Positions 1-64,000 of a DNA stretch of 64,000 nt are shown here, piece after piece. Below the pieces are notes generated by a model, which saw only the letters and a list, made by a program, of their open reading frames with translations, searched no databases and was not told the DNA's origin. The stretch lies in NCBI GenBank assembly GCA_930986645.1, contig CAKNJS010000001.1:124001-188000 (forward strand). Reading direction: 5' to 3'. Positions within the stretch are counted from its first letter, which is position 1. The number at the start of each line of letters is the position of its first letter. A program made the position numbers and the translations under genes. Origin of the DNA: an uncultured Lachnoclostridium sp. GTDB taxonomy: Bacteria > Bacillota > Clostridia > Lachnospirales > Lachnospiraceae.

Positions 1-4
1 AGAT

Positions 5-775
5 GTGCTGGAGCTTAAGGTATTGACCAGCGATACACACAGTGTAATTGACGAGAAGAGGATCCGTCAGGAATTAAATAAAACTGACCGGCAGGTGAAA
101 AAAGACATTGATGCCAGAATGCGGAAAGGGATTGCGGTCGGATCAGGTCTGATCTTTCTCATGATCTATCTGATCGGATATTTCCCGTATATATTTAATT
201 CTCTCAGATTGGGCGGAAGCGAGTTTCTGGCGTCGATCGGGCTCAGCGCGGCGGCAGTGATCCTTGCGGCATCGGGAGGACTGATTGCTCTTTTCCTTCT
301 GAGAAGAAAGCTGATCAGAAGCATGGAGCGTTTTAACAGTCTGATCAAAGAACTTGTCAACAATGTAAACAGCTCGGCCAGAAAATTTGAACAGTATTTT
401 TCCGTGCTCTGTACATTTATGAAAGCCCAGTCTGTTTATGTCAGTGCAGCGAAAAAGAGTGATAAGGTATCTTCCAGAGTGTCAAAACTGCGCGTACATA
501 AACAAGCACTTGCCCTGTCGATTGAACGTGATGAAGAAATTGCCGCGGTATTCGGCATCCGCAGAGCGGCGGATTTCGAAAAAAATGTGACCCGTTTCTT
601 TGATGAAGACAGACTCCCGAAGGATAATGCGCTCTATTACTATGAGGCGGACAGCGGCAGAACAGAAATCCCTCTGAATACGGCGGGCGATCTGGTGCGG
701 GCACCATACAGATTTATTGCGGGACTTACGATCGAACGGGAAGATATTTACGAAGAGGAGAAAGGGGGAGACTGA
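5..775 (+). CDS. Membrane protein with coiled-coil-like N-terminus and two TM segments; may extend upstream of the window
   Basis: Open frame from the window edge with a GTG at 5; hydrophobic stretches GIAVGSGLIFLMIYLIGYF and IGLSAAAVILAASGGLIALFLL; stop overlaps the next start (TGATG). Confidence 0.6.
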   Translation: MLELKVLTSDTHSVIDEKRIRQELNKTDRQVKKDIDARMRKGIAVGSGLIFLMIYLIGYFPYIFNSLRLGGSEFLASIGLSAAAVILAASGGLIALFLLRRKLIRSMERFNSLIKELVNNVNSSARKFEQYFSVLCTFMKAQSVYVSAAKKSDKVSSRVSKLRVHKQALALSIERDEEIAAVFGIRRAADFEKNVTRFFDEDRLPKDNALYYYEADSGRTEIPLNTAGDLVRAPYRFIAGLTIEREDIYEEEKGGD

Positions 776-3700
776 TGACAGAGATCATATATATTATTAA
801 AATCCTGCTCTGCACAGCTTCCTTCGTTCTTTTGTGTATTGCTGCAATGAAAGTAAACCTGAACCGGACAGAGCGGGCAAAGCAGTTTGTAATGCCGGGA
901 ATCGCTCTTGTATACGGAATACTGGTCATGGTTTTTCTGAACGATATTTATGTGCAGATTACAAGACTGATTCGTTTCATGGAAAGCCTGCTCCCATTTA
1001 TCGGCGGGCTTCATCTGGAACAGTATCTGATCTATATTGTAAACGCTGTCATGGTGCTTGGATTTCTTGTCGTGAAAGCAATTGCACTTCCGATACTGGA
1101 TCGGACGTGGGGAAGGTCGGAGAACCTGATGGAGATCACATCCGGACGGTTTTATGAGTATGACAGGGAACTGGACAAGTGGTTTGTGCAGCCGAGGTTC
1201 GGGGAGGTCAGATTTTACTATAAAGGGATTTATATTGCAGCAACGGCTGTTTCAAGCATTATATTTGTGCTGTCCCAGTATTTCCCGGAGGCAGTGTTCT
1301 TCCGGACAGCATTCTATCCGGTATTCGGAGTGCTTATAATCGGAGAAGTGGTAAGCTTTCTCTCAGGCCTTACCAAACGGGAGTTTGTGGAAGACATCCT
1401 CGGTGAAGATGAAGAAGCTTACAGAATGGCGAATTACGGACTGCTCAGAGATGTGCTGAAAAGCCTGTTTGAAGATCATGTGCTGTATGACGCTACAGTG
1501 GACGGAGGGCTTGGAGTGCCCCCGACATTTGAAACGCTGGAGGAGATGTGTGAGAGCGAAGAACCCGCAGTATCCAATCTGGGCAAATATTTCCGTGCGG
1601 TAAAGGAAAGCGGAAAGGATATAGATCCGAGTTACGTAAAAAGCTGTATCCGCCTTGTGCAGGGAGAAAGTGTGCTGTTCTGTGATCCGTTTTACAGGGA
1701 TCTTACAGAATATATCCTGATCCCTATGATCGGGCATCTTATGCGTTACAGGAAATGTCTGATTATTATGGGCAGAGACTCATCAACAGATGACGTGAAA
1801 AACTGGATCGAACAGGGACTTCTTGAGGAGGTCAATACGGACAGTCTATGGAAGACGGAGATCCTTGATACAGAGATAACGGAAACCGATATCGGGATAC
1901 TCAAATTCAGCGATTTGTTTAATTTTGAAATTCAGAAGAAGAATGAAGAGTTTTTAAGAAAAGTCGGATTTGTATTTATTGTCGAGCCGTCAAAACTGCT
2001 TGCAACAGGCCAGATAGGACTGAACCTTCTGATCAGCAGGTTTGATGCCGGCAGGAATATCGTATATGCGGCGTGTGACAGAAACTGCGACGGACTTGTG
2101 GATGCACTGTCCCACACGCTGAAGACAAATATCACTGAAGTGGCGGCGACAACTCAGAGCGGCACGATCACATCCATGATGTGCTGGGATGCGGACGGAG
2201 AGTATATGCACCACAGGATATTCTCTAATGTTTCCAGATATCTGGGAATTGGCACGGAGATAAATTCCGTTGCTATGAAATATCAGATCGCAAATACAAA
2301 ATGGATCAGCGGGGAAAAGTTCCCGGTGGCGGATATGAAATGGATTGCGGGACAGTATTACGGAAAAATCTGCAGTTACGCGAATCTTCCATCCAGTCAG
2401 GAAAGCTTTAACAAAGCATTTCAGGCAGATCCTAATCTCTGGGATCTTACAGTATCGGAGAATGCGTTTCTCGTTGTTGAGGATGAGTTCCAGAATCTTT
2501 TTGAGATGATCCGGCTTTTTGCTACAAGAGCAAAACAGCAGGGCTTTATCAATGTGATCAGCGAGAATTACCTGCTGCGTGATTATATGTTTCAGAATGC
2601 ACAGACATTTATTTCCGATCCGAAAGCGATACCGACGATTGCGGCCGATTATGCGAGAACGGAGAGGAATACTGTACTGAAGCTCCTTATGAGAATGGCG
2701 GGAGAGCAGGTGCCCGAGGAGGATATTGCCGAGGCACTGATGGTCAGCGGAATCCGTTTTGAATCCCCGGTTGATACATTGAAGGAACTGATCCGGAAAC
2801 ACTGCAGTATTGATGAGATCAACCTGAGTGTTCATTTTAAAGAAGTGCTGCTCGGGGACGGATTCAGAACAGAGACAAAGAAGTTTTATTCCGTGGAGGA
2901 AGAGACGGAGATTGCGGAGTTTGCCCGGGGGCTTAAGAATGCGTATTATATTGCCGAGGATGAAGAGGGCGAGAAATATTATATAGGCGCAAAATTATAC
3001 GGTCATGTATTTCAGGCGCTCATCCCCGGACAGTTTCTTACATTTGCAGGAAAATACTATGAAGTGGAATCGATCACACCGCACAGCGGTGTTGTAGTGC
3101 GAAGGGCAGCTGATCATATTACGGGACGTAAATATTACCGGCAGATCAGACATATTGAGCTTGCCGGATGGAGCGATGACACCAATGTGGGAGGCTGCAG
3201 GACACTTGGAAATATTGGCCTGATCAAGGGGTATTGTCAGGTGAATGTGCGCACGGAAGGATATCTGGAAATGAATTCCTATAATGACCTGAATACCGCA
3301 CGGCATATTCATGTCAGCGGGATACCGGAGCGTTCATACAGAAACAAGCTTGTCATGAAAGTGATACTTCCGAATGCATCAGACCGGATCAGATATACGA
3401 TCTGTCTGCTGATGAATGAAATTTTCCGAACTACATACCCCGATGCTTATCCGTATATCTGTGCGGTGACAGAGCTCGGAAAAGAGACATCTGTTCCCGA
3501 ACAGCTGAAATATGCGATGTATACAATGGAAAGTGAAGCGAAAGATGACGGCATATATATCGTAGAGGACAGCGAGATTGATCTGGGTCTGACAGCATCT
3601 GTGGAGCGTAATCTCGAGAGGTATTTTCAGATCATCACGGAAGTGCTCACATGGCATGACATAAAGATGAAGGAAAAGCCGGAGAAGAAAGAGCCGGATG

Positions 3701-4815
3701 AAGAATTCAAACCGGAATTCCCGCCGGAACCGGAGAATCCGGCAGAAGAAAAGAAAAAAGGTTTCTTTGGAAGGCTCTGGGAGAAAGTAAAATCCCGTTT
3801 CCAAAAGAAACCGAAGACAGAAACAGAGCCCGTACCCGAAGAGCCGAAGACAGAAACAGAGCCCGTACCCGAAGAGCCGAAGACAGAAACAGAGCCCATA
3901 CCTGAAGAGCCGGAGGCCGCAGAGCCTTCATCTGAGGAGCAGAAACCGGAAGAACCGAAGGCGGTTCCGGCAGAAGAGATGACATATTATCAGAAACACT
4001 GTTTCCTCAAATATGGATATGAAGAGATCAGTGGTTTCCTTGATCTTGCGGGAACAGCTGCTTATCTGTCACAGTACGGATATGACCACAATCCTCTTCA
4101 GCAGGTACGCGATAATGAGAAGGCTGCCGAGGAATATGCCAAATCCTATAATCCGGAAAAGACAGGTGCTCATTTCTGCGATTTCTGCGGTGTTGAACTG
4201 GCAGGCGGAGAGTATGATGTCCTGAAAGACGGAAGAGAGAGATGCAGCCACTGTTCATCTACAGCCCTGCGTACGGGAGAACAGTTCAAAGAGATCTTCA
4301 AGATCGTTATGAGAAATATGGAGATCTTTTACGGAATCAAGATCAATGCGGCAATTCGGGTAAGAATGACGGATGCGAATACCATTGCGAAACATTTCGG
4401 AGAGGAATTTGTGCCTACGCCCGGACCGGACGGAAGAGTGCTTGGATTTGCGCAGAAAGATGCTGCCGGTTACAGTTTATATATTGAAAACGGGGCACCC
4501 AAACTCTCGGCTATGGCTACGATTGCCCATGAGCTCACCCATATCTGGCAGTATCAGAATTGGGATGAAAAAGCGATTATAGAGGCGTACGGAGCTCATA
4601 ACAGGCTGGAAGTATACGAGGGAATGGCAAAATGGGCAGAAATACAGTATCTGCTGTATCTGAATGAGACTGCCTATGGAAAACGTGAACAGATCCGGAC
4701 CATGCTCAGGCAGGACGAATACGGGCGTGGATTTATTCAGTACTTGAAAAAGTATTCTCTGTCCTATAATCAGGAAAAGAGACGTACTCCGTTCCAAGAG
4801 TTCCCGCCATTGTAA
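775..4815 (+). CDS. Large multi-domain membrane protein: N-terminal TMs, large central region of unclear fold, E/P-rich repeat linker, C-terminal LIM-like zinc module and DA1-like zinc metallopeptidase
   Basis: Full-length 1346 aa ORF; several N-terminal TM segments; CxxC..CxxC (HFCDFCG...RCSHCSS); HELTHIWQ followed by EVYEGMAKWAEIQYL. Confidence 0.75.
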   Translation: MTEIIYIIKILLCTASFVLLCIAAMKVNLNRTERAKQFVMPGIALVYGILVMVFLNDIYVQITRLIRFMESLLPFIGGLHLEQYLIYIVNAVMVLGFLVVKAIALPILDRTWGRSENLMEITSGRFYEYDRELDKWFVQPRFGEVRFYYKGIYIAATAVSSIIFVLSQYFPEAVFFRTAFYPVFGVLIIGEVVSFLSGLTKREFVEDILGEDEEAYRMANYGLLRDVLKSLFEDHVLYDATVDGGLGVPPTFETLEEMCESEEPAVSNLGKYFRAVKESGKDIDPSYVKSCIRLVQGESVLFCDPFYRDLTEYILIPMIGHLMRYRKCLIIMGRDSSTDDVKNWIEQGLLEEVNTDSLWKTEILDTEITETDIGILKFSDLFNFEIQKKNEEFLRKVGFVFIVEPSKLLATGQIGLNLLISRFDAGRNIVYAACDRNCDGLVDALSHTLKTNITEVAATTQSGTITSMMCWDADGEYMHHRIFSNVSRYLGIGTEINSVAMKYQIANTKWISGEKFPVADMKWIAGQYYGKICSYANLPSSQESFNKAFQADPNLWDLTVSENAFLVVEDEFQNLFEMIRLFATRAKQQGFINVISENYLLRDYMFQNAQTFISDPKAIPTIAADYARTERNTVLKLLMRMAGEQVPEEDIAEALMVSGIRFESPVDTLKELIRKHCSIDEINLSVHFKEVLLGDGFRTETKKFYSVEEETEIAEFARGLKNAYYIAEDEEGEKYYIGAKLYGHVFQALIPGQFLTFAGKYYEVESITPHSGVVVRRAADHITGRKYYRQIRHIELAGWSDDTNVGGCRTLGNIGLIKGYCQVNVRTEGYLEMNSYNDLNTARHIHVSGIPERSYRNKLVMKVILPNASDRIRYTICLLMNEIFRTTYPDAYPYICAVTELGKETSVPEQLKYAMYTMESEAKDDGIYIVEDSEIDLGLTASVERNLERYFQIITEVLTWHDIKMKEKPEKKEPDEEFKPEFPPEPENPAEEKKKGFFGRLWEKVKSRFQKKPKTETEPVPEEPKTETEPVPEEPKTETEPIPEEPEAAEPSSEEQKPEEPKAVPAEEMTYYQKHCFLKYGYEEISGFLDLAGTAAYLSQYGYDHNPLQQVRDNEKAAEEYAKSYNPEKTGAHFCDFCGVELAGGEYDVLKDGRERCSHCSSTALRTGEQFKEIFKIVMRNMEIFYGIKINAAIRVRMTDANTIAKHFGEEFVPTPGPDGRVLGFAQKDAAGYSLYIENGAPKLSAMATIAHELTHIWQYQNWDEKAIIEAYGAHNRLEVYEGMAKWAEIQYLLYLNETAYGKREQIRTMLRQDEYGRGFIQYLKKYSLSYNQEKRRTPFQEFPPL
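3811..3909 (+). repeat. Three tandem 33-bp in-frame repeats encoding PKTETEP(V/I)PEE
   Basis: ccgaagacagaaacagagcccgtacccgaagag at 3811-3843 and 3844-3876, third near-identical copy 3877-3909. Confidence 0.95.
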
Positions 4816-4887
4816 AAAGGCGGTTTGGCGGCTCGATCCTGCAGTATCTGTTCCTGTCCCGTGACCGGACGACCAGACAATACGGAC

Positions 4888-4918
4888 AGCCGCGGTTCCT
4901 TCAGGACCGCGGCTTTTT
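4888..4918 (+). terminator. Rho-independent terminator
   Basis: AGCCGCGGT-tccttcagg-ACCGCGGCT followed by a T run. Confidence 0.85.
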
Positions 4919-4995
4919 GAAAAAATATTTTCCCCGGCGGGGAGTATAGTACAGATATCGAGAAAACAAATGAGAAAGGCCGGAGAGTGAGAATT

Positions 4996-6231
4996 ATGAA
5001 AAGAATCCTAACTGTTTTCGGATATTTTATAATGTCGGCTGTTCTGTTTTTCGGAGGCGCGGCATTAAATGCAGTGCCGCCGGGCGGGGGAGCTGCGGAT
5101 ATAAAGATGCCTGCGGTTGATAAAGGTGATCCGGATATGACGGATGACGGCAATGATGCAGACAGTTATGATGCATCCGCATCGGACAAAGACGCGGCGG
5201 AAGATCCGGCTTCAGATGATGCGGCGGAAGATCCGGATATTCATGAGTATTATTATTCACTGCTGGATGATGCAAAGAAGGAATATTATGACCAGATCAG
5301 CGATGCTGCCGCATCAGAAGCAGAATCCGTAACTCTGGACGGAATCACTCACGACGAAGCGGAGCCTGTTCTGATCAGTGTTATGAATGACCATCCGGAA
5401 TATTTCTGGCTTGATAGTTCCTATACGTATCAGAGCGGAGAGGATTATGTAAAGCTTATTTTTAACTATAACTGTACAGGCGGGGAAAAGGACAGCAGAC
5501 AGCGTGTAATCGAGCAGCAGGCTTCGCAGATTATCAACGGTATTCCAGACAGCAGCTCCGATTATGAGAAAGTGAAGTATGTATTTGAAACGATTGTGGA
5601 TCAGACTCAGTATGACAAGTCAGCTCCGGACAATCAGAATATCTACAGCGTGTTCGGAAACTGGACCACTGTGTGTGCAGGATATGCCAAAGCTGTTAAA
5701 TATCTTCTCGATCAGATGGGAGTGGAGTGCATATATGTCACGGGAAATGCAGGCGAACCTCATGCGTGGAATATCGTGAAATGCGGCGGAGCCTATTACT
5801 GTGTCGATGCCACATGGGGAGATCCCGCATATCAGGAAGGCATCGGAGTGGATGTTGACACTACTTCATATGAATATCTCTGCTGTACGACACAGATGCT
5901 GTCGCGCACGCATACGCCTGACCCGATGTTTCCAGTGCCGGAATGTACGGATACTTCGCTTGAATACTACAGAATGGAAGGAAGATACCTTACTTCGGCC
6001 GATCAGGAACCGATTCTCAGCATCATGAAGTCTGATGTGGATGAAGGCGCCGAACGAACCGATATTCAGTTCTCTGATCCAGATGTGTTCGATCAGGTGA
6101 TGGCGCAGATCGATCCGCTGCTGGACGAAGCCATGAAGTACGAGATGGAAGTGAAAGGACCGGATTCGGGCGGAGTCAGCTATCAGTATAATGACAATAC
6201 ATGTCTGCTCACAGTGCTGTGGAATAATTAG
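4996..6231 (+). CDS. Exported or membrane-anchored transglutaminase-like protein
   Basis: Signal/TM N-terminus MKRILTVFGYFIMSAVLFFGG; transglutaminase-core Cys/His/Asp pattern TVCAGYAKAVKYLL...EPHAWNIVKCGGAYYCVDATWGDP. Confidence 0.8.
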   Translation: MKRILTVFGYFIMSAVLFFGGAALNAVPPGGGAADIKMPAVDKGDPDMTDDGNDADSYDASASDKDAAEDPASDDAAEDPDIHEYYYSLLDDAKKEYYDQISDAAASEAESVTLDGITHDEAEPVLISVMNDHPEYFWLDSSYTYQSGEDYVKLIFNYNCTGGEKDSRQRVIEQQASQIINGIPDSSSDYEKVKYVFETIVDQTQYDKSAPDNQNIYSVFGNWTTVCAGYAKAVKYLLDQMGVECIYVTGNAGEPHAWNIVKCGGAYYCVDATWGDPAYQEGIGVDVDTTSYEYLCCTTQMLSRTHTPDPMFPVPECTDTSLEYYRMEGRYLTSADQEPILSIMKSDVDEGAERTDIQFSDPDVFDQVMAQIDPLLDEAMKYEMEVKGPDSGGVSYQYNDNTCLLTVLWNN

Positions 6232-6291
6232 CAGAATATGGGCAGGAAATAGGCAGTACAGAGGAAAAGACAAAATTCGGGGGAATACGAT

Positions 6292-9267
6292 ATGGATCAG
6301 GACAGATTTGTATTTATCAGCTATGCATCAAAAGAAATGAATATTGCAGGAAAAGTCTGCTCGTTTCTGGAAGAAAACGGAATCAGGTGCTGGATTGCAC
6401 CGCGAAATGTAAATGCCGGCAGCAACTATGCAACTCAGATTGTAAGCGCAATTAAAAGATGTGATATTCTCGTTCTTCTTGCTTCAGAGAATACGAACAG
6501 CTCCGGTCATGTAAGTAATGAGGTGAGTATTGCTTTTGACAATAAGAAAACTATCATACCTTTTAAACTGCAGGAGTTTGAATTTACAGACGAATACCTG
6601 TATTTCCTCGGAAGAAAACATTGGATCGAGGCTCACAGAGATATTGCGCAGGGACTTGAAACGCTGAAAAAAACAATCCTCTCGTTAAGGAATCCTTGTG
6701 CTGCTTCACAGAACCGGACAGAGACGCCGAAGAAAGATATTCCGGAAAAAGCAGCAGCTGCGGAGTCTGAGAATCAGCATGGAGAGGCAGGACCGTCCAC
6801 ATGGCATAGAGACGAAATTGTAAGTCTGATCATCAGCAAAAGCATGAAATATCCCTATAATATATACTCAAAGATTGAGGGAGAAGATGCGTACAATAAG
6901 ATCTGCTCTGCGGCACAGGAGATGTTTCAAGAGACAGTGAAGGTATATCGGCATAACCGGCTGATGGAATATGACAGAGTTCTGCCGGAGCTGCTCGCAG
7001 AAGAACTTTCACGGGAAGGCGAGTCCTGCATACAGGTGCAGGGACTTCCGGGAAGCGCCAAGAATATGCTGCTTCAGCTGGCGTTCTACCGGATGCTGGA
7101 CCTGTTCAGAAAAGGTGAGAGTGACCGGCTTCCGTTTTATATATCTGCAAGTTATTATGAGAAAGTGCCATATAATCCGGATAACGTATACGCTCAGATG
7201 AAGGACATTATAGAGAAAGAATTCCATGAATTTTTCGAATATGTAAAAAGTCATCCAAAGGTGCATCCGGTCCTTTTCATAGAGGCGGTCAGAGAACATA
7301 ATGTGGCAAAAATTTCACCGGAAAATGTTGTGTTTGATCTGTGGAGGCCTTTCGGGAGATTCAGCCGAGTCTGTGCTGTTGATGTAGGTCTTATCAAAAA
7401 CAGGTCAAGGCTGAAACGTGTAATCCCGATAGCCGGAGACAGCAAGGGCTATACCCTTGTCACTCATCAGATACCGATTGACGACAGGGAGGCGGCGTTC
7501 CGTCTGATCAAAAGTGTTTTTACAATTTATCAGTATGATCTGAAGGCAGAGGATACATATAAAGTGCTTCAGGCTCTGAAATTTCCTACCATTGATATTT
7601 TTCTCGTGCGGCTGATCGCAAAAGAAATGATGTCCTGCTATGATTTTTCAGATATCCGTCTTACAGATATGTATGAAAAGCTTGCTCTTTCCGAGCTGTA
7701 TGGAGATGAGGAAAAGTTAAGAAGCGTGGCGGAAGAACTGTACGCTTATGTGTTTGATCAGTCCTATAACATGAACACGGAGAAATACAACGGAGCCCTG
7801 TGGTCTCTTCCGCATAAGCATAATACTTATCTCGAGTTTCTGATCGCTTATTATTTTACAGATAAAATCAGAAAATTCCGGGAGGATACGGACTATACTT
7901 TTTTTGGAACTGTGCTGACAGCTATGGAAAACCGCTTTGCGGCATCATTTATGAAGGATGACTACGGACTTCAGGAGACTATGCTTGAGTTTATCCGGGA
8001 AAATTATGAGACGTTTCATATTCATCAGAAAAGCAATGCAGCATACTGGCTGGGGAAGATGACCTATAAAAATCTTTCAGATGAAGCGGTTGCCATACTG
8101 ACTTCCGAGTTTGGAAAATATAAAGGAATCGTGAAGGAAAATAACAGAAATACACAGGAAAACTGTGACAATCATTTCTTATTCCGGTCAGTCTGTACGG
8201 GGCTTCTGAATCAGGGACAGGTGAATATACTGGATGAATATCTGTGTATTGTTGTCACCAATGACATTGCAAATGCGATCAACCGGGGCGCGGTTATAGA
8301 ATATTTCGGAGATAATTATCAGATTGCGGCATATGACGCATACTATCTGGATACAGATCTGAGTACTGGGGAGCAGGCGGTAAAAATACTGAACAGCCGT
8401 ATTGAGAGGGAATTGGAGGAACATTCCGGGAAATTTGTGGAAAAAGATCTGGTAACGATGCTCACTCTCCTGCAGGCGCGCATTCAGAACAAACGCAGTA
8501 CGCTGAAGTTTGATATCCGCCCGCTGGTGCAAAAAGCGCTGGAATATCTCAGAGTTTACCAGACGAGACCGCAGAATATTGTATCCTCAAAGCTGCTTTT
8601 CTATTTTCAAAGTGTAGAGGAGGATTTAAGAGTATTTCTTGAATCAGATGAATTTGATATCGGGCCTATGATCTATAATCAGTACCGGGGGTTGAAACAG
8701 GTAAAGCGCAGCCAGTGGGCAGAGCGGAATATAGAAGATCCGGAGAGTATATCCGAACATACTTACAGCGCATGGCTGATGGCTGTCTTGTTTCTTCCGG
8801 AAGAGTATGGGACAGAAGGGTACAGCAAGCGGGAAATTCTGGATATGCTTCTTGTGCATGATATGGCAGAGGCTGTAGTCGGTGATCAGACCATCAGTCT
8901 GAATGAACCGAAAAAAGAGCTTAAATCACAGAATGATGTGCTGAGAAAGCTTTTTCTAAAAGGAACTTACCCGGATATTGCCAATCTGACACATTATTAT
9001 AATGTCTGGACAGGATATTATAACGGATTAAATATAAATGCACGTACCGCGAGAGATATCAATCTGCTGCAGACGGTATATACATTCTGCGAATATTACT
9101 GTATGTATCCGGAACATTTCAGAACAGATGATATCCGCAGATGGATGCAGGAAAAGAATAATCTGAAGACCGATATCGGGTACCAGCTGTTCGACCGTCT
9201 GATCACGCATAATCAGGATTTCAGGAGAGTGCTTGATGCGGCAGATATGCAGAAAAAAGAAATCTGA
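6292..9267 (+). CDS. TIR domain - NACHT-like (degenerate P-loop) region - C-terminal HDDC2/YfbR-like HD hydrolase fusion
   Basis: N-term FVFISYASKEMNIAGKVCSFLEENGIRCWIAPRNV...NSSGHVSNEVSIAF; CIQVQGLPGSAKNMLLQLAFYRML; HNTYLEFLIAYYF; C-term RNIEDPESISEHTY...LLVHDMAEAVVGDQ. Confidence 0.85.
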   Translation: MDQDRFVFISYASKEMNIAGKVCSFLEENGIRCWIAPRNVNAGSNYATQIVSAIKRCDILVLLASENTNSSGHVSNEVSIAFDNKKTIIPFKLQEFEFTDEYLYFLGRKHWIEAHRDIAQGLETLKKTILSLRNPCAASQNRTETPKKDIPEKAAAAESENQHGEAGPSTWHRDEIVSLIISKSMKYPYNIYSKIEGEDAYNKICSAAQEMFQETVKVYRHNRLMEYDRVLPELLAEELSREGESCIQVQGLPGSAKNMLLQLAFYRMLDLFRKGESDRLPFYISASYYEKVPYNPDNVYAQMKDIIEKEFHEFFEYVKSHPKVHPVLFIEAVREHNVAKISPENVVFDLWRPFGRFSRVCAVDVGLIKNRSRLKRVIPIAGDSKGYTLVTHQIPIDDREAAFRLIKSVFTIYQYDLKAEDTYKVLQALKFPTIDIFLVRLIAKEMMSCYDFSDIRLTDMYEKLALSELYGDEEKLRSVAEELYAYVFDQSYNMNTEKYNGALWSLPHKHNTYLEFLIAYYFTDKIRKFREDTDYTFFGTVLTAMENRFAASFMKDDYGLQETMLEFIRENYETFHIHQKSNAAYWLGKMTYKNLSDEAVAILTSEFGKYKGIVKENNRNTQENCDNHFLFRSVCTGLLNQGQVNILDEYLCIVVTNDIANAINRGAVIEYFGDNYQIAAYDAYYLDTDLSTGEQAVKILNSRIERELEEHSGKFVEKDLVTMLTLLQARIQNKRSTLKFDIRPLVQKALEYLRVYQTRPQNIVSSKLLFYFQSVEEDLRVFLESDEFDIGPMIYNQYRGLKQVKRSQWAERNIEDPESISEHTYSAWLMAVLFLPEEYGTEGYSKREILDMLLVHDMAEAVVGDQTISLNEPKKELKSQNDVLRKLFLKGTYPDIANLTHYYNVWTGYYNGLNINARTARDINLLQTVYTFCEYYCMYPEHFRTDDIRRWMQEKNNLKTDIGYQLFDRLITHNQDFRRVLDAADMQKKEI

Positions 9268-9290
9268 AAAGAAATTTTACAAGAGACAGC

Positions 9291-9314
9291 GGCGGAGAGA
9301 ATCATCTCTCCGCC
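9291..9314. terminator. Perfect hairpin between convergent TIR genes (putative bidirectional terminator)
   Basis: GGCGGAGAGA-atca-TCTCTCCGCC; spans the stop codon of the minus-strand gene. Confidence 0.65.
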
Positions 9315-10708
9315 ACAGCTATATAATCATATTCGCAATACCAGAAATTCCTCTCATAGAACTGCTGCTCAAAGAGTTCAAGAGCCGCTTTCATCCATTC
9401 GTAATCATTCCGGCGGCTGATGTCTGCCGGATCTTTTTCATACGCTTTCTGGAAATAATCACTTCTGTACGCGAAACTTTCTCTGAAAAGCGCTTCACGG
9501 TCATCGTAGTCAATGCTGCTTAAATCTTTCATATTGCTGAAGACGCGTATGCTGCGATATCCGGAATCGGCAAGCTGGGTAAAGAGTTTGCGCCCGTTGA
9601 GCCGGTCGGATACCCCTTCGGCAGTCAGGCTTTTTTGTATGATCTGATTCATCAGATCATTGTCAGGGTAACAGAGCTTGCTTCCGTCGTCCGAACCTCT
9701 CAGTATGATTCTGCCGTCACCGGCAAGAAATTTGCGCAGTCTGCGGAGAACCCGGTTCGGATTCTTTAAATGGTGCAGTGTAAGAGCGGAAAATATAACA
9801 TCTATCTTGTCGATTCCGTATTTGTCCAGAATACTGCGGAACTGTTCGCTGAAATCTTCACTTTCAAGGTCTATAACTTCAAATAACATTTTCGGGTTTG
9901 TATGCATTTGACGTGCTTTTTCAATTACGGTACGGTTGTTGTCGATACAAAGTATCCTGTCCACCCATCCGGCGCTGCCGAAACGGTCTTCTGCTACATA
10001 GCCGTATGCGCATCCTGCATCGAGCACAATGGAATGCTCGTGGAATCCTCCGTGTTTTTCAATGTAATCAAGCGCAGTCTGATCCGATGACGCAGAGTTT
10101 TTCGCCTGAATCTTCAAGCGGTAAGCTTCATTTTTATAGGTCGAAGAGTATACAGATTTATGATGCTTTCCTGCTGCAAGCATCACAGCTGACTGTGTGA
10201 CGTCAGTGCGGCCAGCATTGGACTGTAATGCAGGTGAAGGGGAAGAGGAGGCTGCAGCCGTCTGCAGCTTTTTCAGTACGTTTTCTGCAAAAGTACAGAA
10301 AGTATTGATATTCATATCGGAAATACTGCAGTTCTGGTAACTCCTCAATGCTCTTGGCAGCGAATGGGCATTTATATTCCGGGTGTATGTTATGATTTCC
10401 CCGTCCTTTTTTAAACCGTTCAGAATATCAGTGTGGAAACTTTCCCATTCGTATTTGATCCAGCGGGATTCGATATAGTCCAGATCCGTTCCGATCAGAA
10501 TAAGTATTTTTGCAGTGTCCAGCGCTTTATCTATCGAGCGTTTATATACGCTTTCCCCCAGCTTGAGCAGAGTAATGTTGCTGTAGAATACCGATACTTT
10601 GCGTGCGCAGAATTCTTTATATAACAGCTCTGCTATTTTAGAATCTTCGGTGAGACGCCCTTCATCGTCAGTGTTTTTAAAAGAAATAAAAATATCAAAA
10701 TTTTCCAT
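9302..10708 (-). CDS. TIR domain fused to class I SAM-dependent methyltransferase
   Basis: N-term MENFDIFISFKNTDDEGRLTED...SRWIKYEWESF; C-term IVLDAGCAYGYVAEDRFG...ILCIDNNRTVIEKAR; start taken at the internal Met (MENF) of the 481-aa ORF. Confidence 0.82.
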   Translation of the reverse strand: MENFDIFISFKNTDDEGRLTEDSKIAELLYKEFCARKVSVFYSNITLLKLGESVYKRSIDKALDTAKILILIGTDLDYIESRWIKYEWESFHTDILNGLKKDGEIITYTRNINAHSLPRALRSYQNCSISDMNINTFCTFAENVLKKLQTAAASSSPSPALQSNAGRTDVTQSAVMLAAGKHHKSVYSSTYKNEAYRLKIQAKNSASSDQTALDYIEKHGGFHEHSIVLDAGCAYGYVAEDRFGSAGWVDRILCIDNNRTVIEKARQMHTNPKMLFEVIDLESEDFSEQFRSILDKYGIDKIDVIFSALTLHHLKNPNRVLRRLRKFLAGDGRIILRGSDDGSKLCYPDNDLMNQIIQKSLTAEGVSDRLNGRKLFTQLADSGYRSIRVFSNMKDLSSIDYDDREALFRESFAYRSDYFQKAYEKDPADISRRNDYEWMKAALELFEQQFYERNFWYCEYDYIAVAER

Positions 10709-10824
10709 CTTATGTACCTGCCGGAAACGGCTGAATCCGTTTCGCATTAAAAAGATATGCCAGTATCTATTGTTATCTTTTTCAGTATATCATAAAACAG
10801 ACATTACAGGCGACTATAAATAAC

Positions 10825-10853
10825 TTGTCCATTCAAAAACCTTTCGCTATAAT
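10825..10853 (+). promoter_or_regulatory. Sigma-A-like promoter of luxS
   Basis: TTGTCC - 17 nt - TATAAT. Confidence 0.7.
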
Positions 10854-10858
10854 AATAT

Positions 10859-10935
10859 GTCGTAGCCTGTACTGATATAGAAGCGGGAAAGTGCTGACGC
10901 AGGCACATCAGTGCGACAAAAGAAATAGTACAGAC
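10859..10935 (+). promoter_or_regulatory. Structured luxS 5' leader with alternative pairings
   Basis: GTACTGAT(10869-10876)/ATCAGTGC(10907-10914) competes with GCCTGTACT(10865-10873)/AGTACAGAC(10927-10935). Confidence 0.4.
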
Positions 10936-10972
10936 TTCAATTGCTTAAATAATAAACGGAGGTATGGAAATT

Positions 10973-11440
10973 ATGGAAAGAATTGCAAGCTTTACGATCA
11001 ATCATCTGGAACTTTTTCCGGGGCTGTATGTTTCAAGAAGGGATAAGCGCGGGGACTGCGTTATCACTACTTTTGATATGAGGATTACGGCACCTAACAG
11101 AGAGCCTGTAGTTGATATGCCGGCACTCCATACGATCGAACATATGGCGGCGACATATTTAAGAAACAGCAGCCGGAAAGATGATATTGTATACTTCGGA
11201 CCGATGGGATGCCGTACCGGATGCTATATTGTGATGTTTGGAGATCTGAATCCGGAGGATATCTATGATCTTGTAATCGAGATGTGCGATTTTATTATTT
11301 CATATGAAGGAGAAATCCCCGGAGCGCAGCCGGATCAGTGCGGTAATTATTCCGAGCAGAACCTGAATATGGCGAAGTATTATATCAGAAAATACAGAGA
11401 TGATCTGATGGAGAATAAAAGATTTACTTATCCGGAATAA
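10973..11440 (+). CDS. luxS: S-ribosylhomocysteine lyase
   Basis: MERIASFTINHLELFPGLYVSR...PALHTIEHMAATYLRN...GPMGCRTGCYIV; GGAGG RBS 10 nt upstream. Confidence 0.96.
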   Translation: MERIASFTINHLELFPGLYVSRRDKRGDCVITTFDMRITAPNREPVVDMPALHTIEHMAATYLRNSSRKDDIVYFGPMGCRTGCYIVMFGDLNPEDIYDLVIEMCDFIISYEGEIPGAQPDQCGNYSEQNLNMAKYYIRKYRDDLMENKRFTYPE

Positions 11441-11487
11441 GTGACAGGGAAATTGCTCGAATAGGTTTTCCGGACGCCATATGACAG

Positions 11488-11541
11488 AATCAGCGCTGAT
11501 TGTCACTTGCAGGCAGGCCTGCGTGACAGCCAGCGCTGATT
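11488..11541. repeat. Nested long palindrome between convergent luxS and hypE
   Basis: AATCAGCGCTG-att-GTCAC-tt-GCAGGC-ag-GCCTGC-GTGAC-agc-CAGCGCTGATT. Confidence 0.85.
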
Positions 11542-11562
11542 CTTACCGCATGGCTGACTGGT

Positions 11563-12594
11563 TCAACATATCCTCGGCAGCTGCATGCCGGTTAGTTTGG
11601 AAAGGATCCGTCTGCCCCCGATAGGAGTTTTCAGGAGGACTTTTCCGGGCATGTCTTCGGTTACGGTGCCGATTCGGGCGGCGTTTTCTCCGCCGGGTGT
11701 TTTTTTGACTGCATCGAGGACAGCTTCGGCGCATTCCGGAGCGCAGACAGCGAGCATACGTCCTTCACAGGCGCAGTAGAGCGGATCGAGGCCCAGCATA
11801 TCACAGGCTGCTTCTACCGCGGGATCAATCGGCAGCGACGTTTCATCGAGTTCGATGGAGAAGGACATCTTCTCTGTGAATTCGTTGAGCGTAGTGGCGG
11901 CTCCGCCTCTGGTAGGGTCGCGCAGGATCCGGATGGAATCATTTCCGGCGGCTTTAAGAGCCGCTTCGCTGATTTTATGCAGCGGCTGACAGTCGGAGAC
12001 GAGCGGGCTGTCTTCACGGAGCAGGCCGGAGCGTGCCATCATTACAGCTGCACCGTGGCAGCCAATGGTGCCGCTGACGAGAACGACATCTCCCGGGCGT
12101 ATGGCAGACTTTCCGGGAAGGCTGGCGCGCTGGAAACCGATACCTGCAGTATTGATATAGATTCCGTCGCCTTTCCCGGAATCTACAACTTTTGTGTCGC
12201 CGGTCACAATAGATACGCCGGCTTCTTTTGCTTCTTCTGCGATTGAGGAGACAATGTCCTTAAAGTCTGAGAAAGAGAATCCTTCTTCTAGTATAAAAGA
12301 AAGGCTGAGGTATTTCGGAGTCCCGCCTGCCATGCACAGATCGTTTACTGTTCCGCAGACAGAAAGCTTCCCGATATCACCGCCCGGAAATCTCCACGGG
12401 GAGACGACAAAGCTGTCTGTTGAGAATACCAGTTTGTCGGTGCCGTTTAGGATGGCGCCGTCCCCAAGCCGGGAGAGCGCTGTGTTATTAAATGCGGGCA
12501 GAAGGATCGACTCGATGAGTTCTGAAGTTTTCAAGCCGCCGCTTCCGTAATCAAGTGTAATTCTGTCGTCTATTATTTTGTCTTCCATGGTCAT
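11563..12594 (-). CDS. hypE: [NiFe]-hydrogenase maturation protein HypE
   Basis: DYGSGGLKTSELIESILLPAFNN, ATP-binding AIR-synthase-like family signature, ends ...LPRIC (C-terminal Cys). Confidence 0.95.
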   Translation of the reverse strand: MTMEDKIIDDRITLDYGSGGLKTSELIESILLPAFNNTALSRLGDGAILNGTDKLVFSTDSFVVSPWRFPGGDIGKLSVCGTVNDLCMAGGTPKYLSLSFILEEGFSFSDFKDIVSSIAEEAKEAGVSIVTGDTKVVDSGKGDGIYINTAGIGFQRASLPGKSAIRPGDVVLVSGTIGCHGAAVMMARSGLLREDSPLVSDCQPLHKISEAALKAAGNDSIRILRDPTRGGAATTLNEFTEKMSFSIELDETSLPIDPAVEAACDMLGLDPLYCACEGRMLAVCAPECAEAVLDAVKKTPGGENAARIGTVTEDMPGKVLLKTPIGGRRILSKLTGMQLPRIC

Positions 12595-12678
12595 TACCTC
12601 TGTTTCTCTTAATACTTCAAGATTTTACTTTAGTTTATTCCTGTTCTGATTGAGTATATAGTACTCCTTATGCCGGTG

Positions 12679-13770
12679 TTATTCATACTGGTATGCAGCG
12701 GCGCAGGATCCTTCACCGGAAACCATGCATGGCCCTGCGGGATGATCCGGAGAGCAGACTTTTTTGAACAGCGGGCATTCTGCAGGCCGCATGACACCGC
12801 GTATGATCTGGGCACATCGGCATCCGGGGATCTCTTTCAGCGCTGCAGGAGTGAGAGAAAACTTTTTCACCGCGTCCCATTTTGCGTATTCATTCCTGAT
12901 TTTATAACCGCTGTCCGGGATCTGCCCGAGCCCTCTCCAGTCAGATGATGAGGGACAGAATACCTGATCTATTAATGCAAGGGCGGCAGGATTGCCTTTC
13001 TGATGTACAAGCCGGGTATATTCATTCTTTAATTCCGGTGAGTCCTGTGCGATCATCTCCGTAAGTTCCAGAATAGAATAAAGAAGATCGCCGGGTTCAA
13101 AGCCGCTCACCACACCCGGCAGACGGTAATCAGCAGAAAGAAAGGAAAAGCCGTCCGCTCCGATGACGGCGGCCACATGTCCGGGGCAGAGAAAGCCGTT
13201 TACTGCAAAGTCATCGGACTCGATGAGGGATCGGATTGCCGGTTCTGTTCTTTTTAGCAGACACAGCACGGAGAAGTTTTTCAGATTCCGGGCAGAAGCC
13301 TCGAGAATGCAGGCGGCTGTTCCGGGGGCGGTTGTCTCGAAGCCGACTCCGAGGAAAATGACTTCTGTATCAGGATGTTCTTCTGCAATCCTGACGGCAT
13401 CCATAGGAGAGTAGACAGATTCGACTTTTCCGCCGGCTGCGCGGCGCGCCAGAAGGCTGTCCCCCTGTACTGATCCGGGAACCCGCAGAAGATCCCCGTA
13501 GCTGGTGATCATAATCCCCGGTCTCTGGGAAAGGTCAAGAACCATATCGATCATGTTGGATGGCGTAACACAGACGGGACAGCCGGGGCCGGAGAGCAGC
13601 CGTACATTTTCCGGAAGAACGCTTCTGATCCCGCTGCGTGCGATAGCCATGGTGTGCGTACCGCAGACTTCCATCAGGCGGATAGGGCCGGATTTGTCAC
13701 TGTATTTCCGAATCTTGTCGAGAAGCAGCGGGACATCTTTCGGGTTTTTGAAATAGCTGTCATAAAGCAT
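12679..13770 (-). CDS. hypD: [NiFe]-hydrogenase maturation protein HypD
   Basis: LMEVCGTHTMAIARSGIRSVLPENVRLLSGPGCPVCVTP. Confidence 0.96.
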   Translation of the reverse strand: MLYDSYFKNPKDVPLLLDKIRKYSDKSGPIRLMEVCGTHTMAIARSGIRSVLPENVRLLSGPGCPVCVTPSNMIDMVLDLSQRPGIMITSYGDLLRVPGSVQGDSLLARRAAGGKVESVYSPMDAVRIAEEHPDTEVIFLGVGFETTAPGTAACILEASARNLKNFSVLCLLKRTEPAIRSLIESDDFAVNGFLCPGHVAAVIGADGFSFLSADYRLPGVVSGFEPGDLLYSILELTEMIAQDSPELKNEYTRLVHQKGNPAALALIDQVFCPSSSDWRGLGQIPDSGYKIRNEYAKWDAVKKFSLTPAALKEIPGCRCAQIIRGVMRPAECPLFKKVCSPDHPAGPCMVSGEGSCAAAYQYE

Positions 13771-13978
13771 TTTTTATTTCCTCCAGAAGTTCCATATTTT
13801 CAAGTGCTTCCTTTTCTGACATCTTTTCAATGGCAAATCCGGCGTGTACCATGACGTAATCGCCGGGGTGTGCGTCTCTGATAAAGTCAATGCGGATATC
13901 CTGTGTGAGGCCCCCGGCTTCACACTGAGCCAGTGAACCTTCTATTTTATTGATCTTCATAGGCATTGCTAAACACAT
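13760..13978 (-). CDS. hypC: [NiFe]-hydrogenase maturation chaperone HypC
   Basis: MCLAMPMKINKIEG...GDYVMVHAGFAIEKM. Confidence 0.95.
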   Translation of the reverse strand: MCLAMPMKINKIEGSLAQCEAGGLTQDIRIDFIRDAHPGDYVMVHAGFAIEKMSEKEALENMELLEEIKNAL

Positions 13979-14042
13979 AAGTTATGTCCTCTTTTCTATC
14001 TATTATGTCCCGATGAGTAAATTGTTCATCTTTTTTGTATAA

Positions 14043-16574
14043 TTATTGTCCGTGATACTGTCTGCGGCAGGCAATGGCGAGCTGTCCTAATGCTATGCCC
14101 TCATCGTTTGCGGATACCTGATGATGAGTATACACCGTAAATCCACTCTCTTCCAGCAGGGAAGTTATGCCGTGCAGAAGAAAACGGTTCTGGAATACTC
14201 CGCCGGAGAGGACGACTGGAAGTTTTTCAGGATTGAGCGTGCGGCACTGATCTTCAGCCATGCATGCGAGCGAAGCCATAAAGCGAAGGGCAGGTGTGCC
14301 TTTGTCTTCGTATTTTGCAAGGTCTTCGAGAAGTGCCCGTGTCATAGGGCGGGTATCAAAAATGCGCATCCCTTTTTCTTCATAGAACTGAACGGGATAA
14401 GAAAGCTCTTTTAGAAGAGCAGTTCCGCTGCTGTGTTTTAAATCTTCTGAGAGTGATACTCCCGGAAATAAGGATGAAGCTGTCAGCTGTTCAGGAGTCT
14501 CTGCCGGGGAGAGGGCTTCCGTTAATGCGGCTCCTTCTCCTTCGTAGTCAACTTCGGAACGTCCCAGAATGAGGGCGCATACGCCGTCAAACAGGCGTCC
14601 GATGCTGCTGGATGCAGGAACAGTCCGGGGCGATGATTTTATGAGCCCGGCCAGCATCCGGCACTTTTCTTCCGAAAGCGGTACCTGAGAGCAGCTGAAT
14701 TTGGATCTGTTTTCCGTGTCCTGTGCGGCATCCAGAACCAGGGAGAGGGCAATCCTTCCAATCTCTCGGACAGCCCGGTCTCCGCCGGGGAGAAGTACGG
14801 GACGGACAGAGCCGGCCCGATGAAAAGCTCTGTAATCTCCGGTGAGGAATTCTCCGCCCCATATATTGCCGTCTGTTCCCAGTCCGGTACCGTCCCAGAC
14901 GATTCCAAAGCATGGCCCGCCAAGATTATTGTCTGCCATGCAGGACGCCATATGCGCCCAGTGGTGCTGCACCTGCAGAAGCGGAACATGGTCTGACGCG
15001 GCGCGGCGCCGGGCTTCACCGGTGGACAGATAGTCCGGGTGCAGGTCACACACATATACAGACGGTTTCAGGTGGAAGAGTCTTTCATATGTTCTCATTG
15101 CCCGCGTATAGTGCTCAAACGTTTCGGCATTTTTCAGATCGCCGATATAAGGGCTTAAGAATACATGGCGGCCGCGGCCCAGCGCAAAAGATGCCTTCTG
15201 CTCGGCTCCCAGCGCGAAAATCCCGTCAGCGGACGTAGAAATTTCCTTGTGATCCGGTGCAGTACTTCTGCTGTCTGCATCAGTAACAGACTCCGGTTTG
15301 AATTCGATCGGACGGGGAGCATAGCCGCGGCTTCTGCGGAAGAAATACGGACGGCCCTGCCATTCAGCTGCGAGAGAATCGTCGCACCGGTTTGCGATCC
15401 TGCGGTTGTGAAGGAGAAAACCGTCTGCAGAGTCTGCAAGCGAGCTCAGTGCGGACGCGTTATCCGTGAGTACAGGACAGCCCGGTATATTGCCGCTTGT
15501 CATAACAAGAATATCAGGGCCGCCGTAAATTCCGTCAAGAAGCAGCATATGGAGGGGCGTGTAGGGCAGCATCACCCCGAGCCTTGCGCTGAAACTGAGT
15601 GAGTCGAGCGCGCGGGAGATATGAGGGTCAGCCGGATTTTTCCGTTTTGCAAGAAGGACGATGGGACGGGCAGGACTTGTCAGGATCTTTTCTTCCTCCG
15701 GTGTGATCTGACAGATCCGGCGCACTGCGTCAAGAGAGCGGCACATGACTGCCAGAGGCTTCTCAGCCCGGTGCTTGCGCCTGCGCAGTCTGCAGACAGC
15801 TTCTGTATTGAGTGCATCGCAGGCAAGATGTATCCCTCCGATTCCTTTTACTGCAAGGGTGCCGCCGCCTGCAAGGAGCTCCTGTGCACGGCGGAAAGCT
15901 TTATTGCCGGTATCCGTGCAAGGGGTGTTATGCGGGGCTGACGCACCAGACGGCTCCTGCGGTGTCTCTGATGCCTGATAGAAGACTTGAGGACCGCATT
16001 TCGGACAGCAGTCCGGCTGGGCATGATAACGACGGCTTCGGATATCCCCGTATTCTGCTTCACAGTCCGGGCACATGGGAAATTCATTCATTACAGTCCG
16101 TTCACGGTCGTAGGGAAGATCTTCTATAATCGTATATCTGGGACCGCAGTTTGTACAGTTTATGAATGGGTAACGGTATCTGCGGTCAGAAGGTGTATTG
16201 AGTTCTGCTTCGCATTCGGGACACATGGCAGTGTCCGGAGAGACGAGAGTGGATCCCGGACGGATGCGGCTTTCCCGTATGACAAATTTTCCGGGAGCGC
16301 CGGCAGTTGTTATACGGCATTCCTCCGGGCTGACGGCAGCGGTTTCAAGCCGCTCTGTATGCACCGTTTCTATCTGTGCCATGGGCGGCGGAGAGGACTT
16401 TAGTTCCGCAAGAAAATGTTCCAGATCATCCCGGGCTCCCTCCAGCACACCCTCCAGCCCGTCGGAAGTATTGCGCACCCATCCGCCGGTGTGGTATTTC
16501 TCTGCAAGCCGATGGAGAAAAGGACGGAAGCCCACTCCCTGAACGATACCGTTTACAGTGATACGGATTTTCAT
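14043..16574 (-). CDS. hypF: Carbamoyltransferase HypF
   Basis: Acylphosphatase N-term VNGIVQGVGFRPFLHRLA; zinc fingers CPECEAEL...CTNCGPRYTI; YrdC and Kae1-like regions. Confidence 0.96.
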   Translation of the reverse strand: MKIRITVNGIVQGVGFRPFLHRLAEKYHTGGWVRNTSDGLEGVLEGARDDLEHFLAELKSSPPPMAQIETVHTERLETAAVSPEECRITTAGAPGKFVIRESRIRPGSTLVSPDTAMCPECEAELNTPSDRRYRYPFINCTNCGPRYTIIEDLPYDRERTVMNEFPMCPDCEAEYGDIRSRRYHAQPDCCPKCGPQVFYQASETPQEPSGASAPHNTPCTDTGNKAFRRAQELLAGGGTLAVKGIGGIHLACDALNTEAVCRLRRRKHRAEKPLAVMCRSLDAVRRICQITPEEEKILTSPARPIVLLAKRKNPADPHISRALDSLSFSARLGVMLPYTPLHMLLLDGIYGGPDILVMTSGNIPGCPVLTDNASALSSLADSADGFLLHNRRIANRCDDSLAAEWQGRPYFFRRSRGYAPRPIEFKPESVTDADSRSTAPDHKEISTSADGIFALGAEQKASFALGRGRHVFLSPYIGDLKNAETFEHYTRAMRTYERLFHLKPSVYVCDLHPDYLSTGEARRRAASDHVPLLQVQHHWAHMASCMADNNLGGPCFGIVWDGTGLGTDGNIWGGEFLTGDYRAFHRAGSVRPVLLPGGDRAVREIGRIALSLVLDAAQDTENRSKFSCSQVPLSEEKCRMLAGLIKSSPRTVPASSSIGRLFDGVCALILGRSEVDYEGEGAALTEALSPAETPEQLTASSLFPGVSLSEDLKHSSGTALLKELSYPVQFYEEKGMRIFDTRPMTRALLEDLAKYEDKGTPALRFMASLACMAEDQCRTLNPEKLPVVLSGGVFQNRFLLHGITSLLEESGFTVYTHHQVSANDEGIALGQLAIACRRQYHGQ

Positions 16575-17227
16575 GCTTTTGCTTCCTTAATTTTATCTGC
16601 GATAAAATCAGCAAGCTCCTGTACGCCTTCCCCGGTTCGGCTGCTGATCCGGAACAGAGGAGCGTCCGGATTGACAGTTTCATAATTGGCACAGATCCGG
16701 TTTTCATCAAAATCAAAATACGGCAGCATATCGTATTTATTCAGTGCAAGGCAGTCGGTATCCGTAAACATGAGGGGATATTTTTCTACCTTATCGTCCC
16801 CCTCCGGGATGCTTAGGATCGTAATCCTTACGGACTCACCGATACGAAATTCGGCGGGGCATACAAGATTGCCGATATTTTCCACAAAAATTACGTCCAG
16901 ATCATCCAGTGGGAGCTCCGGTAGGATGTGCTGGATACTCATGGCTTCGATATGGCATGCCCCGTCCGTATTAAGCTGGACTGCAGGGACGCCGAGAGAA
17001 GCGATCCGTTCCGCATCTACCTGCCCTGCGATGTCGCCCTCGATAACGCCGGCGCGGTAATCCTTTTTCAGTTTATTAATAAGGGAAGTGATCAGTGTTG
17101 TTTTACCCGCTCCGGGGCTTCCCATTACATTGACCATACAGATATGATGAGAGGAGAGCGTGCTTTTAACTTCCGCGCTTACGTCCTCATTCCAGTCCAT
17201 TAGCTGATGCAGTACTTTGATCTCCAT
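16571..17227 (-). CDS. hypB: Hydrogenase nickel incorporation GTPase HypB
   Basis: HHICMVNVMGSPGAGKTTLITSLI; no His-rich stretch. Confidence 0.95.
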   Translation of the reverse strand: MEIKVLHQLMDWNEDVSAEVKSTLSSHHICMVNVMGSPGAGKTTLITSLINKLKKDYRAGVIEGDIAGQVDAERIASLGVPAVQLNTDGACHIEAMSIQHILPELPLDDLDVIFVENIGNLVCPAEFRIGESVRITILSIPEGDDKVEKYPLMFTDTDCLALNKYDMLPYFDFDENRICANYETVNPDAPLFRISSRTGEGVQELADFIADKIKEAKA

Positions 17228-17570
17228 CGATATCTACCTCCATACTTTTGATATAAAATTCTCTGCCTGACAAAAGCTTCAGTTTCAGACTGCCGCAGTG
17301 CGGGCATTTCAGATGGTGCGGCGTTATACTGCCTTCCTTTCCGCAGTCTCGGCACAGCACCTTTACCGGGAGAAATTCTGCTTCAATCTGCGCACCCTCG
17401 GCAATCGTGCCCTCGGAGAGCATATCCAGATAGACCTGTATACATTCGGGGACAATGCCCTTCAGCTGTCCGATACACAGCCGTATGACCCGGATTTTCC
17501 GGGCATTCTGTTTTTGCGCCTCTCTGATACAGTCTTCGAGCAGATGTTCCGTAATACTGAGCTCGTGCAT
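17187..17570 (-). CDS. hypA: Hydrogenase nickel metallochaperone HypA
   Basis: MHELSITEHLLEDC...CRDCGKEGSITPHHLKCPHCGS; start at internal MHEL. Confidence 0.93.
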   Translation of the reverse strand: MHELSITEHLLEDCIREAQKQNARKIRVIRLCIGQLKGIVPECIQVYLDMLSEGTIAEGAQIEAEFLPVKVLCRDCGKEGSITPHHLKCPHCGSLKLKLLSGREFYIKSMEVDIDGDQSTASANGLE

Positions 17571-17832
17571 ATGGTATAACCTCCTGACTGATGTTGGAAA
17601 TAAAAGGCATTTTCTTTCCGGCATCTTGGAAATAATGACGGTACAGTGATACCGGGTATTTCGCCACAGTTCATTCTAGCACATTTTTGCACAATAAAAC
17701 ATAAAAAATCGCACATGGCTATTGTAAAAATTGTGAATGAGGATTATAACATTTATGATAGGCTTTTCTCATTCTCAGCGTAAAGCTGATAACATAAAGA
17801 GAAGAGAACAGAGTGAAAGGAGGATTACGATA

Positions 17833-19722
17833 ATGATACCATGGCTTATTGGAATCCCGGCGGTGCTGGCGGTGTTATTTCAGTTCATCCGTAATGAGAA
17901 AGCAAGAGGTTACATCGTTTATGCAGGCGCCGGTATTATTATGCTTACGACGGTTATTTTTATCGTGAACTGGATCGATGGCGGAGCCCGGGCATGGATG
18001 CTTTATCCGGAGACTGAGCTGATCGATCATCTGATGGCAGCGGGGGATCTGTTCCTGATGTGCCTGATCATCTACCTGAGTGTGAAATACGGCAAGGTGC
18101 TTCCGATCATCCTGTCCGCAGTACAGACAGTGCTTGTGCTGTATACGGAGTTTACCGCGGATGTAAAAGAGGGGCCCCACATGATGGTGGACTGGCTGAC
18201 GATCCTGATGTGTATCATCATAGCATTCATCGGGGGATTTATCTGTATCTATACGGTCGGATATATGAAAGGGTATCACAACCACCACAAGGAGGTAAAA
18301 GACAGACAGCCGTTTTTCTTCTCTATGCTGTTTCTGTTCCTTGCGGCGATGTTCGGACTGGTTCTTTCCCAGAATCTGGTTTGGATCTATTTCTTCTGGG
18401 AGATCACAAGCGTTATCTCGTTCCTGATGATCGGGTATACGCGCTCGGAAGAGGCGGTAAATAATAGTTTCTGTGCGCTGTGGATGAACCTGCTGGGCGG
18501 TCTGGGATTTGCAGCTGCTATCGCGCTGATGGCACAGCTTCACGGGACGCTTCAGCTTCTCGAAGTGGTGAATATCGGGGCGCTCCTGCCGCTGATGTGC
18601 CTGTCTCTTGCAGGACTTACGAAATCTGCGCAGCTTCCGTTTTCTACATGGCTTCTCGGGGCCATGGTGGCGCCGACGCCGTCCAGTGCACTGTTACACA
18701 GCGCGACGATGGTCAAGGCGGGTGTATATCTGCTGATCAGGATCTCTCCGGCACTTGAGGGAAATCTGGTGGGGATCATTGTCTCCAGCATCGGCGGTCT
18801 TACATTTATCATGGCAAGCATGATGGCGATCGCACAGAATGACGCCAAGAAAGTACTGGCATTTTCCACCATATCGAATCTGGGCCTGATCGTTGCCTGT
18901 TCCGGTATCGGTGTGGAGGAGACTGTATGGGCGGCTGTATTCCTCATGATCTTCCATGCAGTCAGCAAATCGATGCTGTTCCAGTCAGTCGGAGCTACAG
19001 AGAACACACTTGGCTCCAGAGATATTGAAAATATGCACGGCCTGATCATCACGGTTCCCAAGCTGGCGTATATCATGGGTATCGGAATTGCAGGAATGTA
19101 TCTGGCGCCGTTCGGAATGCTTATTTCCAAATGGGTGGCTCTGAAGTCATTCGTGGATTCGGGCAACGTGGTGCTGGTCCTCTTTATTGCATACGGAAGT
19201 GCCACGACCATGTTCTACTGGACAAAATGGCTGGCAAAACTGCTTTGTTTCCATATACCGAGACAGACGGTCAAAGACGTGACGCACAAGGATGAATATG
19301 TGTCCATGTTCTTCCATGCGGCGGTCATGCTCCTTCTTTGTCTGCTCCTTCCGATGGTGGCGGTATGGATGGTGAACCCGATTATAAAAGATCTGTTCGG
19401 CAACTCTACGGATGTTCTCTCCATGAGCGTGCTCACAACAATGGCGATTATGCTTGTCTCCATCTTTATCGTGCCCGTGGCGATGTTCTTCATCAGCAGA
19501 AGATCCCACAGAGAGATCGTGCCGATCTATATGAACGGTATCAATAATGGAGACAACCGTTTCTTTATGAACAGTTATGGGAAAAATGAACATCTGTACT
19601 TAAGCAACTGGTATCTGCGGTTTGAGTTCGGACGCAGGCATCTGCGGATACCGTCGATCATTATGGCGGCAGCAGTGCTTGTCGTCGGATTCTGCCTTGT
19701 AATAGGAGGTGTGTCATGGTGA
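17833..19722 (+). CDS. echA: Ech-type hydrogenase membrane subunit A (NuoL/antiporter-like)
   Basis: MIPWLIGIPAVLAVL...; AGLTKSAQLPFSTWLLGAMVAPTPSSALLHSATMVKAGVYLL; RBS aaaggagg. Confidence 0.92.
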   Translation: MIPWLIGIPAVLAVLFQFIRNEKARGYIVYAGAGIIMLTTVIFIVNWIDGGARAWMLYPETELIDHLMAAGDLFLMCLIIYLSVKYGKVLPIILSAVQTVLVLYTEFTADVKEGPHMMVDWLTILMCIIIAFIGGFICIYTVGYMKGYHNHHKEVKDRQPFFFSMLFLFLAAMFGLVLSQNLVWIYFFWEITSVISFLMIGYTRSEEAVNNSFCALWMNLLGGLGFAAAIALMAQLHGTLQLLEVVNIGALLPLMCLSLAGLTKSAQLPFSTWLLGAMVAPTPSSALLHSATMVKAGVYLLIRISPALEGNLVGIIVSSIGGLTFIMASMMAIAQNDAKKVLAFSTISNLGLIVACSGIGVEETVWAAVFLMIFHAVSKSMLFQSVGATENTLGSRDIENMHGLIITVPKLAYIMGIGIAGMYLAPFGMLISKWVALKSFVDSGNVVLVLFIAYGSATTMFYWTKWLAKLLCFHIPRQTVKDVTHKDEYVSMFFHAAVMLLLCLLLPMVAVWMVNPIIKDLFGNSTDVLSMSVLTTMAIMLVSIFIVPVAMFFISRRSHREIVPIYMNGINNGDNRFFMNSYGKNEHLYLSNWYLRFEFGRRHLRIPSIIMAAAVLVVGFCLVIGGVSW

Positions 19723-20579
19723 AAATAGTATTTGTACTGGCTTATCTGATCCTGGCACCTTTCCTCGGAGCGCTGCTGGATGGAGTGGACCGTATTATCA
19801 GCGCGAGGATGCAGAGGAGAAAAGGACCGAGCCTCCTTCAGCCGTTTTATGACCTTGGAAAACTTTTCTCCAAAGAGATGATCGCAGTAAATAACGTACA
19901 GCTCCTTCTGAATCTGAGCTACCTTGTGATCCTGATGATTGCGGGCTGTATGCTCTTTTACGGGGCGGACCTTCTGATGGTGCTCTTCATATTAAGTACC
20001 GCAGATATGTTTTTGATCATGGCGGCGTCCAGTGATTCCTCGCCGTATGCGAATATGGGAGCCAGCAGAGAGATGCTTCAGATGATGGCTTATGAGCCCC
20101 TGACACTTCTTATTGCAGTAGGCTTCTATCTGACAACAGGATCTTTTCAGGTGTCAGATATTATCCGCGCCGATACGAGCGCAGTACTGTGGATGCCGGG
20201 CCTGCTGGTCGGATTTATGTTTACGGCAGCGATCAAATTCAGGAAATCGCCCTTTGACCTGTCCACGAGCCATCATGCTCATCAGGAGATGGTAAAGGGA
20301 CTGACGACAGAGATGTCCGGCACTACGCTGGCTATTATGAATATAGCGGAATATTACGAATTGGTGCTGCTGCTCGGAATCTTCTGTCTCTTCTTTATCA
20401 ACAGCACATGGTGGAGCTGGATCGCAGCAATTTTGATCTGTGCTGTGATATTTTTCATGGAGACGCTGTGGGATAATATCAGCGCCCGTGTAAAATGGAA
20501 GACCCTTCTCTACAGCTGCTGGGTGGTAACACTGGTAGCCGGCGGAGTGAATATACTGATTCTGATGTTGGACAAGTGA
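19716..20579 (+). CDS. echB: Ech-type hydrogenase membrane subunit B (NuoH-like)
   Basis: LGALLDGVDRIISARMQRRKGPSLLQPFYDLGKLFSKE; operon position. Confidence 0.92.
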   Translation: MVKIVFVLAYLILAPFLGALLDGVDRIISARMQRRKGPSLLQPFYDLGKLFSKEMIAVNNVQLLLNLSYLVILMIAGCMLFYGADLLMVLFILSTADMFLIMAASSDSSPYANMGASREMLQMMAYEPLTLLIAVGFYLTTGSFQVSDIIRADTSAVLWMPGLLVGFMFTAAIKFRKSPFDLSTSHHAHQEMVKGLTTEMSGTTLAIMNIAEYYELVLLLGIFCLFFINSTWWSWIAAILICAVIFFMETLWDNISARVKWKTLLYSCWVVTLVAGGVNILILMLDK

Positions 20580-20597
20580 GCAGGAGGCAGATAAATT

Positions 20598-21035
20598 ATG
20601 AATAAAGTATCAAAATCACCATGGCTGCTCCACTATGATGCCAGCAGCTGCAACGGATGTGACATCGAAGTCCTCGACTGTCTCACACCGAAATACGATA
20701 TCGAGCGTTTCGGTATCATCAATACAGGAGATCCGTTTCAGGCGGATATCCTGCTGATCACAGGCGGTGTGAACAGCCAGACTGAGAGTGTGGTAAAACA
20801 GATATACAGCCAGATGCCGGAACCGAAAGTCGTGGTTGCAGTCGGGATCTGCGCCTGTACAGGCGGTGTATTTAAAGAATGTTACAATATCAAAGGCGGG
20901 ATCGACACCGTGATCCCGGTGGACGTATATGTTCCGGGCTGCGCTGCGCGTCCGGAAGCTATTATCGACGGAGTTGTCAAGGCACTGAGTATATTGGATG
21001 CAAAACAGGCAGCTATGTCTAAAGACGGGAGGTGA
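20598..21035 (+). CDS. echC: Ech-type hydrogenase small subunit C (NuoB-like)
   Basis: DASSCNGCDIEVLDCLTPKYD, GICACTGG, VPGCAARPE. Confidence 0.93.
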   Translation: MNKVSKSPWLLHYDASSCNGCDIEVLDCLTPKYDIERFGIINTGDPFQADILLITGGVNSQTESVVKQIYSQMPEPKVVVAVGICACTGGVFKECYNIKGGIDTVIPVDVYVPGCAARPEAIIDGVVKALSILDAKQAAMSKDGR

Positions 21036-21388
21036 CGGCGATGGAATATAAGAATGAGATCAGAAAGATTACTGCAGCGGAATTTTTCCCGGCCGTCGTG
21101 CATATGAAGACAGAGAACTGGCGCCTTGTCCAGATTTGTGCATCCTGCATCGAGGGCGGGTATGAGATGAGCTATTCTTTCTGTCTGAGATACGATATGG
21201 TGACGCTGCGTCTGGAAGTTGCGGAGGACGAAGAAGTCGCCAGTATTACACAGATCTATCCCTGTGCATTTATACAGGAGAATGAGGCGGAAGAATTGTT
21301 CGGTGTGAAGATCAAGACGATCAAGCCGGATTATAAGGATAAATTGTACCGGATCGACGTAGAGACACCGTTTAAGAAAAAGGAGTAG
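21032..21388 (+). CDS. echD: Ech-type hydrogenase subunit D (NuoC-like)
   Basis: Position between small and large subunit; IYPCAFIQENEAEELFGVKI. Confidence 0.85.
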   Translation: MTAMEYKNEIRKITAAEFFPAVVHMKTENWRLVQICASCIEGGYEMSYSFCLRYDMVTLRLEVAEDEEVASITQIYPCAFIQENEAEELFGVKIKTIKPDYKDKLYRIDVETPFKKKE

Positions 21389-21393
21389 AGAAA

Positions 21394-22473
21394 ATGGCAA
21401 AGAGAAGTATAGTACCTTTTGGCCCTCAGCATCCTGTTCTGCCGGAGCCGGTACATCTGGATCTGGTGCTGGAGGATGAGACTGTGGTGCAGGCAGTTCC
21501 GAGCATCGGCTATATCCACAGAGGCCTTGAGAAACTTGTAGAAAAGAGAGATTTTAAACAGTATACCTATATCGCAGAGCGTATCTGCGGCATCTGCAGC
21601 TGCGGCCACGGGCTGGGCTATTGTATGGCAGTAGAGAAAGTCATGGGCATTGAGGTCCCGGAAAGAGCAAATTATCTGCGCGCTATCTGGGTGGAGATGA
21701 GCCGTATCCACAGCCATCTGCTCTGGCTCGGACTGCTGGCGGACGCTATGGGATTCGAGAGCCTGTTCATGGAGAGCTGGCGCCTGAGAGAGAAGATCCT
21801 CGATATGTTCGATGAGACGGCCGGAGGCAGGATCATCCACTCGGTCAATCAGGTGGGAGGTGTCCAGAAAGATATGGACGCTTCAATGCTGAACCATCTG
21901 CTCGAGGCAGTCAATGATATTGAAAGCGATATCAAACCTGTAGTGAATACTTTCCTTCAGGACTACACAGTTCAGAGCCGTCTGAAAGGTGCGGGCGTCC
22001 TGAAGAAAGAGGATGCGGTTACTCTCGGCGCAGTGGGTCCGATGCTCAGGGCCAGCGGCGTGGAGTACGATGTCCGTATGCTGGGCTACGGTGCATATAA
22101 AGACCTGACCGTGGAGCCGATCACATCGACCGACGGAGACTGTTACGGCCGCTGTGAGGTAAGGTTAAAAGAGCTGTTCCAGTCCTTTGACCTGATCCGG
22201 GAAGCTGTCGGCAAGATTCCCTCCGGAGATATCAATGTGCCCGTAAAAGGCAATCCCAGCGGGGAATACTTCATGCGGATCGAGCAGCCGAGAGGAGAGG
22301 CAATCTATTACGTGAAAGGAAACGGAACAAAATATCTGGATCGTTTCCGTCTCCGTACACCGACGACAAGCAATATCCCGCCGATGGTGGAAATCCTGAA
22401 AGGATGCCAGCTGGCTGATGTGCCTATCCTGATCCTGACCATCGATCCGTGCGTAAGCTGTACGGAACGCTAG
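21394..22473 (+). CDS. echE: Ech-type [NiFe]-hydrogenase large subunit E (NuoD-like)
   Basis: Ni-ligand motifs ERICGICSCGH and C-terminal DPCVSCTER-stop. Confidence 0.95.
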   Translation: MAKRSIVPFGPQHPVLPEPVHLDLVLEDETVVQAVPSIGYIHRGLEKLVEKRDFKQYTYIAERICGICSCGHGLGYCMAVEKVMGIEVPERANYLRAIWVEMSRIHSHLLWLGLLADAMGFESLFMESWRLREKILDMFDETAGGRIIHSVNQVGGVQKDMDASMLNHLLEAVNDIESDIKPVVNTFLQDYTVQSRLKGAGVLKKEDAVTLGAVGPMLRASGVEYDVRMLGYGAYKDLTVEPITSTDGDCYGRCEVRLKELFQSFDLIREAVGKIPSGDINVPVKGNPSGEYFMRIEQPRGEAIYYVKGNGTKYLDRFRLRTPTTSNIPPMVEILKGCQLADVPILILTIDPCVSCTER

Positions 22474-22491
22474 GCAGAAAGGAGAAGCAGT

Positions 22492-23055
22492 ATGAAAAAG
22501 ACAAGAATGTTTACATTTGCCGGAAGAGTGCTCAAAAATCTCTTCAAAAAACCGGCGACAACACAGTATCCTTTCGAGCCGGCACAGTATCCGGAGCGGA
22601 TGCGGGGGCATATCCGCATCGAGATTGAGAACTGTATCAGCTGCGGTCTGTGTATGCGGTCCTGCCCGTCTCAGGCAATCCGGGTGGACAGGAAAGCGGG
22701 AACGTGGACGATCGAACGCTTTGACTGTGTACAGTGCGGCTTCTGCGTGGCAGCCTGCCCGAAGAAATGTCTGTTCATGGAAAAAGGATATACGGAGCCG
22801 GATATCCTGAAGAAGAGCGAGACATTTACCAAGCCGAAGGAAGAAAAGAAAGAGGCGGCTGCCACAGCGGGCGGAAAGCCTGCAGTGGATACAGAAAAGT
22901 GCGTATACTGTACGCTCTGTGCGAAGAAATGTCCGCAGGAAGCGCTTCATGTAGACCGGAAGGAGAAAATCTGGGAGCTGGATGAAGAGAAGTGCGTGGA
23001 GTGCGGTATCTGCGCGGGAGCCTGCCCGAAGAAAGCGATAGAGCTGAAAGGGTAA
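22492..23055 (+). CDS. echF: Ech-type hydrogenase ferredoxin-like subunit F with four 4Fe-4S motifs
   Basis: CISCGLCMRSCPSQAI, CVQCGFCVAACPKKCL, CVYCTLCAKKCPQEAL, CVECGICAGACPKKAI. Confidence 0.88.
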   Translation: MKKTRMFTFAGRVLKNLFKKPATTQYPFEPAQYPERMRGHIRIEIENCISCGLCMRSCPSQAIRVDRKAGTWTIERFDCVQCGFCVAACPKKCLFMEKGYTEPDILKKSETFTKPKEEKKEAAATAGGKPAVDTEKCVYCTLCAKKCPQEALHVDRKEKIWELDEEKCVECGICAGACPKKAIELKG

Positions 23056-23094
23056 GAGAAGCTTCAGTGTTTATGGAATATATTGAATGAAACG

Positions 23095-23130
23095 AAATGC
23101 AGCGCAAAAGGTTTGCGTTGCATTTTGTTT
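23095..23130 (+). terminator. Terminator after echF
   Basis: AAATGCAGCGCAAA-agg-TTTGCGTTGCATTT then T-rich. Confidence 0.8.
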
Positions 23131-23227
23131 GAAACGCAAATATAATTTCAATAGATAAGCAATATAGCCAGCGATGATAATACAGTTGAGTTGATATATT
23201 TAGTTGAACAATTGGAGGTATTTACCC

Positions 23228-23794
23228 ATGAAAAAAATAGCAGTCATTTTCCCGGGAGTCGGCTACCACGCGGACAAGCCGCTCCTCTACTACAGCAAGA
23301 AAATCGCATCTCAGAACGGATATGAGATCGTCGAAGTACCATACGGAAAGTTCCCAAAGGGAGTGAAAGGTTCCAGAGAAAAGATGGAAAAAGCGTTCTT
23401 CAGTGCAGTGGAGCAGGCAGAAGAAATTTTAAAAGACGTGGATTTCTCTGCATATGACGATATTCTGTTTATCTCGAAGAGTGTGGGTACTGCGGTCTCC
23501 TCTGCATATGCGGGAAAACATCACCTGAAAACGAGAAACATCTATTACACACCGGTGGAGGCATCCTTCCAGTTCATGACTCAGCCGGGAATCGCATTCA
23601 CCGGGACAAAAGACTCGTGGGTGGATCATGAGGCCGTAAAAGAAGGCTGTGAAAAAGGCGGATTCCCGCTGTATATCACTGAAGGGGCGAATCACTCACT
23701 GGAGACAGGCGATGTGATAACAGATCTGGAGAATCTGCAGAAGATCATGCTGGCTGCAGAGAAGTATATCGCATGTGACAGTTCAGATAAGTAA
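23228..23794 (+). CDS. Small alpha/beta-hydrolase-like protein
   Basis: MKKIAVIFPGVGYHADKPLLYYSKKIA; FISKSVGTAVSSAYA nucleophile-like Ser; ITEGANHSLETGD. Confidence 0.7.
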   Translation: MKKIAVIFPGVGYHADKPLLYYSKKIASQNGYEIVEVPYGKFPKGVKGSREKMEKAFFSAVEQAEEILKDVDFSAYDDILFISKSVGTAVSSAYAGKHHLKTRNIYYTPVEASFQFMTQPGIAFTGTKDSWVDHEAVKEGCEKGGFPLYITEGANHSLETGDVITDLENLQKIMLAAEKYIACDSSDK

Positions 23795-23863
23795 CAGAAG
23801 GAGACCCATTTTATTCCAGACGGCTGGCAGGCGGACCTCAAAAAGGACGGCTGGTACAATACG

Positions 23864-24859
23864 ATGGAGGAAGCCCTGCGCTTCAAGGAAATATTTAAGG
23901 CGCAGGATATATATAAAGAGGCAGTTCAGTTATCAGCGCGGGCTGGACGATGCGTGCAGAGGTATAAGAACATGAAGATAAAGTGTATCGCTCTTGATCT
24001 GGACCGGACTACACTGGACAGTCAGGGGCATCTGAGCGAAGAAAACAAAGCAGCGATCGAGAGAGCTGCCGCATCCGGCATTCATGTGGCGGCAGCGAGC
24101 GGACGTTCACTGGATTCATTGCCGGCGGAGCTTACGGATATCACAGGCGTGCGGTATGCCATCACATCCAACGGAGCGGCAGTCTATGATCTGTGTGAAA
24201 GAAAATGTCTGCGTCAGTTCAAGATGACTCCGGCGTCTGTAGAGGATATCCTGCGGCATACGGAGACGGAGCGGATGAAAGATGTATATGGAAAGGCAGC
24301 GGAGATGCCGGAAGCAGAGATATCTGAAATCGAGATCTCTTACGAGGCGTTTATCGACGGCAGGGCTTTCGCGGAGAGCCGTTATGTGGCGGATCCGGTG
24401 CGTTTCGGAGCTATGCCGCAGGCAATTCCCTACATACAGAGTACCCGCAGGCCGGTTGAGGATATGCGGACTTTTATCCGTGAACACAAGTCGGAGCTGG
24501 ACTGCATTGACCTTGTGCTGAAAAGTGAGGATATGAAGCACAGGATGTGGAAAAATCTTCTCAAGAGTGTCCGGGATGTGTATATCACATCTTCTGTGAG
24601 ACAGCTCCTCGAGATCTCCCATAAAGATGCGGGGAAGGAGTCCGGCGCAGCATTCCTTCTGGAATATCTGGGGCTGAAAAGGGAAGAACTTGCCGCATTC
24701 GGCGACGGGGATAATGACAGCGGTCTGCTCAAATTTGCGGGGATCGGTTTTGCCGTGGCAAATGCGTCCCCGGGATGCAGAGACGCCGCAGATGAGATCG
24801 TCGCTTCAAATGATGAAAACGGTGTGGCACAGGGTATCCATAAGATTCTGACAATGTGA
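23864..24859 (+). CDS. HAD-superfamily (Cof-type) hydrolase; true start may be MKIKC near 23972
   Basis: CIALDLDRTTLDSQGHLSEENKAAIERAAASGIHVAAASGR; AFGDGDNDSGLLKFAG. Confidence 0.88.
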   Translation: MEEALRFKEIFKAQDIYKEAVQLSARAGRCVQRYKNMKIKCIALDLDRTTLDSQGHLSEENKAAIERAAASGIHVAAASGRSLDSLPAELTDITGVRYAITSNGAAVYDLCERKCLRQFKMTPASVEDILRHTETERMKDVYGKAAEMPEAEISEIEISYEAFIDGRAFAESRYVADPVRFGAMPQAIPYIQSTRRPVEDMRTFIREHKSELDCIDLVLKSEDMKHRMWKNLLKSVRDVYITSSVRQLLEISHKDAGKESGAAFLLEYLGLKREELAAFGDGDNDSGLLKFAGIGFAVANASPGCRDAADEIVASNDENGVAQGIHKILTM

Positions 24860-24901
24860 GATAAAAGAGCCGGAGCCGGATTGTAAGCATGGAGGTTGGT
24901 T

Positions 24902-25597
24902 ATGGCACTATATGCGATGGGAGATTTCCATCTGTCGTTCACGGTCAATAAACCCATGGACGTATTTGGGAGTGAGTGGAAAAACCATGTGAAAAGGATA
25001 GAGAAATACTGGAAGAAATATGTAAAAGAAACAGACACTGCGGTTATTACGGGAGATCATTCATGGGGGAGAAATCTGGATGAATGCAGAGAAGATCTGA
25101 AATTTATCGAGGATCTTCCCGGCCGAAAGATCTTGTTGAGAGGCAACCATGACATGTTCTGGGATGCCAAGAAGACAGAGCGGCTCAACAGCCTGTATGA
25201 AGGAAGACTCAGCTTCCTGCAGAATAATTTCTATACATATGAGGATTATGCTCTGGTCGGGACGAAAGGTTACTGCTATGAGGGCAAAGACAGTTACGAA
25301 CACTTTGAGAAAATCAGAGACCGGGAGCTTGTGAGACTGCGGACGTCATTTGAGGCGGCGCGCTCTGCGGGATACCGGAAATACATTATGTTCCTTCACT
25401 ATCCGCCCACAAGCATCGGCGAGACGGAGAGCGGATTTACAAAGATGGCACAGGAATACGGAGCGGAGCAGGTTATCTATTCCCACTGCCACGGGAAGGC
25501 GAGATATGATGACAGTTTTCACGGAGAAGTGGACGGTATCATCTATCATCTTGTGTCTTCCGATTATCTCAGATTCAAACCGGAGAGAATATTATGA
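24902..25597 (+). CDS. Metallophosphoesterase
   Basis: MGDFHLSF, ITGDHSWG, LLRGNHDMFW, MFLHYPP, YSHCHGKA. Confidence 0.85.
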   Translation: MALYAMGDFHLSFTVNKPMDVFGSEWKNHVKRIEKYWKKYVKETDTAVITGDHSWGRNLDECREDLKFIEDLPGRKILLRGNHDMFWDAKKTERLNSLYEGRLSFLQNNFYTYEDYALVGTKGYCYEGKDSYEHFEKIRDRELVRLRTSFEAARSAGYRKYIMFLHYPPTSIGETESGFTKMAQEYGAEQVIYSHCHGKARYDDSFHGEVDGIIYHLVSSDYLRFKPERIL

Positions 25598-26403
25598 AAA
25601 TCATTATTTCACCAGCGAAAAAAATGAATATTGACACAGATACTCTGGCGTGCAGGAGTGTGCCTGTTTTCCTTGATGAGACGACACAGCTCCTTACATG
25701 GATGAAAAATCTTACATTTGCACAGGCAAAGGAACTGTGGAAATGCAACGACAAAATTGCAGAACAGAATTACAGAAGATTTCAGGAGATGGATCTGGAG
25801 CGGAATCTGACGCCGGCAGTGATCGCCTATGAGGGGATCCAGTATCAGTATATGGCTCCTGCCGTATTCGGAGGTGCACAGACGGATTATATTCAGGAAC
25901 ATCTGCGGATCCTGTCCGGCTTTTATGGTGTGCTGAAACCTTTTGACGGCGTGGCACCCTACAGGCTGGAGATGCAGGCAAAAGCGTCTGACGCCGGCGA
26001 TCTGTATAAATTCTGGGGCGATAAACTGTACCGGGAAGTGGTGCGGGGAGACCGGAAGACAGCAGGCGGACACCAGGAATATCCGGATCATAAGGGCAGT
26101 CTTATCGTAAATCTGGCATCCAAAGAGTACTCGAAATGCGTGGAGAAGTACCTTGCGCCGGAAGACAGATATCTGACCATTGTGTTCGGGGAGCTTTCAG
26201 ACGGGAAAGTAAAACAGAAAGGAACGCTTGCCAAGATGGCAAGAGGCGAGATGGTGCGCTATATGGCAGAGCACGAGGTGGAAGGCCCGGAAGGCATACA
26301 AGGATTTGACAGACTGGGGTACTGTTTTGATGAAGCGCTCTCAAATGAGCGGGAATATGTGTTTTTGAAGAAGGAGCAGCCGGCGGACGGAGAGACAGTC
26401 TGA
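25594..26403 (+). CDS. yaaA: YaaA (DUF328) family protein
   Basis: MKIIISPAKKMNIDTD...; YEGIQYQYM; VNLASKEYSK. Confidence 0.9.
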   Translation: MKIIISPAKKMNIDTDTLACRSVPVFLDETTQLLTWMKNLTFAQAKELWKCNDKIAEQNYRRFQEMDLERNLTPAVIAYEGIQYQYMAPAVFGGAQTDYIQEHLRILSGFYGVLKPFDGVAPYRLEMQAKASDAGDLYKFWGDKLYREVVRGDRKTAGGHQEYPDHKGSLIVNLASKEYSKCVEKYLAPEDRYLTIVFGELSDGKVKQKGTLAKMARGEMVRYMAEHEVEGPEGIQGFDRLGYCFDEALSNEREYVFLKKEQPADGETV

Positions 26404-26457
26404 AGAAAAGGCTGTTTCTCCCATCGGGCAGAATATTTGGGATATGGAGGAAAAGTT

Positions 26458-27447
26458 ATGTACAATGCATCAGAAAAAAGATATGAAAATATGGCATACA
26501 ACCGTTGCGGCAACAGCGGTTTGAAGCTTCCGGCAGTATCGCTGGGGCTCTGGCACAATTTCGGCGATACTGGAGCTTACGAGACTATGAAACAGATCTG
26601 TTTTACCGCATTTGACAACGGTGTTACCCATTTCGACCTTGCGAACAATTATGGGCCGGAGCCCGGAAGCGCAGAGAAAAATTTCGGCAGGATATTAAAA
26701 GAGGAGCTGGGACAGTACCGTGATGAGCTTATCATCAGCACGAAAGCCGGATATGATATGTGGCCGGGACCTTACGGGAACTGGGGCAGCAGAAAATATC
26801 TGCTGGCAAGTCTGGATCAGAGCCTGAAACGCATGGGGCTTGAGTATGTGGATATCTTCTATCATCACCGTATGGATCCGGAAACGCCGCTGGAGGAGAC
26901 GATGGGAGCGCTCGCACAGGCGGTCGCATCCGGGAAAGCGCTTTATGCCGGCCTGTCCAATTATGACGGAGAGACTCTGGAGAGAGCGGCGGCGATTCTT
27001 GAAGAGCTTCGGTGCCCGTTTATTATCAATCAGAACCGATACTCCATTTTTGACCGTACTATCGAGAACAATGGATTGAAAGAGACGGCAGCCCGGCTTC
27101 GAAAAGGAATTACAGCGTTCAGCCCGCTTGCACAGGGGCTGCTGACAAACCGGTATTTAAACGGGATCCCGGAGGACAGCCGCATCATGACAGACGGGAG
27201 GTTTCTCAAAAAAGAGGCACTTACGGAGGAGCGCCTCCAGCAGATCCGCAGTCTTAACGGGATTGCGGCGGGAAGAGGACAGACACTTGCCGAGATGGCA
27301 CTGAGCTGGGTGCTCCGCGACGGAATCGTGACAAGCGTGCTTGTCGGAGCGTCCAGACCTGAGCAGGTGCTTGACGATATCAAGGCAATACAAAATATCG
27401 AATTCAGTCAGGAGGAACTGATAAAGATAGACAGTGTAACCTTGTAA
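26458..27447 (+). CDS. Aldo/keto reductase (YghZ-like)
   Basis: MAYNRCGNSGLKLPAVSLGLWHNFG; STKAGYDMWPGPYGNWGSRKYLLASLDQSLKRMGLEYVDIFYHHR. Confidence 0.92.
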   Translation: MYNASEKRYENMAYNRCGNSGLKLPAVSLGLWHNFGDTGAYETMKQICFTAFDNGVTHFDLANNYGPEPGSAEKNFGRILKEELGQYRDELIISTKAGYDMWPGPYGNWGSRKYLLASLDQSLKRMGLEYVDIFYHHRMDPETPLEETMGALAQAVASGKALYAGLSNYDGETLERAAAILEELRCPFIINQNRYSIFDRTIENNGLKETAARLRKGITAFSPLAQGLLTNRYLNGIPEDSRIMTDGRFLKKEALTEERLQQIRSLNGIAAGRGQTLAEMALSWVLRDGIVTSVLVGASRPEQVLDDIKAIQNIEFSQEELIKIDSVTL

Positions 27448-27528
27448 TCTCAGCTGATTCGTGATACTCTGATTTATAGGAATGAATGACACCTGAATAA
27501 TATGGCGTGAATCAAGGAGGGAAAGAAT

Positions 27529-28200
27529 ATGGCAAGATACGTAAAGGATATCACACTCAATAAGCCGGATGATTTTGTGGCATTTATTGTGAATGATTAT
27601 CTGCAGAAAAACAGATTTGTTATGTCGGACTGGAAAGGCGAGCCGGCATACCGCGCCGGCGACGGAGTGGTCGAAGGATATAAATATCTGAAGTGGTCAT
27701 ATGCCGGCGGAGTCTTTCATCTCGAAGCGTGGCTGAAGGGAACAGCCGGCGGAGAGTGGGATTTGGACGGTTTCGTGGGCATCGCCATGAAAAAACCATA
27801 TAAAAGCAGTCTGGAGCAGCTTTTTAATGCGCTTCAGCAGGAGATACCGGCACAGCCGGGGACCGCAACACAGAACGGCAGCATACCGCCGCAGGGAAAT
27901 GCAGGGCAGCAGTACAGCACCCCGAACCCGCAGCCTCAGCCGATTCCCGTGCGCACGGTGGACAATACAGGCGCGGCGGTTATCGCTCTTGTGCTCGGAA
28001 TTCTCAGTGTAATTATCGGTATCTTTGTACCGCTGATCGGTGTGATCCTTGGAATTATCGGAATTTCACAGGCGAGAATGGGCTCCGGCTCAAGCAAAGC
28101 CGGAATGGCAAAAGCGGGTAAAGTGCTCAGTATTATCGGAATCTGTATCTCAGCTGGCGGCTGGCTGTTGAATATTGTGCTGACAGCGGCAATGTTTTAG
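27529..28200 (+). CDS. Membrane protein with C-terminal DUF4190-like double-TM domain
   Basis: AAVIALVLGILSVIIGIFVPLIGVILGIIGISQARMGS. Confidence 0.65.
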   Translation: MARYVKDITLNKPDDFVAFIVNDYLQKNRFVMSDWKGEPAYRAGDGVVEGYKYLKWSYAGGVFHLEAWLKGTAGGEWDLDGFVGIAMKKPYKSSLEQLFNALQQEIPAQPGTATQNGSIPPQGNAGQQYSTPNPQPQPIPVRTVDNTGAAVIALVLGILSVIIGIFVPLIGVILGIIGISQARMGSGSSKAGMAKAGKVLSIIGICISAGGWLLNIVLTAAMF

Positions 28201-28243
28201 AACGCAGAATACTCTGTTTGCAAGACAGATCATAAATATTTTT

Positions 28244-28269
28244 CTCCCCGCTTCACGGCGGGGAGTTTT
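28244..28269 (+). terminator. Rho-independent terminator
   Basis: CTCCCCGC-ttcacg-GCGGGGAG-TTTT. Confidence 0.9.
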
Positions 28270-28325
28270 GTTAAGGACTGTATATTTCCAGTTAAGGCGT
28301 GTCAGCTGCGCCGCAGGAGGGCGAT

Positions 28326-28874
28326 ATGAAAAAAGCAAGAAAAAGACCGGCAGTTGTTCAGGCATACAGACTTGGAGAAGAGAACAGTGTAGTCGATGAA
28401 CTGACAGCGGAAGGTGAGATCCGGCTGAGAGGGGACGGAACTTTTGAGGTATTTTCAACAGAGGCTGTGGGAACTAAGGGAGAAATCGCACATACGGGAG
28501 ATTATATCAAACTTGATTCTTATGGCAGCCCTTACCCGAACAGTGCAGAATATTTTGAGAAAAACCACAGTCATATTGCAGCAGAATTTTATGAACAGCG
28601 GTCAAATGAAGTGTCCGTATGGATGTACGGAGATCCGATGTGCCCCGAGATCCGTTATCTTATGGAGAACAGGCATCTTACATTTCATGAGGATGATCCG
28701 GACAAATATTTCCGGGCGCCGTTGTGGGGAACAATCCTGTACGCTGCGAAAGATGCAGTGATTGTTTTTTACCGCATTGTGAGGGATGAAAGCGACCAGA
28801 TTACGGATGAAGAGTTTAATTTTGTTGAAAGAAAAGAGTTCGATAAGACTTATGAACTGCTTTCAGACGGATAA
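28326..28874 (+). CDS. Hypothetical protein with phage-type RKRP...GDYI pattern
   Basis: MKKARKRPAVVQAYRL...GDYIKLDSYGSPYPNSAEYFEKN; first gene after a terminator. Confidence 0.6.
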   Translation: MKKARKRPAVVQAYRLGEENSVVDELTAEGEIRLRGDGTFEVFSTEAVGTKGEIAHTGDYIKLDSYGSPYPNSAEYFEKNHSHIAAEFYEQRSNEVSVWMYGDPMCPEIRYLMENRHLTFHEDDPDKYFRAPLWGTILYAAKDAVIVFYRIVRDESDQITDEEFNFVERKEFDKTYELLSDG

Positions 28875-28934
28875 ATGATGAAAAAATAAAAAATACCGGG
28901 GTGTGTATCATGGATTATGAGAAAGGAGAAGCAG

Positions 28935-30887
28935 ATGGCGGGCGGTCGTGTGTTTTCCGGATATACAAAAGCAATTGACGAGGAGAGAGAATCGTGGTAC
29001 CGGGAGCTTGCAGGCGAAAAGATGGAGTGGGAAGATCTTGCCGCTTCAAAAACTACAAATGATCTGCTGAGAAAATTTTATTTTGTTCCGCTGTATGAGT
29101 ATCTTACAAAATATCTTCTGTATGTTTGGGAGGGGAGAACAGAGAAAGAGAAGGTCTGCGGCGGAACTGTAGATGAGCTGGTGAATCATGTAAGACTTGT
29201 TTTCCGGCAGAACGGAATGCCGGAGGAAAAATGTTCGCAGACCCATATCCGGGAAATGCTTACAACGGAGTGGAACAGAACATGGGATGGCTTTGACAGA
29301 GCTGCAGCCAGCCGGATTTTTGAGCTGGGGCTGGGGCTGGGTCTCCCGGCGGAAGATGTGGAGTCGCTTCTGCAGAAGGCAGTAAAGCGTGCCGGATTTA
29401 ATTATTATAATCCGGAAGAACTGATGGTGTACTGTGCGCTCCGGTTTTCTTCAAAAGAACATTATAGATGCTGGCAGGCTTTACTGAGAGATTATAGTAA
29501 GGTTATTCCCGAGGGAGGCGGAGCTCAGAAGGTATATCACGGCAGCACGGCGGATGTGAGAGACCGGATGCAGGAAGGTCTGGAAAGAAGTGCGGCAGGA
29601 GCAGGGCTGTACAGTACAGAAGAATGCGAGCCGGGAACTATGAATCCGGAACTGGAGAGATTTTTTGCATGGCATAAATCTGCAGTGCCGGACAGCAGGA
29701 CAGCGGCTGTTGTATTTACAGAACTTATGGAGCAGTTTACCGGAGATCATGCACAGGACATTCTGGATTTTAAGAGGGCAGACAGAAGTACGGAGGAATT
29801 TGCGGAGACTGTATTGAAAGTAGAGTACGATGCCCAATGTGAGATCAGTCTGCCTGCCGGTTCGGTGTTCTATGCACTTAAGGGACGTGAAAAGCGGAAA
29901 GTATGTTTTGTGCTGGAGGAGGACATGGTACTGCCGCATCGTGAAACAGTTGAAGCAGTGATTCCGGTGGAAGGGACGGAAACATATGCGGTGTGCCTGT
30001 CTAAAAAGTCAACACCCGGATATGCGGGAAAGGGAGTGCCGATGCGGCCGGAACAGTCAGCACTGAACGCCGGAGTATTCAGCGCCTGTACTGCCACCAC
30101 GCTTAAATATACCGGCCGGGCAGGTGAAATGAGACGTGCCGGGGGAGATATATGTGCCGTATGCTGTCCGGGGACGGAGATACCGGCAGGCACTGTGTTT
30201 TCCATCGGAACTTATTCATATAGAACGCTGGAGCACTGCAGGGCAGCGGCATTCGGAGATGTTCGGGTACGTTCCGTGTCACCCAGCAGAGAAGGCAGGA
30301 TTATTGCGGAAACAGGAGAAGTCCGCTATATGGAACATAAGCCGGAAGGAATACTTGCCGTATCAAACAGAAAGCCGGTCCGGCGGAAGAAGACAACAGA
30401 TAAGATTACGAAAGAACTGTTCAGGGACTTCCTGTATGTAAAGGACGCACAGCGCCTTGGCGCCAGTGAGAGGCGGATCGACGGTAATCTGCTCGGCCAG
30501 TGGTTTATGGAGACAGAAATCACATCTGTCCGATTTTCTAATATACAAAAACAGGCGGGCGGAGCAAAAACGCTTAAGAGAAATATAATGGAAAATTCTG
30601 AAGTGCGCAGATGCGACATTATTACTCTGGCGTTTCTGAATTTTTGTATGGATACGGATGAACAGCCCGTGGAAGAGTACGTGATGGAGGCAGATCCGGA
30701 AGCGGTTTATCAGGATTTTGTGGTATATGTGAACCGGTATCTGAGAAGATGCGGTATGATGCCGTTTTATCTGCAGAATCCCTATGAATGTATGCTGGCG
30801 TATCTGATTCAGACAGATACACCTGTTGATTCCCTCAGAAATATGTGGAAGATCGCTAATGCGGGAAAGGAAAGTTCAGATGACTGA
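28935..30887 (+). CDS. Large protein of unknown function: helical N- and C-terminal segments with a shared NPxE-type motif flanking a beta-rich centre
   Basis: Full ORF, RBS aaaggag; LLQKAVKRAGFNYYNPEELMVYCALRF vs YVNRYLRRCGMMPFYLQNPYECMLAYLI. Confidence 0.7.
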   Translation: MAGGRVFSGYTKAIDEERESWYRELAGEKMEWEDLAASKTTNDLLRKFYFVPLYEYLTKYLLYVWEGRTEKEKVCGGTVDELVNHVRLVFRQNGMPEEKCSQTHIREMLTTEWNRTWDGFDRAAASRIFELGLGLGLPAEDVESLLQKAVKRAGFNYYNPEELMVYCALRFSSKEHYRCWQALLRDYSKVIPEGGGAQKVYHGSTADVRDRMQEGLERSAAGAGLYSTEECEPGTMNPELERFFAWHKSAVPDSRTAAVVFTELMEQFTGDHAQDILDFKRADRSTEEFAETVLKVEYDAQCEISLPAGSVFYALKGREKRKVCFVLEEDMVLPHRETVEAVIPVEGTETYAVCLSKKSTPGYAGKGVPMRPEQSALNAGVFSACTATTLKYTGRAGEMRRAGGDICAVCCPGTEIPAGTVFSIGTYSYRTLEHCRAAAFGDVRVRSVSPSREGRIIAETGEVRYMEHKPEGILAVSNRKPVRRKKTTDKITKELFRDFLYVKDAQRLGASERRIDGNLLGQWFMETEITSVRFSNIQKQAGGAKTLKRNIMENSEVRRCDIITLAFLNFCMDTDEQPVEEYVMEADPEAVYQDFVVYVNRYLRRCGMMPFYLQNPYECMLAYLIQTDTPVDSLRNMWKIANAGKESSDD

Positions 30888-33800
30888 GCCAAGAGACAGA
30901 ATATCCCTTCATGCCGGAGATGAGCTGGAACTGAAGTTCCATGCCGGCGGAGGGCAGAAATATACACAGAAAGCGGTTGTGGAAGAACGAATCGGAAGCG
31001 GCGCATCCTGTCTGACATATATTGTCCGTCTTTATACAGATGAAAGAAACAGTTCACGGATGATCATGAAAGAATTCTATCCGATCTCCGGACGGGAGGA
31101 GTTTCAGATACAGAGGGACGGAACGAGATTAATGGTATCTGAGGAGACCCGGAATAATAAGACATATCAGCATATGCTGGAAGGGTTCCGGCAGGCATAC
31201 CGGACACAGGTGGAGCTTTCGGACAGCGGGGCGATGGAAGTAATGGTGCGTCCTTATCATATGGCTGAATACGGTGACTCGTGTTATATACTCAGCGATA
31301 TGCATCTGGGGACAATTCTTGCCCGCTCTCATGTGGAAACTCTGCCGGATAAACTGCGGCTTATGTACCGGACAGCCGAAGCAGTGCAGCTGCTCAATGA
31401 ACAGGGGTATCTGTATATTGATCTGAATCCGTCCAATATTCTGTGGATCCCGTCACAGCAGTCTGTAAAACTGTTTGACGTGGACAGTATTATACCGCGG
31501 GACGGTCTTGATGAAGTACACAGTATTCGGGTTACTTATCCGTATACACCGCCGGAACTGGAAGAACTGAATGAGTGGTTTGATGTGAATAAAGCCGTTT
31601 TCCTGAAACCTTCGTGGGACGTGTATTGTCTCGGACTGGTATTCTTTGAACTGCTTATGGGAAGATTCCCGACGGAGCAGGAACTGAAGAGAGGCTGTGG
31701 GGACGGGTATGAAGCAGACCGGGTCTGCAGGCAGCACGGCAGTGCAGATCCGGAAGCGGCAGCTCTGCTGCGCAGAATACTGGAAAGGTCTTTGAGCGGA
31801 AGCTTCCGGATGCGCTATCCGTCGGCAAAAGAAATGTGTCTTGATCTGAACCGTCTAAAAAAAATGCTGGATGCTCAGGAGTTTATTCCGAAGAAAGAAT
31901 ATGTGCGGGCTAATTATATGATGCAGTCATATCATATTCTCGATAAATGGCCGGCATATGAATATACGCTTAAAGAGGAAGGCTGTGAGGTGCTCGATAT
32001 AGCCATATGCGGGAAAAAGCCGCTTAGAGAACCCTTTTTCAAAGCAGTGTTTTCCTGTGTGCATATGCCGGAAATGAAGCTTCGGATTCGTCTCTGTTCG
32101 GATGACGCAGCGGAGTTTCTTGAAAAACAGAAAAGAGAGAACCCGGCACTGAGCCGGACAGTTCATATATATCTTGAGGATAAATGTGTCTGGGATGAAG
32201 CGGACAGGATTGCAGCGGGGCCTCTGATCTGTGCGGAACCGCTGGCAGAAATCCGTCTGTACGAGAAGAGCCGGGAGGAAATGCTGGCGGATGACGCTGC
32301 GTTTATCAAAAAAATAAAGTCAAGGTATCTGCTTCTGCTCTGGAATGACACCGGTGATATGATCAGGCTGCAGAATGACGTTTCACAGGGCACCGCTGTG
32401 CCTCCTGTAACTGATGTAAAAAACTGTTCCTGTTATGATGAGGAACTGTTCGGAACAAAGATTATGAAAAGGGCGCTGAATGTTCATGCATTTTATTACA
32501 GAGGGACACATGAAAGGGCTTCCCGGGAAGAGATCAGGGAATCTTTTGAGAATAATGTCTATAATATGGAGTCTTCTATGAGAAGCGCCCTCTCAGTAAG
32601 ATACAAGCTTGGGGCGGCAGGTATCGGAAAAGAATGTGAAAATCCCGGAGAGGAATTCTACCGCCGGGTATTTGCGGCAGGCGTACAGACAGAAAAACAA
32701 GCCTATGTCTTAAGTAATCTGGAACATTTAAGCTGGTGCGCCTACATGGTCATAAACGGTTGGGATCTTCCGACCGACAGTGAACTGGAAGCGTATGCCT
32801 TTACCGGAGAAAATGATTTTAAAGACATAGAGCGCCGGCTTCATCCCTGCCTTAGGGCAAGCAGGCCGGGAAACCGTCTGAAACTGCTTGAAAAAAAGCA
32901 GTGGGACAGACAGAAACTGCCGGGAAAGGTGAGGAGCGGACTGGATGATCTGGAACTTATGTGTCTGAAACTTCATCAGACTGCGCGGAGAAAGACAAGG
33001 GAAATCCGGCCGGAAGTAAATGCGCTGTGTGACCGTCTGGAGCGCAGGCTGGGCAGATGGACAGACGAGAGGCTTCAGGAGGCATTCCGCTGGCTTGTTA
33101 CAGTCAGGGAACGTGCCTTTGCAGGAGAAAGCAATGCGGAACTTGTATGGAATCAGGCGATGAGACAGCTTGTCCGCCTGTGCGGTGAGATATGCAGGCA
33201 TGACCGTGTTGTGCGGGAAGAGCTGAAACGCCTTGACAATAAGATGCGGGCAGTGCATGAGTATAATGCTTTCCATGATTATAAAAAGGCGGATGAGGAT
33301 ATTGTGAGGGGAATTCCCGGAATCCTCTCGGAAGGAAGGATAAAGACTATAGTAAGGCCTTATCTTCAGGGAAGAGAAAACCATTGGAAGAATATTCTTT
33401 CCACCCTGTTTCTGGAACCGGAAGAGACGGTGTTTATCCCTGTAGAAGGGGACGAAATTGATGTGGAGTTCTACAATGAGTTTTTGCGTTCCCGCGGATG
33501 CGATGCAAGAATTTCCATATGCGGCATGGAGGATACTGCATATATCGGAAAAGACTGTGCCGTAGATGTGACCGGTCTGGATGCAGAGGAGCTGGCGGGA
33601 GTTTCCAGATATCCCGCACTGCGGGACAGGCATCGCATTATGGTCAAGAACCGGAAACTGATCGGACTTGACGATCCTGCTGTGGAAATGTATGCGAGAA
33701 AAATTCATCTGACCGTGGAAGAAGTATTCTATCTTTTCGAGGCCTGTATGGATTCCGACAGAAAGGAAAATGCGATCCTCGGACTCAGCTCAAGATATCA

Positions 33801-34890
33801 TGGAATCTGGAATGCATATAAGGAAATCGGTCCCCGGGGATGGAAAAAGCTGATCGAGCAGCTGGTCCATGCTGAAAAGGAGAAGACAGTAATATTTGCA
33901 GCGGGGGACAGAGAAAGAAATAAAGCTTATGCGACAGAACCTGTCAGCGGCAGGGCACTCATTCTGACGGGGCTGGATCTTGTATTTGCAGGATGTCTGG
34001 AGAATGGTCTGATCAGTGCATACCGGCTCCCCGGTGAAGAAGATGACCTGCCGGTGGAATTTTCTACGGACAGCGGAAATGTGGCAGCAGTGCTTGAAAA
34101 TCTGTCCCTTCAGGCAGACGAAGCTCCTCTCCGGCACAGATACGTATTTGAGCACGGTGAGAAAAAGACACAGGGTATGCAGGAAGCACAGAAATATTAT
34201 CTGGTAAGAGACAGGTCACTGTATGTCAGCCTCTTCTGCAGAGAGGGCGCCGTGCCGGAGCCTGCAGAAAACGGCGCCGCATCGTCAGCGTTTATTGGCG
34301 AAAGCCTGCATATACTGGAACAACACGGCCTTCAGGGAGCAGGAGGCCGCCAGAACCTGATCCAGAAGCTCCGGATCGCCTCGGAAGAGGAGGAGACGCA
34401 CATTACTTTTAAGTACGCATCGGAAGCGGTGAGAGCATGTCTTCAGAGAGAGGGAAATATTCTGGAGGCAATGATATATTTTACTTGTCTTGAAATGGGG
34501 ATATTTGACGATCTGAATATTAATTCCGAATTCAGCTGGAACAGATCGGTTCCCGGCAGAGATGACGGCCATATTGTCAATAATGAGATAGACATCATCG
34601 GTACAAAAAATATGAAAACTTATTTTATCTCAGCTAAAATGACGATGCCGGAGACGGCGCATCTCACGGAAATTAAGTATTTTGCCGATCATTTCGGAAT
34701 AGACGGTCAGGCAGTGCTGGTCACATCCAACAGCCGGACAGCGGATGATGCCGTACAGGGAGCGGACAGCCGGGCTGTGAGGAGCCGTCTGATGGGAGTA
34801 AAATATATCAACAGAACCGTTATCGATGAGGGAAAACTGGGAGACGCCATAAGGAATATTGCAGAACAGAGGGAGGAAAGTGTTTTATGA
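30880..34890 (+). CDS. Atypical protein kinase - RyR-like - CARF-like - PD-(D/E)XK nuclease (Card1/DUF1887-like) fusion
   Basis: ERIGSGASCLTYIV, MIMKEFYP, YIDLNPSNILW, KLFDVDS, SWDVYCLGLVFFELLMG; NLEHLSWCAYMVINGW...RRLHPCL; LFLEPEETVFIPVEGDE...RKIHLTVEEVFYLFEA; NNEIDIIGTKNMKTYFISAKM...LTEIKYFADHFGIDGQAVLVTS. Confidence 0.8.
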   Translation: MTEPRDRISLHAGDELELKFHAGGGQKYTQKAVVEERIGSGASCLTYIVRLYTDERNSSRMIMKEFYPISGREEFQIQRDGTRLMVSEETRNNKTYQHMLEGFRQAYRTQVELSDSGAMEVMVRPYHMAEYGDSCYILSDMHLGTILARSHVETLPDKLRLMYRTAEAVQLLNEQGYLYIDLNPSNILWIPSQQSVKLFDVDSIIPRDGLDEVHSIRVTYPYTPPELEELNEWFDVNKAVFLKPSWDVYCLGLVFFELLMGRFPTEQELKRGCGDGYEADRVCRQHGSADPEAAALLRRILERSLSGSFRMRYPSAKEMCLDLNRLKKMLDAQEFIPKKEYVRANYMMQSYHILDKWPAYEYTLKEEGCEVLDIAICGKKPLREPFFKAVFSCVHMPEMKLRIRLCSDDAAEFLEKQKRENPALSRTVHIYLEDKCVWDEADRIAAGPLICAEPLAEIRLYEKSREEMLADDAAFIKKIKSRYLLLLWNDTGDMIRLQNDVSQGTAVPPVTDVKNCSCYDEELFGTKIMKRALNVHAFYYRGTHERASREEIRESFENNVYNMESSMRSALSVRYKLGAAGIGKECENPGEEFYRRVFAAGVQTEKQAYVLSNLEHLSWCAYMVINGWDLPTDSELEAYAFTGENDFKDIERRLHPCLRASRPGNRLKLLEKKQWDRQKLPGKVRSGLDDLELMCLKLHQTARRKTREIRPEVNALCDRLERRLGRWTDERLQEAFRWLVTVRERAFAGESNAELVWNQAMRQLVRLCGEICRHDRVVREELKRLDNKMRAVHEYNAFHDYKKADEDIVRGIPGILSEGRIKTIVRPYLQGRENHWKNILSTLFLEPEETVFIPVEGDEIDVEFYNEFLRSRGCDARISICGMEDTAYIGKDCAVDVTGLDAEELAGVSRYPALRDRHRIMVKNRKLIGLDDPAVEMYARKIHLTVEEVFYLFEACMDSDRKENAILGLSSRYHGIWNAYKEIGPRGWKKLIEQLVHAEKEKTVIFAAGDRERNKAYATEPVSGRALILTGLDLVFAGCLENGLISAYRLPGEEDDLPVEFSTDSGNVAAVLENLSLQADEAPLRHRYVFEHGEKKTQGMQEAQKYYLVRDRSLYVSLFCREGAVPEPAENGAASSAFIGESLHILEQHGLQGAGGRQNLIQKLRIASEEEETHITFKYASEAVRACLQREGNILEAMIYFTCLEMGIFDDLNINSEFSWNRSVPGRDDGHIVNNEIDIIGTKNMKTYFISAKMTMPETAHLTEIKYFADHFGIDGQAVLVTSNSRTADDAVQGADSRAVRSRLMGVKYINRTVIDEGKLGDAIRNIAEQREESVL

Positions 34891-37199
34891 TATGGGGAAT
34901 ATGTTTTTTTCTTGCGGTCATATCGCTTGCAGCCGGCGCAGCTGTATTTTTTATCCGCAGACATAAAGAGCGGGGAGAAATAAAGTATCTGGGTGCGGGG
35001 GTATTTCTGGCATGCGTGGCTGCATGTTTTCCGGGGATGTGTCTCTCAGACCAGAAGGGGTTCGCGCTTGCAATGAGTGTGTCGCACAGTATCCGTATGT
35101 TTGTGGTAGACACAGGTGTATCAGATATTGCGGATCTGCTTTCGCCGGGTACCCTCGGCATAATGTTTTATCCATACAAGATACTTGTGTGCCTGCTGTA
35201 TCTGCTGGCACCGGTATTTACTCTGAGTGTAGTATTGCGGTATTTTTCTAATTTTTTTGAGAGGATCCGTCTGGCTGGCCGGAGAAAACAGGATCTGTAT
35301 ATCTTCTCGGATCTCAACACACGTTCACTGGAGATTGCGGCGGGGCTCAGCCGGGAAATGAAAAATACAGGAAAGAAACAGAGTATTATTTTCTGCCGCT
35401 CAAATGATAAGGATGATATAAATACTGAACTGGAGGAGAAGGCCCGGGAATTGAATGCGGTTTTTGCCGCAGGAGATATGCTGCAGCTCCGCCTGAATAA
35501 CAAAAGGCGGTATACGTCTTATTTCCATATATCAGATGATGATGAAAAAAATATTGATGACACGCTTCAGATGATTGAGAATATGACCGGAGATTCGCCG
35601 TGGCTGAAATCGGGAAAGCTGAATCAGGAAAATGCTGCGGTATACTGTTATTCATCGAATGCGGAGGCAGAGATCCTGCTTGATGCTGAAGAAAAAGAAA
35701 ATCTCAGAGTAGTGCTCATGAATGAAATGAGAGATGCAGTGTATGAACATCTGTACAGATATCCGCTTTACTTGGGAGTCCGTATGCCGGAGACAGAGCG
35801 TCAGGGGGAAGAAACACAGAAACGGAAAGAAACAGGAGAAAGGGAAAGCCTGCCTCTTCTGATCGTCGGGGGAGGAAAGACAGGAATCGAATTCCTGAAG
35901 GCCGCCTTGTGGTGCGGTCAGATGAAGGATTATGAGCCGGATATCCATCTGATTGATGTCAAGGGCAACCTGATCCGAAAAAAAATCGAGGAAGAATGCC
36001 CTGAGCTTTTCAAAAAAGAGGCAGGATATAAAATCGATATTCATAAGGTCAATATATTCAGCAGCATGGCGGAGCGTTATCTGGATACACTTCCCGAAAT
36101 CGGTTACTGCGTAGTATGCCTTGGAGAGGATGAAGATAATATCCGGGCAGCTATGTGGCTGAAAAAATACTTTTATATGAAAGGAAGAACACGCAGTCCT
36201 CTGATCTGTACTTATATAGAAAGCAGCAGAAAACGGGCTGCTGTGTGGAACCTGCATGAAAATACAAGGTCAAAGAAGACATTGTATTACGGCATCATTC
36301 CGTTCGGCAGCAGGGAGATGTATTTCGGGGACAGCTCGGATGCAGCATTTGTCATGGAATATCTCGCGCTGGGCGTGCAGGCTCATTACTGGAGACTGAA
36401 CAGAGAATCCGGGGATGAAGATCGCAAAAATGCAGTTAAGAATTTTTATGAGAAGCAGAGCAACAGGCGTTCCAGTATTGCCAACGGCCTTCACATCGGG
36501 TCCAAATTGTGGGAGCTGGGACTGGGGATCATGCGTGTTCCCGGGACAGGGGCAGAAAAAGAAATGTTCGGCCGGTATATACGTCCGGCAGATTTTGCGG
36601 CAGAAACAAAAGGAAAACTTGACGCTTATTATAATCTGGAACATGAGCGGTGGATGGCGTATGTGCGGACGGAAGGCTGGCGGCTCGCAACAACGGGGGG
36701 CAGCAGTCTGAAAGAGATCAGAGAGTGTTACGAAGAATACTGTGCGGTGTTTAAAAACCAGAATTATATGATGAAACTTCATCCGGCGCTGGTCCCTATA
36801 GATAAACCCGGCAGTGAGCAAGCTGCTCTTTGGGAGGTTGAGGAGATGATGTCCGAGGTGTCCCGCAGGCAGGGATTCGGGGAGTGGTCGCCGGATTACG
36901 TGCAGTCAGATGTGGAGGTAGTGAACCATATCGGTGATATTGTCGGAGGAGCATGGTGCGGTGCCGGCGGAATCAGTATACACGGAATACAGGCCAAAGA
37001 AGGGGAATGCGTGATCTGCAGGCTCGGCGATATGATGCGGTATTACGGTCAGATATATGAAGAGAGGAAAAAGAAAGGAACGGCGGAAGAGATCATAGCG
37101 CTGCGGGAGACCGTGCGGCGCTGCTGTTACGGAGTAATACGCACAGATCAGGGCAGTGAAAAAGAACAGGCATATCAATGGCTCAAAAAAATAGCATAA
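34887..37199 (+). CDS. Membrane protein with two TrkA-N-like Rossmann segments and a C-terminal RyR-like domain
   Basis: N-terminal TM segments; DLYIFSDLNTRSLEIAAGL; PLLIVGGGKTGIEFLKAALW...IHLIDVKG; NLEHERWMAYVRTEGW...KLHPALVPIDKPG. Confidence 0.8.
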   Translation: MIWGICFFLAVISLAAGAAVFFIRRHKERGEIKYLGAGVFLACVAACFPGMCLSDQKGFALAMSVSHSIRMFVVDTGVSDIADLLSPGTLGIMFYPYKILVCLLYLLAPVFTLSVVLRYFSNFFERIRLAGRRKQDLYIFSDLNTRSLEIAAGLSREMKNTGKKQSIIFCRSNDKDDINTELEEKARELNAVFAAGDMLQLRLNNKRRYTSYFHISDDDEKNIDDTLQMIENMTGDSPWLKSGKLNQENAAVYCYSSNAEAEILLDAEEKENLRVVLMNEMRDAVYEHLYRYPLYLGVRMPETERQGEETQKRKETGERESLPLLIVGGGKTGIEFLKAALWCGQMKDYEPDIHLIDVKGNLIRKKIEEECPELFKKEAGYKIDIHKVNIFSSMAERYLDTLPEIGYCVVCLGEDEDNIRAAMWLKKYFYMKGRTRSPLICTYIESSRKRAAVWNLHENTRSKKTLYYGIIPFGSREMYFGDSSDAAFVMEYLALGVQAHYWRLNRESGDEDRKNAVKNFYEKQSNRRSSIANGLHIGSKLWELGLGIMRVPGTGAEKEMFGRYIRPADFAAETKGKLDAYYNLEHERWMAYVRTEGWRLATTGGSSLKEIRECYEEYCAVFKNQNYMMKLHPALVPIDKPGSEQAALWEVEEMMSEVSRRQGFGEWSPDYVQSDVEVVNHIGDIVGGAWCGAGGISIHGIQAKEGECVICRLGDMMRYYGQIYEERKKKGTAEEIIALRETVRRCCYGVIRTDQGSEKEQAYQWLKKIA

Positions 37200-37215
37200 A
37201 AGAATAAAAGCGTAT

Positions 37216-37252
37216 AAAAAATACAGGCGGCGCATGTGCTGCCTGTATTTTT
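37216..37252. terminator. Bidirectional terminator
   Basis: AAAAATACAGGC-ggcgcatgtgct-GCCTGTATTTTT between convergent genes. Confidence 0.9.
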
Positions 37253-37266
37253 ACTTACGGCTGATT

Positions 37267-38001
37267 TTATACAAGTTCTGCATTTTTGTGTATTGTCTCA
37301 CGTATTATGTTTTCAACATACTCGCCAATATGTCTTTTCGTATCTTTGTCAAGCTGATCCGGATAGATCGGCTTTCCATATTCAATCACTACGTGAGTTT
37401 TTTTGATTTTGGGAAAATGGTTTTCAAAAATCTCTGCTGTGTTGTTCATTGAAATAGGAATGATCGCACAGCCGCTTTTGGTGGAAATTTTAAAAGCACC
37501 GTCCCTGAAAGGAAGCATAGTCAGCTCTTCCCCTTTGTTTCGCGTCCCTTCGGGGAAGATACAGATGGATATCCCGTTCTTGACGTCATCGATTGCCTGC
37601 AGGATCATTTTCAGGCCTTCTTTCGGGTTCTTCCGGTCGAGGAAGAGACAGTGAAGACGCCGCATCCACGAAGACAGACCGGGATATTTGTCCATTTCTT
37701 TTTTCGCAACATATCCGGTAAGCCTTCTGCATCTGCTGTAAGTCAGAAGAATATCGAAATAGCTGCGGTGGTTGCCGATAAACAGAACCGGCTCATCCGG
37801 TACATTCTCCTCACCGATTACGGTGGTCTTAACTCCTGTTATACGGAGAATCACCTTAAACGCCCATTGTACAATGCGAAGCGAACTGATATCACTGGCA
37901 TAAGGGGAGAACTTGTGGAGAAACCACTCCACGATGCGTACAGGAAGCGTTATGATCAGAAATAAAATAACAAAGATAACAATACATATAAAACGAATCA
38001 T
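37267..38001 (-). CDS. plsC: 1-acyl-sn-glycerol-3-phosphate acyltransferase
   Basis: FIGNHRSYFDIL (NHx4D) and FPEGTRNKGEEL. Confidence 0.93.
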   Translation of the reverse strand: MIRFICIVIFVILFLIITLPVRIVEWFLHKFSPYASDISSLRIVQWAFKVILRITGVKTTVIGEENVPDEPVLFIGNHRSYFDILLTYSRCRRLTGYVAKKEMDKYPGLSSWMRRLHCLFLDRKNPKEGLKMILQAIDDVKNGISICIFPEGTRNKGEELTMLPFRDGAFKISTKSGCAIIPISMNNTAEIFENHFPKIKKTHVVIEYGKPIYPDQLDKDTKRHIGEYVENIIRETIHKNAELV

Positions 38002-38159
38002 AGTTCAGTCCTCAATTCCTCTTTTAGTAAATCCGCATCTTTACCAATTATACCGCCGGGTTATGGAAAATACAAGAAAAATGCTTGTGAAATGAGAATT
38101 GACATATTTGAGGGGGAGGCTTCATATGATATATGGAAAAATGCCGCGAGGACAGGAAA

Positions 38160-38582
38160 ATGAGGAAAATGAATGTACTCTTCAGTATTTTTGCTGTCCT
38201 GCTTCTGCAAGCCGCGGGACTGCTGACTGGCTGTATCACAAAGAGCGGTGAAGAACAGAAGATTAACGAACCTGCATTTGCCGTAATCGACAGGGAAGAT
38301 GAACCGGATGAGCTGAGTGCAATGATTGAGGAGGAAAAGGAGCATCCGTTCCGGATCGTTTACGCGGATCAGGGAAAACTTTACATTGCGCAGGGCTATG
38401 GCAGACAGCCGACAACCGGATACAGTGTGGCGGTCCGGGAGTTATATGAGACAGAGAATACAATCTGTATCCATACCAATCTCATGGGCCCGGAAAAGGG
38501 AGAAGACATCAGAGAGATTGAAACATTTCCTTATGTGACCGTGCAGCTGGATGATATTGATAAAGAGGTTATATTTGATTGA
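38160..38582 (+). CDS. PrcB-like lipoprotein
   Basis: Lipobox LLTGC; QGYGRQPTTGYSVAVRELYETENTICI. Confidence 0.7.
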   Translation: MRKMNVLFSIFAVLLLQAAGLLTGCITKSGEEQKINEPAFAVIDREDEPDELSAMIEEEKEHPFRIVYADQGKLYIAQGYGRQPTTGYSVAVRELYETENTICIHTNLMGPEKGEDIREIETFPYVTVQLDDIDKEVIFD

Positions 38583-38593
38583 GGAGGAGAGAT

Positions 38594-40153
38594 ATGGAGC
38601 TGATCAGGAAACCGATTCATTATACACAGGAGGGAAAGAGCATCTTTGACCAGTTTTATCTGGACGAAGATTATAATGTGCCGGAGCAGAAAGAAGATAT
38701 AGGGCGGATTATTCAGGGAAAAGCGGAACTGAGAGCTGAGGATATCAGACCGGTGGAAAACTATGTCAAGATCACAGGAAGAGTGTACTTTACGGTTCTG
38801 TATATGACGTCATCCGGAGATCCCAGGCCGGCGGTGCTGGAGGGAAAGCTGCCTTTTGAAGAAATGATTTATGCGGAGAGTGACGGCAATGAATCATTTT
38901 ATCTGAGAAATGTGCGCACAGAGTTTACTGCTTCCGTTGTGCATTCACGTAAACTGAGCTTAAGGGTTATGGCAGAAGTTGAGATCGGGAGAGAACGGAT
39001 ACGGGATGAGGAGCTTACGGAAAATATAGAGAGTGACGTGCCGGTCTGCAGAAAGACGAGAAAAATGAATCTGCTCCGGCTGACTGTGTCGAAGAAAGAT
39101 ACATACCGGATCAAAGAGGAGATAACCCTGCCGGGAACAAAAGAGAGCATAGGACAGATGCTGTTTACGGATATCAGCGTCAGGAAGCTGGATATCCGGA
39201 TGGGGCAGGACGAGGTGCTGCTGCGGGGCGAGATGCTTGTATTCTGTATGTATCTGTCGGCAGAGGAAAAAGCAGACTGGATCGAGCAGACGGTTCCTTT
39301 TGAGGGCCGTGTGCTGTGCGATGGCGTATCGGAAAATATGTATTACCATATCCAGCATACACTCGAGGACACCCTGTCCGATATCAGAATGGACGAGGAC
39401 GGCGAGATGCGTGTCCTCGGAATTGAAGCTGCGCTCGGTCTCAGAATGAATATATATGAAGAAGAGGAGACAGAGATTCTTTGCGATATGTATTCGCTCG
39501 AGCAGAACTGTGTATTTGATACGCGGGAGACGGTGCTTGAGGAACTGTTGATGCAGAATCAGTCAAAATGTAAAGTAACCGAACGTCTGTCCCTGCCTGA
39601 ACTAAAAGAAGATGTGCTGCAGATCCTGCACAGTCAGGGAAGTATCCAGCTGGAAAGCGAGACGAACAGCCCGGAAGGAATACGGGTCGAAGGAATTCTG
39701 CACCTGTCGTTTCTCTATCTGAGGGGAGATGACACAGAACCTTACGGAAGCTGGCAGGGCATGGTTCCTTTTTCATGGCTGATCGAGTATCCGGATATGC
39801 CGGAACAGGTGAGCAGCAGCCTGTCTTATCATGTGGAGCAGCTGGCGGTGACTCTGGCAGGCAGTGAGGCTGTAGAGATCAGGGCGATTCTGTCCTTTGA
39901 CGTATTCCTTCGGAAACTCCTGCCGGTTGAGACGATTACAGAGGTACAGATGGAACCCCTCGATATGGAAGCACTCTTTGAACAGCCGGGAATCGTCGGG
40001 CATATTGTGCAAAACGGCGAAGATCTGTGGAGTCTCGCAAAGAAATATATGACAACAATTGACGGAATTAAAGAGATTAATGGTCTAAACGATGAAAAAA
40101 TCTCACGGGGGGATAAATTGTTGATTTTTAAAGAAAATGTAAGTATACTGTAA
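38594..40153 (+). CDS. SPOCS (DUF3794) and LysM domain protein, likely spore-coat/cortex associated
   Basis: Repeated SPOCS-like beta domains; C-terminal LysM HIVQNGEDLWSLAKKYMTTIDGIKEINGLNDEKISRGDKLLI. Confidence 0.85.
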   Translation: MELIRKPIHYTQEGKSIFDQFYLDEDYNVPEQKEDIGRIIQGKAELRAEDIRPVENYVKITGRVYFTVLYMTSSGDPRPAVLEGKLPFEEMIYAESDGNESFYLRNVRTEFTASVVHSRKLSLRVMAEVEIGRERIRDEELTENIESDVPVCRKTRKMNLLRLTVSKKDTYRIKEEITLPGTKESIGQMLFTDISVRKLDIRMGQDEVLLRGEMLVFCMYLSAEEKADWIEQTVPFEGRVLCDGVSENMYYHIQHTLEDTLSDIRMDEDGEMRVLGIEAALGLRMNIYEEEETEILCDMYSLEQNCVFDTRETVLEELLMQNQSKCKVTERLSLPELKEDVLQILHSQGSIQLESETNSPEGIRVEGILHLSFLYLRGDDTEPYGSWQGMVPFSWLIEYPDMPEQVSSSLSYHVEQLAVTLAGSEAVEIRAILSFDVFLRKLLPVETITEVQMEPLDMEALFEQPGIVGHIVQNGEDLWSLAKKYMTTIDGIKEINGLNDEKISRGDKLLIFKENVSIL

Positions 40154-40205
40154 GAATAATGTATACAAGATACAAAACACAACATTATTTTTTGGAGGAC
40201 ACAGG

Positions 40206-41093
40206 ATGAATCAGATCGAGCTGAGAGCACTTGCAAAGATCAATCTGGGACTGGATGTACTTGGAAGGAGAGAGAACGGATATCATGATGTCCGTATGAT
40301 CATGCAGTCCATTTATCTGTATGATGAAGTGAAAATAGAGAAAAAGGACACGCCGGGGATCGAGGTGGTTACAAATCTGAATTATCTGCCTGTTAACGGG
40401 GACAATATTGCATACAGGGCGGCAGAGCTCCTGAAAGAGGAGTTTCATATCAGCGAAGGGGTGAAAATTACTCTGAAGAAGCATATTCCCGTGGCTGCAG
40501 GACTGGCCGGCGGCAGTTCGAATGCCGCGGCCGTCCTTTTCGGCATGAACCGGATGTTCCGGCTTGGACTTTCCCAGAAGAGTCTTATGGAGAGAGGCGT
40601 GAAGCTGGGAGCGGACGTTCCGTACTGTATTATGCGCGGGACCGTGCTGGCAGAAGGAATCGGCGAGCAGCTGAGGACGCTTCCCGCCATGCCGAAATGT
40701 ACCGTATTGATCGCAAAACCCCCGGTCAGCGTGTCCACAAAGACAGTTTATGAGGCGCTTGATTCAAAGGAGATCGTGGAACACCCCGATATTGACGGCA
40801 TTATTGAAGGGCTTGAACAGCATGATCTCAGACAGGCTGCGTCATGCATGGGAAATGTGCTTGAAGATGTGACTATCCCCATGCATCCAGTGATCAGTGA
40901 GATCAAAAAAGAGATGAAAGACGCAGGTGCGCTCGGGGCTATGATGAGCGGAAGCGGACCTACAGTATTCGGCCTCTTTGAGAACAGGTCCGCGGCGCGT
41001 ACGGCACAGAAACGCATAAGAGAAAGAGCATTGACAAAACAGGTCTATGTTACCAGTATACATAGTGTGAGGAGGAATCAGGATGCCGATTGA
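40206..41093 (+). CDS. ispE: 4-diphosphocytidyl-2-C-methyl-D-erythritol kinase
   Basis: ALAKINLGLDVLGRRENGYHDVRMIMQSI; PVAAGLAGGSSNAAAVL; MMSGSGPTVFGLF. Confidence 0.96.
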   Translation: MNQIELRALAKINLGLDVLGRRENGYHDVRMIMQSIYLYDEVKIEKKDTPGIEVVTNLNYLPVNGDNIAYRAAELLKEEFHISEGVKITLKKHIPVAAGLAGGSSNAAAVLFGMNRMFRLGLSQKSLMERGVKLGADVPYCIMRGTVLAEGIGEQLRTLPAMPKCTVLIAKPPVSVSTKTVYEALDSKEIVEHPDIDGIIEGLEQHDLRQAASCMGNVLEDVTIPMHPVISEIKKEMKDAGALGAMMSGSGPTVFGLFENRSAARTAQKRIRERALTKQVYVTSIHSVRRNQDAD

Positions 41094-41754
41094 TTTTGAA
41101 GTTAAGATGAATGAATATCTCCCGCTGCGTGATGTGGTGTTCAATACACTGCGCCGGGCTATCCTGCGCGGAGAGTTAAAGCCGGGAGAACGGCTGATGG
41201 AGATACAGCTCGCCAACAAGCTCGGCGTGAGCCGTACTCCCATCCGGGAGGCGATCCGCAAGCTGGAGCTGGAAGGACTGGTGCTGATGATCCCCAGAAA
41301 AGGCGCAGAGGTGGCCGAGATCACGGAGAAGAACCTGAGGGACGTGCTGGAGGTGCGGTGTGCACTGGAAGAACTGGCAGTTCAGCTGGCCTGCGAACGG
41401 ATCGATCAGGACAAGCTGAATGATCTTCATGCGGCGTCGGAACATTTCCGCGAGATATTGGACAGTGATGATATTACAGCGATCGCGGAGGCAGATGAGG
41501 CGTTTCATGACGTGATTTTTGCATCTACGGGAAATGAGCGTCTGATCCAGCTTCTGAATAATCTGAGGGAGCAGATGTACCGTTACCGTATTGAATATCT
41601 GAAGAAGAAAGAGTGCCATCCGCAGCTGCTGGAAGAACATGCCGCGATCATGAAAGCCATCGAGGAGCATGACAAAGAGAGAGCGACGCAGATTACCATC
41701 CGGCATATTGCCAATCAGGCGGACACTGTAGTAGATACACTCCGCCACCGGTAA
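41083..41754 (+). CDS. GntR-family (FadR-type) transcriptional regulator
   Basis: LREAILRGELKPGERLME-type wHTH; LANKLGVSRTPIREAIRKLELEGLV. Confidence 0.92.
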   Translation: MPIDFEVKMNEYLPLRDVVFNTLRRAILRGELKPGERLMEIQLANKLGVSRTPIREAIRKLELEGLVLMIPRKGAEVAEITEKNLRDVLEVRCALEELAVQLACERIDQDKLNDLHAASEHFREILDSDDITAIAEADEAFHDVIFASTGNERLIQLLNNLREQMYRYRIEYLKKKECHPQLLEEHAAIMKAIEEHDKERATQITIRHIANQADTVVDTLRHR

Positions 41755-41829
41755 ATTTTTATAAATTGCTGCATAGTTTCCGTACATCTGTCCATACTCT
41801 CTGTATCAGAGAAATGGAGGATGGTACAT

Positions 41830-42480
41830 ATGAATATTGCGGAGAAGATTTACGGAAAGATTGAAAAACATGCGATGAAGATTTGTTTTGTACTGGCTGT
41901 TGTGCTGGCGGTGCTGATAACAACAGCTGTGTGTCAAAGAACTGATGCCGCAGAACAGACAGCACTTCAGACTCATCTCGCGCAGGAGGTACTGAGGTTC
42001 CATGTGCTCGCAAACAGCGACAGTGACGAAGATCAGGAGCTGAAGCTGCAGGTGAGAGATGCAGTCCTTGCATATATGCAGGAAAATATGCCGGAGGAAA
42101 ACAGCGCCGATGCTGTAAAGGACTGGATACGGGCCCATATTGACGAGATAGAGGACGCAAGCCTCAGTGTCATCGCAGAGAACGGAGCGGATTATCCGGT
42201 GAGCGCAGCGGTGACGACATGCTGGTTCCCGGACAAAAGCTATGGAGATGTTACATTTCCGGCGGGAAATTATGAGGCACTCCGTATTGAGATCGGTGAG
42301 GCCAGAGGCCATAACTGGTGGTGCGTGCTCTACCCGGGACTGTGCTTTATGGATACCGTAAATGCAGTCGTGCCGGATGAGGGAAAAGAGCAACTGAAAA
42401 ATGTTTTGACAGAAGAGGAGTATTCCAGAATTACGGCTGACACGGATTTTAAGATCAGCTGGTTTTTCTGGCAGAAATAG
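41830..42480 (+). CDS. spoIIR: Stage II sporulation protein R
   Basis: LRFHVLANSDSDEDQELKLQVRDAVLAYM; HNWWCVLYPGLCF. Confidence 0.92.
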   Translation: MNIAEKIYGKIEKHAMKICFVLAVVLAVLITTAVCQRTDAAEQTALQTHLAQEVLRFHVLANSDSDEDQELKLQVRDAVLAYMQENMPEENSADAVKDWIRAHIDEIEDASLSVIAENGADYPVSAAVTTCWFPDKSYGDVTFPAGNYEALRIEIGEARGHNWWCVLYPGLCFMDTVNAVVPDEGKEQLKNVLTEEEYSRITADTDFKISWFFWQK

Positions 42481-42484
42481 AGTT

Positions 42485-43678
42485 ATGACAGAATTTTTAA
42501 TCAGACATTTTATAAAAGACTATAAAGAAGTGGAGAAGATATCCGTGCGGACCGCATATGGGGTGCTGGCCAGCATTGTGGGTATCTGCTGTAATGTTTT
42601 TTTGTTTGCAGTAAAATTTGTGGTGGGGCTTGTCCTCCACAGCGTATCCGTTACAGCGGATGCATTTAACAACTTATCAGACGCAGGCTCGTCTATCATC
42701 AGCTTTGTCGGAGTGAAAATGGCGGAGAAGCCTGCAGACAAAGACCATCCATTCGGCCATGGACGGATTGAGTACATAGCGGCGCTGGTCGTCTCATTCC
42801 TTGTGCTGGAAGTAGGATTTACATTTCTGAAAGATTCTTTCGGCAAGATCCTGCATCCGGAAACAATGAACTTTCAGATCGTCTCAGTTATCATCCTGAT
42901 CCTGTCTATAGCTGTAAAGCTGTGGCTCGGCCTGTTTAACCGGAAACTGGGGGAGAAGATCGACTCTAAAGTAATGATGGCTGTATTTACGGATTCCATG
43001 GGCGATGTGATCACTACATCCGCCACTATCCTGTCCCTGATCTTCTTCGCGATTACAGATATCAATATCGACGGTATTGTTGGTGTGGGCGTCGCGCTTG
43101 TGGTCATGTGGGCCGGTGTGGGAATTGCGAAAGATACACTGGAGCCGCTGATTGGTCAGGCAATCGACCCGGAAGTCTATGAGGAGATCAAGCATTTTGT
43201 GGAAAAATATGACGGCATTGAAGGAACCCACGATCTGATCGTACATAACTACGGCCCGGGACGCAGCATGGCGTCGATCCATGCTGAGGTGCCAAATGAC
43301 GTGGATATCGAACAGTCCCATGAGATCATTGACCGGATCGAGCGGGATGCGGCGAAAGAACTTGGAATTTTTCTCGTGATCCATATGGATCCGGTGGAGA
43401 TGAGAGATAAGAGGGTGCTGAGGATCCGTGATAAGACCGTGCAGCTTCTGCATGATCTTGATCCTGACTGTACGATCCATGATTTCCGTATGGTGCCGGG
43501 AGAAAACCAGACAAATCTTATCTTTGATATGGTCGTTCCTATCGATTATGATGAGAAAAAGAAAAATGAACTTCCCTTACAGCTGATGGAGCGGATCAAA
43601 GCTGTAGATCCCCGCTATGAATGCGTTATAACAGTGGAGTCTGATTATGTGGCACAGAGCAGCCCGGAGGATAAATGA
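42485..43678 (+). CDS. Cation diffusion facilitator transporter
   Basis: SVTADAFNNLSDAGSSIISFVG; DKDHPFGHGRIEYIAAL. Confidence 0.93.
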   Translation: MTEFLIRHFIKDYKEVEKISVRTAYGVLASIVGICCNVFLFAVKFVVGLVLHSVSVTADAFNNLSDAGSSIISFVGVKMAEKPADKDHPFGHGRIEYIAALVVSFLVLEVGFTFLKDSFGKILHPETMNFQIVSVIILILSIAVKLWLGLFNRKLGEKIDSKVMMAVFTDSMGDVITTSATILSLIFFAITDINIDGIVGVGVALVVMWAGVGIAKDTLEPLIGQAIDPEVYEEIKHFVEKYDGIEGTHDLIVHNYGPGRSMASIHAEVPNDVDIEQSHEIIDRIERDAAKELGIFLVIHMDPVEMRDKRVLRIRDKTVQLLHDLDPDCTIHDFRMVPGENQTNLIFDMVVPIDYDEKKKNELPLQLMERIKAVDPRYECVITVESDYVAQSSPEDK

Positions 43679-43707
43679 CAGAAAAGTATAACAAGGAGTG
43701 ACGGAAG

Positions 43708-44451
43708 ATGACAGAGAGCACGATGATTCAGCGAAAGAACGGTAATACAGGATATGAATTTGGCGGAAGAGTGCGCTACAGTGAGATAGACCACAGAGGG
43801 ACGATGACACTTCCGGCCCTGATCAATTATTTTCAGGACTGCAGTACATTTCATTCGGAAGCGGTCGGCCTCGGCATGGAAAGACTGAAGCATGACAGGA
43901 AAGCATGGGTGCTTTCCTACTGGCAGGTTATCGCAGACCGTTATCCGAAGCTGGGTGAGAAGATCACAACGGGAACATTTGCCACAGAGTTTAAAGGTCT
44001 ATACGGGAACCGTAACTTCTATATGAAAGATGAGTCGGGGAAAATGATCGCCCGCGCCAATTCTATCTGGGTGTTTATGGATCTGGAAAAAGGCAGACCG
44101 GCACGCCCGACTGCAGAGCATATCGATCCGTATGGTACGAGGGAACCGCTGGACATGCCCTATGAGGGAAGGAAGATCGCACTTCCGGAACACGCGGAGA
44201 CAGAAGAACCCTTCCCGGTGCGGAAATATCATATCGATACGAATGAACATGTCAATAACTGCCAGTATGTGCAGATGGCGATGGAGGTGGTGCCGGGGGA
44301 TGTGCAGGTACGGCAGCTGAGAGTGGACTATAAAAAGTCAGCGGTGCTCGGAGATATGATCTATCCCAAACTGACAGTGGAGCAGGAGCGCACGGTGGTG
44401 GAACTGTGTGATGCGGACGGGAAACCATATGCGATCGTGGAGATGAAATAA
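43708..44451 (+). CDS. Acyl-ACP thioesterase
   Basis: RVRYSEIDHRGTMTLPALINYFQDCSTFHSE; HIDTNEHVNNCQYVQMA. Confidence 0.9.
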   Translation: MTESTMIQRKNGNTGYEFGGRVRYSEIDHRGTMTLPALINYFQDCSTFHSEAVGLGMERLKHDRKAWVLSYWQVIADRYPKLGEKITTGTFATEFKGLYGNRNFYMKDESGKMIARANSIWVFMDLEKGRPARPTAEHIDPYGTREPLDMPYEGRKIALPEHAETEEPFPVRKYHIDTNEHVNNCQYVQMAMEVVPGDVQVRQLRVDYKKSAVLGDMIYPKLTVEQERTVVELCDADGKPYAIVEMK

Positions 44452-44456
44452 ATAAA

Positions 44457-45446
44457 ATGAACAAAGCAATGCAGACGATCCTTCAGGCGCTCTCCTACGG
44501 CGGTATCGAGGTAGAGTCCGCCCGAAGGATCGCGGATCTGAAAAAGCTGGATCCCATGCGGATCTTTGTGAAAAAACTGGATACAGAAGTATATAATAAA
44601 GAATATAAAGTACCCATCCGCTTCTATTTTCCCGATGAGAAATCAATGGAATCCGGCAATGTGAATATACCGGTCATCCTCTTCTTCCACGGAGGGGGCT
44701 GGACGACGGAGAGCGTAGAGACCTATGACCGGGTCTGCTCGCGCATGGCACAGTCCAGCGGTCAGATGGTAATTTCCGTGGAGTACAGGCTTGCGCCGGA
44801 ATACCGGTTTCCGACGGGCTTTGAAGACTGCTATGCGGCGGCCAAGGCGCTGTTTGCCGGTGAGATCCTGCCGGGAATACGGCCGGAGCAGATTACTGTT
44901 ATGGGAGACAGCGCGGGAGGAAATCTCGCGGCGGCTGTGTGTATGCGGGCAAGGGATACCGGGGACTTCAGCCCTCAGCGCCAGATCCTCATTTATCCTG
45001 CGCTGAGCAATTGTTATACAGAGGACTCGCCTTATGAATCCGTGCGGACGAACGGCACGGGATACCTGTTGACAAGCGAGAAGATGGCGGATTATCTGAA
45101 ACTTTATGAGAGTAAACCGGAAGACCGGGAGAATCCCTATTTTGCCCCGCTGTGCGCGGAGGATTATTCCAATCTGCCGGACACACTTATCCTGACAGCA
45201 GAATACGACCCTCTGCGGGACGAAGGGGAAGAGTACGGCCGGCGGTTGAGGCAGTCAGGATGCCGGGTGCATATCGAGCGGATCGCCGGGGCGCTGCATG
45301 GATATTTTGCCCTTGGAATCCAGCACCTGTATGTTCAGGAGAGCTTCCGGCATATCAACCGGTTCCTGAGTGTGGAGAGGGCAATGAATGAACAAGGAGG
45401 CAGGAAGGGTGAAAGAGAAACGGCAGAGCCGGTGGAGAAAACTTGA
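44457..45446 (+). CDS. Alpha/beta hydrolase (HGGG esterase family)
   Basis: VILFFHGGGWTTES; VMGDSAGGNLAAAV; GALHGYFAL. Confidence 0.92.
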   Translation: MNKAMQTILQALSYGGIEVESARRIADLKKLDPMRIFVKKLDTEVYNKEYKVPIRFYFPDEKSMESGNVNIPVILFFHGGGWTTESVETYDRVCSRMAQSSGQMVISVEYRLAPEYRFPTGFEDCYAAAKALFAGEILPGIRPEQITVMGDSAGGNLAAAVCMRARDTGDFSPQRQILIYPALSNCYTEDSPYESVRTNGTGYLLTSEKMADYLKLYESKPEDRENPYFAPLCAEDYSNLPDTLILTAEYDPLRDEGEEYGRRLRQSGCRVHIERIAGALHGYFALGIQHLYVQESFRHINRFLSVERAMNEQGGRKGERETAEPVEKT

Positions 45447-47220
45447 CAATGCGGCACAGGCATTTCCGGCAGCCACTGGAAAGAAAGACTCAAGAGTATT
45501 CCGGTTTTACTGCGTGTTAAAAGAAAGGATCGATGCGGATATTCTGCAGAAAGCGCTGGATCTTACCATGGAGAAATATCCGGTCTTTCGGTTTGTCCTG
45601 CGCAAAGGAATCTTCTGGTTCTATATGGAGCCGAGAGAGCTCCCGGCTTTGGTCAGAAAGGAAGACCGTCCGCCATGCAGCCGGATCTATGTCCCGGATC
45701 AGAAAAGGCTTCTCTTTGAAGTGACCTATTATAAAAAAAGGATCAATCTGGAAGTATTTCACGGACTGACCGATGGAACCGGCGCTGTGCAGTTTCTGAA
45801 AGAGCTTGTGAGAAATTATCTGATACTTACATATCCGGATGCCAGTTTTCCGGAAACAGATATCGGGGAAGAGCTCACAGAAAGTGATTATGAGGAGGAC
45901 AGCTTTTCCCAGTATTATACAGGAAGAAAAAGCAGGGCCGGGAAATCGAGAAAGGCATATCAGCTGAAAGGAGAACGTCTGGAACAGTCGGAGATGCAGA
46001 TCACGGAGCTTATCCTTTCGGCATCGGAAGTTCATCGAAAGGCAAAGGAATACGGAGTCTCAGTGACAGCTTATCTTGCGGCGGTCTTTCTTTATGCAAT
46101 ATATGAAGAGGTGCCGAAAAGCAGGCTGAAACGTCCGGTGTCACTTATGATTCCGGTAAATCTGCGAAATTTCTTCCCGTCCGGTTCTATGACGAATTTC
46201 TGGAGCTGGATCGAGACAGCCTTTGATTTTCGTGAAAATACAAAGCTGGAAGATGTCATCAGGAAGATGAAAGAGATGTTCGGAAAAGACTCTGTGGAAA
46301 AGGAAATTTCCGGACGGATGAATGAACTGGTGCGTCTGGAAAAGAATCCTTTCCTGCGCGCCGTACCGCTGGAAATCAAGAATCTGTTCCTGCTGGCAGG
46401 TACTACGCTGGGCGGGCGCAGCGTAACCGCAGTATATTCTAATATGGGCCGTATTCAGATGGCGGACGAATATGAGGATTATATAGAGCGGTTCGGTTTT
46501 TTTGCAAGCACGGACAAGATGCAAATGTGCTCTTGTTCATATGGGGATACCATGGTGCTGGGGATTACATCAAAGATCATAGATCCCAATATATGCAGAA
46601 ACTTTATCAGCATCCTTAAACGAGACGGAATAGAGTGCCATATGGAGGAAAACGATTTCCCGGGGTATCACGAAAAGCCGTCGAGAAGGGCGCTTATGGG
46701 ACTTAAGATCTTCTCGTTTACGTGCACCGCGGCAGTTGTGATCTGCTGGATGCTTAACTACCTTCTGACATTCGGAATCTGGTGGGCTGGATATGTGACT
46801 GCCGGAGTATTCTGCACATGGCTGCTCATCATGGTCGGTTACCGAAAGCGGAAGAACCCTTTGAAAAACGGGATGTGGCAGCTTGTCATCGTGACAGCGG
46901 GATCCCTTCTGTGGGATCTGTTTACCGGATGGCAGGGATGGTCCGTTGATTTTGTCATTCCTCTGGCAATCCTTGTGAATATGCTGTCTATGGTAATTAT
47001 CTCGGCTGCGGGAAAGATGGAAGTATCGGAATATCTTTTCTATCTGGTTCAGGCAGGTGCGTGCGGATTGCTCCCGTTTATACTGCTTGCGGCCGGAGCG
47101 GTTTCCGTGCCGTATCCGTCCGTTATCTGCTCCGGCGTCAGCCTGCTGTTCCTGACAGGGCTTGTGATCTTTAAATGGAAAGATTTTGTCAGAGAGGTGC
47201 AGAAAAAATTCCGCGTCTGA
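45409..47220 (+). CDS. Condensation/alcohol-acyltransferase-like protein with C-terminal membrane domain
   Basis: HGLTDGTGAVQFLKEL (HxxxDG); C-terminal TM helices; GTG start preceded by aaggagg. Confidence 0.75.
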   Translation: MKEKRQSRWRKLDNAAQAFPAATGKKDSRVFRFYCVLKERIDADILQKALDLTMEKYPVFRFVLRKGIFWFYMEPRELPALVRKEDRPPCSRIYVPDQKRLLFEVTYYKKRINLEVFHGLTDGTGAVQFLKELVRNYLILTYPDASFPETDIGEELTESDYEEDSFSQYYTGRKSRAGKSRKAYQLKGERLEQSEMQITELILSASEVHRKAKEYGVSVTAYLAAVFLYAIYEEVPKSRLKRPVSLMIPVNLRNFFPSGSMTNFWSWIETAFDFRENTKLEDVIRKMKEMFGKDSVEKEISGRMNELVRLEKNPFLRAVPLEIKNLFLLAGTTLGGRSVTAVYSNMGRIQMADEYEDYIERFGFFASTDKMQMCSCSYGDTMVLGITSKIIDPNICRNFISILKRDGIECHMEENDFPGYHEKPSRRALMGLKIFSFTCTAAVVICWMLNYLLTFGIWWAGYVTAGVFCTWLLIMVGYRKRKNPLKNGMWQLVIVTAGSLLWDLFTGWQGWSVDFVIPLAILVNMLSMVIISAAGKMEVSEYLFYLVQAGACGLLPFILLAAGAVSVPYPSVICSGVSLLFLTGLVIFKWKDFVREVQKKFRV

Positions 47221-47272
47221 ATGTTGATCATATCAGGCGCGGAATTTTACAATATCTGATCTGCTGTCTGGT

Positions 47273-47300
47273 CTTGACCGGGAAAACTTTCCCGGTCAAG
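47273..47300. terminator. Perfect 13-bp hairpin between convergent genes, no T-tract
   Basis: CTTGACCGGGAAA-ac-TTTCCCGGTCAAG. Confidence 0.55.
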
Positions 47301-47305
47301 CAGGA

Positions 47306-48094
47306 CTAGTCAAGCCCTGCCAGTACATCTTCAAGTACTTCTTCAACGGAGTCTGTTACATATTTCGCGTGGCCCGCGATGCCGGGCGCTGCATTTGACA
47401 TGGCATAACCGTATCCGGCAAGCTCCAGCATTTCTACGTCATTGTACTGGTCTCCGAAAGCCATGCATTCTTCAGGCTTCACATCAAAAAGCTCCATCAT
47501 TTTCTGAAGGCCGGTTCCCTTATTATATCCCGGTACAATAAAGTCAATCCAGATATTTCCCGATGTAACGACTTTGACAGCCGGCGAAAACATTTCCTGA
47601 AGATGCTTCAGATACGCCCCGAGATCGTGGGATTTCATGTTTGCGATGGCAAGTTTAAGAAACGGTCCTTTTACTTTTGTAATATCATCGACGATCTGCG
47701 TCGTATTGTGCATTACATTTACAATGTGGTTGACAAATGCCGGATCATTGTCTTCGATCAGACAGGTATCCTCACGTGAAGCAACAATTTCGTAGCCGGG
47801 TTCCTTTTTAATCTCATTCATGATCCGGTAAGCCAGATCGTCCGGAATAATACCCCGGGAGATAACTTTTCCCTGATGGATGCAGATAGAACCGTTCTCT
47901 GCAATATAGGAGATCTCATCTTTGATATCTGCAAAGAGCCGGCGCTCATTGTCGTACTGCCGGCCGCTTGCCGCAACAAAATGGATCCCTTTCTCTGTGA
48001 TTCTGTGTATAAGATCTATTGTATAAGCGGACAGTTCCTGAGCTCCGTTGTGGAGCAGTGTGCCGTCCAGATCGCTTGCGATTAATTTGATCAT
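47306..48094 (-). CDS. HAD-superfamily Cof-type hydrolase
   Basis: MIKLIASDLDGTLLHNG; FVAASGRQYDN; CMAFGDQYNDVEMLELAGYGYAMSNA. Confidence 0.93.
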   Translation of the reverse strand: MIKLIASDLDGTLLHNGAQELSAYTIDLIHRITEKGIHFVAASGRQYDNERRLFADIKDEISYIAENGSICIHQGKVISRGIIPDDLAYRIMNEIKKEPGYEIVASREDTCLIEDNDPAFVNHIVNVMHNTTQIVDDITKVKGPFLKLAIANMKSHDLGAYLKHLQEMFSPAVKVVTSGNIWIDFIVPGYNKGTGLQKMMELFDVKPEECMAFGDQYNDVEMLELAGYGYAMSNAAPGIAGHAKYVTDSVEEVLEDVLAGLD

Positions 48095-48268
48095 GAAAGA
48101 TTCCTCCGTGGAAAAATGTATATTTACCTGTAATAAGACACGGCAGACCGCAATATTAAAAAGCACTGCCCTTATCTGCAACAGATTCAGTATAACTGAA
48201 AAAAGTCACGGCGTAAAGAGACTAAGTGTCCGGACGGCACGGCACAGCCTGTAACATAAAAGAAATAC

Positions 48269-48297
48269 TTGTAACTATTTTGTAATAGTACTATAAT
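48269..48297 (+). promoter_or_regulatory. Sigma-A-like promoter of glmM
   Basis: TTGTAA - 17 nt - TATAAT; spacer contains ACTATT-ttgt-AATAGT inverted repeat. Confidence 0.65.
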
Positions 48298-48372
48298 GAG
48301 AACGTGGCCGAAACAGATATTTTATTCAACTTTTCGGCATAAATATAATTGAAGATTAAGAGGACTGTTATT

Positions 48373-49716
48373 ATGGGAAAATATTTTGGAACCGACGGCT
48401 TCCGCGGGGAAGCAAATGTAGTACTGACAGTGGAACATGCATTTAAGGTCGGCCGTTATCTCGGCTGGTATTTCGGTCAGGACCACAAAGCGAGAGTCGT
48501 GATCGGAAAGGATACGAGAAGAAGCAGTTATATGTTTGAGTATGCTCTGGCGGCTGGAATTACTGCATCCGGTGCAGACGCATATCTTCTTCATGTTACG
48601 ACAACACCGAGTGTATCTTATGTAGTGAGAACAGAGGATTTTGACTGCGGCATCATGATTTCTGCAAGCCATAATCCGTTCTATGACAATGGAATCAAGG
48701 TGATCAACAGTGCAGGACACAAGATGGAGGCTGAAGTAGAGGAGAAGATCGAGGCATATATCGACGGTGAGACAGAAGAGCTTCCGCTTGCCACCAAAGA
48801 AAATATCGGACGTACAATCGATTATTCCGCAGGAAGAAACCGTTATATCGGCCATCTTATTTCTATTGCAACACGTTCCTTTAAGGATATGCGCATCGGA
48901 CTTGACTGCGCAAACGGAAGCTCCTTTGCCATCGCAAAGAGTGTCTTCGATGCGCTTGGGGCAAAAACATATGTTATCAATAACGAGCCGGATGGAACAA
49001 ACATCAATACAAACTGCGGCTCCACACATATTAATGTCCTTCAGGAGTTTGTAAAAGAAAAGAAACTGGATGTAGGATTTGCCTATGACGGAGATGCTGA
49101 CAGATGTATCGCTGTAGATGAGAACGGAAATGTAGTGGACGGAGACCGCATCATGTATGTGTGCGGTAAGTACCTGATGGAGCAGGGACGTCTTGAAGGA
49201 AATACGATCGTAACGACTGTAATGTCTAATCTGGGACTTTATAAAGCATGCGACAAGATCGGTATGAAATATGAGCAGACAGCCGTAGGTGACAAATATG
49301 TGTATGAAAATATGCTGAAGAACGGTTTTGTGCTCGGAGGCGAGCAGTCCGGACATATCATCTTCAGCAAGCATGCAAGAACAGGCGACGGTATCCTTAC
49401 ATCACTGATGATCATGGAAGTAATGCTTGAGAAGAAACAGACACTTGGCAAACTGGCAGATGAAGTTAAGATCTTCCCGCAGGTTCTCAAAAATGTCCGC
49501 GTAAAAGATAAGAAAACTGCAAGAGAAAATCCGGCAGTTACAGAAGCCGTTCAGAAAGCTGCGGACGCACTTGGAACTGACGGACGTATCCTTGTCCGCG
49601 AGAGCGGTACGGAACCGGTGATCCGCGTTATGGTTGAAGCCGCATCGGATGAAATCTGCGAAAAATATGTGGATAGTGTCATAGACGTCATCAAAGCAGA
49701 GGGACTGACAGAGTAA
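48373..49716 (+). CDS. glmM: Phosphoglucosamine mutase
   Basis: MGKYFGTDGFRGEAN; GIMISASHNPFYDNGIKVI; FAYDGDADRCIAVDE; RESGTEPVIRVMVE. Confidence 0.95.
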   Translation: MGKYFGTDGFRGEANVVLTVEHAFKVGRYLGWYFGQDHKARVVIGKDTRRSSYMFEYALAAGITASGADAYLLHVTTTPSVSYVVRTEDFDCGIMISASHNPFYDNGIKVINSAGHKMEAEVEEKIEAYIDGETEELPLATKENIGRTIDYSAGRNRYIGHLISIATRSFKDMRIGLDCANGSSFAIAKSVFDALGAKTYVINNEPDGTNINTNCGSTHINVLQEFVKEKKLDVGFAYDGDADRCIAVDENGNVVDGDRIMYVCGKYLMEQGRLEGNTIVTTVMSNLGLYKACDKIGMKYEQTAVGDKYVYENMLKNGFVLGGEQSGHIIFSKHARTGDGILTSLMIMEVMLEKKQTLGKLADEVKIFPQVLKNVRVKDKKTARENPAVTEAVQKAADALGTDGRILVRESGTEPVIRVMVEAASDEICEKYVDSVIDVIKAEGLTE

Positions 49717-49776
49717 TTCGTATTTGTTGAACAAACACCGCTGTAATAGTAAAGTCATACTGATCGAATAACAGAC

Positions 49777-49843
49777 GCAGAAAAAGAAGATACTGCAGCA
49801 CTCCATGTCGATGCACAGCTTATGCAGTATCTTCTTTTTCTGC
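49777..49843. repeat. Perfect 21-bp inverted repeat with 25-nt loop
   Basis: GCAGAAAAAGAAGATACTGCA / TGCAGTATCTTCTTTTTCTGC. Confidence 0.95.
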
Positions 49844-49915
49844 TGACACGTCCAGTCGGTACATATTTTCAACTGCAGCGCCATTCTTCAACATTGTTTG
49901 ATAAACCTATCGGGA

Positions 49916-49944
49916 CAGACGGGGAAGCAGCCCCTCCCCGTCTG
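49916..49944. terminator. Strong 10-bp hairpin
   Basis: CAGACGGGGA-agcagcccc-TCCCCGTCTG. Confidence 0.65.
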
Positions 49945-50027
49945 TTCTGTATACGTGAGTCAATCTGCTGTATCCGAGTGATTTTCGGACGTTTTATCGA
50001 GAATATGTCTCTCAGATAAATACGAAT

Positions 50028-50798
50028 CTATCCGCTTACGATCACCGTCTGGTATCCGGCGCGTTTGAGTCTTCTCTCGACAGTTGCCGCTTCGTCCAGT
50101 GTGGGATATGTTCCCACGGTAACGCGGTACAGCCCGTTCTCCTGACTGATCACGGCGGGAAAGTCCTGATCCAAAAGTTCCTGCTGCAGCCGGTCGGCAT
50201 ACATACCGTTGCGGAATGCACCGGTTTGTACAGTGTAGGAACCGGGAACTGACGGGACTTCTCCATTCATCTGCAGAGTGTCAAGTATTCCTCCTGCAAT
50301 TCCTAGTGCGATATCGTCAAAATTATTATCGAACAGCATATTGTCTGTATCTGAATTGATAAAACCGACTTCTACGAGAACTGCCGGCATCCGCGTGCGC
50401 CTGAGGACAACCAGTCCCGGGCGTTCTTTTACGCCCAAATTAACAAATCCGACAGCTTCCAGCTGGTCATTTATGTTCTCTGCCATTTCCAGTTTGATTC
50501 CGGACTTATTGTAGACGAGAGATTCTACACCGGAGTAGGTGTTGGCTTCCGGGCTGGAGTTGCGGTGGATGGAAATGAAGAAATCGGCGCCGGCCTCATT
50601 TGCCTCCATTGCTTTCTGATAAGGGGATTCATAGACATCTGTTGTGCGTGTGTAGAGAACGTCAACTCCCCGTTCCTGAAGAATTTCACCGACTGCAAGT
50701 GTAAGGGCGAGGGAGTCGTCTTTTTCCTGCCTCCCGTTATATACCGCTCCGGGATCACGGCCGCCATGTCCGGCATCCAGCATGATAGTGTAGGGCAT
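50028..50798 (-). CDS. N-acetylmuramoyl-L-alanine amidase (Amidase_3) with C-terminal SPOR-like domain
   Basis: MLDAGHGGRDPGAV; ADFFISIHRNSS; SYTVQTGAFRNGMYADRLQQELLDQDFPAVI... Confidence 0.93.
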   Translation of the reverse strand: MPYTIMLDAGHGGRDPGAVYNGRQEKDDSLALTLAVGEILQERGVDVLYTRTTDVYESPYQKAMEANEAGADFFISIHRNSSPEANTYSGVESLVYNKSGIKLEMAENINDQLEAVGFVNLGVKERPGLVVLRRTRMPAVLVEVGFINSDTDNMLFDNNFDDIALGIAGGILDTLQMNGEVPSVPGSYTVQTGAFRNGMYADRLQQELLDQDFPAVISQENGLYRVTVGTYPTLDEAATVERRLKRAGYQTVIVSG

Positions 50799-50849
50799 AA
50801 TTCTAATTCCTTTTCCGATTTATTCTATAACAGAATATGCTGAAAAAGA

Positions 50850-50882
50850 AAAAGGGTGACTGCCGTCCGGCAGCCGCCCTTT
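50850..50882 (-). terminator. Terminator of the CNNM/CBS gene
   Basis: AAAGGGtGaCTGCCG-tc-CGGCAGcCgCCCTTT; T-rich tail on the minus strand. Confidence 0.75.
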
Positions 50883-50901
50883 GAAGTAAAATATAAAATT
50901 A

Positions 50902-52347
50902 TCAGATGTCCGTTTTGGAAGCGGTTTCATCAGAAACCTGTCCAATGGAAGCGTGTTCATCGGGAGCTTTTGAAGCAGAATCTGCCTCATGCTGACCGTT
51001 TCCCTTGTCTTCAGTCTTCTCCGGAAGATATACGTGCACGCTTTCGATACGGTTCTTATCCAGAGTTTCTACGACCAGCCGAGTCCCGTCTTCTGTTACG
51101 ACTTCATCATTTAACTCGGGCAGCCTGTCGAGATGTTCGATAATGAACCCGCCCAGAGAGTCGTAATCCTCCGAAGCAAATTCTGTGTGGAGACGTTCAT
51201 TTACATCATCAAGATTCATAGCGCCTTCGATTACATACTCGCGGTCAGACAGCTGATAGAACTGGTCTTCCTGTTCATCGTATTCGTCGTGAATCTCTCC
51301 GACAATCTCTTCCAGAATATCTTCAAGAGTAATCAGACCTGCCATTTCACCGTACTCATCCAGTACGATCGCGATGTTGAATGTGGATTCCCTCATTTCT
51401 ACAAGCAGTTCGGATATGCTCTTATATTCATATGTGAAATGCGGTTTCCGCATGATATCGCGGATATTAAATGAATCGTCCCTATTGCATAGGAGAAGGT
51501 CCTTCATATTAATAATTCCGACAATATTGTCCTGTGAGTCTTCATAGACAGGCAGGCGGGTGAATTTGTCTTCGCGAAAGATGTCAATGAGTTCGTCATA
51601 GGTATTGTTTACATCAGCAAAGGTTACATGCACCCTCGGGACCATGATGTCTTTTGCATCGGCGTCGCCGAGATCAAATACATTATTGATCATCTCTTTC
51701 TCACCGGTCTCGATTACGCCTCTTTCATGACTGACATCAACGATGGTCCTGAGCTCCTCTTCCGTCATGGCTTTCTTTGCGGCTGAAAGATCGACCCGCA
51801 GAAGCAGCATGATACCCCGTGAAAAGAGGTTGATAATGAAAATCACCGGAGTCATGACGGTCATAATAAATTTGATGATCCGTATATAACGCAGGGAAAT
51901 CTTTTCTGCATTTATCGTAGCATAGTTTTTCGGAGTGATTTCCCCGAAAACAAGGATCGCAACTGTCAGGACTGCCGTAGCAATGCTGACCATATAACCG
52001 CCGAATGCGTATGCAAGTGTAGCAGAAAGGGAAGATGCAGAAATGTTAACGATATTATTTCCGATCAGTATAGCACTCAGCATCTTTGAGGTGTGGTTCT
52101 CTGTAATATCAAGAACCATTGCAGCCCGTTTATTCCCGTCATCAGCCAGAGAGCGCAGCCGGATCTTGCTCACGGTCGTGAGCGCAGTCTCGTTGGACGA
52201 GAAGAATGATGAGAGTATAAGCAAAATGATCAATATGATTAGTTGAAAGGTGTCACCAGAGTCCACTGTATTTTTTTCACTCCTTTGTCTGTTACAGTGC
52301 GTCTGATCTGACGCTGAAAAATTTAGAGATACTGCTACATTATACAC
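50902..52347 (-). CDS. Hemolysin-family CNNM/CBS/CorC_HlyC protein (N-terminal start uncertain)
   Basis: FFSSNETALTTVSKIRL; KDIMVPRVHVTFADV; IAIVLDEYGEMAGLITLEDILEEIVGEIHDEYD. Confidence 0.92.
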   Translation of the reverse strand: MYNVAVSLNFSASDQTHCNRQRSEKNTVDSGDTFQLIILIILLILSSFFSSNETALTTVSKIRLRSLADDGNKRAAMVLDITENHTSKMLSAILIGNNIVNISASSLSATLAYAFGGYMVSIATAVLTVAILVFGEITPKNYATINAEKISLRYIRIIKFIMTVMTPVIFIINLFSRGIMLLLRVDLSAAKKAMTEEELRTIVDVSHERGVIETGEKEMINNVFDLGDADAKDIMVPRVHVTFADVNNTYDELIDIFREDKFTRLPVYEDSQDNIVGIINMKDLLLCNRDDSFNIRDIMRKPHFTYEYKSISELLVEMRESTFNIAIVLDEYGEMAGLITLEDILEEIVGEIHDEYDEQEDQFYQLSDREYVIEGAMNLDDVNERLHTEFASEDYDSLGGFIIEHLDRLPELNDEVVTEDGTRLVVETLDKNRIESVHVYLPEKTEDKGNGQHEADSASKAPDEHASIGQVSDETASKTDI

Positions 52348-52449
52348 TGAATCCGTGCGTTTTGCAAGAAACGTTACTTTACATCCCTTTGAGGTTGGAT
52401 TATAATAATGTGGCGAATAACCATAGAAGTGAGAAATGGAGTATATTTT

Positions 52450-53355
52450 ATGAACCTGTATAATGAACTTTGCACCATTACCGGAGAGAAAAATGTCCTG
52501 AGAGATGAACCGATGTCAAGCCATACGACGTTCCGTATCGGAGGCCCGGCAGATTATTTTGTCATGCCGTCATCCGCTGAAGAGATCAGAAAGATAACGG
52601 CGCTGTGTACAGAACAGGAGATTCCGTATTATATAATAGGAAACGGAAGCAATCTGCTTGTGGGAGACAGGGGATACAGAGGAGTTATCATACAGGTCTT
52701 TAAGAATATGAACAATATAGAGACGGAAGGAGCCATTATCCGGGCACAGGCGGGTGCACTGCTGTCAAAAGTGGCTGCAGCGGCATATGAAGCCGGCATG
52801 GAAGGATTTGAGTTCGCTTCCGGCATTCCCGGCACACTGGGAGGTGCCGTCCGCATGAATGCGGGCGCGTACGGCGGTGAGATCAGACAGGTGCTCAAAA
52901 GTGCCGATGTGCTTACTCCGGAAGGGGAAGTGCTGACGCTTCCGGCAGAAGAGATGAAGATGGGATACCGGACCAGTATTGTCTCGAAGAGGGATTATGT
53001 AGTGCTGGGTGCAGAACTTGTCCTCAGGCCGGGAGAAAAAGAGAAAATCCGCGCGAAGATGGATGAACTGAAAGAAAAGAGGGTGTCTAAGCAGCCTCTG
53101 GAGTTTGGAAGCGCGGGAAGCACGTTTAAGAGACCGGAAGGATATTTTGCCGGAAAACTGATCGAAGATGCGGGATTGAGAGGATTCCGTGTGGGAAATG
53201 CCCAAGTGTCGGAAAAACATTGTGGATTTGTGATCAACCGCGGCGGTGCGTCTGCAAAGGAAGTGTCAGAACTCATGGATTATATTATCCGGCGGGTCGA
53301 GGAAACTTCAGGAGTGCGTCTTGAGCCGGAGGTAAAGAAGATAGGAGAATTTTGA
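52450..53355 (+). CDS. murB: UDP-N-acetylenolpyruvoylglucosamine reductase
   Basis: SSHTTFRIGGPADYFVMP; GSNLLVGDRGYRG; GIPGTLGGAVRMNAGAYG; GSTFKRPEGYFAGKLIEDAGLRG. Confidence 0.96.
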   Translation: MNLYNELCTITGEKNVLRDEPMSSHTTFRIGGPADYFVMPSSAEEIRKITALCTEQEIPYYIIGNGSNLLVGDRGYRGVIIQVFKNMNNIETEGAIIRAQAGALLSKVAAAAYEAGMEGFEFASGIPGTLGGAVRMNAGAYGGEIRQVLKSADVLTPEGEVLTLPAEEMKMGYRTSIVSKRDYVVLGAELVLRPGEKEKIRAKMDELKEKRVSKQPLEFGSAGSTFKRPEGYFAGKLIEDAGLRGFRVGNAQVSEKHCGFVINRGGASAKEVSELMDYIIRRVEETSGVRLEPEVKKIGEF

Positions 53356-53358
53356 TTT

Positions 53359-54240
53359 ATGCGTTTAGTTATTGTGACAGGAATGTCCGGTGCCGGAAAA
53401 ACAACTGCTCTTAAGATGCTGGAAGATATGGGGTATTTTTGTGTGGACAATCTGCCGATCCCGCTCCTTCCGCGTTTTGTGGAGATGTTCAGTGAGCCTG
53501 AGGAAAAGATTAAGAACATTGCGCTGGGGATTGACGTAAGAGGCGGTCAGGATTTCAGCGGCCTTCAGGACGTGCTTGACGAGATGGATGATAAGCAGAT
53601 CCGCTTTGAAATCCTTTTTCTGGATGCGCAGGACGATGTGCTTATTAAACGGTATAAAGAGACAAGGAGACAGCATCCGCTGAGCGGCTCCGGCAGGGTG
53701 GATACCGGGATTGCTAAGGAGCGTGAGAAGATCATGTTTCTTAAAATGCGTGCCACATATATTCTGGATACGAGCAAGATGCTTACCAGAGAACTGAAAT
53801 TGGAACTGGAGAAGATTTTCGTAAAAGGAGAGAGCTTCTGCAATCTTTATATTACAGTGATGTCGTTCGGGTTTAAGTACGGGATCCCTCAGGATTCGGA
53901 TCTGGTTTTTGATGTGCGGTTCCTGCCGAATCCCTATTATATAGATGAACTGAGAGAGAAGACGGGAAATGACCCTGAGGTTCAGGATTATGTTATGGAA
54001 AATGATAAAGCGCAGATTTTCCTTGATAAACTGACGGATATGATTGATTTCCTTATTCCGAACTATATATTAGAAGGGAAAAATCAGTTAATTATTTCAA
54101 TCGGATGTACGGGAGGCAAGCACCGCTCAGTGACTCTCGCAAATGCCCTGTACCAGAAACTGGATAAACAGGAAAATTACGGAGTGCGCATCGAACACCG
54201 CGATATCGGCAAGGATGCGGTAACGAAGAGAAAAGAGTGA
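53359..54240 (+). CDS. rapZ: RNase adapter / nucleotide-binding protein RapZ (YvcJ)
   Basis: MRLVIVTGMSGAGKTTALKMLEDMGYFCVDNLP; IGCTGGKHRSV. Confidence 0.96.
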   Translation: MRLVIVTGMSGAGKTTALKMLEDMGYFCVDNLPIPLLPRFVEMFSEPEEKIKNIALGIDVRGGQDFSGLQDVLDEMDDKQIRFEILFLDAQDDVLIKRYKETRRQHPLSGSGRVDTGIAKEREKIMFLKMRATYILDTSKMLTRELKLELEKIFVKGESFCNLYITVMSFGFKYGIPQDSDLVFDVRFLPNPYYIDELREKTGNDPEVQDYVMENDKAQIFLDKLTDMIDFLIPNYILEGKNQLIISIGCTGGKHRSVTLANALYQKLDKQENYGVRIEHRDIGKDAVTKRKE

Positions 54241-54247
54241 TGCTGAT

Positions 54248-55207
54248 ATGTCATTTTCTGGAAAAGTAAGAGAGGAACTGGCCGGGAATATCAGTCCGGC
54301 AAGACACTGCCAGATTGCGGAGCTGACCGCGTTTATCGGACTGTGCGGGACAATCGTATTCAATCGATTTGACCGCTGCAGCATTAAAATTCATTCGGAA
54401 AATTTTCTTGTTGCAAGAAAAGTCTTTACATTGATAGAAAAAACATTTAATATTAGAACTGATATCTCAATCAGGAGAAACATTGCGAAACAAAGCGTGT
54501 CATATGCTGTTATTGTACGGCGGCATGAGGACGCTTTTCGCATCCTTCAGGCCACAAAGATGATTGGAGACCACAGGGGAAATGCAGATGACATTCATCC
54601 GTTCAGCCTGCTCGTTCTTCAACAGATGTGCTGCAGGAGAGCTTTCCTGCGCGGCGCATATCAGGCGGCCGGATCTATGAGTGATCCGAAGAAGTCCTAT
54701 CATTTCGAGATTGTCTGTTCGCTGCCGGAGGCGGCGGAGCGGATCCGCGAAGTAATATGCAGTTTCGGGCTGGCGGCCAAGATTGTGAAAAGGAAGAAGT
54801 CATATGTGGTGTACCTGAAAGAAGGTTCCCAGATAGTAGATATCCTTAATGTGATGGAAGCGCATATATCTTTGATGGAACTGGAGAACGTCCGGATCTT
54901 GAAAGAAATGCGCAATTCTGTGAACAGGAAGGTGAACTGCGAGACTGCCAATATTAATAAGACCGTGTCGGCAGCAGTAAAACAGGTCGAGGACATTACA
55001 TATCTGAGAGATACAGTCGGATTTGAGCATATGCCGGATAATCTTGTGGAGGCGGCAGCTGCACGTCTTGAAAATCCGGACGCGACTCTGAAAGAACTGG
55101 GAGAGAAACTGGATCCCCCGGTGGGAAAGTCAGGTATCAATCACAGGCTGCGCAGACTTAGTGAAATGGCAGACAAGGTAAGGCAGGAACAAGGAGGATT
55201 ATTATGA
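54248..55207 (+). CDS. whiA: DNA-binding protein WhiA
   Basis: MSFSGKVREELAGN...; FLRGAYQAAGSMSDPKKSYHFEI; GEKLDPPVGKSGINHRLRRLSEMA. Confidence 0.96.
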   Translation: MSFSGKVREELAGNISPARHCQIAELTAFIGLCGTIVFNRFDRCSIKIHSENFLVARKVFTLIEKTFNIRTDISIRRNIAKQSVSYAVIVRRHEDAFRILQATKMIGDHRGNADDIHPFSLLVLQQMCCRRAFLRGAYQAAGSMSDPKKSYHFEIVCSLPEAAERIREVICSFGLAAKIVKRKKSYVVYLKEGSQIVDILNVMEAHISLMELENVRILKEMRNSVNRKVNCETANINKTVSAAVKQVEDITYLRDTVGFEHMPDNLVEAAAARLENPDATLKELGEKLDPPVGKSGINHRLRRLSEMADKVRQEQGGLL

Positions 55208-55464
55208 TTAAAACACCTGTTGTAGTTAAGACAGAAGAAGGATTTGACGGCAGACCGATTGCCCTGCTTGTACAGCAAGCAAGTCAGTATGCGAGTAAAG
55301 TTTACATTCAGATCGGCGAGAAAAATATTAACGCTAAGAGCATTATGGGTATGATGAGCCTGAGCCTTGCAGACGGTGAGCAGATTACCGTAGTTACCGA
55401 AGGAGAGGATGAGAAGAAGGCGGCAGAGGGAATAAAAACATTTTTTGCAAATAATGTTAAATAA
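55204..55464 (+). CDS. HPr/Crh-like phosphocarrier homologue lacking the active-site His
   Basis: GFDGRPIALLVQQASQY (His15 position is Asp); NAKSIMGMMSL (Ser46 region kept). Confidence 0.88.
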   Translation: MIKTPVVVKTEEGFDGRPIALLVQQASQYASKVYIQIGEKNINAKSIMGMMSLSLADGEQITVVTEGEDEKKAAEGIKTFFANNVK

Positions 55465-55533
55465 GCCGTGATAACTTCCGCCGGCATATCCGGCAGTATT
55501 TAATATAGAAGATTCAGAAGAAGATGTAAGAGG

Positions 55534-55559
55534 GGGCTGTGCGTTAGTACAGCCTTTTT
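55534..55559 (+). terminator. Rho-independent terminator
   Basis: GGCTGT-gcgttagt-ACAGCC-TTTTT. Confidence 0.85.
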
Positions 55560-55599
55560 CTGTCAAAATAATCGGATTATACAGGGGAGGGTATAGAGG

Positions 55600-56538
55600 A
55601 TGAAAAAGATGCTGTTTATTTATAATCCTAATGCGGGAACGGGGACGTTGAAACCAAAACTGTCCGATGTGCTGGATATTTTTACAAAAGCCGGGTATGA
55701 GGTGACGGTATATCCGACGCAGAAATATCATGACGGGGCGGATAAGATGGAGAACTGTGCTGAAGGATACGATCTGATTGTCTGCAGCGGGGGAGACGGG
55801 ACTCTGGATGAGGTGATGACCGGGATGCGGATGAGATCTTACAAAGCGCCGCTCGGTTATATACCGGCGGGGACGACGAACGATTTCGCGACGAGTCTGG
55901 GAATCCCGAAAGACATTCTGGCAGCGGCAGATACGGCGGTTAACGGTGTTCCGTTCCCATGTGATGTGGGGACTTTTAATAATGATTATTTTATCTATAT
56001 TGCGGCATTTGGACTTTTTACAGATGTCTCCTATGAAACGAAGCAGAGTATGAAGAATATCCTTGGACATCTCGCGTATGTGCTGGAAGGAGCGAAGAGG
56101 ATATTTAATATTCCGTCTTACAAGATCAGGGTGGTTCACGACGGAGAAGAGATAGAAGATGAGTTTATTTATGGAATGGTTACGAACTCCAGATCCGTGG
56201 GCGGCTTTAGCGGGATTATCGGACCGGATGTAGTGTTTGATGATGGAGAATTTGAGGTGACGCTGATCAAGACCCCAAAGAATCCTCTGGAGCTCAACGA
56301 TCTGCTTGGAGCCATTATGCTCAGACAGATTAATCCGGACCGTATGTATTCGTTTAAGTCGGGATGTATACGGTTCGAATCTATGGAGGCGATACCGTGG
56401 ACGCTGGATGGTGAATATGGCGGAACCCATGAGGAAGTCACTGTGCGCAACAACAGACAGGCGCTTCAGATAATGGTCAGACAGGAAGTCGCGGCAGGAC
56501 TTTCGGCAGAAAAAATGGCGGTGGAAACAGCTGAATAA
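55600..56538 (+). CDS. Diacylglycerol/lipid kinase family protein (YegS/DagK-like)
   Basis: LFIYNPNAGTG; VCSGGDGTLDEV; LGYIPAGTTNDFATSLGIP. Confidence 0.93.
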   Translation: MKKMLFIYNPNAGTGTLKPKLSDVLDIFTKAGYEVTVYPTQKYHDGADKMENCAEGYDLIVCSGGDGTLDEVMTGMRMRSYKAPLGYIPAGTTNDFATSLGIPKDILAAADTAVNGVPFPCDVGTFNNDYFIYIAAFGLFTDVSYETKQSMKNILGHLAYVLEGAKRIFNIPSYKIRVVHDGEEIEDEFIYGMVTNSRSVGGFSGIIGPDVVFDDGEFEVTLIKTPKNPLELNDLLGAIMLRQINPDRMYSFKSGCIRFESMEAIPWTLDGEYGGTHEEVTVRNNRQALQIMVRQEVAAGLSAEKMAVETAE

Positions 56539-56602
56539 ATGCGCCTCCGGACGTCGACTGGCTGAGCTCTTACAAAAAATGTAAAAAAATGAAAAAAAGT
56601 AC

Positions 56603-56631
56603 TTGCATCTTATTCATCTATATGATATAGT
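56603..56631 (+). promoter_or_regulatory. Promoter of tRNA-Glu
   Basis: TTGCAT - 17 nt - TATAGT. Confidence 0.6.
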
Positions 56632-56632
56632 A

Positions 56633-56667
56633 ATATTCGCTGTGAGGGACAAATGCACAGCGAATAT
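56633..56667. repeat. Perfect 12-bp inverted repeat immediately upstream of tRNA-Glu
   Basis: ATATTCGCTGTG-11nt-CACAGCGAATAT. Confidence 0.9.
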
Positions 56668-56673
56668 GAATAA

Positions 56674-56745
56674 GGCTCCGTGGTCAAGCGGTCAAGACGC
56701 TAGCCTCTCACGCTGGAATCAGGGGTTCGATTCCCCTCGGAGTCA
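56674..56745 (+). tRNA. tRNA-Glu (anticodon CTC)
   Basis: ggctccg acceptor pairing cggagtc; anticodon loop CTCTCAC in stem ctagc/gctgg; T-arm aggggttcgattcccct; no encoded CCA. Confidence 0.92.
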
Positions 56746-56748
56746 CTT

Positions 56749-56776
56749 GAAAAGCCTTGGAAACAGGGCTTTTTTT
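56749..56776 (+). terminator. tRNA-Glu terminator
   Basis: AAAAGCC-ttggaaaca-GGGCTTTTTTT. Confidence 0.75.
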
Positions 56777-56783
56777 CGTATCT

Positions 56784-56814
56784 GGTAATCAAGAGGTAAT
56801 CAAAAAGGTAATCA
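56784..56814 (+). repeat. Three direct repeats GGTAATCA
   Basis: Copies at 56784-56791, 56795-56802, 56807-56814, 11-12 nt spacing. Confidence 0.9.
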
Positions 56815-57022
56815 GACATATGTTCGATTGTCTAATACATAATAAGGAGGAAGATCTGTACATATTGTAAATACCTCATATCACAGGAAATTATAGAAAA
56901 TTATTACATAGCCGGTTGATTTTCCTACGAGAGTCAATCGGTTTTTTTATGCCCATTTACATAGCCATTTCCCACAAAGGAGTGGCTATTACTATATCCG
57001 CGAAAGGAGGGAACTATTTACA

Positions 57023-57847
57023 ATGCAGAAATGCAAGGTGATTGCGATTGCCAATCAGAAAGGGGGAACAGGAAAGACTACGACAACAGTGAACTTAGGT
57101 ATTGGACTTGCAAATGAGGGCAAGAAAGTTCTGCTTGTGGACTGTGATCCGCAGTCCGATCTTACGACATCTTTAGGATGGCAGGGAGAAGATATTTCGC
57201 TCACACTGTCTGTACTCATGGAGCAGATGATCCGTGATGAACCGGTAGATGTGCATGAGGCAATTTTACATCATGCCGAGGGAGTCGATTTGATTCCTTC
57301 AAACATTGAACTGTCCGGAATGGAAGTTATGCTGGTGAATGCCATGAGCCGGGAGTTTACATTAAAATCCTGTCTGTCAGAGATGCGGAAAGATTATGAC
57401 TATATCCTGTTAGACTGCATGCCGAGTTTAGGCATGCTGACAATCAACGCTCTTGCAGCGGCAGACAGTGTAATTGTTCCGGTACAGGCTCATTATCTCC
57501 CGCTCAAGGGTATGACACAGTTGGTAAAAACCATCCGAAAAGTACAAAGACAGATCAATCCGCAACTAAAGGTGGACGGCGTGGTACTGACACTGGCTGA
57601 TATGAGGACGAATCTGGCGAAAACAACTGCAGAGTGCCTGAAAGAAAACTACGGAAAAATGTTGAAGATTTATGACACGATTATTCCCGTAGGAATTAAG
57701 GCGGCAGAGACCAGTACAGTAGGGAAAAGCATTTATGCGTATGACGGGAGAAGTACCGTTGCGAAAGCATACCGGGAGTTTACGCGGGAGGTGATACAGG
57801 GTGACGAAAAGAAACGTCATAGAGATGAACCTGCCCAAAGCAGATGA
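57023..57847 (+). CDS. parA: ParA-family ATPase
   Basis: [43 protein letters not shown]. Confidence 0.95.
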
Positions 57848-58736
57848 CCTGTTCAGTACGCAGGAAGAGCGCGACAATGAAAACCGAGAGTATGTAAAAG
57901 CAATCCCATTAGATCAGATTTATGACTTCCCGAATCATCCGTTTAAGGTACGGATGGATGAAAAGATGCTGGAGATGATCGAGAGTGTGCAGGAATACGG
58001 CGTTCTGTCTCCGGCAGTCGTCCGACCAAAGGAGGACGGCACCTATGAGATGATCGCCGGACACCGCAGGAAACTGGCAAGTCAAAGGGCGGGTCGCTCA
58101 GATATGCCGTGCATTGTGCGAGATCTGACAGATGAAGAGGCAACAATTATCATGGTTGACTCCAATCTTCAGCGTGAAGAGATATTGCCGTCCGAGAAAG
58201 CCTTTGCTTATAAGATGAAACTGGATGCAATGAAAAGACAGGCAGGGAGACCAAGTAAAAATTTGTCGCCACTGGCGACAGATTTAATCGGCAAGCGATC
58301 AGATGAGATTTTAGGAGCACAAGTTGGTGAAAGTAAAGATCAGATTCGCAGATATATCCGCCTCACAGAACTTATCAAGCCAATTCTTGACATGGTGGAT
58401 GATAAAAAGATTGCTTTACGACCTGCTGTGGAATTGTCTTATCTCTCTCAGGACCAGCAGGAGATGCTTTTGGACACCATGCAATTACAGGATTGCACAC
58501 CGAGCCACGCGCAGGCAATTAAATTGCGTAAGTTTGCAGAAGAGGGCAGACTGAATGAAGATGTGATCTTATCAATCATGTCGGAAGAAAAAGGAAACCA
58601 AAAAGAACAGTTCCGTATACCAAGAGAACGTATCAATAAATATTTTTCTCCGGGGGCGTCTGTCAAGCAGATCGAAGATACGATTATCAAGGCATTGGAA
58701 CTGTACCGTAAAAGGGAGCGGAGCAGGGAACGTTAA
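57801..58736 (+). CDS. parB: ParB/Spo0J-type partition protein
   Basis: [17 protein letters not shown]...[16 protein letters not shown] start overlapping parA. Confidence 0.93.
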
Positions 58737-58737
58737 G

Positions 58738-58784
58738 GGCTTTCCGCCGAGGGAGAAGTCTCTCCATCGGCAGGAAAGCCTTTT
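58738..58784 (+). terminator. Terminator after parB
   Basis: GGCTTTCCgCCGA...TCGGcaGGAAAGCC-TTTT. Confidence 0.8.
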
Positions 58785-58907
58785 GTCGTTCTCCCCCTTC
58801 CCACACCCTACCCCCTCTGGATTACCAGCCCATACCAGCCGAAAAGAGAAAGGTATCGCTGTACAGTAAATCATTCAGAGAGGGGGATTTCAGAGGAAAG
58901 GAAAAAA

Positions 58908-61900
58908 GTGATGAAAGAAAAGAAGAAACATGGAAGAAGAGTGACAGCATTCCTTTTGAGTGTGGTCACGGCTTTGACAACGATATTCTCGTCCGGACTG
59001 CCTGTACTGGCGGCAGATGGAACAATCCAGTTTAATTCTGGTGAATATATCTCTTATGGGGATTATCGCACTACGAAAATGACGTTTGACGGGGATAACG
59101 TGGCATATTGTGTGGAACCTTTGAAGAAAACGCCACAGGCAGGAACCTATTCCTATAACCTGATGGCAACAGATTCTCCGGTGAGGAAAGCACTATATTA
59201 CCTTCCCGGTGGATATGGTTATGATGCCAATATCAAAGATCAGTATTTAAGTGGCTGGTCAGAGGATCAAGCCTATGTGATCGGACACCTGACCGTGGCT
59301 TATATTTATTCCGGGTATGACGCGGAAAGCGGGGCATTTTATGGTGCGCCACAGAACTATATCGACAAGGCAATCGCAGTTGCAAATGCGATCAGTGCAT
59401 TGCCGAATCCGCCCCAGTCTTTTCGGGCGTTTATTGTACCGTCAAATAACGATCAGACCATTGCCGGGAGCTGGTATCAGAAACCTTACGGCTATATTGA
59501 AATCCGTAAATCAACTGCAAATGAGGAAATTTCCGGAGAGAATGGAAATTACAGTCTTGCTGGAGCAGAGTATGGCGTGTACAACGGGGAGACACAGGTA
59601 ACAACTTTGGTGACAGACGATGATGGCTATGCAAAGTCTGGAGAGCTGGAGAGTGGAAGTTATACGATTCGGGAGCTGAAAGCCTCACCGGGCTATGCTG
59701 TTGATACGCAAAGTTATAACGTAACTGTGGAATCAGACGTGACAGTTTCTGTGGAGGTAACAGAAGTGCCGCAGAGCAATCCTTTGAGCCTGCTGGTGAA
59801 GAAGATTGATTCTGAGACCGGAGAGGGAACAGTGCAGGGAAATGCATCTCTTGCCGGGGCGGAATTTGCCGTGAAATATTATACCGTACAGTCCGATGAT
59901 GATCCGGCGGCATCTGGTACAGAGCCTGAGAGGACATGGATCTTCCGGACAGATGAGGAGGGCAGGATCGAGTTTACGAGCAAATATCTGGTATCCGGGG
60001 ATGAATTCTATTATCAGATGGACGGAACAACACCCTGTGTGCCGCTGGGAACGGTAACGGTACAGGAGACAAAAGCGCCGGAAGGGTATCTGTTAAATGA
60101 ATCTGTCTTTGTACAGAAGATCGTGGTAGGGGGAACGATGGAGACGGTGGAGACGGTGGAGTGCTACCAGACCACGACTGTTGCCGATCAGGTCTACAGG
60201 GGAGATCTGGAGTTTGTGAAAGTATCGGATGGAGACCTGAACCGTCTGGCGGATGTTCCATTTTCGATTACGTCAAAAACAACAGGTGAAAGCCATGTGA
60301 TCGTAACAGATTGGAACGGGTATGCCAGCACATCTGCTGACTGGACGCCCCATACATCTAATACAAACCGCGGGGAGAGCTCATCTGATGGTATCTGGTT
60401 CGGAACAGGCGAGCCGGATGATACAAAGGGAGCGCTACCTTATGATACTTATGTGATCGAAGAGCAGCGGTGCGAGACGAATGAGGGGATGAATCTGCTT
60501 AAGATTGAAGTGACCGTATACCGGGATTCTGTGACGATTGATTTGGGAACGCTGACGGACGACCGGATCGAGATCGGAACGACTGCATTGGATCAGGAGA
60601 CTGGATTTCATCTCTCTAACCCGGATCAGAAAGTTACCTTGATTGATACGGTAGAATACGAGGGATTGAAAAAAGGAGTGGAATACAGGCTGACCGGGAC
60701 ACTGATGGATCAGGAAACGGGAGAGCCAATCCTTGTGGACGGAAAGGCAGTGACCGCAGAGACAACATTTACGGCGAAGAAATCCAGCGGCAGCGTTGAG
60801 GTGGAATTTACCTTTGACGGAAGTGGGCTGCAGGGCAAAACGATCGTTGTGTTTGAGGAACTTTATCAGGAAGACTTAAAATTAGCGGTTCATGCAGATC
60901 TGGAAGATAAAGACCAGACCATCTATTTCCCGAAAGTAGGTACAAAGGTAGCGGATACGGAGACCAGGGAGCAGATCGCCAATGCAGGAAAGGAAGTAAA
61001 ACTGACGGATACCGTTTCTTATGAAAACCTTGTAGCTGGGGAGAAATACCGGCTGACCGGCACTTTGATGGATCAGGAGACAGGAGAGGCGATCTTAGTG
61101 GATGGAAAAGAAGTGACCGGAGAGACTGAATTTACCGCAGAGGAATCTTCCGGTACAGCCGAAGTCGCCTTTTCCTTCGATGGAAGTACACTGGCAGGTA
61201 AGACCGTAGTGGTATTCGAGAAACTCTGGTATGGGGATGAGCAGATCGGTTTCCATGAAGATCTGGACAGCAAAGAGCAGACGCTGGTATTCCCTGAGAT
61301 CAAGACCGAGGCGAAGAACCCGGCAACAGACAGTCAGGTGGGAACTGCGGAGCAGGAGACGACAATCCTTGATACAGTGTCTTATCATAACCTGATCCCC
61401 GGCAAGGAGTACACCCTGAGAGGTGTGTTGATGGATCAGGAGACAGGGGAAGAATTTCTGGTCAATGGAGAGCCGGTGACATCGGAAGTTGAATTTACTC
61501 CGTCTGAACCGAATGGAAGTGTGGAGATGACATTTACTTTTGACGGAAGCGCGCTGACAGGAAAGACACTGGTGGTATTTGAGGATGTTTATTACAACGA
61601 AAAAACTGTAGCCAGTCATGCAGAGATCGAGTCTGATCCACAGAGTATTTATTATCCGGAGATTGGAACACAGGCAAAGGATGGTGAGGACGGAGATCAG
61701 GAGGCAAAAGCAGATAAAGAGGTAACGATCATTGATACTGTCTCTTATAAAAACCTTACACCAGGGCTGACCTATCAGGTTTCCGGTGTACTCATGGATA
61801 AAAGTACAGGTGCGGAGCTGCTGATTAATGGAGAAGCTGTGAACGGACAGACAGAGTTTGTGCCGGAGAGTGCAGAGGGAACCGTGGACGTGACCTTTAC

Positions 61901-62219
61901 ATTCAATGCTGAGGGGCTTGCAGGGAAAGAGGTTGTCGTATTCGAGAAACTGCATCTTATGTTAGATGGGAAAGTGATCCCGGTTACATCCCATGAAGAT
62001 CTTACAGATCAGGGGCAGACTATAAAGCTGGTGGAGGAAGAAACACCGAAGACACCGGAAACGCCGGAAACACCTGAGACGCCGACAACGAATCCACCGC
62101 AGACCGGGGACACTACGAGCCCGGTTTTGTGGGTAGCCATAGCGCTTCTGACAGCCGCAGGAATCGGATGTGGCATCTGGAAGATCCGCAGGAGAAAGAG
62201 GACGGAGGATAAAGTCTGA
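58908..62219 (+). CDS. Cell-wall-anchored surface protein: thioester-like domain, SpaA/Cna-B-like domains, four VaFE/T-Q-like repeats, PPQTG sorting signal
   Basis: Signal peptide; DNVAYCVEPLKKTP; SLAGAEYGVYNGET / SLAGAEFAVKYY; four DTVxYxxLxxGxxYxLxGxLMDxxTGE...VVVFExL repeats; NPPQTGDTTSPVLWVAIALLTAAGIGCGIWKIRRRKR. Confidence 0.9.
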   Translation: MMKEKKKHGRRVTAFLLSVVTALTTIFSSGLPVLAADGTIQFNSGEYISYGDYRTTKMTFDGDNVAYCVEPLKKTPQAGTYSYNLMATDSPVRKALYYLPGGYGYDANIKDQYLSGWSEDQAYVIGHLTVAYIYSGYDAESGAFYGAPQNYIDKAIAVANAISALPNPPQSFRAFIVPSNNDQTIAGSWYQKPYGYIEIRKSTANEEISGENGNYSLAGAEYGVYNGETQVTTLVTDDDGYAKSGELESGSYTIRELKASPGYAVDTQSYNVTVESDVTVSVEVTEVPQSNPLSLLVKKIDSETGEGTVQGNASLAGAEFAVKYYTVQSDDDPAASGTEPERTWIFRTDEEGRIEFTSKYLVSGDEFYYQMDGTTPCVPLGTVTVQETKAPEGYLLNESVFVQKIVVGGTMETVETVECYQTTTVADQVYRGDLEFVKVSDGDLNRLADVPFSITSKTTGESHVIVTDWNGYASTSADWTPHTSNTNRGESSSDGIWFGTGEPDDTKGALPYDTYVIEEQRCETNEGMNLLKIEVTVYRDSVTIDLGTLTDDRIEIGTTALDQETGFHLSNPDQKVTLIDTVEYEGLKKGVEYRLTGTLMDQETGEPILVDGKAVTAETTFTAKKSSGSVEVEFTFDGSGLQGKTIVVFEELYQEDLKLAVHADLEDKDQTIYFPKVGTKVADTETREQIANAGKEVKLTDTVSYENLVAGEKYRLTGTLMDQETGEAILVDGKEVTGETEFTAEESSGTAEVAFSFDGSTLAGKTVVVFEKLWYGDEQIGFHEDLDSKEQTLVFPEIKTEAKNPATDSQVGTAEQETTILDTVSYHNLIPGKEYTLRGVLMDQETGEEFLVNGEPVTSEVEFTPSEPNGSVEMTFTFDGSALTGKTLVVFEDVYYNEKTVASHAEIESDPQSIYYPEIGTQAKDGEDGDQEAKADKEVTIIDTVSYKNLTPGLTYQVSGVLMDKSTGAELLINGEAVNGQTEFVPESAEGTVDVTFTFNAEGLAGKEVVVFEKLHLMLDGKVIPVTSHEDLTDQGQTIKLVEEETPKTPETPETPETPTTNPPQTGDTTSPVLWVAIALLTAAGIGCGIWKIRRRKRTEDKV

Positions 62220-62335
62220 TGATCATGTGTGAAACAGAGAATGGAAATATAACGGATTTAAAAGCTATAGTAGAGCAGATGGCAGAAACTGATCTTCTTG
62301 TTATAGAGTTTCAGGAGGACAAAAATGAAGAATGA
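62219..62335 (+). CDS. Small 38-aa protein (not in the supplied ORF track)
   Basis: ATG overlaps the surface protein stop; MIMCETENGNITDLKAIVEQMAETDLLVIEFQEDKNEE; overlaps the radC-like start. Confidence 0.5.
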   Translation: MIMCETENGNITDLKAIVEQMAETDLLVIEFQEDKNEE

Positions 62336-62801
62336 ATTAGATGTTGTGAATATACGCTTGGTAAAAGAGCCGTCGCTATATAGCACAAAGCCATTAAATT
62401 CCCCGGAGGCCGTGCTGGAACTGATGGCAGAAGAGCTGTCCTCATATGACAGGGAAGTTCTATGTATCCTCAATATGAAAGCAAACAGTCAGGTGATCAA
62501 TATGAATATTGTGAGTGTTGGCACAATTAATTCTGCTCTGGTTAATCCAAGGGAAATTTTCAAGAGCAGCATTTTATCAAATGCGTGTGCGATCATTGCA
62601 ATCCATAATCATCCGAGTGGAAATATAATGCCTTCAAGGGAAGACGTGAATATTACCAAACGGTTGAAAATGAGCGGGGCTATTTTGGGAATCGATCTCT
62701 TGGATCATATCATTATCGGCGGCACTAGCGGGGAGATGTATAGTTTCAAATCGAAAAGGAAAGATCTGTTCGCAGAACAGTGCCATGAGCACGAAAGATA
62801 G
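62325..62801 (+). CDS. RadC-like JAB/MPN domain protein
   Basis: IIAIHNHPSGNIMPSREDVNITKRL; LLDHIIIGG. Confidence 0.92.
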   Translation: MKNELDVVNIRLVKEPSLYSTKPLNSPEAVLELMAEELSSYDREVLCILNMKANSQVINMNIVSVGTINSALVNPREIFKSSILSNACAIIAIHNHPSGNIMPSREDVNITKRLKMSGAILGIDLLDHIIIGGTSGEMYSFKSKRKDLFAEQCHEHER

Positions 62802-62948
62802 CATTTCAATACGGTATCGGGCGACTGATACCGTTCTACATAGTCGGCAGTTCTGTCGGCAGAATCACCTTTATATGTATTTGCACAGTGGAAAGCGCAT
62901 CTTCTTTCTGCTATATTTTCAAAAAATACTGCGATAGGAGATGAAAAG

Positions 62949-63131
62949 ATGGGGAACATATTTAAGAACAGAAAGAGCCGACAATCAAGAGAGATAGGTA
63001 CATTTTGCCAGATCCAAAGATTGCAAGAGTACCGTTGGGAATACCGGAAAGCGTGGGAGAGAGAAAAAAATATACGTCGCCTGAAATATTTCTTCAAAAT
63101 CGGGGCGGTGATGCAACGTGCGGATCAGTGA
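62949..63131 (+). CDS. Small basic element hypothetical
   Basis: 60-aa ORF overlapping start of the next gene. Confidence 0.4.
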   Translation: MGNIFKNRKSRQSREIGTFCQIQRLQEYRWEYRKAWEREKNIRRLKYFFKIGAVMQRADQ

Positions 63132-63459
63132 GATCGATCTGTATCATCTTCCCGGCTGGATGAATGCTGTCTTTGAGCAAGTCGAAAAGCAGTGTGAAGA
63201 AGAGTTGGAGCGGGAGTCAGAGACATACCGGAAAATTATAAAAGAGGAACATACTCTGTTAGAGCAATTCCCGTTTTTAGCTACCTTGGCAGATGGAGAC
63301 GAGATTGCTGAAGGTATGGAACTGACGGTGGAAGAGGCGAGAGCACTGTCTCGGTTTCTGGCATTGGAGGATGACAGGAGAGGAATCGAGGCGGTGAAGT
63401 ATTATCTGTTGGGAGGAAGAGGGGCGGTGGAGATGATGGAGTTGTTGGGTTTGGTGTAA
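63118..63459 (+). CDS. Element-associated hypothetical protein
   Basis: 113-aa ORF with coding-like composition. Confidence 0.6.
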   Translation: MRISEIDLYHLPGWMNAVFEQVEKQCEEELERESETYRKIIKEEHTLLEQFPFLATLADGDEIAEGMELTVEEARALSRFLALEDDRRGIEAVKYYLLGGRGAVEMMELLGLV

Positions 63460-63574
63460 AATGCTGAAAGATTTTCCTTTCAGAGACAGATTGTTTATAT
63501 TTTAATATACTACAGAGAAGAAATAATGATATAATGCAGATATATGAGAAAATATCGATTTAATGGGAGATATA

Positions 63575-64000
63575 ATGGAAAGACAGTATGCTGAACCGGA
63601 CAGATCTAATCCGAATAATTATATGCTTGATAGCTGTGTTTATGGAACACTCGCAGAGGATGAAGAACTTTTTGATGTGCTTAAAGAATCAGTATCAAAA
63701 AAATTCTGTTATTATACTACAGCAATCCAAGATATGGAATTTGTAGAAGGAAAGGGAGCCAAAACATATAACAAGGAATGCATACCAATAATAAAAAAAC
63801 CGGTTCCTTCAGATTCAATTGAAAAGTTTAGGCAAATTAATAAAGAACTTAATGTTAAATGGGTGTCGGAAGTGGCTACATATATTCGTGATCATACTCG
63901 GGTGGATGGAACAAATCGTTTCGTTGAAAAAAATAGTTTAGAGGCGAAATTATTGCAAGAAATTATGAAAAAAAATAATCCTGATGGAAATAAGCCTTTT
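63575..64000 (+). CDS. Truncated ORF at window edge, possible PIN-like domain protein (not in supplied ORF track)
   Basis: ATG after ggagatata; 142 codons without a stop; NNYMLDSCVYGTLAEDEELFDVLKES...CYYTTAIQDMEFVE. Confidence 0.55.
   Translation, partial: MERQYAEPDRSNPNNYMLDSCVYGTLAEDEELFDVLKESVSKKFCYYTTAIQDMEFVEGKGAKTYNKECIPIIKKPVPSDSIEKFRQINKELNVKWVSEVATYIRDHTRVDGTNRFVEKNSLEAKLLQEIMKKNNPDGNKPF

Follow-up and report, generated by a model that had tools for sequence, protein, structure and literature searches.

Organization of the operon and its relatives

The window, a stretch of 64,000 nucleotides from an uncultured Lachnoclostridium sp., contains four open reading frames, g1 to g4, packed tightly on the plus strand and bounded by a hairpin on either side. 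The genome assembly comprises 2.7 Mb, is about 89% complete and is Lachnospiraceae-like. The operon, its domains and its borders are as follows:

28244..28265, plus strand, intrinsic terminator-like hairpin 5' of the operon (terminator scan)
28326..28874, plus strand, g1: 182 aa, no assigned domain
28935..30887, plus strand, g2: 650 aa, helical N- and C-terminal parts with an inserted beta domain
29787..30389, plus strand, g2 all-beta domain (residues ~285-485), baseplate wedge-like (Baseplate_J, T4 gp6 domain II)
30880..34890, plus strand, g3: 1336 aa, with kinase, TrkA-N-like, RyR, helical, CARF and Card1-type nuclease parts
30880..31884, plus strand, g3 protein kinase domain (PF00069; K64, D181, N186, D200)
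31987..32259, plus strand, g3 Rossmann domain, a homologue of the TrkA-N-like domain in g4
32677..32955, plus strand, g3 RyR domain
33337..33879, plus strand, g3 CARF domain of the Card1/VC1899 type (DVTG from residue 896)
34372..34839, plus strand, g3 PD-(D/E)XK nuclease (NEID at 1235-1238, SAK at 1251-1253)
34887..37199, plus strand, g4: 770 aa membrane protein
34887..35246, plus strand, g4 N-terminal membrane segments (hydrophobic windows, residues 1-25, 34-55 and 89-121)
35844..36326, plus strand, g4 TrkA-N-like Rossmann domain (GGGKTG, residues 328-333; one member of the family matches TrkA_N)
36609..36821, plus strand, g4 RyR domain (E585-H586-x-x-W589, H632)
37216..37252, no strand assigned, hairpin with A/T tails between g4 and a convergent acyltransferase gene

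The sizes of the four frames, their packing and the overlap at the last two junctions agree with what the earlier note had read at this locus; the overlaps measure 8 bp (g2/g3) and 4 bp (g3/g4), and about 60 bp separate g1 from g2, here as well as in the operon of the G695 genome. Terminators on both sides had also been claimed. The upstream one is recovered by the terminator scan, and the hairpin at 37216..37252, which is absent from the scanner's list and was read from the sequence, is probably a bidirectional terminator.

Among named relatives, the nearest with the complete operon is represented by a chicken MAG of an uncultured 'Ruminococcus'. In this genome the operon is syntenic, the products of g1 to g4 are 84-88% identical to those of the window, and most flanking proteins are 95-98% identical. 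The dN/dS values are 0.05-0.12 for g1 to g4 and 0.03-0.04 for the flanking genes. Given this conserved syntenic operon and the low dN/dS, g1 to g4 are real genes under purifying selection, and they evolve faster than their neighbors.

Six close g3 loci were compared, namely those of the window, G695/L076, G709/L189, L077, G236/L078 and G364/L079. The search for co-occurrence that the earlier note had proposed was answered positively: g2 lies immediately upstream of g3 in all six, and g1 adjoins g2-g3 in four of them; g4 likewise occurs in four. Proteins of the g3 type with RyR and a Card1-type nuclease also occur in other taxonomic families (G652, G528, G613 and, as a split gene, G513), and G260 likewise carries a distant member. 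Most of these distant loci have, as judged by eye, a PP2C-like gene upstream, and a standalone RyR gene lies beside the g3-type gene in G528, G613 and G260.

g3 joins a kinase and a Card1-type nuclease to a RyR domain

The kinase that had been recognized in g3 by its VAIK lysine, catalytic Asp and Asn and DFG-type Asp is found by PF00069 with an E-value of 3.2e-11, which passes Pfam's cut-off, and the residues concerned, K64, D181, N186 and D200, are conserved in 10/10 aligned g3-type proteins having a kinase domain. By motif (VAIK Lys, HRD-type Asp and Asn, DFG-type Asp) it is a kinase of the Ser/Thr type. It is followed by the Rossmann domain shared with g4 (profile comparison, 97.9%) and by a RyR domain, known from animals as the small-molecule-binding domain of ryanodine receptors. 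The RyR assignment, also anticipated, rests on profile comparison (97.7%) and on motif conservation: E615-H616-x-x-W619 and H655-x-C are invariant in 11/11 g3-type proteins. An Asp at the place of D676 is present in six of these eleven proteins and absent from five.

The C-terminal part had been likened to a Card1/DUF1887-type CARF domain with a PD-(D/E)XK nuclease. The CARF_PDDEXK models of PADLOC match residues 1164-1278 (E 5e-15), that is, the nuclease part only, and the CARF claim was therefore tested separately, against Card1-family proteins from related genomes. Because pairwise HHalign E-values are not database-calibrated, probabilities were used instead; they reach 99.8% when both domains are compared and 97.5% when the comparison is limited to the middle (CARF) region, so that both halves of the earlier assignment hold. 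The AlphaFold model of the g3 tail is of low confidence (pLDDT 57), and its weak best match by Foldseek is VC1899. The nuclease motif is intact at four loci: the window and G695 have NEID together with SAK, G709 has NEID, and L077 has DEID and STK. In L078 and L079 the motif is degenerate; its loss from two of the six close homologues indicates that cutting is not always needed.

The homology of the CARF and nuclease domains along their length to the Card1/Can2 family, whose members are activated by cA4 in type III CRISPR (PMC11229360), raises the possibility that g3 senses chiefly through its CARF domain, in response to messengers of type III CRISPR or of CBASS cyclases, and that the RyR domain is secondary. 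Yet the DVTG motif of g3, which aligns with DITGG of the Card1 family, has lost the second Gly (DVTG-L), and the DxTGG signature is missing in L078, whereas the RyR pocket is invariant. With one Cas10 model, no Cas10 rose above the curated cut-off in the roughly 89% complete window genome. No cyclase was seen in a non-systematic look at the loci examined, in which TIR genes are present. Since no Cas10 passes the cut-off and the second Gly of the CARF motif is lost, a cyclic-oligoadenylate trigger for g3 appears less likely, and we consider an effector of this kind unlikely. Type III CRISPR as a source of the signal was rejected, as no Cas10/Csm1 passes the cut-off in the genome. As g3 has a CARF as well as a RyR domain, it may be gated by two signals.

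g4 is a membrane protein that shares the TrkA-N-RyR module

The description of g4 as a membrane protein with TrkA-N-like and RyR-like segments is upheld by its N-terminal hydrophobic stretches, by the Rossmann domain that it has in common with g3 and by a RyR match of 98.7% in profile comparison. Scans of the single window proteins with Pfam, NCBIfam and PADLOC gave zero RyR or TrkA matches, the RyR domains of g3 and g4 taken singly falling below the Pfam threshold; therefore profiles of their relatives were required. PF02026 is found in 5/11 members of the g4 family (best 3e-9), and solved bacterial RyR domains in the PDB match the family at about 1e-6. The sequence of g4 shows a Rossmann segment of the GxGxxG type, and Pfam support for TrkA_N, which comes from one member of the family (E 0.0024), is weak.

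A K+ channel of the Trk/RCK type was considered for g4 and rejected, as g4 has no TVGYG-like selectivity filter. Among its relatives there are separate RyR channel genes that carry TVGYGD and are sometimes paired with g4-like genes. The window genome holds a second copy of g4, which is fragmentary. Relatives of g4 were not found in the plasmid collection, and the matches of phages to g3 are at the level of the kinase only.

g2 carries a baseplate-like domain

The N-terminal 80 aa of g1 weakly resemble the phage families phrog_419/4502. g2 had been listed as an unknown protein, a label that no longer fits: the AlphaFold model of its beta domain has a pLDDT mostly of 85-94 (residues ~330-440), and the top Foldseek matches of this domain are phage and contractile-injection baseplate proteins. 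One g2 homologue matches Baseplate_J (PF04865, E 2e-4) and T4 gp6 domain II (PF21515, E 5e-4), and two match phrog_6, 'baseplate wedge'. The likeness, judged by fold and by the profiles of homologues, is confined to the beta domain, outside of which the AlphaFold model of g2 is poor. No tail or injection-system genes were found among g1 to g4. The domain may sense or mimic parts of an invading tail. The N- and C-terminal parts of g2 are common to proteins of about 400 aa that adjoin kinase, PP2C-like and FHA-like genes in other Lachnospiraceae.

The operon lies in a variable region

The presence of g3 in the genus is patchy, two sister genomes, G307 and G703, being without it. In G703 the whole block that runs from a gene for a TIR-propeller protein to g4, and that measures about 50 kb in the window genome, is missing, and a nicotinate-phosphoribosyltransferase-like gene (named by eye) lies about 255 bp from the acyltransferase gene. 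The difference may reflect a single insertion, more than one, or a deletion in G703. Besides a hydrogenase cluster and a Tubulin_2/vWA-like cluster, the block contains two more TIR genes. In G709 the operon occupies a different genomic site, and in G236 a g4-g2-g3 cassette, to which a Tubulin_2 cluster is joined as one neighbors the window operon, is found just upstream of type VII secretion-like genes.

This last position, and the many Lachnospiraceae in which g2-like proteins are encoded next to kinase, PP2C-like and FHA-like genes, would suit a housekeeping cassette in which the kinase signals to control the cell envelope or secretion rather than defence. Such a role fits poorly with the patchy presence in the genus, the block absent from G703 and the different site in G709, with evolution faster than that of the flanks (84-88% versus mostly 95-98%), and with nuclease and TIR partners. 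We regard it as quite unlikely.

TIR genes accompany the operon in relatives

TIR enzymes make cyclic ADP-ribose alarm signals in other systems. In G709, which belongs to the same genus, the gene order is g1-TIR-g2-g3-g4 in one operon; in G124, g1 and a TIR-TM-beta-propeller protein form a fusion, and g4 comes next; in G201, a remnant of the C-terminus of a TIR-TM-propeller protein precedes g4; and in G236, a TIR-LRR gene lies between g4 and g2-g3. The TIR domains of these related operons match PF08937, ThsB_TIR. Among the distant loci, G528 and G260 have TIR genes within a few kb of the g3-type gene. Across the family, a TIR gene is found no more than about 9 kb from a RyR gene at 11/20 loci and in 0/15 controls (Fisher p = 4e-4), the controls being 15 stretches from the same genomes, some of the stretches clipped by contig ends, and the TIR profile having been seeded with TIRs found in this analysis. 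The general clustering of defence genes may explain part of this linkage.

Neither the window operon (g1 to g4) nor the G695 operon has a TIR gene inside, and the sequence available around g3, a 10-kb contig for L077 and 16 kb for L079, shows none either. In both the window and G695 genomes, however, a TIR-propeller paralogue (35-45% identity) is encoded on the same contig about 40 kb away, in the window genome upstream of the operon. G307 and G703 are without both g3 and the TIR-propeller protein. Two more TIR genes are present in the same variable block of about 50 kb:

6292..9267, plus strand, TIR-HD protein, 991 aa
9302..10747, minus strand, TIR-methyltransferase protein, 481 aa

The first of these is a possible source of signal for the operon. 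One could also suppose that the system of the window species has been decaying since its TIR was lost, the place between g1 and g2 being reduced to a gap of about 60 bp and a second copy of g4 being already fragmentary. Against this stand four intact reading frames in two species that both have no TIR in the operon, dN/dS values of 0.05-0.12 and the retention of catalytic residues; a relic is very improbable.

The RyR domains resemble phage proteins that handle TIR-made signals

A recent preprint (PMC13232231, 2026) reports phage RyR-domain proteins that bind or cleave TIR-made 2'cADPR/3'cADPR through H75, W78, H100 and D117, residues common to animal RyR R12 domains. One of them, RyDEP, hydrolyses 2'/3'cADPR using H75 and D117; among eight further phage homologues that were tested, seven showed no cleavage and six bound the signal, the preprint stating that these other homologues left the signals undegraded (PMC13232231). 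The equivalents of H75, W78 and H100, as assigned by motif and profile alignment and not by structure, are H616, W619 and H655 in g3 and H586, W589 and H632 in g4. By the same alignments D676 of the window g3 sits about where D117 is expected, and the window g4 has no Asp at the aligned place.

The RyR domains might then be glycosidases that terminate a signal, RyDEP-like off-switches in the host, with g3 and g4 limiting the TIR signal instead of receiving it. The position of D676, together with the standalone RyR genes that adjoin g3-type genes, is compatible with this. The Asp, however, is absent from 5/11 g3-type proteins and from the aligned place in the window g4, most of the further phage homologues did not cleave and most bound (PMC13232231), and RyR domains built into a kinase-nuclease and a membrane protein have the layout of receptors. 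We judge the off-switch decidedly unlikely.

A proposed pathway

As related operons hold a TIR gene, g3 and g4 share a TrkA-N-RyR module, and RyR ligands belong to the TIR/cADPR class (PMC13232231), the picture differs from the one drawn in the earlier note, which is partly supported: its idea of a nucleotide-sensing conflict system survives testing. A cyclic-oligoadenylate trigger has become less likely. We lean slightly towards a TIR-linked second-messenger operon of defence or conflict, in which a TIR protein signals, RyR domains receive, and kinase, nuclease and membrane proteins act as effectors; its role is probably defence against phages. In such a pathway the TIR protein would sense trouble and make an ADP-ribose-type signal. 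In relatives its source would be the gene between g1 and g2 or the TIR fused to g1; for the window species the TIR-propeller paralogue would probably provide the signal in trans. Both g3 and g4 would bind the signal with their TrkA-N-RyR modules, via the conserved His-x-x-Trp and His. In g3, binding would license the kinase and, coupled to it, the CARF-gated Card1-type nuclease, leading to degradation of nucleic acid; the kinase would work with g2, its putative dedicated partner, and in distant relatives with the PP2C-like phosphatase. In g4, binding would alter the membrane module and thereby change ion flow or membrane integrity.

A TIR gene inside the RyR operon of a relative suggests a bacterial counterpart of the cADPR-ryanodine-receptor pathway. 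Going further, and with somewhat less than even confidence, we propose that TrkA-N-RyR proteins form an undescribed class of bacterial immune receptors, which would receive TIR-made ADP-ribose signals, drive kinase-nuclease and membrane proteins, and be the host counterpart of phage RyDEP, the baseplate-like domain of g2 serving as a possible tail sensor or decoy. The direct action of cyclic ADP-ribose on ryanodine receptors has long been disputed, and an operon that pairs TIR with RyR kinase, nuclease and membrane proteins offers a small, testable system for that question. If the proposal is true, TIR immunity gains a receptor class together with an effector of multiple outputs, and a baseplate-like domain is found inside a host signalling protein.

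Comparison with known systems

Nucleotide-centric conflict systems were reportedly surveyed in 2015. In the open-access literature searched, a TIR-RyR host system is undescribed, and its novelty is provisional. Of the kinase defence proteins, PD-T4-6 and MAD6 of MADS resemble g3 in the kinase domain only, and g3 scores 29.6 bits against the MAD6 model, far below the 460-bit cut-off. Kinase-AAA-CARF-wHTH fusions, in whose description the text leaves RyR unmentioned (Makarova 2014, PMC4012209), have the fusion of kinase and CARF in common with g3, which has RyR and a nuclease instead; no AAA, Zn ribbon or wHTH was found in g3. The GAP1-N2 tubulin/vWA conflict systems, described in a text that mentions neither RyR nor TrkA (Kaur 2020, PMC7159879), are matched in part by the neighboring Tubulin_2 cluster (tubulin, vWA-like and membrane proteins), but GAP1 and GTPase components were not identified in that cluster. 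With Card1/Can2 (the VC1899/PF09002 family) g3 shares the C-terminal CARF and PD-(D/E)XK nuclease; it differs in that this module stands behind a kinase, a Rossmann and a RyR domain, the CARF motif is degenerate, and the nuclease motif is lost in two relatives. No CRISPR neighbor of g3 was seen and, judged by neighborhood, g3 is not a CRISPR ancillary protein.

The closest likeness in working is to Thoeris, which consists of the ThsB TIR and the receptor-effector ThsA (SIR2-SLOG or TM-macro). Here too a TIR is linked to a receptor-effector, the TIRs of related operons match ThsB_TIR, and an ADP-ribose-type messenger is proposed, but the receptor is RyR/TrkA-N and the effector comprises a kinase, a CARF-nuclease and a membrane protein. 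No SIR2-SLOG or TM-macro (ThsA) domain was found in g1 to g4 by Pfam, NCBIfam or PADLOC. As judged from its genes, the operon is Thoeris-like in its predicted working and not a member of Thoeris, having neither a ThsA-type effector nor, in the window copy, a TIR. With RyDEP it shares the RyR/R12 domain with His-x-x-Trp and His ligand residues and the link to cADPR signals; RyDEP, however, is a phage evasion enzyme or sponge, whereas here RyR is part of multidomain proteins of the host, and a host receptor of this kind, if true, would account for phage RyR-domain sponges and glycosidases, which could be derived from it or act against it.

Further loci around and beyond the g1-g4 operon

The window opens with a Tubulin_2/vWA-like gene cluster, right after which comes a TIR-HD gene; four loci of the window and its genome, and one of a same-genus genome (G703) that lacks g3, are as follows.

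Window 2-6231 and L086 (G000:C1 ~117-124 kb): Tubulin_2/vWA-like gene cluster
Window 6292-9267: TIR-HD-phosphohydrolase protein, an unusual fusion
Window 9302-10747: TIR-methyltransferase protein, an unusual fusion
L034 (G000:C1:51182-51603): second g4 (membrane RyR gene) copy, fragmentary, 3' of a 1203-aa 'SSTFRDM' protein
L200 (G703:C4) 9647-9902: junction at a missing ~50-kb block, flanking genes ~255 bp apart

The cluster encodes a vWA-like secreted protein, a Tubulin_2 protein (E 7e-59), a coiled-coil/TM protein, a 1346-aa membrane protein and a transglutaminase-like lipoprotein, and in G236 its equivalent runs contiguously with g4-TIR-g2-g3. The block, present in the window genome but missing from G703, extends from the TIR-propeller paralogue to g4 and includes hydrogenase genes. 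By eye, the 1203-aa protein is DUF4062-like, and a similar protein directly precedes a g4-like gene in G226 (L029). At the other end of the window (56674-64000), the genes after tRNA-Glu are ParA/ParB-like, large adhesin-like and RadC-like, and the stretch looks like the margin of an integrated element.

Kinase cassettes and further RyR genes

Shortly 3' of g2-g3 at L036 (G236:C16) lie what appear by eye to be type VII secretion-like genes, encoding an EssC-like FHA/FtsK protein and small WXG100-like proteins. A cassette that recurs in Lachnospiraceae (L064, L065, L068 and others) combines a protein kinase with PP2C-like and FHA-like proteins and a g2-like protein of ~400 aa.

RyR genes bearing the K+-channel filter TVGYGD are paired with g4-like membrane RyR genes (L032, L033, L130), with a TIR gene lying directly 3' at L130. 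Standalone RyR genes of 93-102 aa adjoin g3-type or TIR genes (L184, L185, L118, L028) and appear to have both catalytic residues, His and Asp; they are candidates for host enzymes that would remove the signal, akin to the RyDEPs, phage RyR-domain proteins that bind or cleave TIR-made 2'/3'cADPR (PMC13232231).
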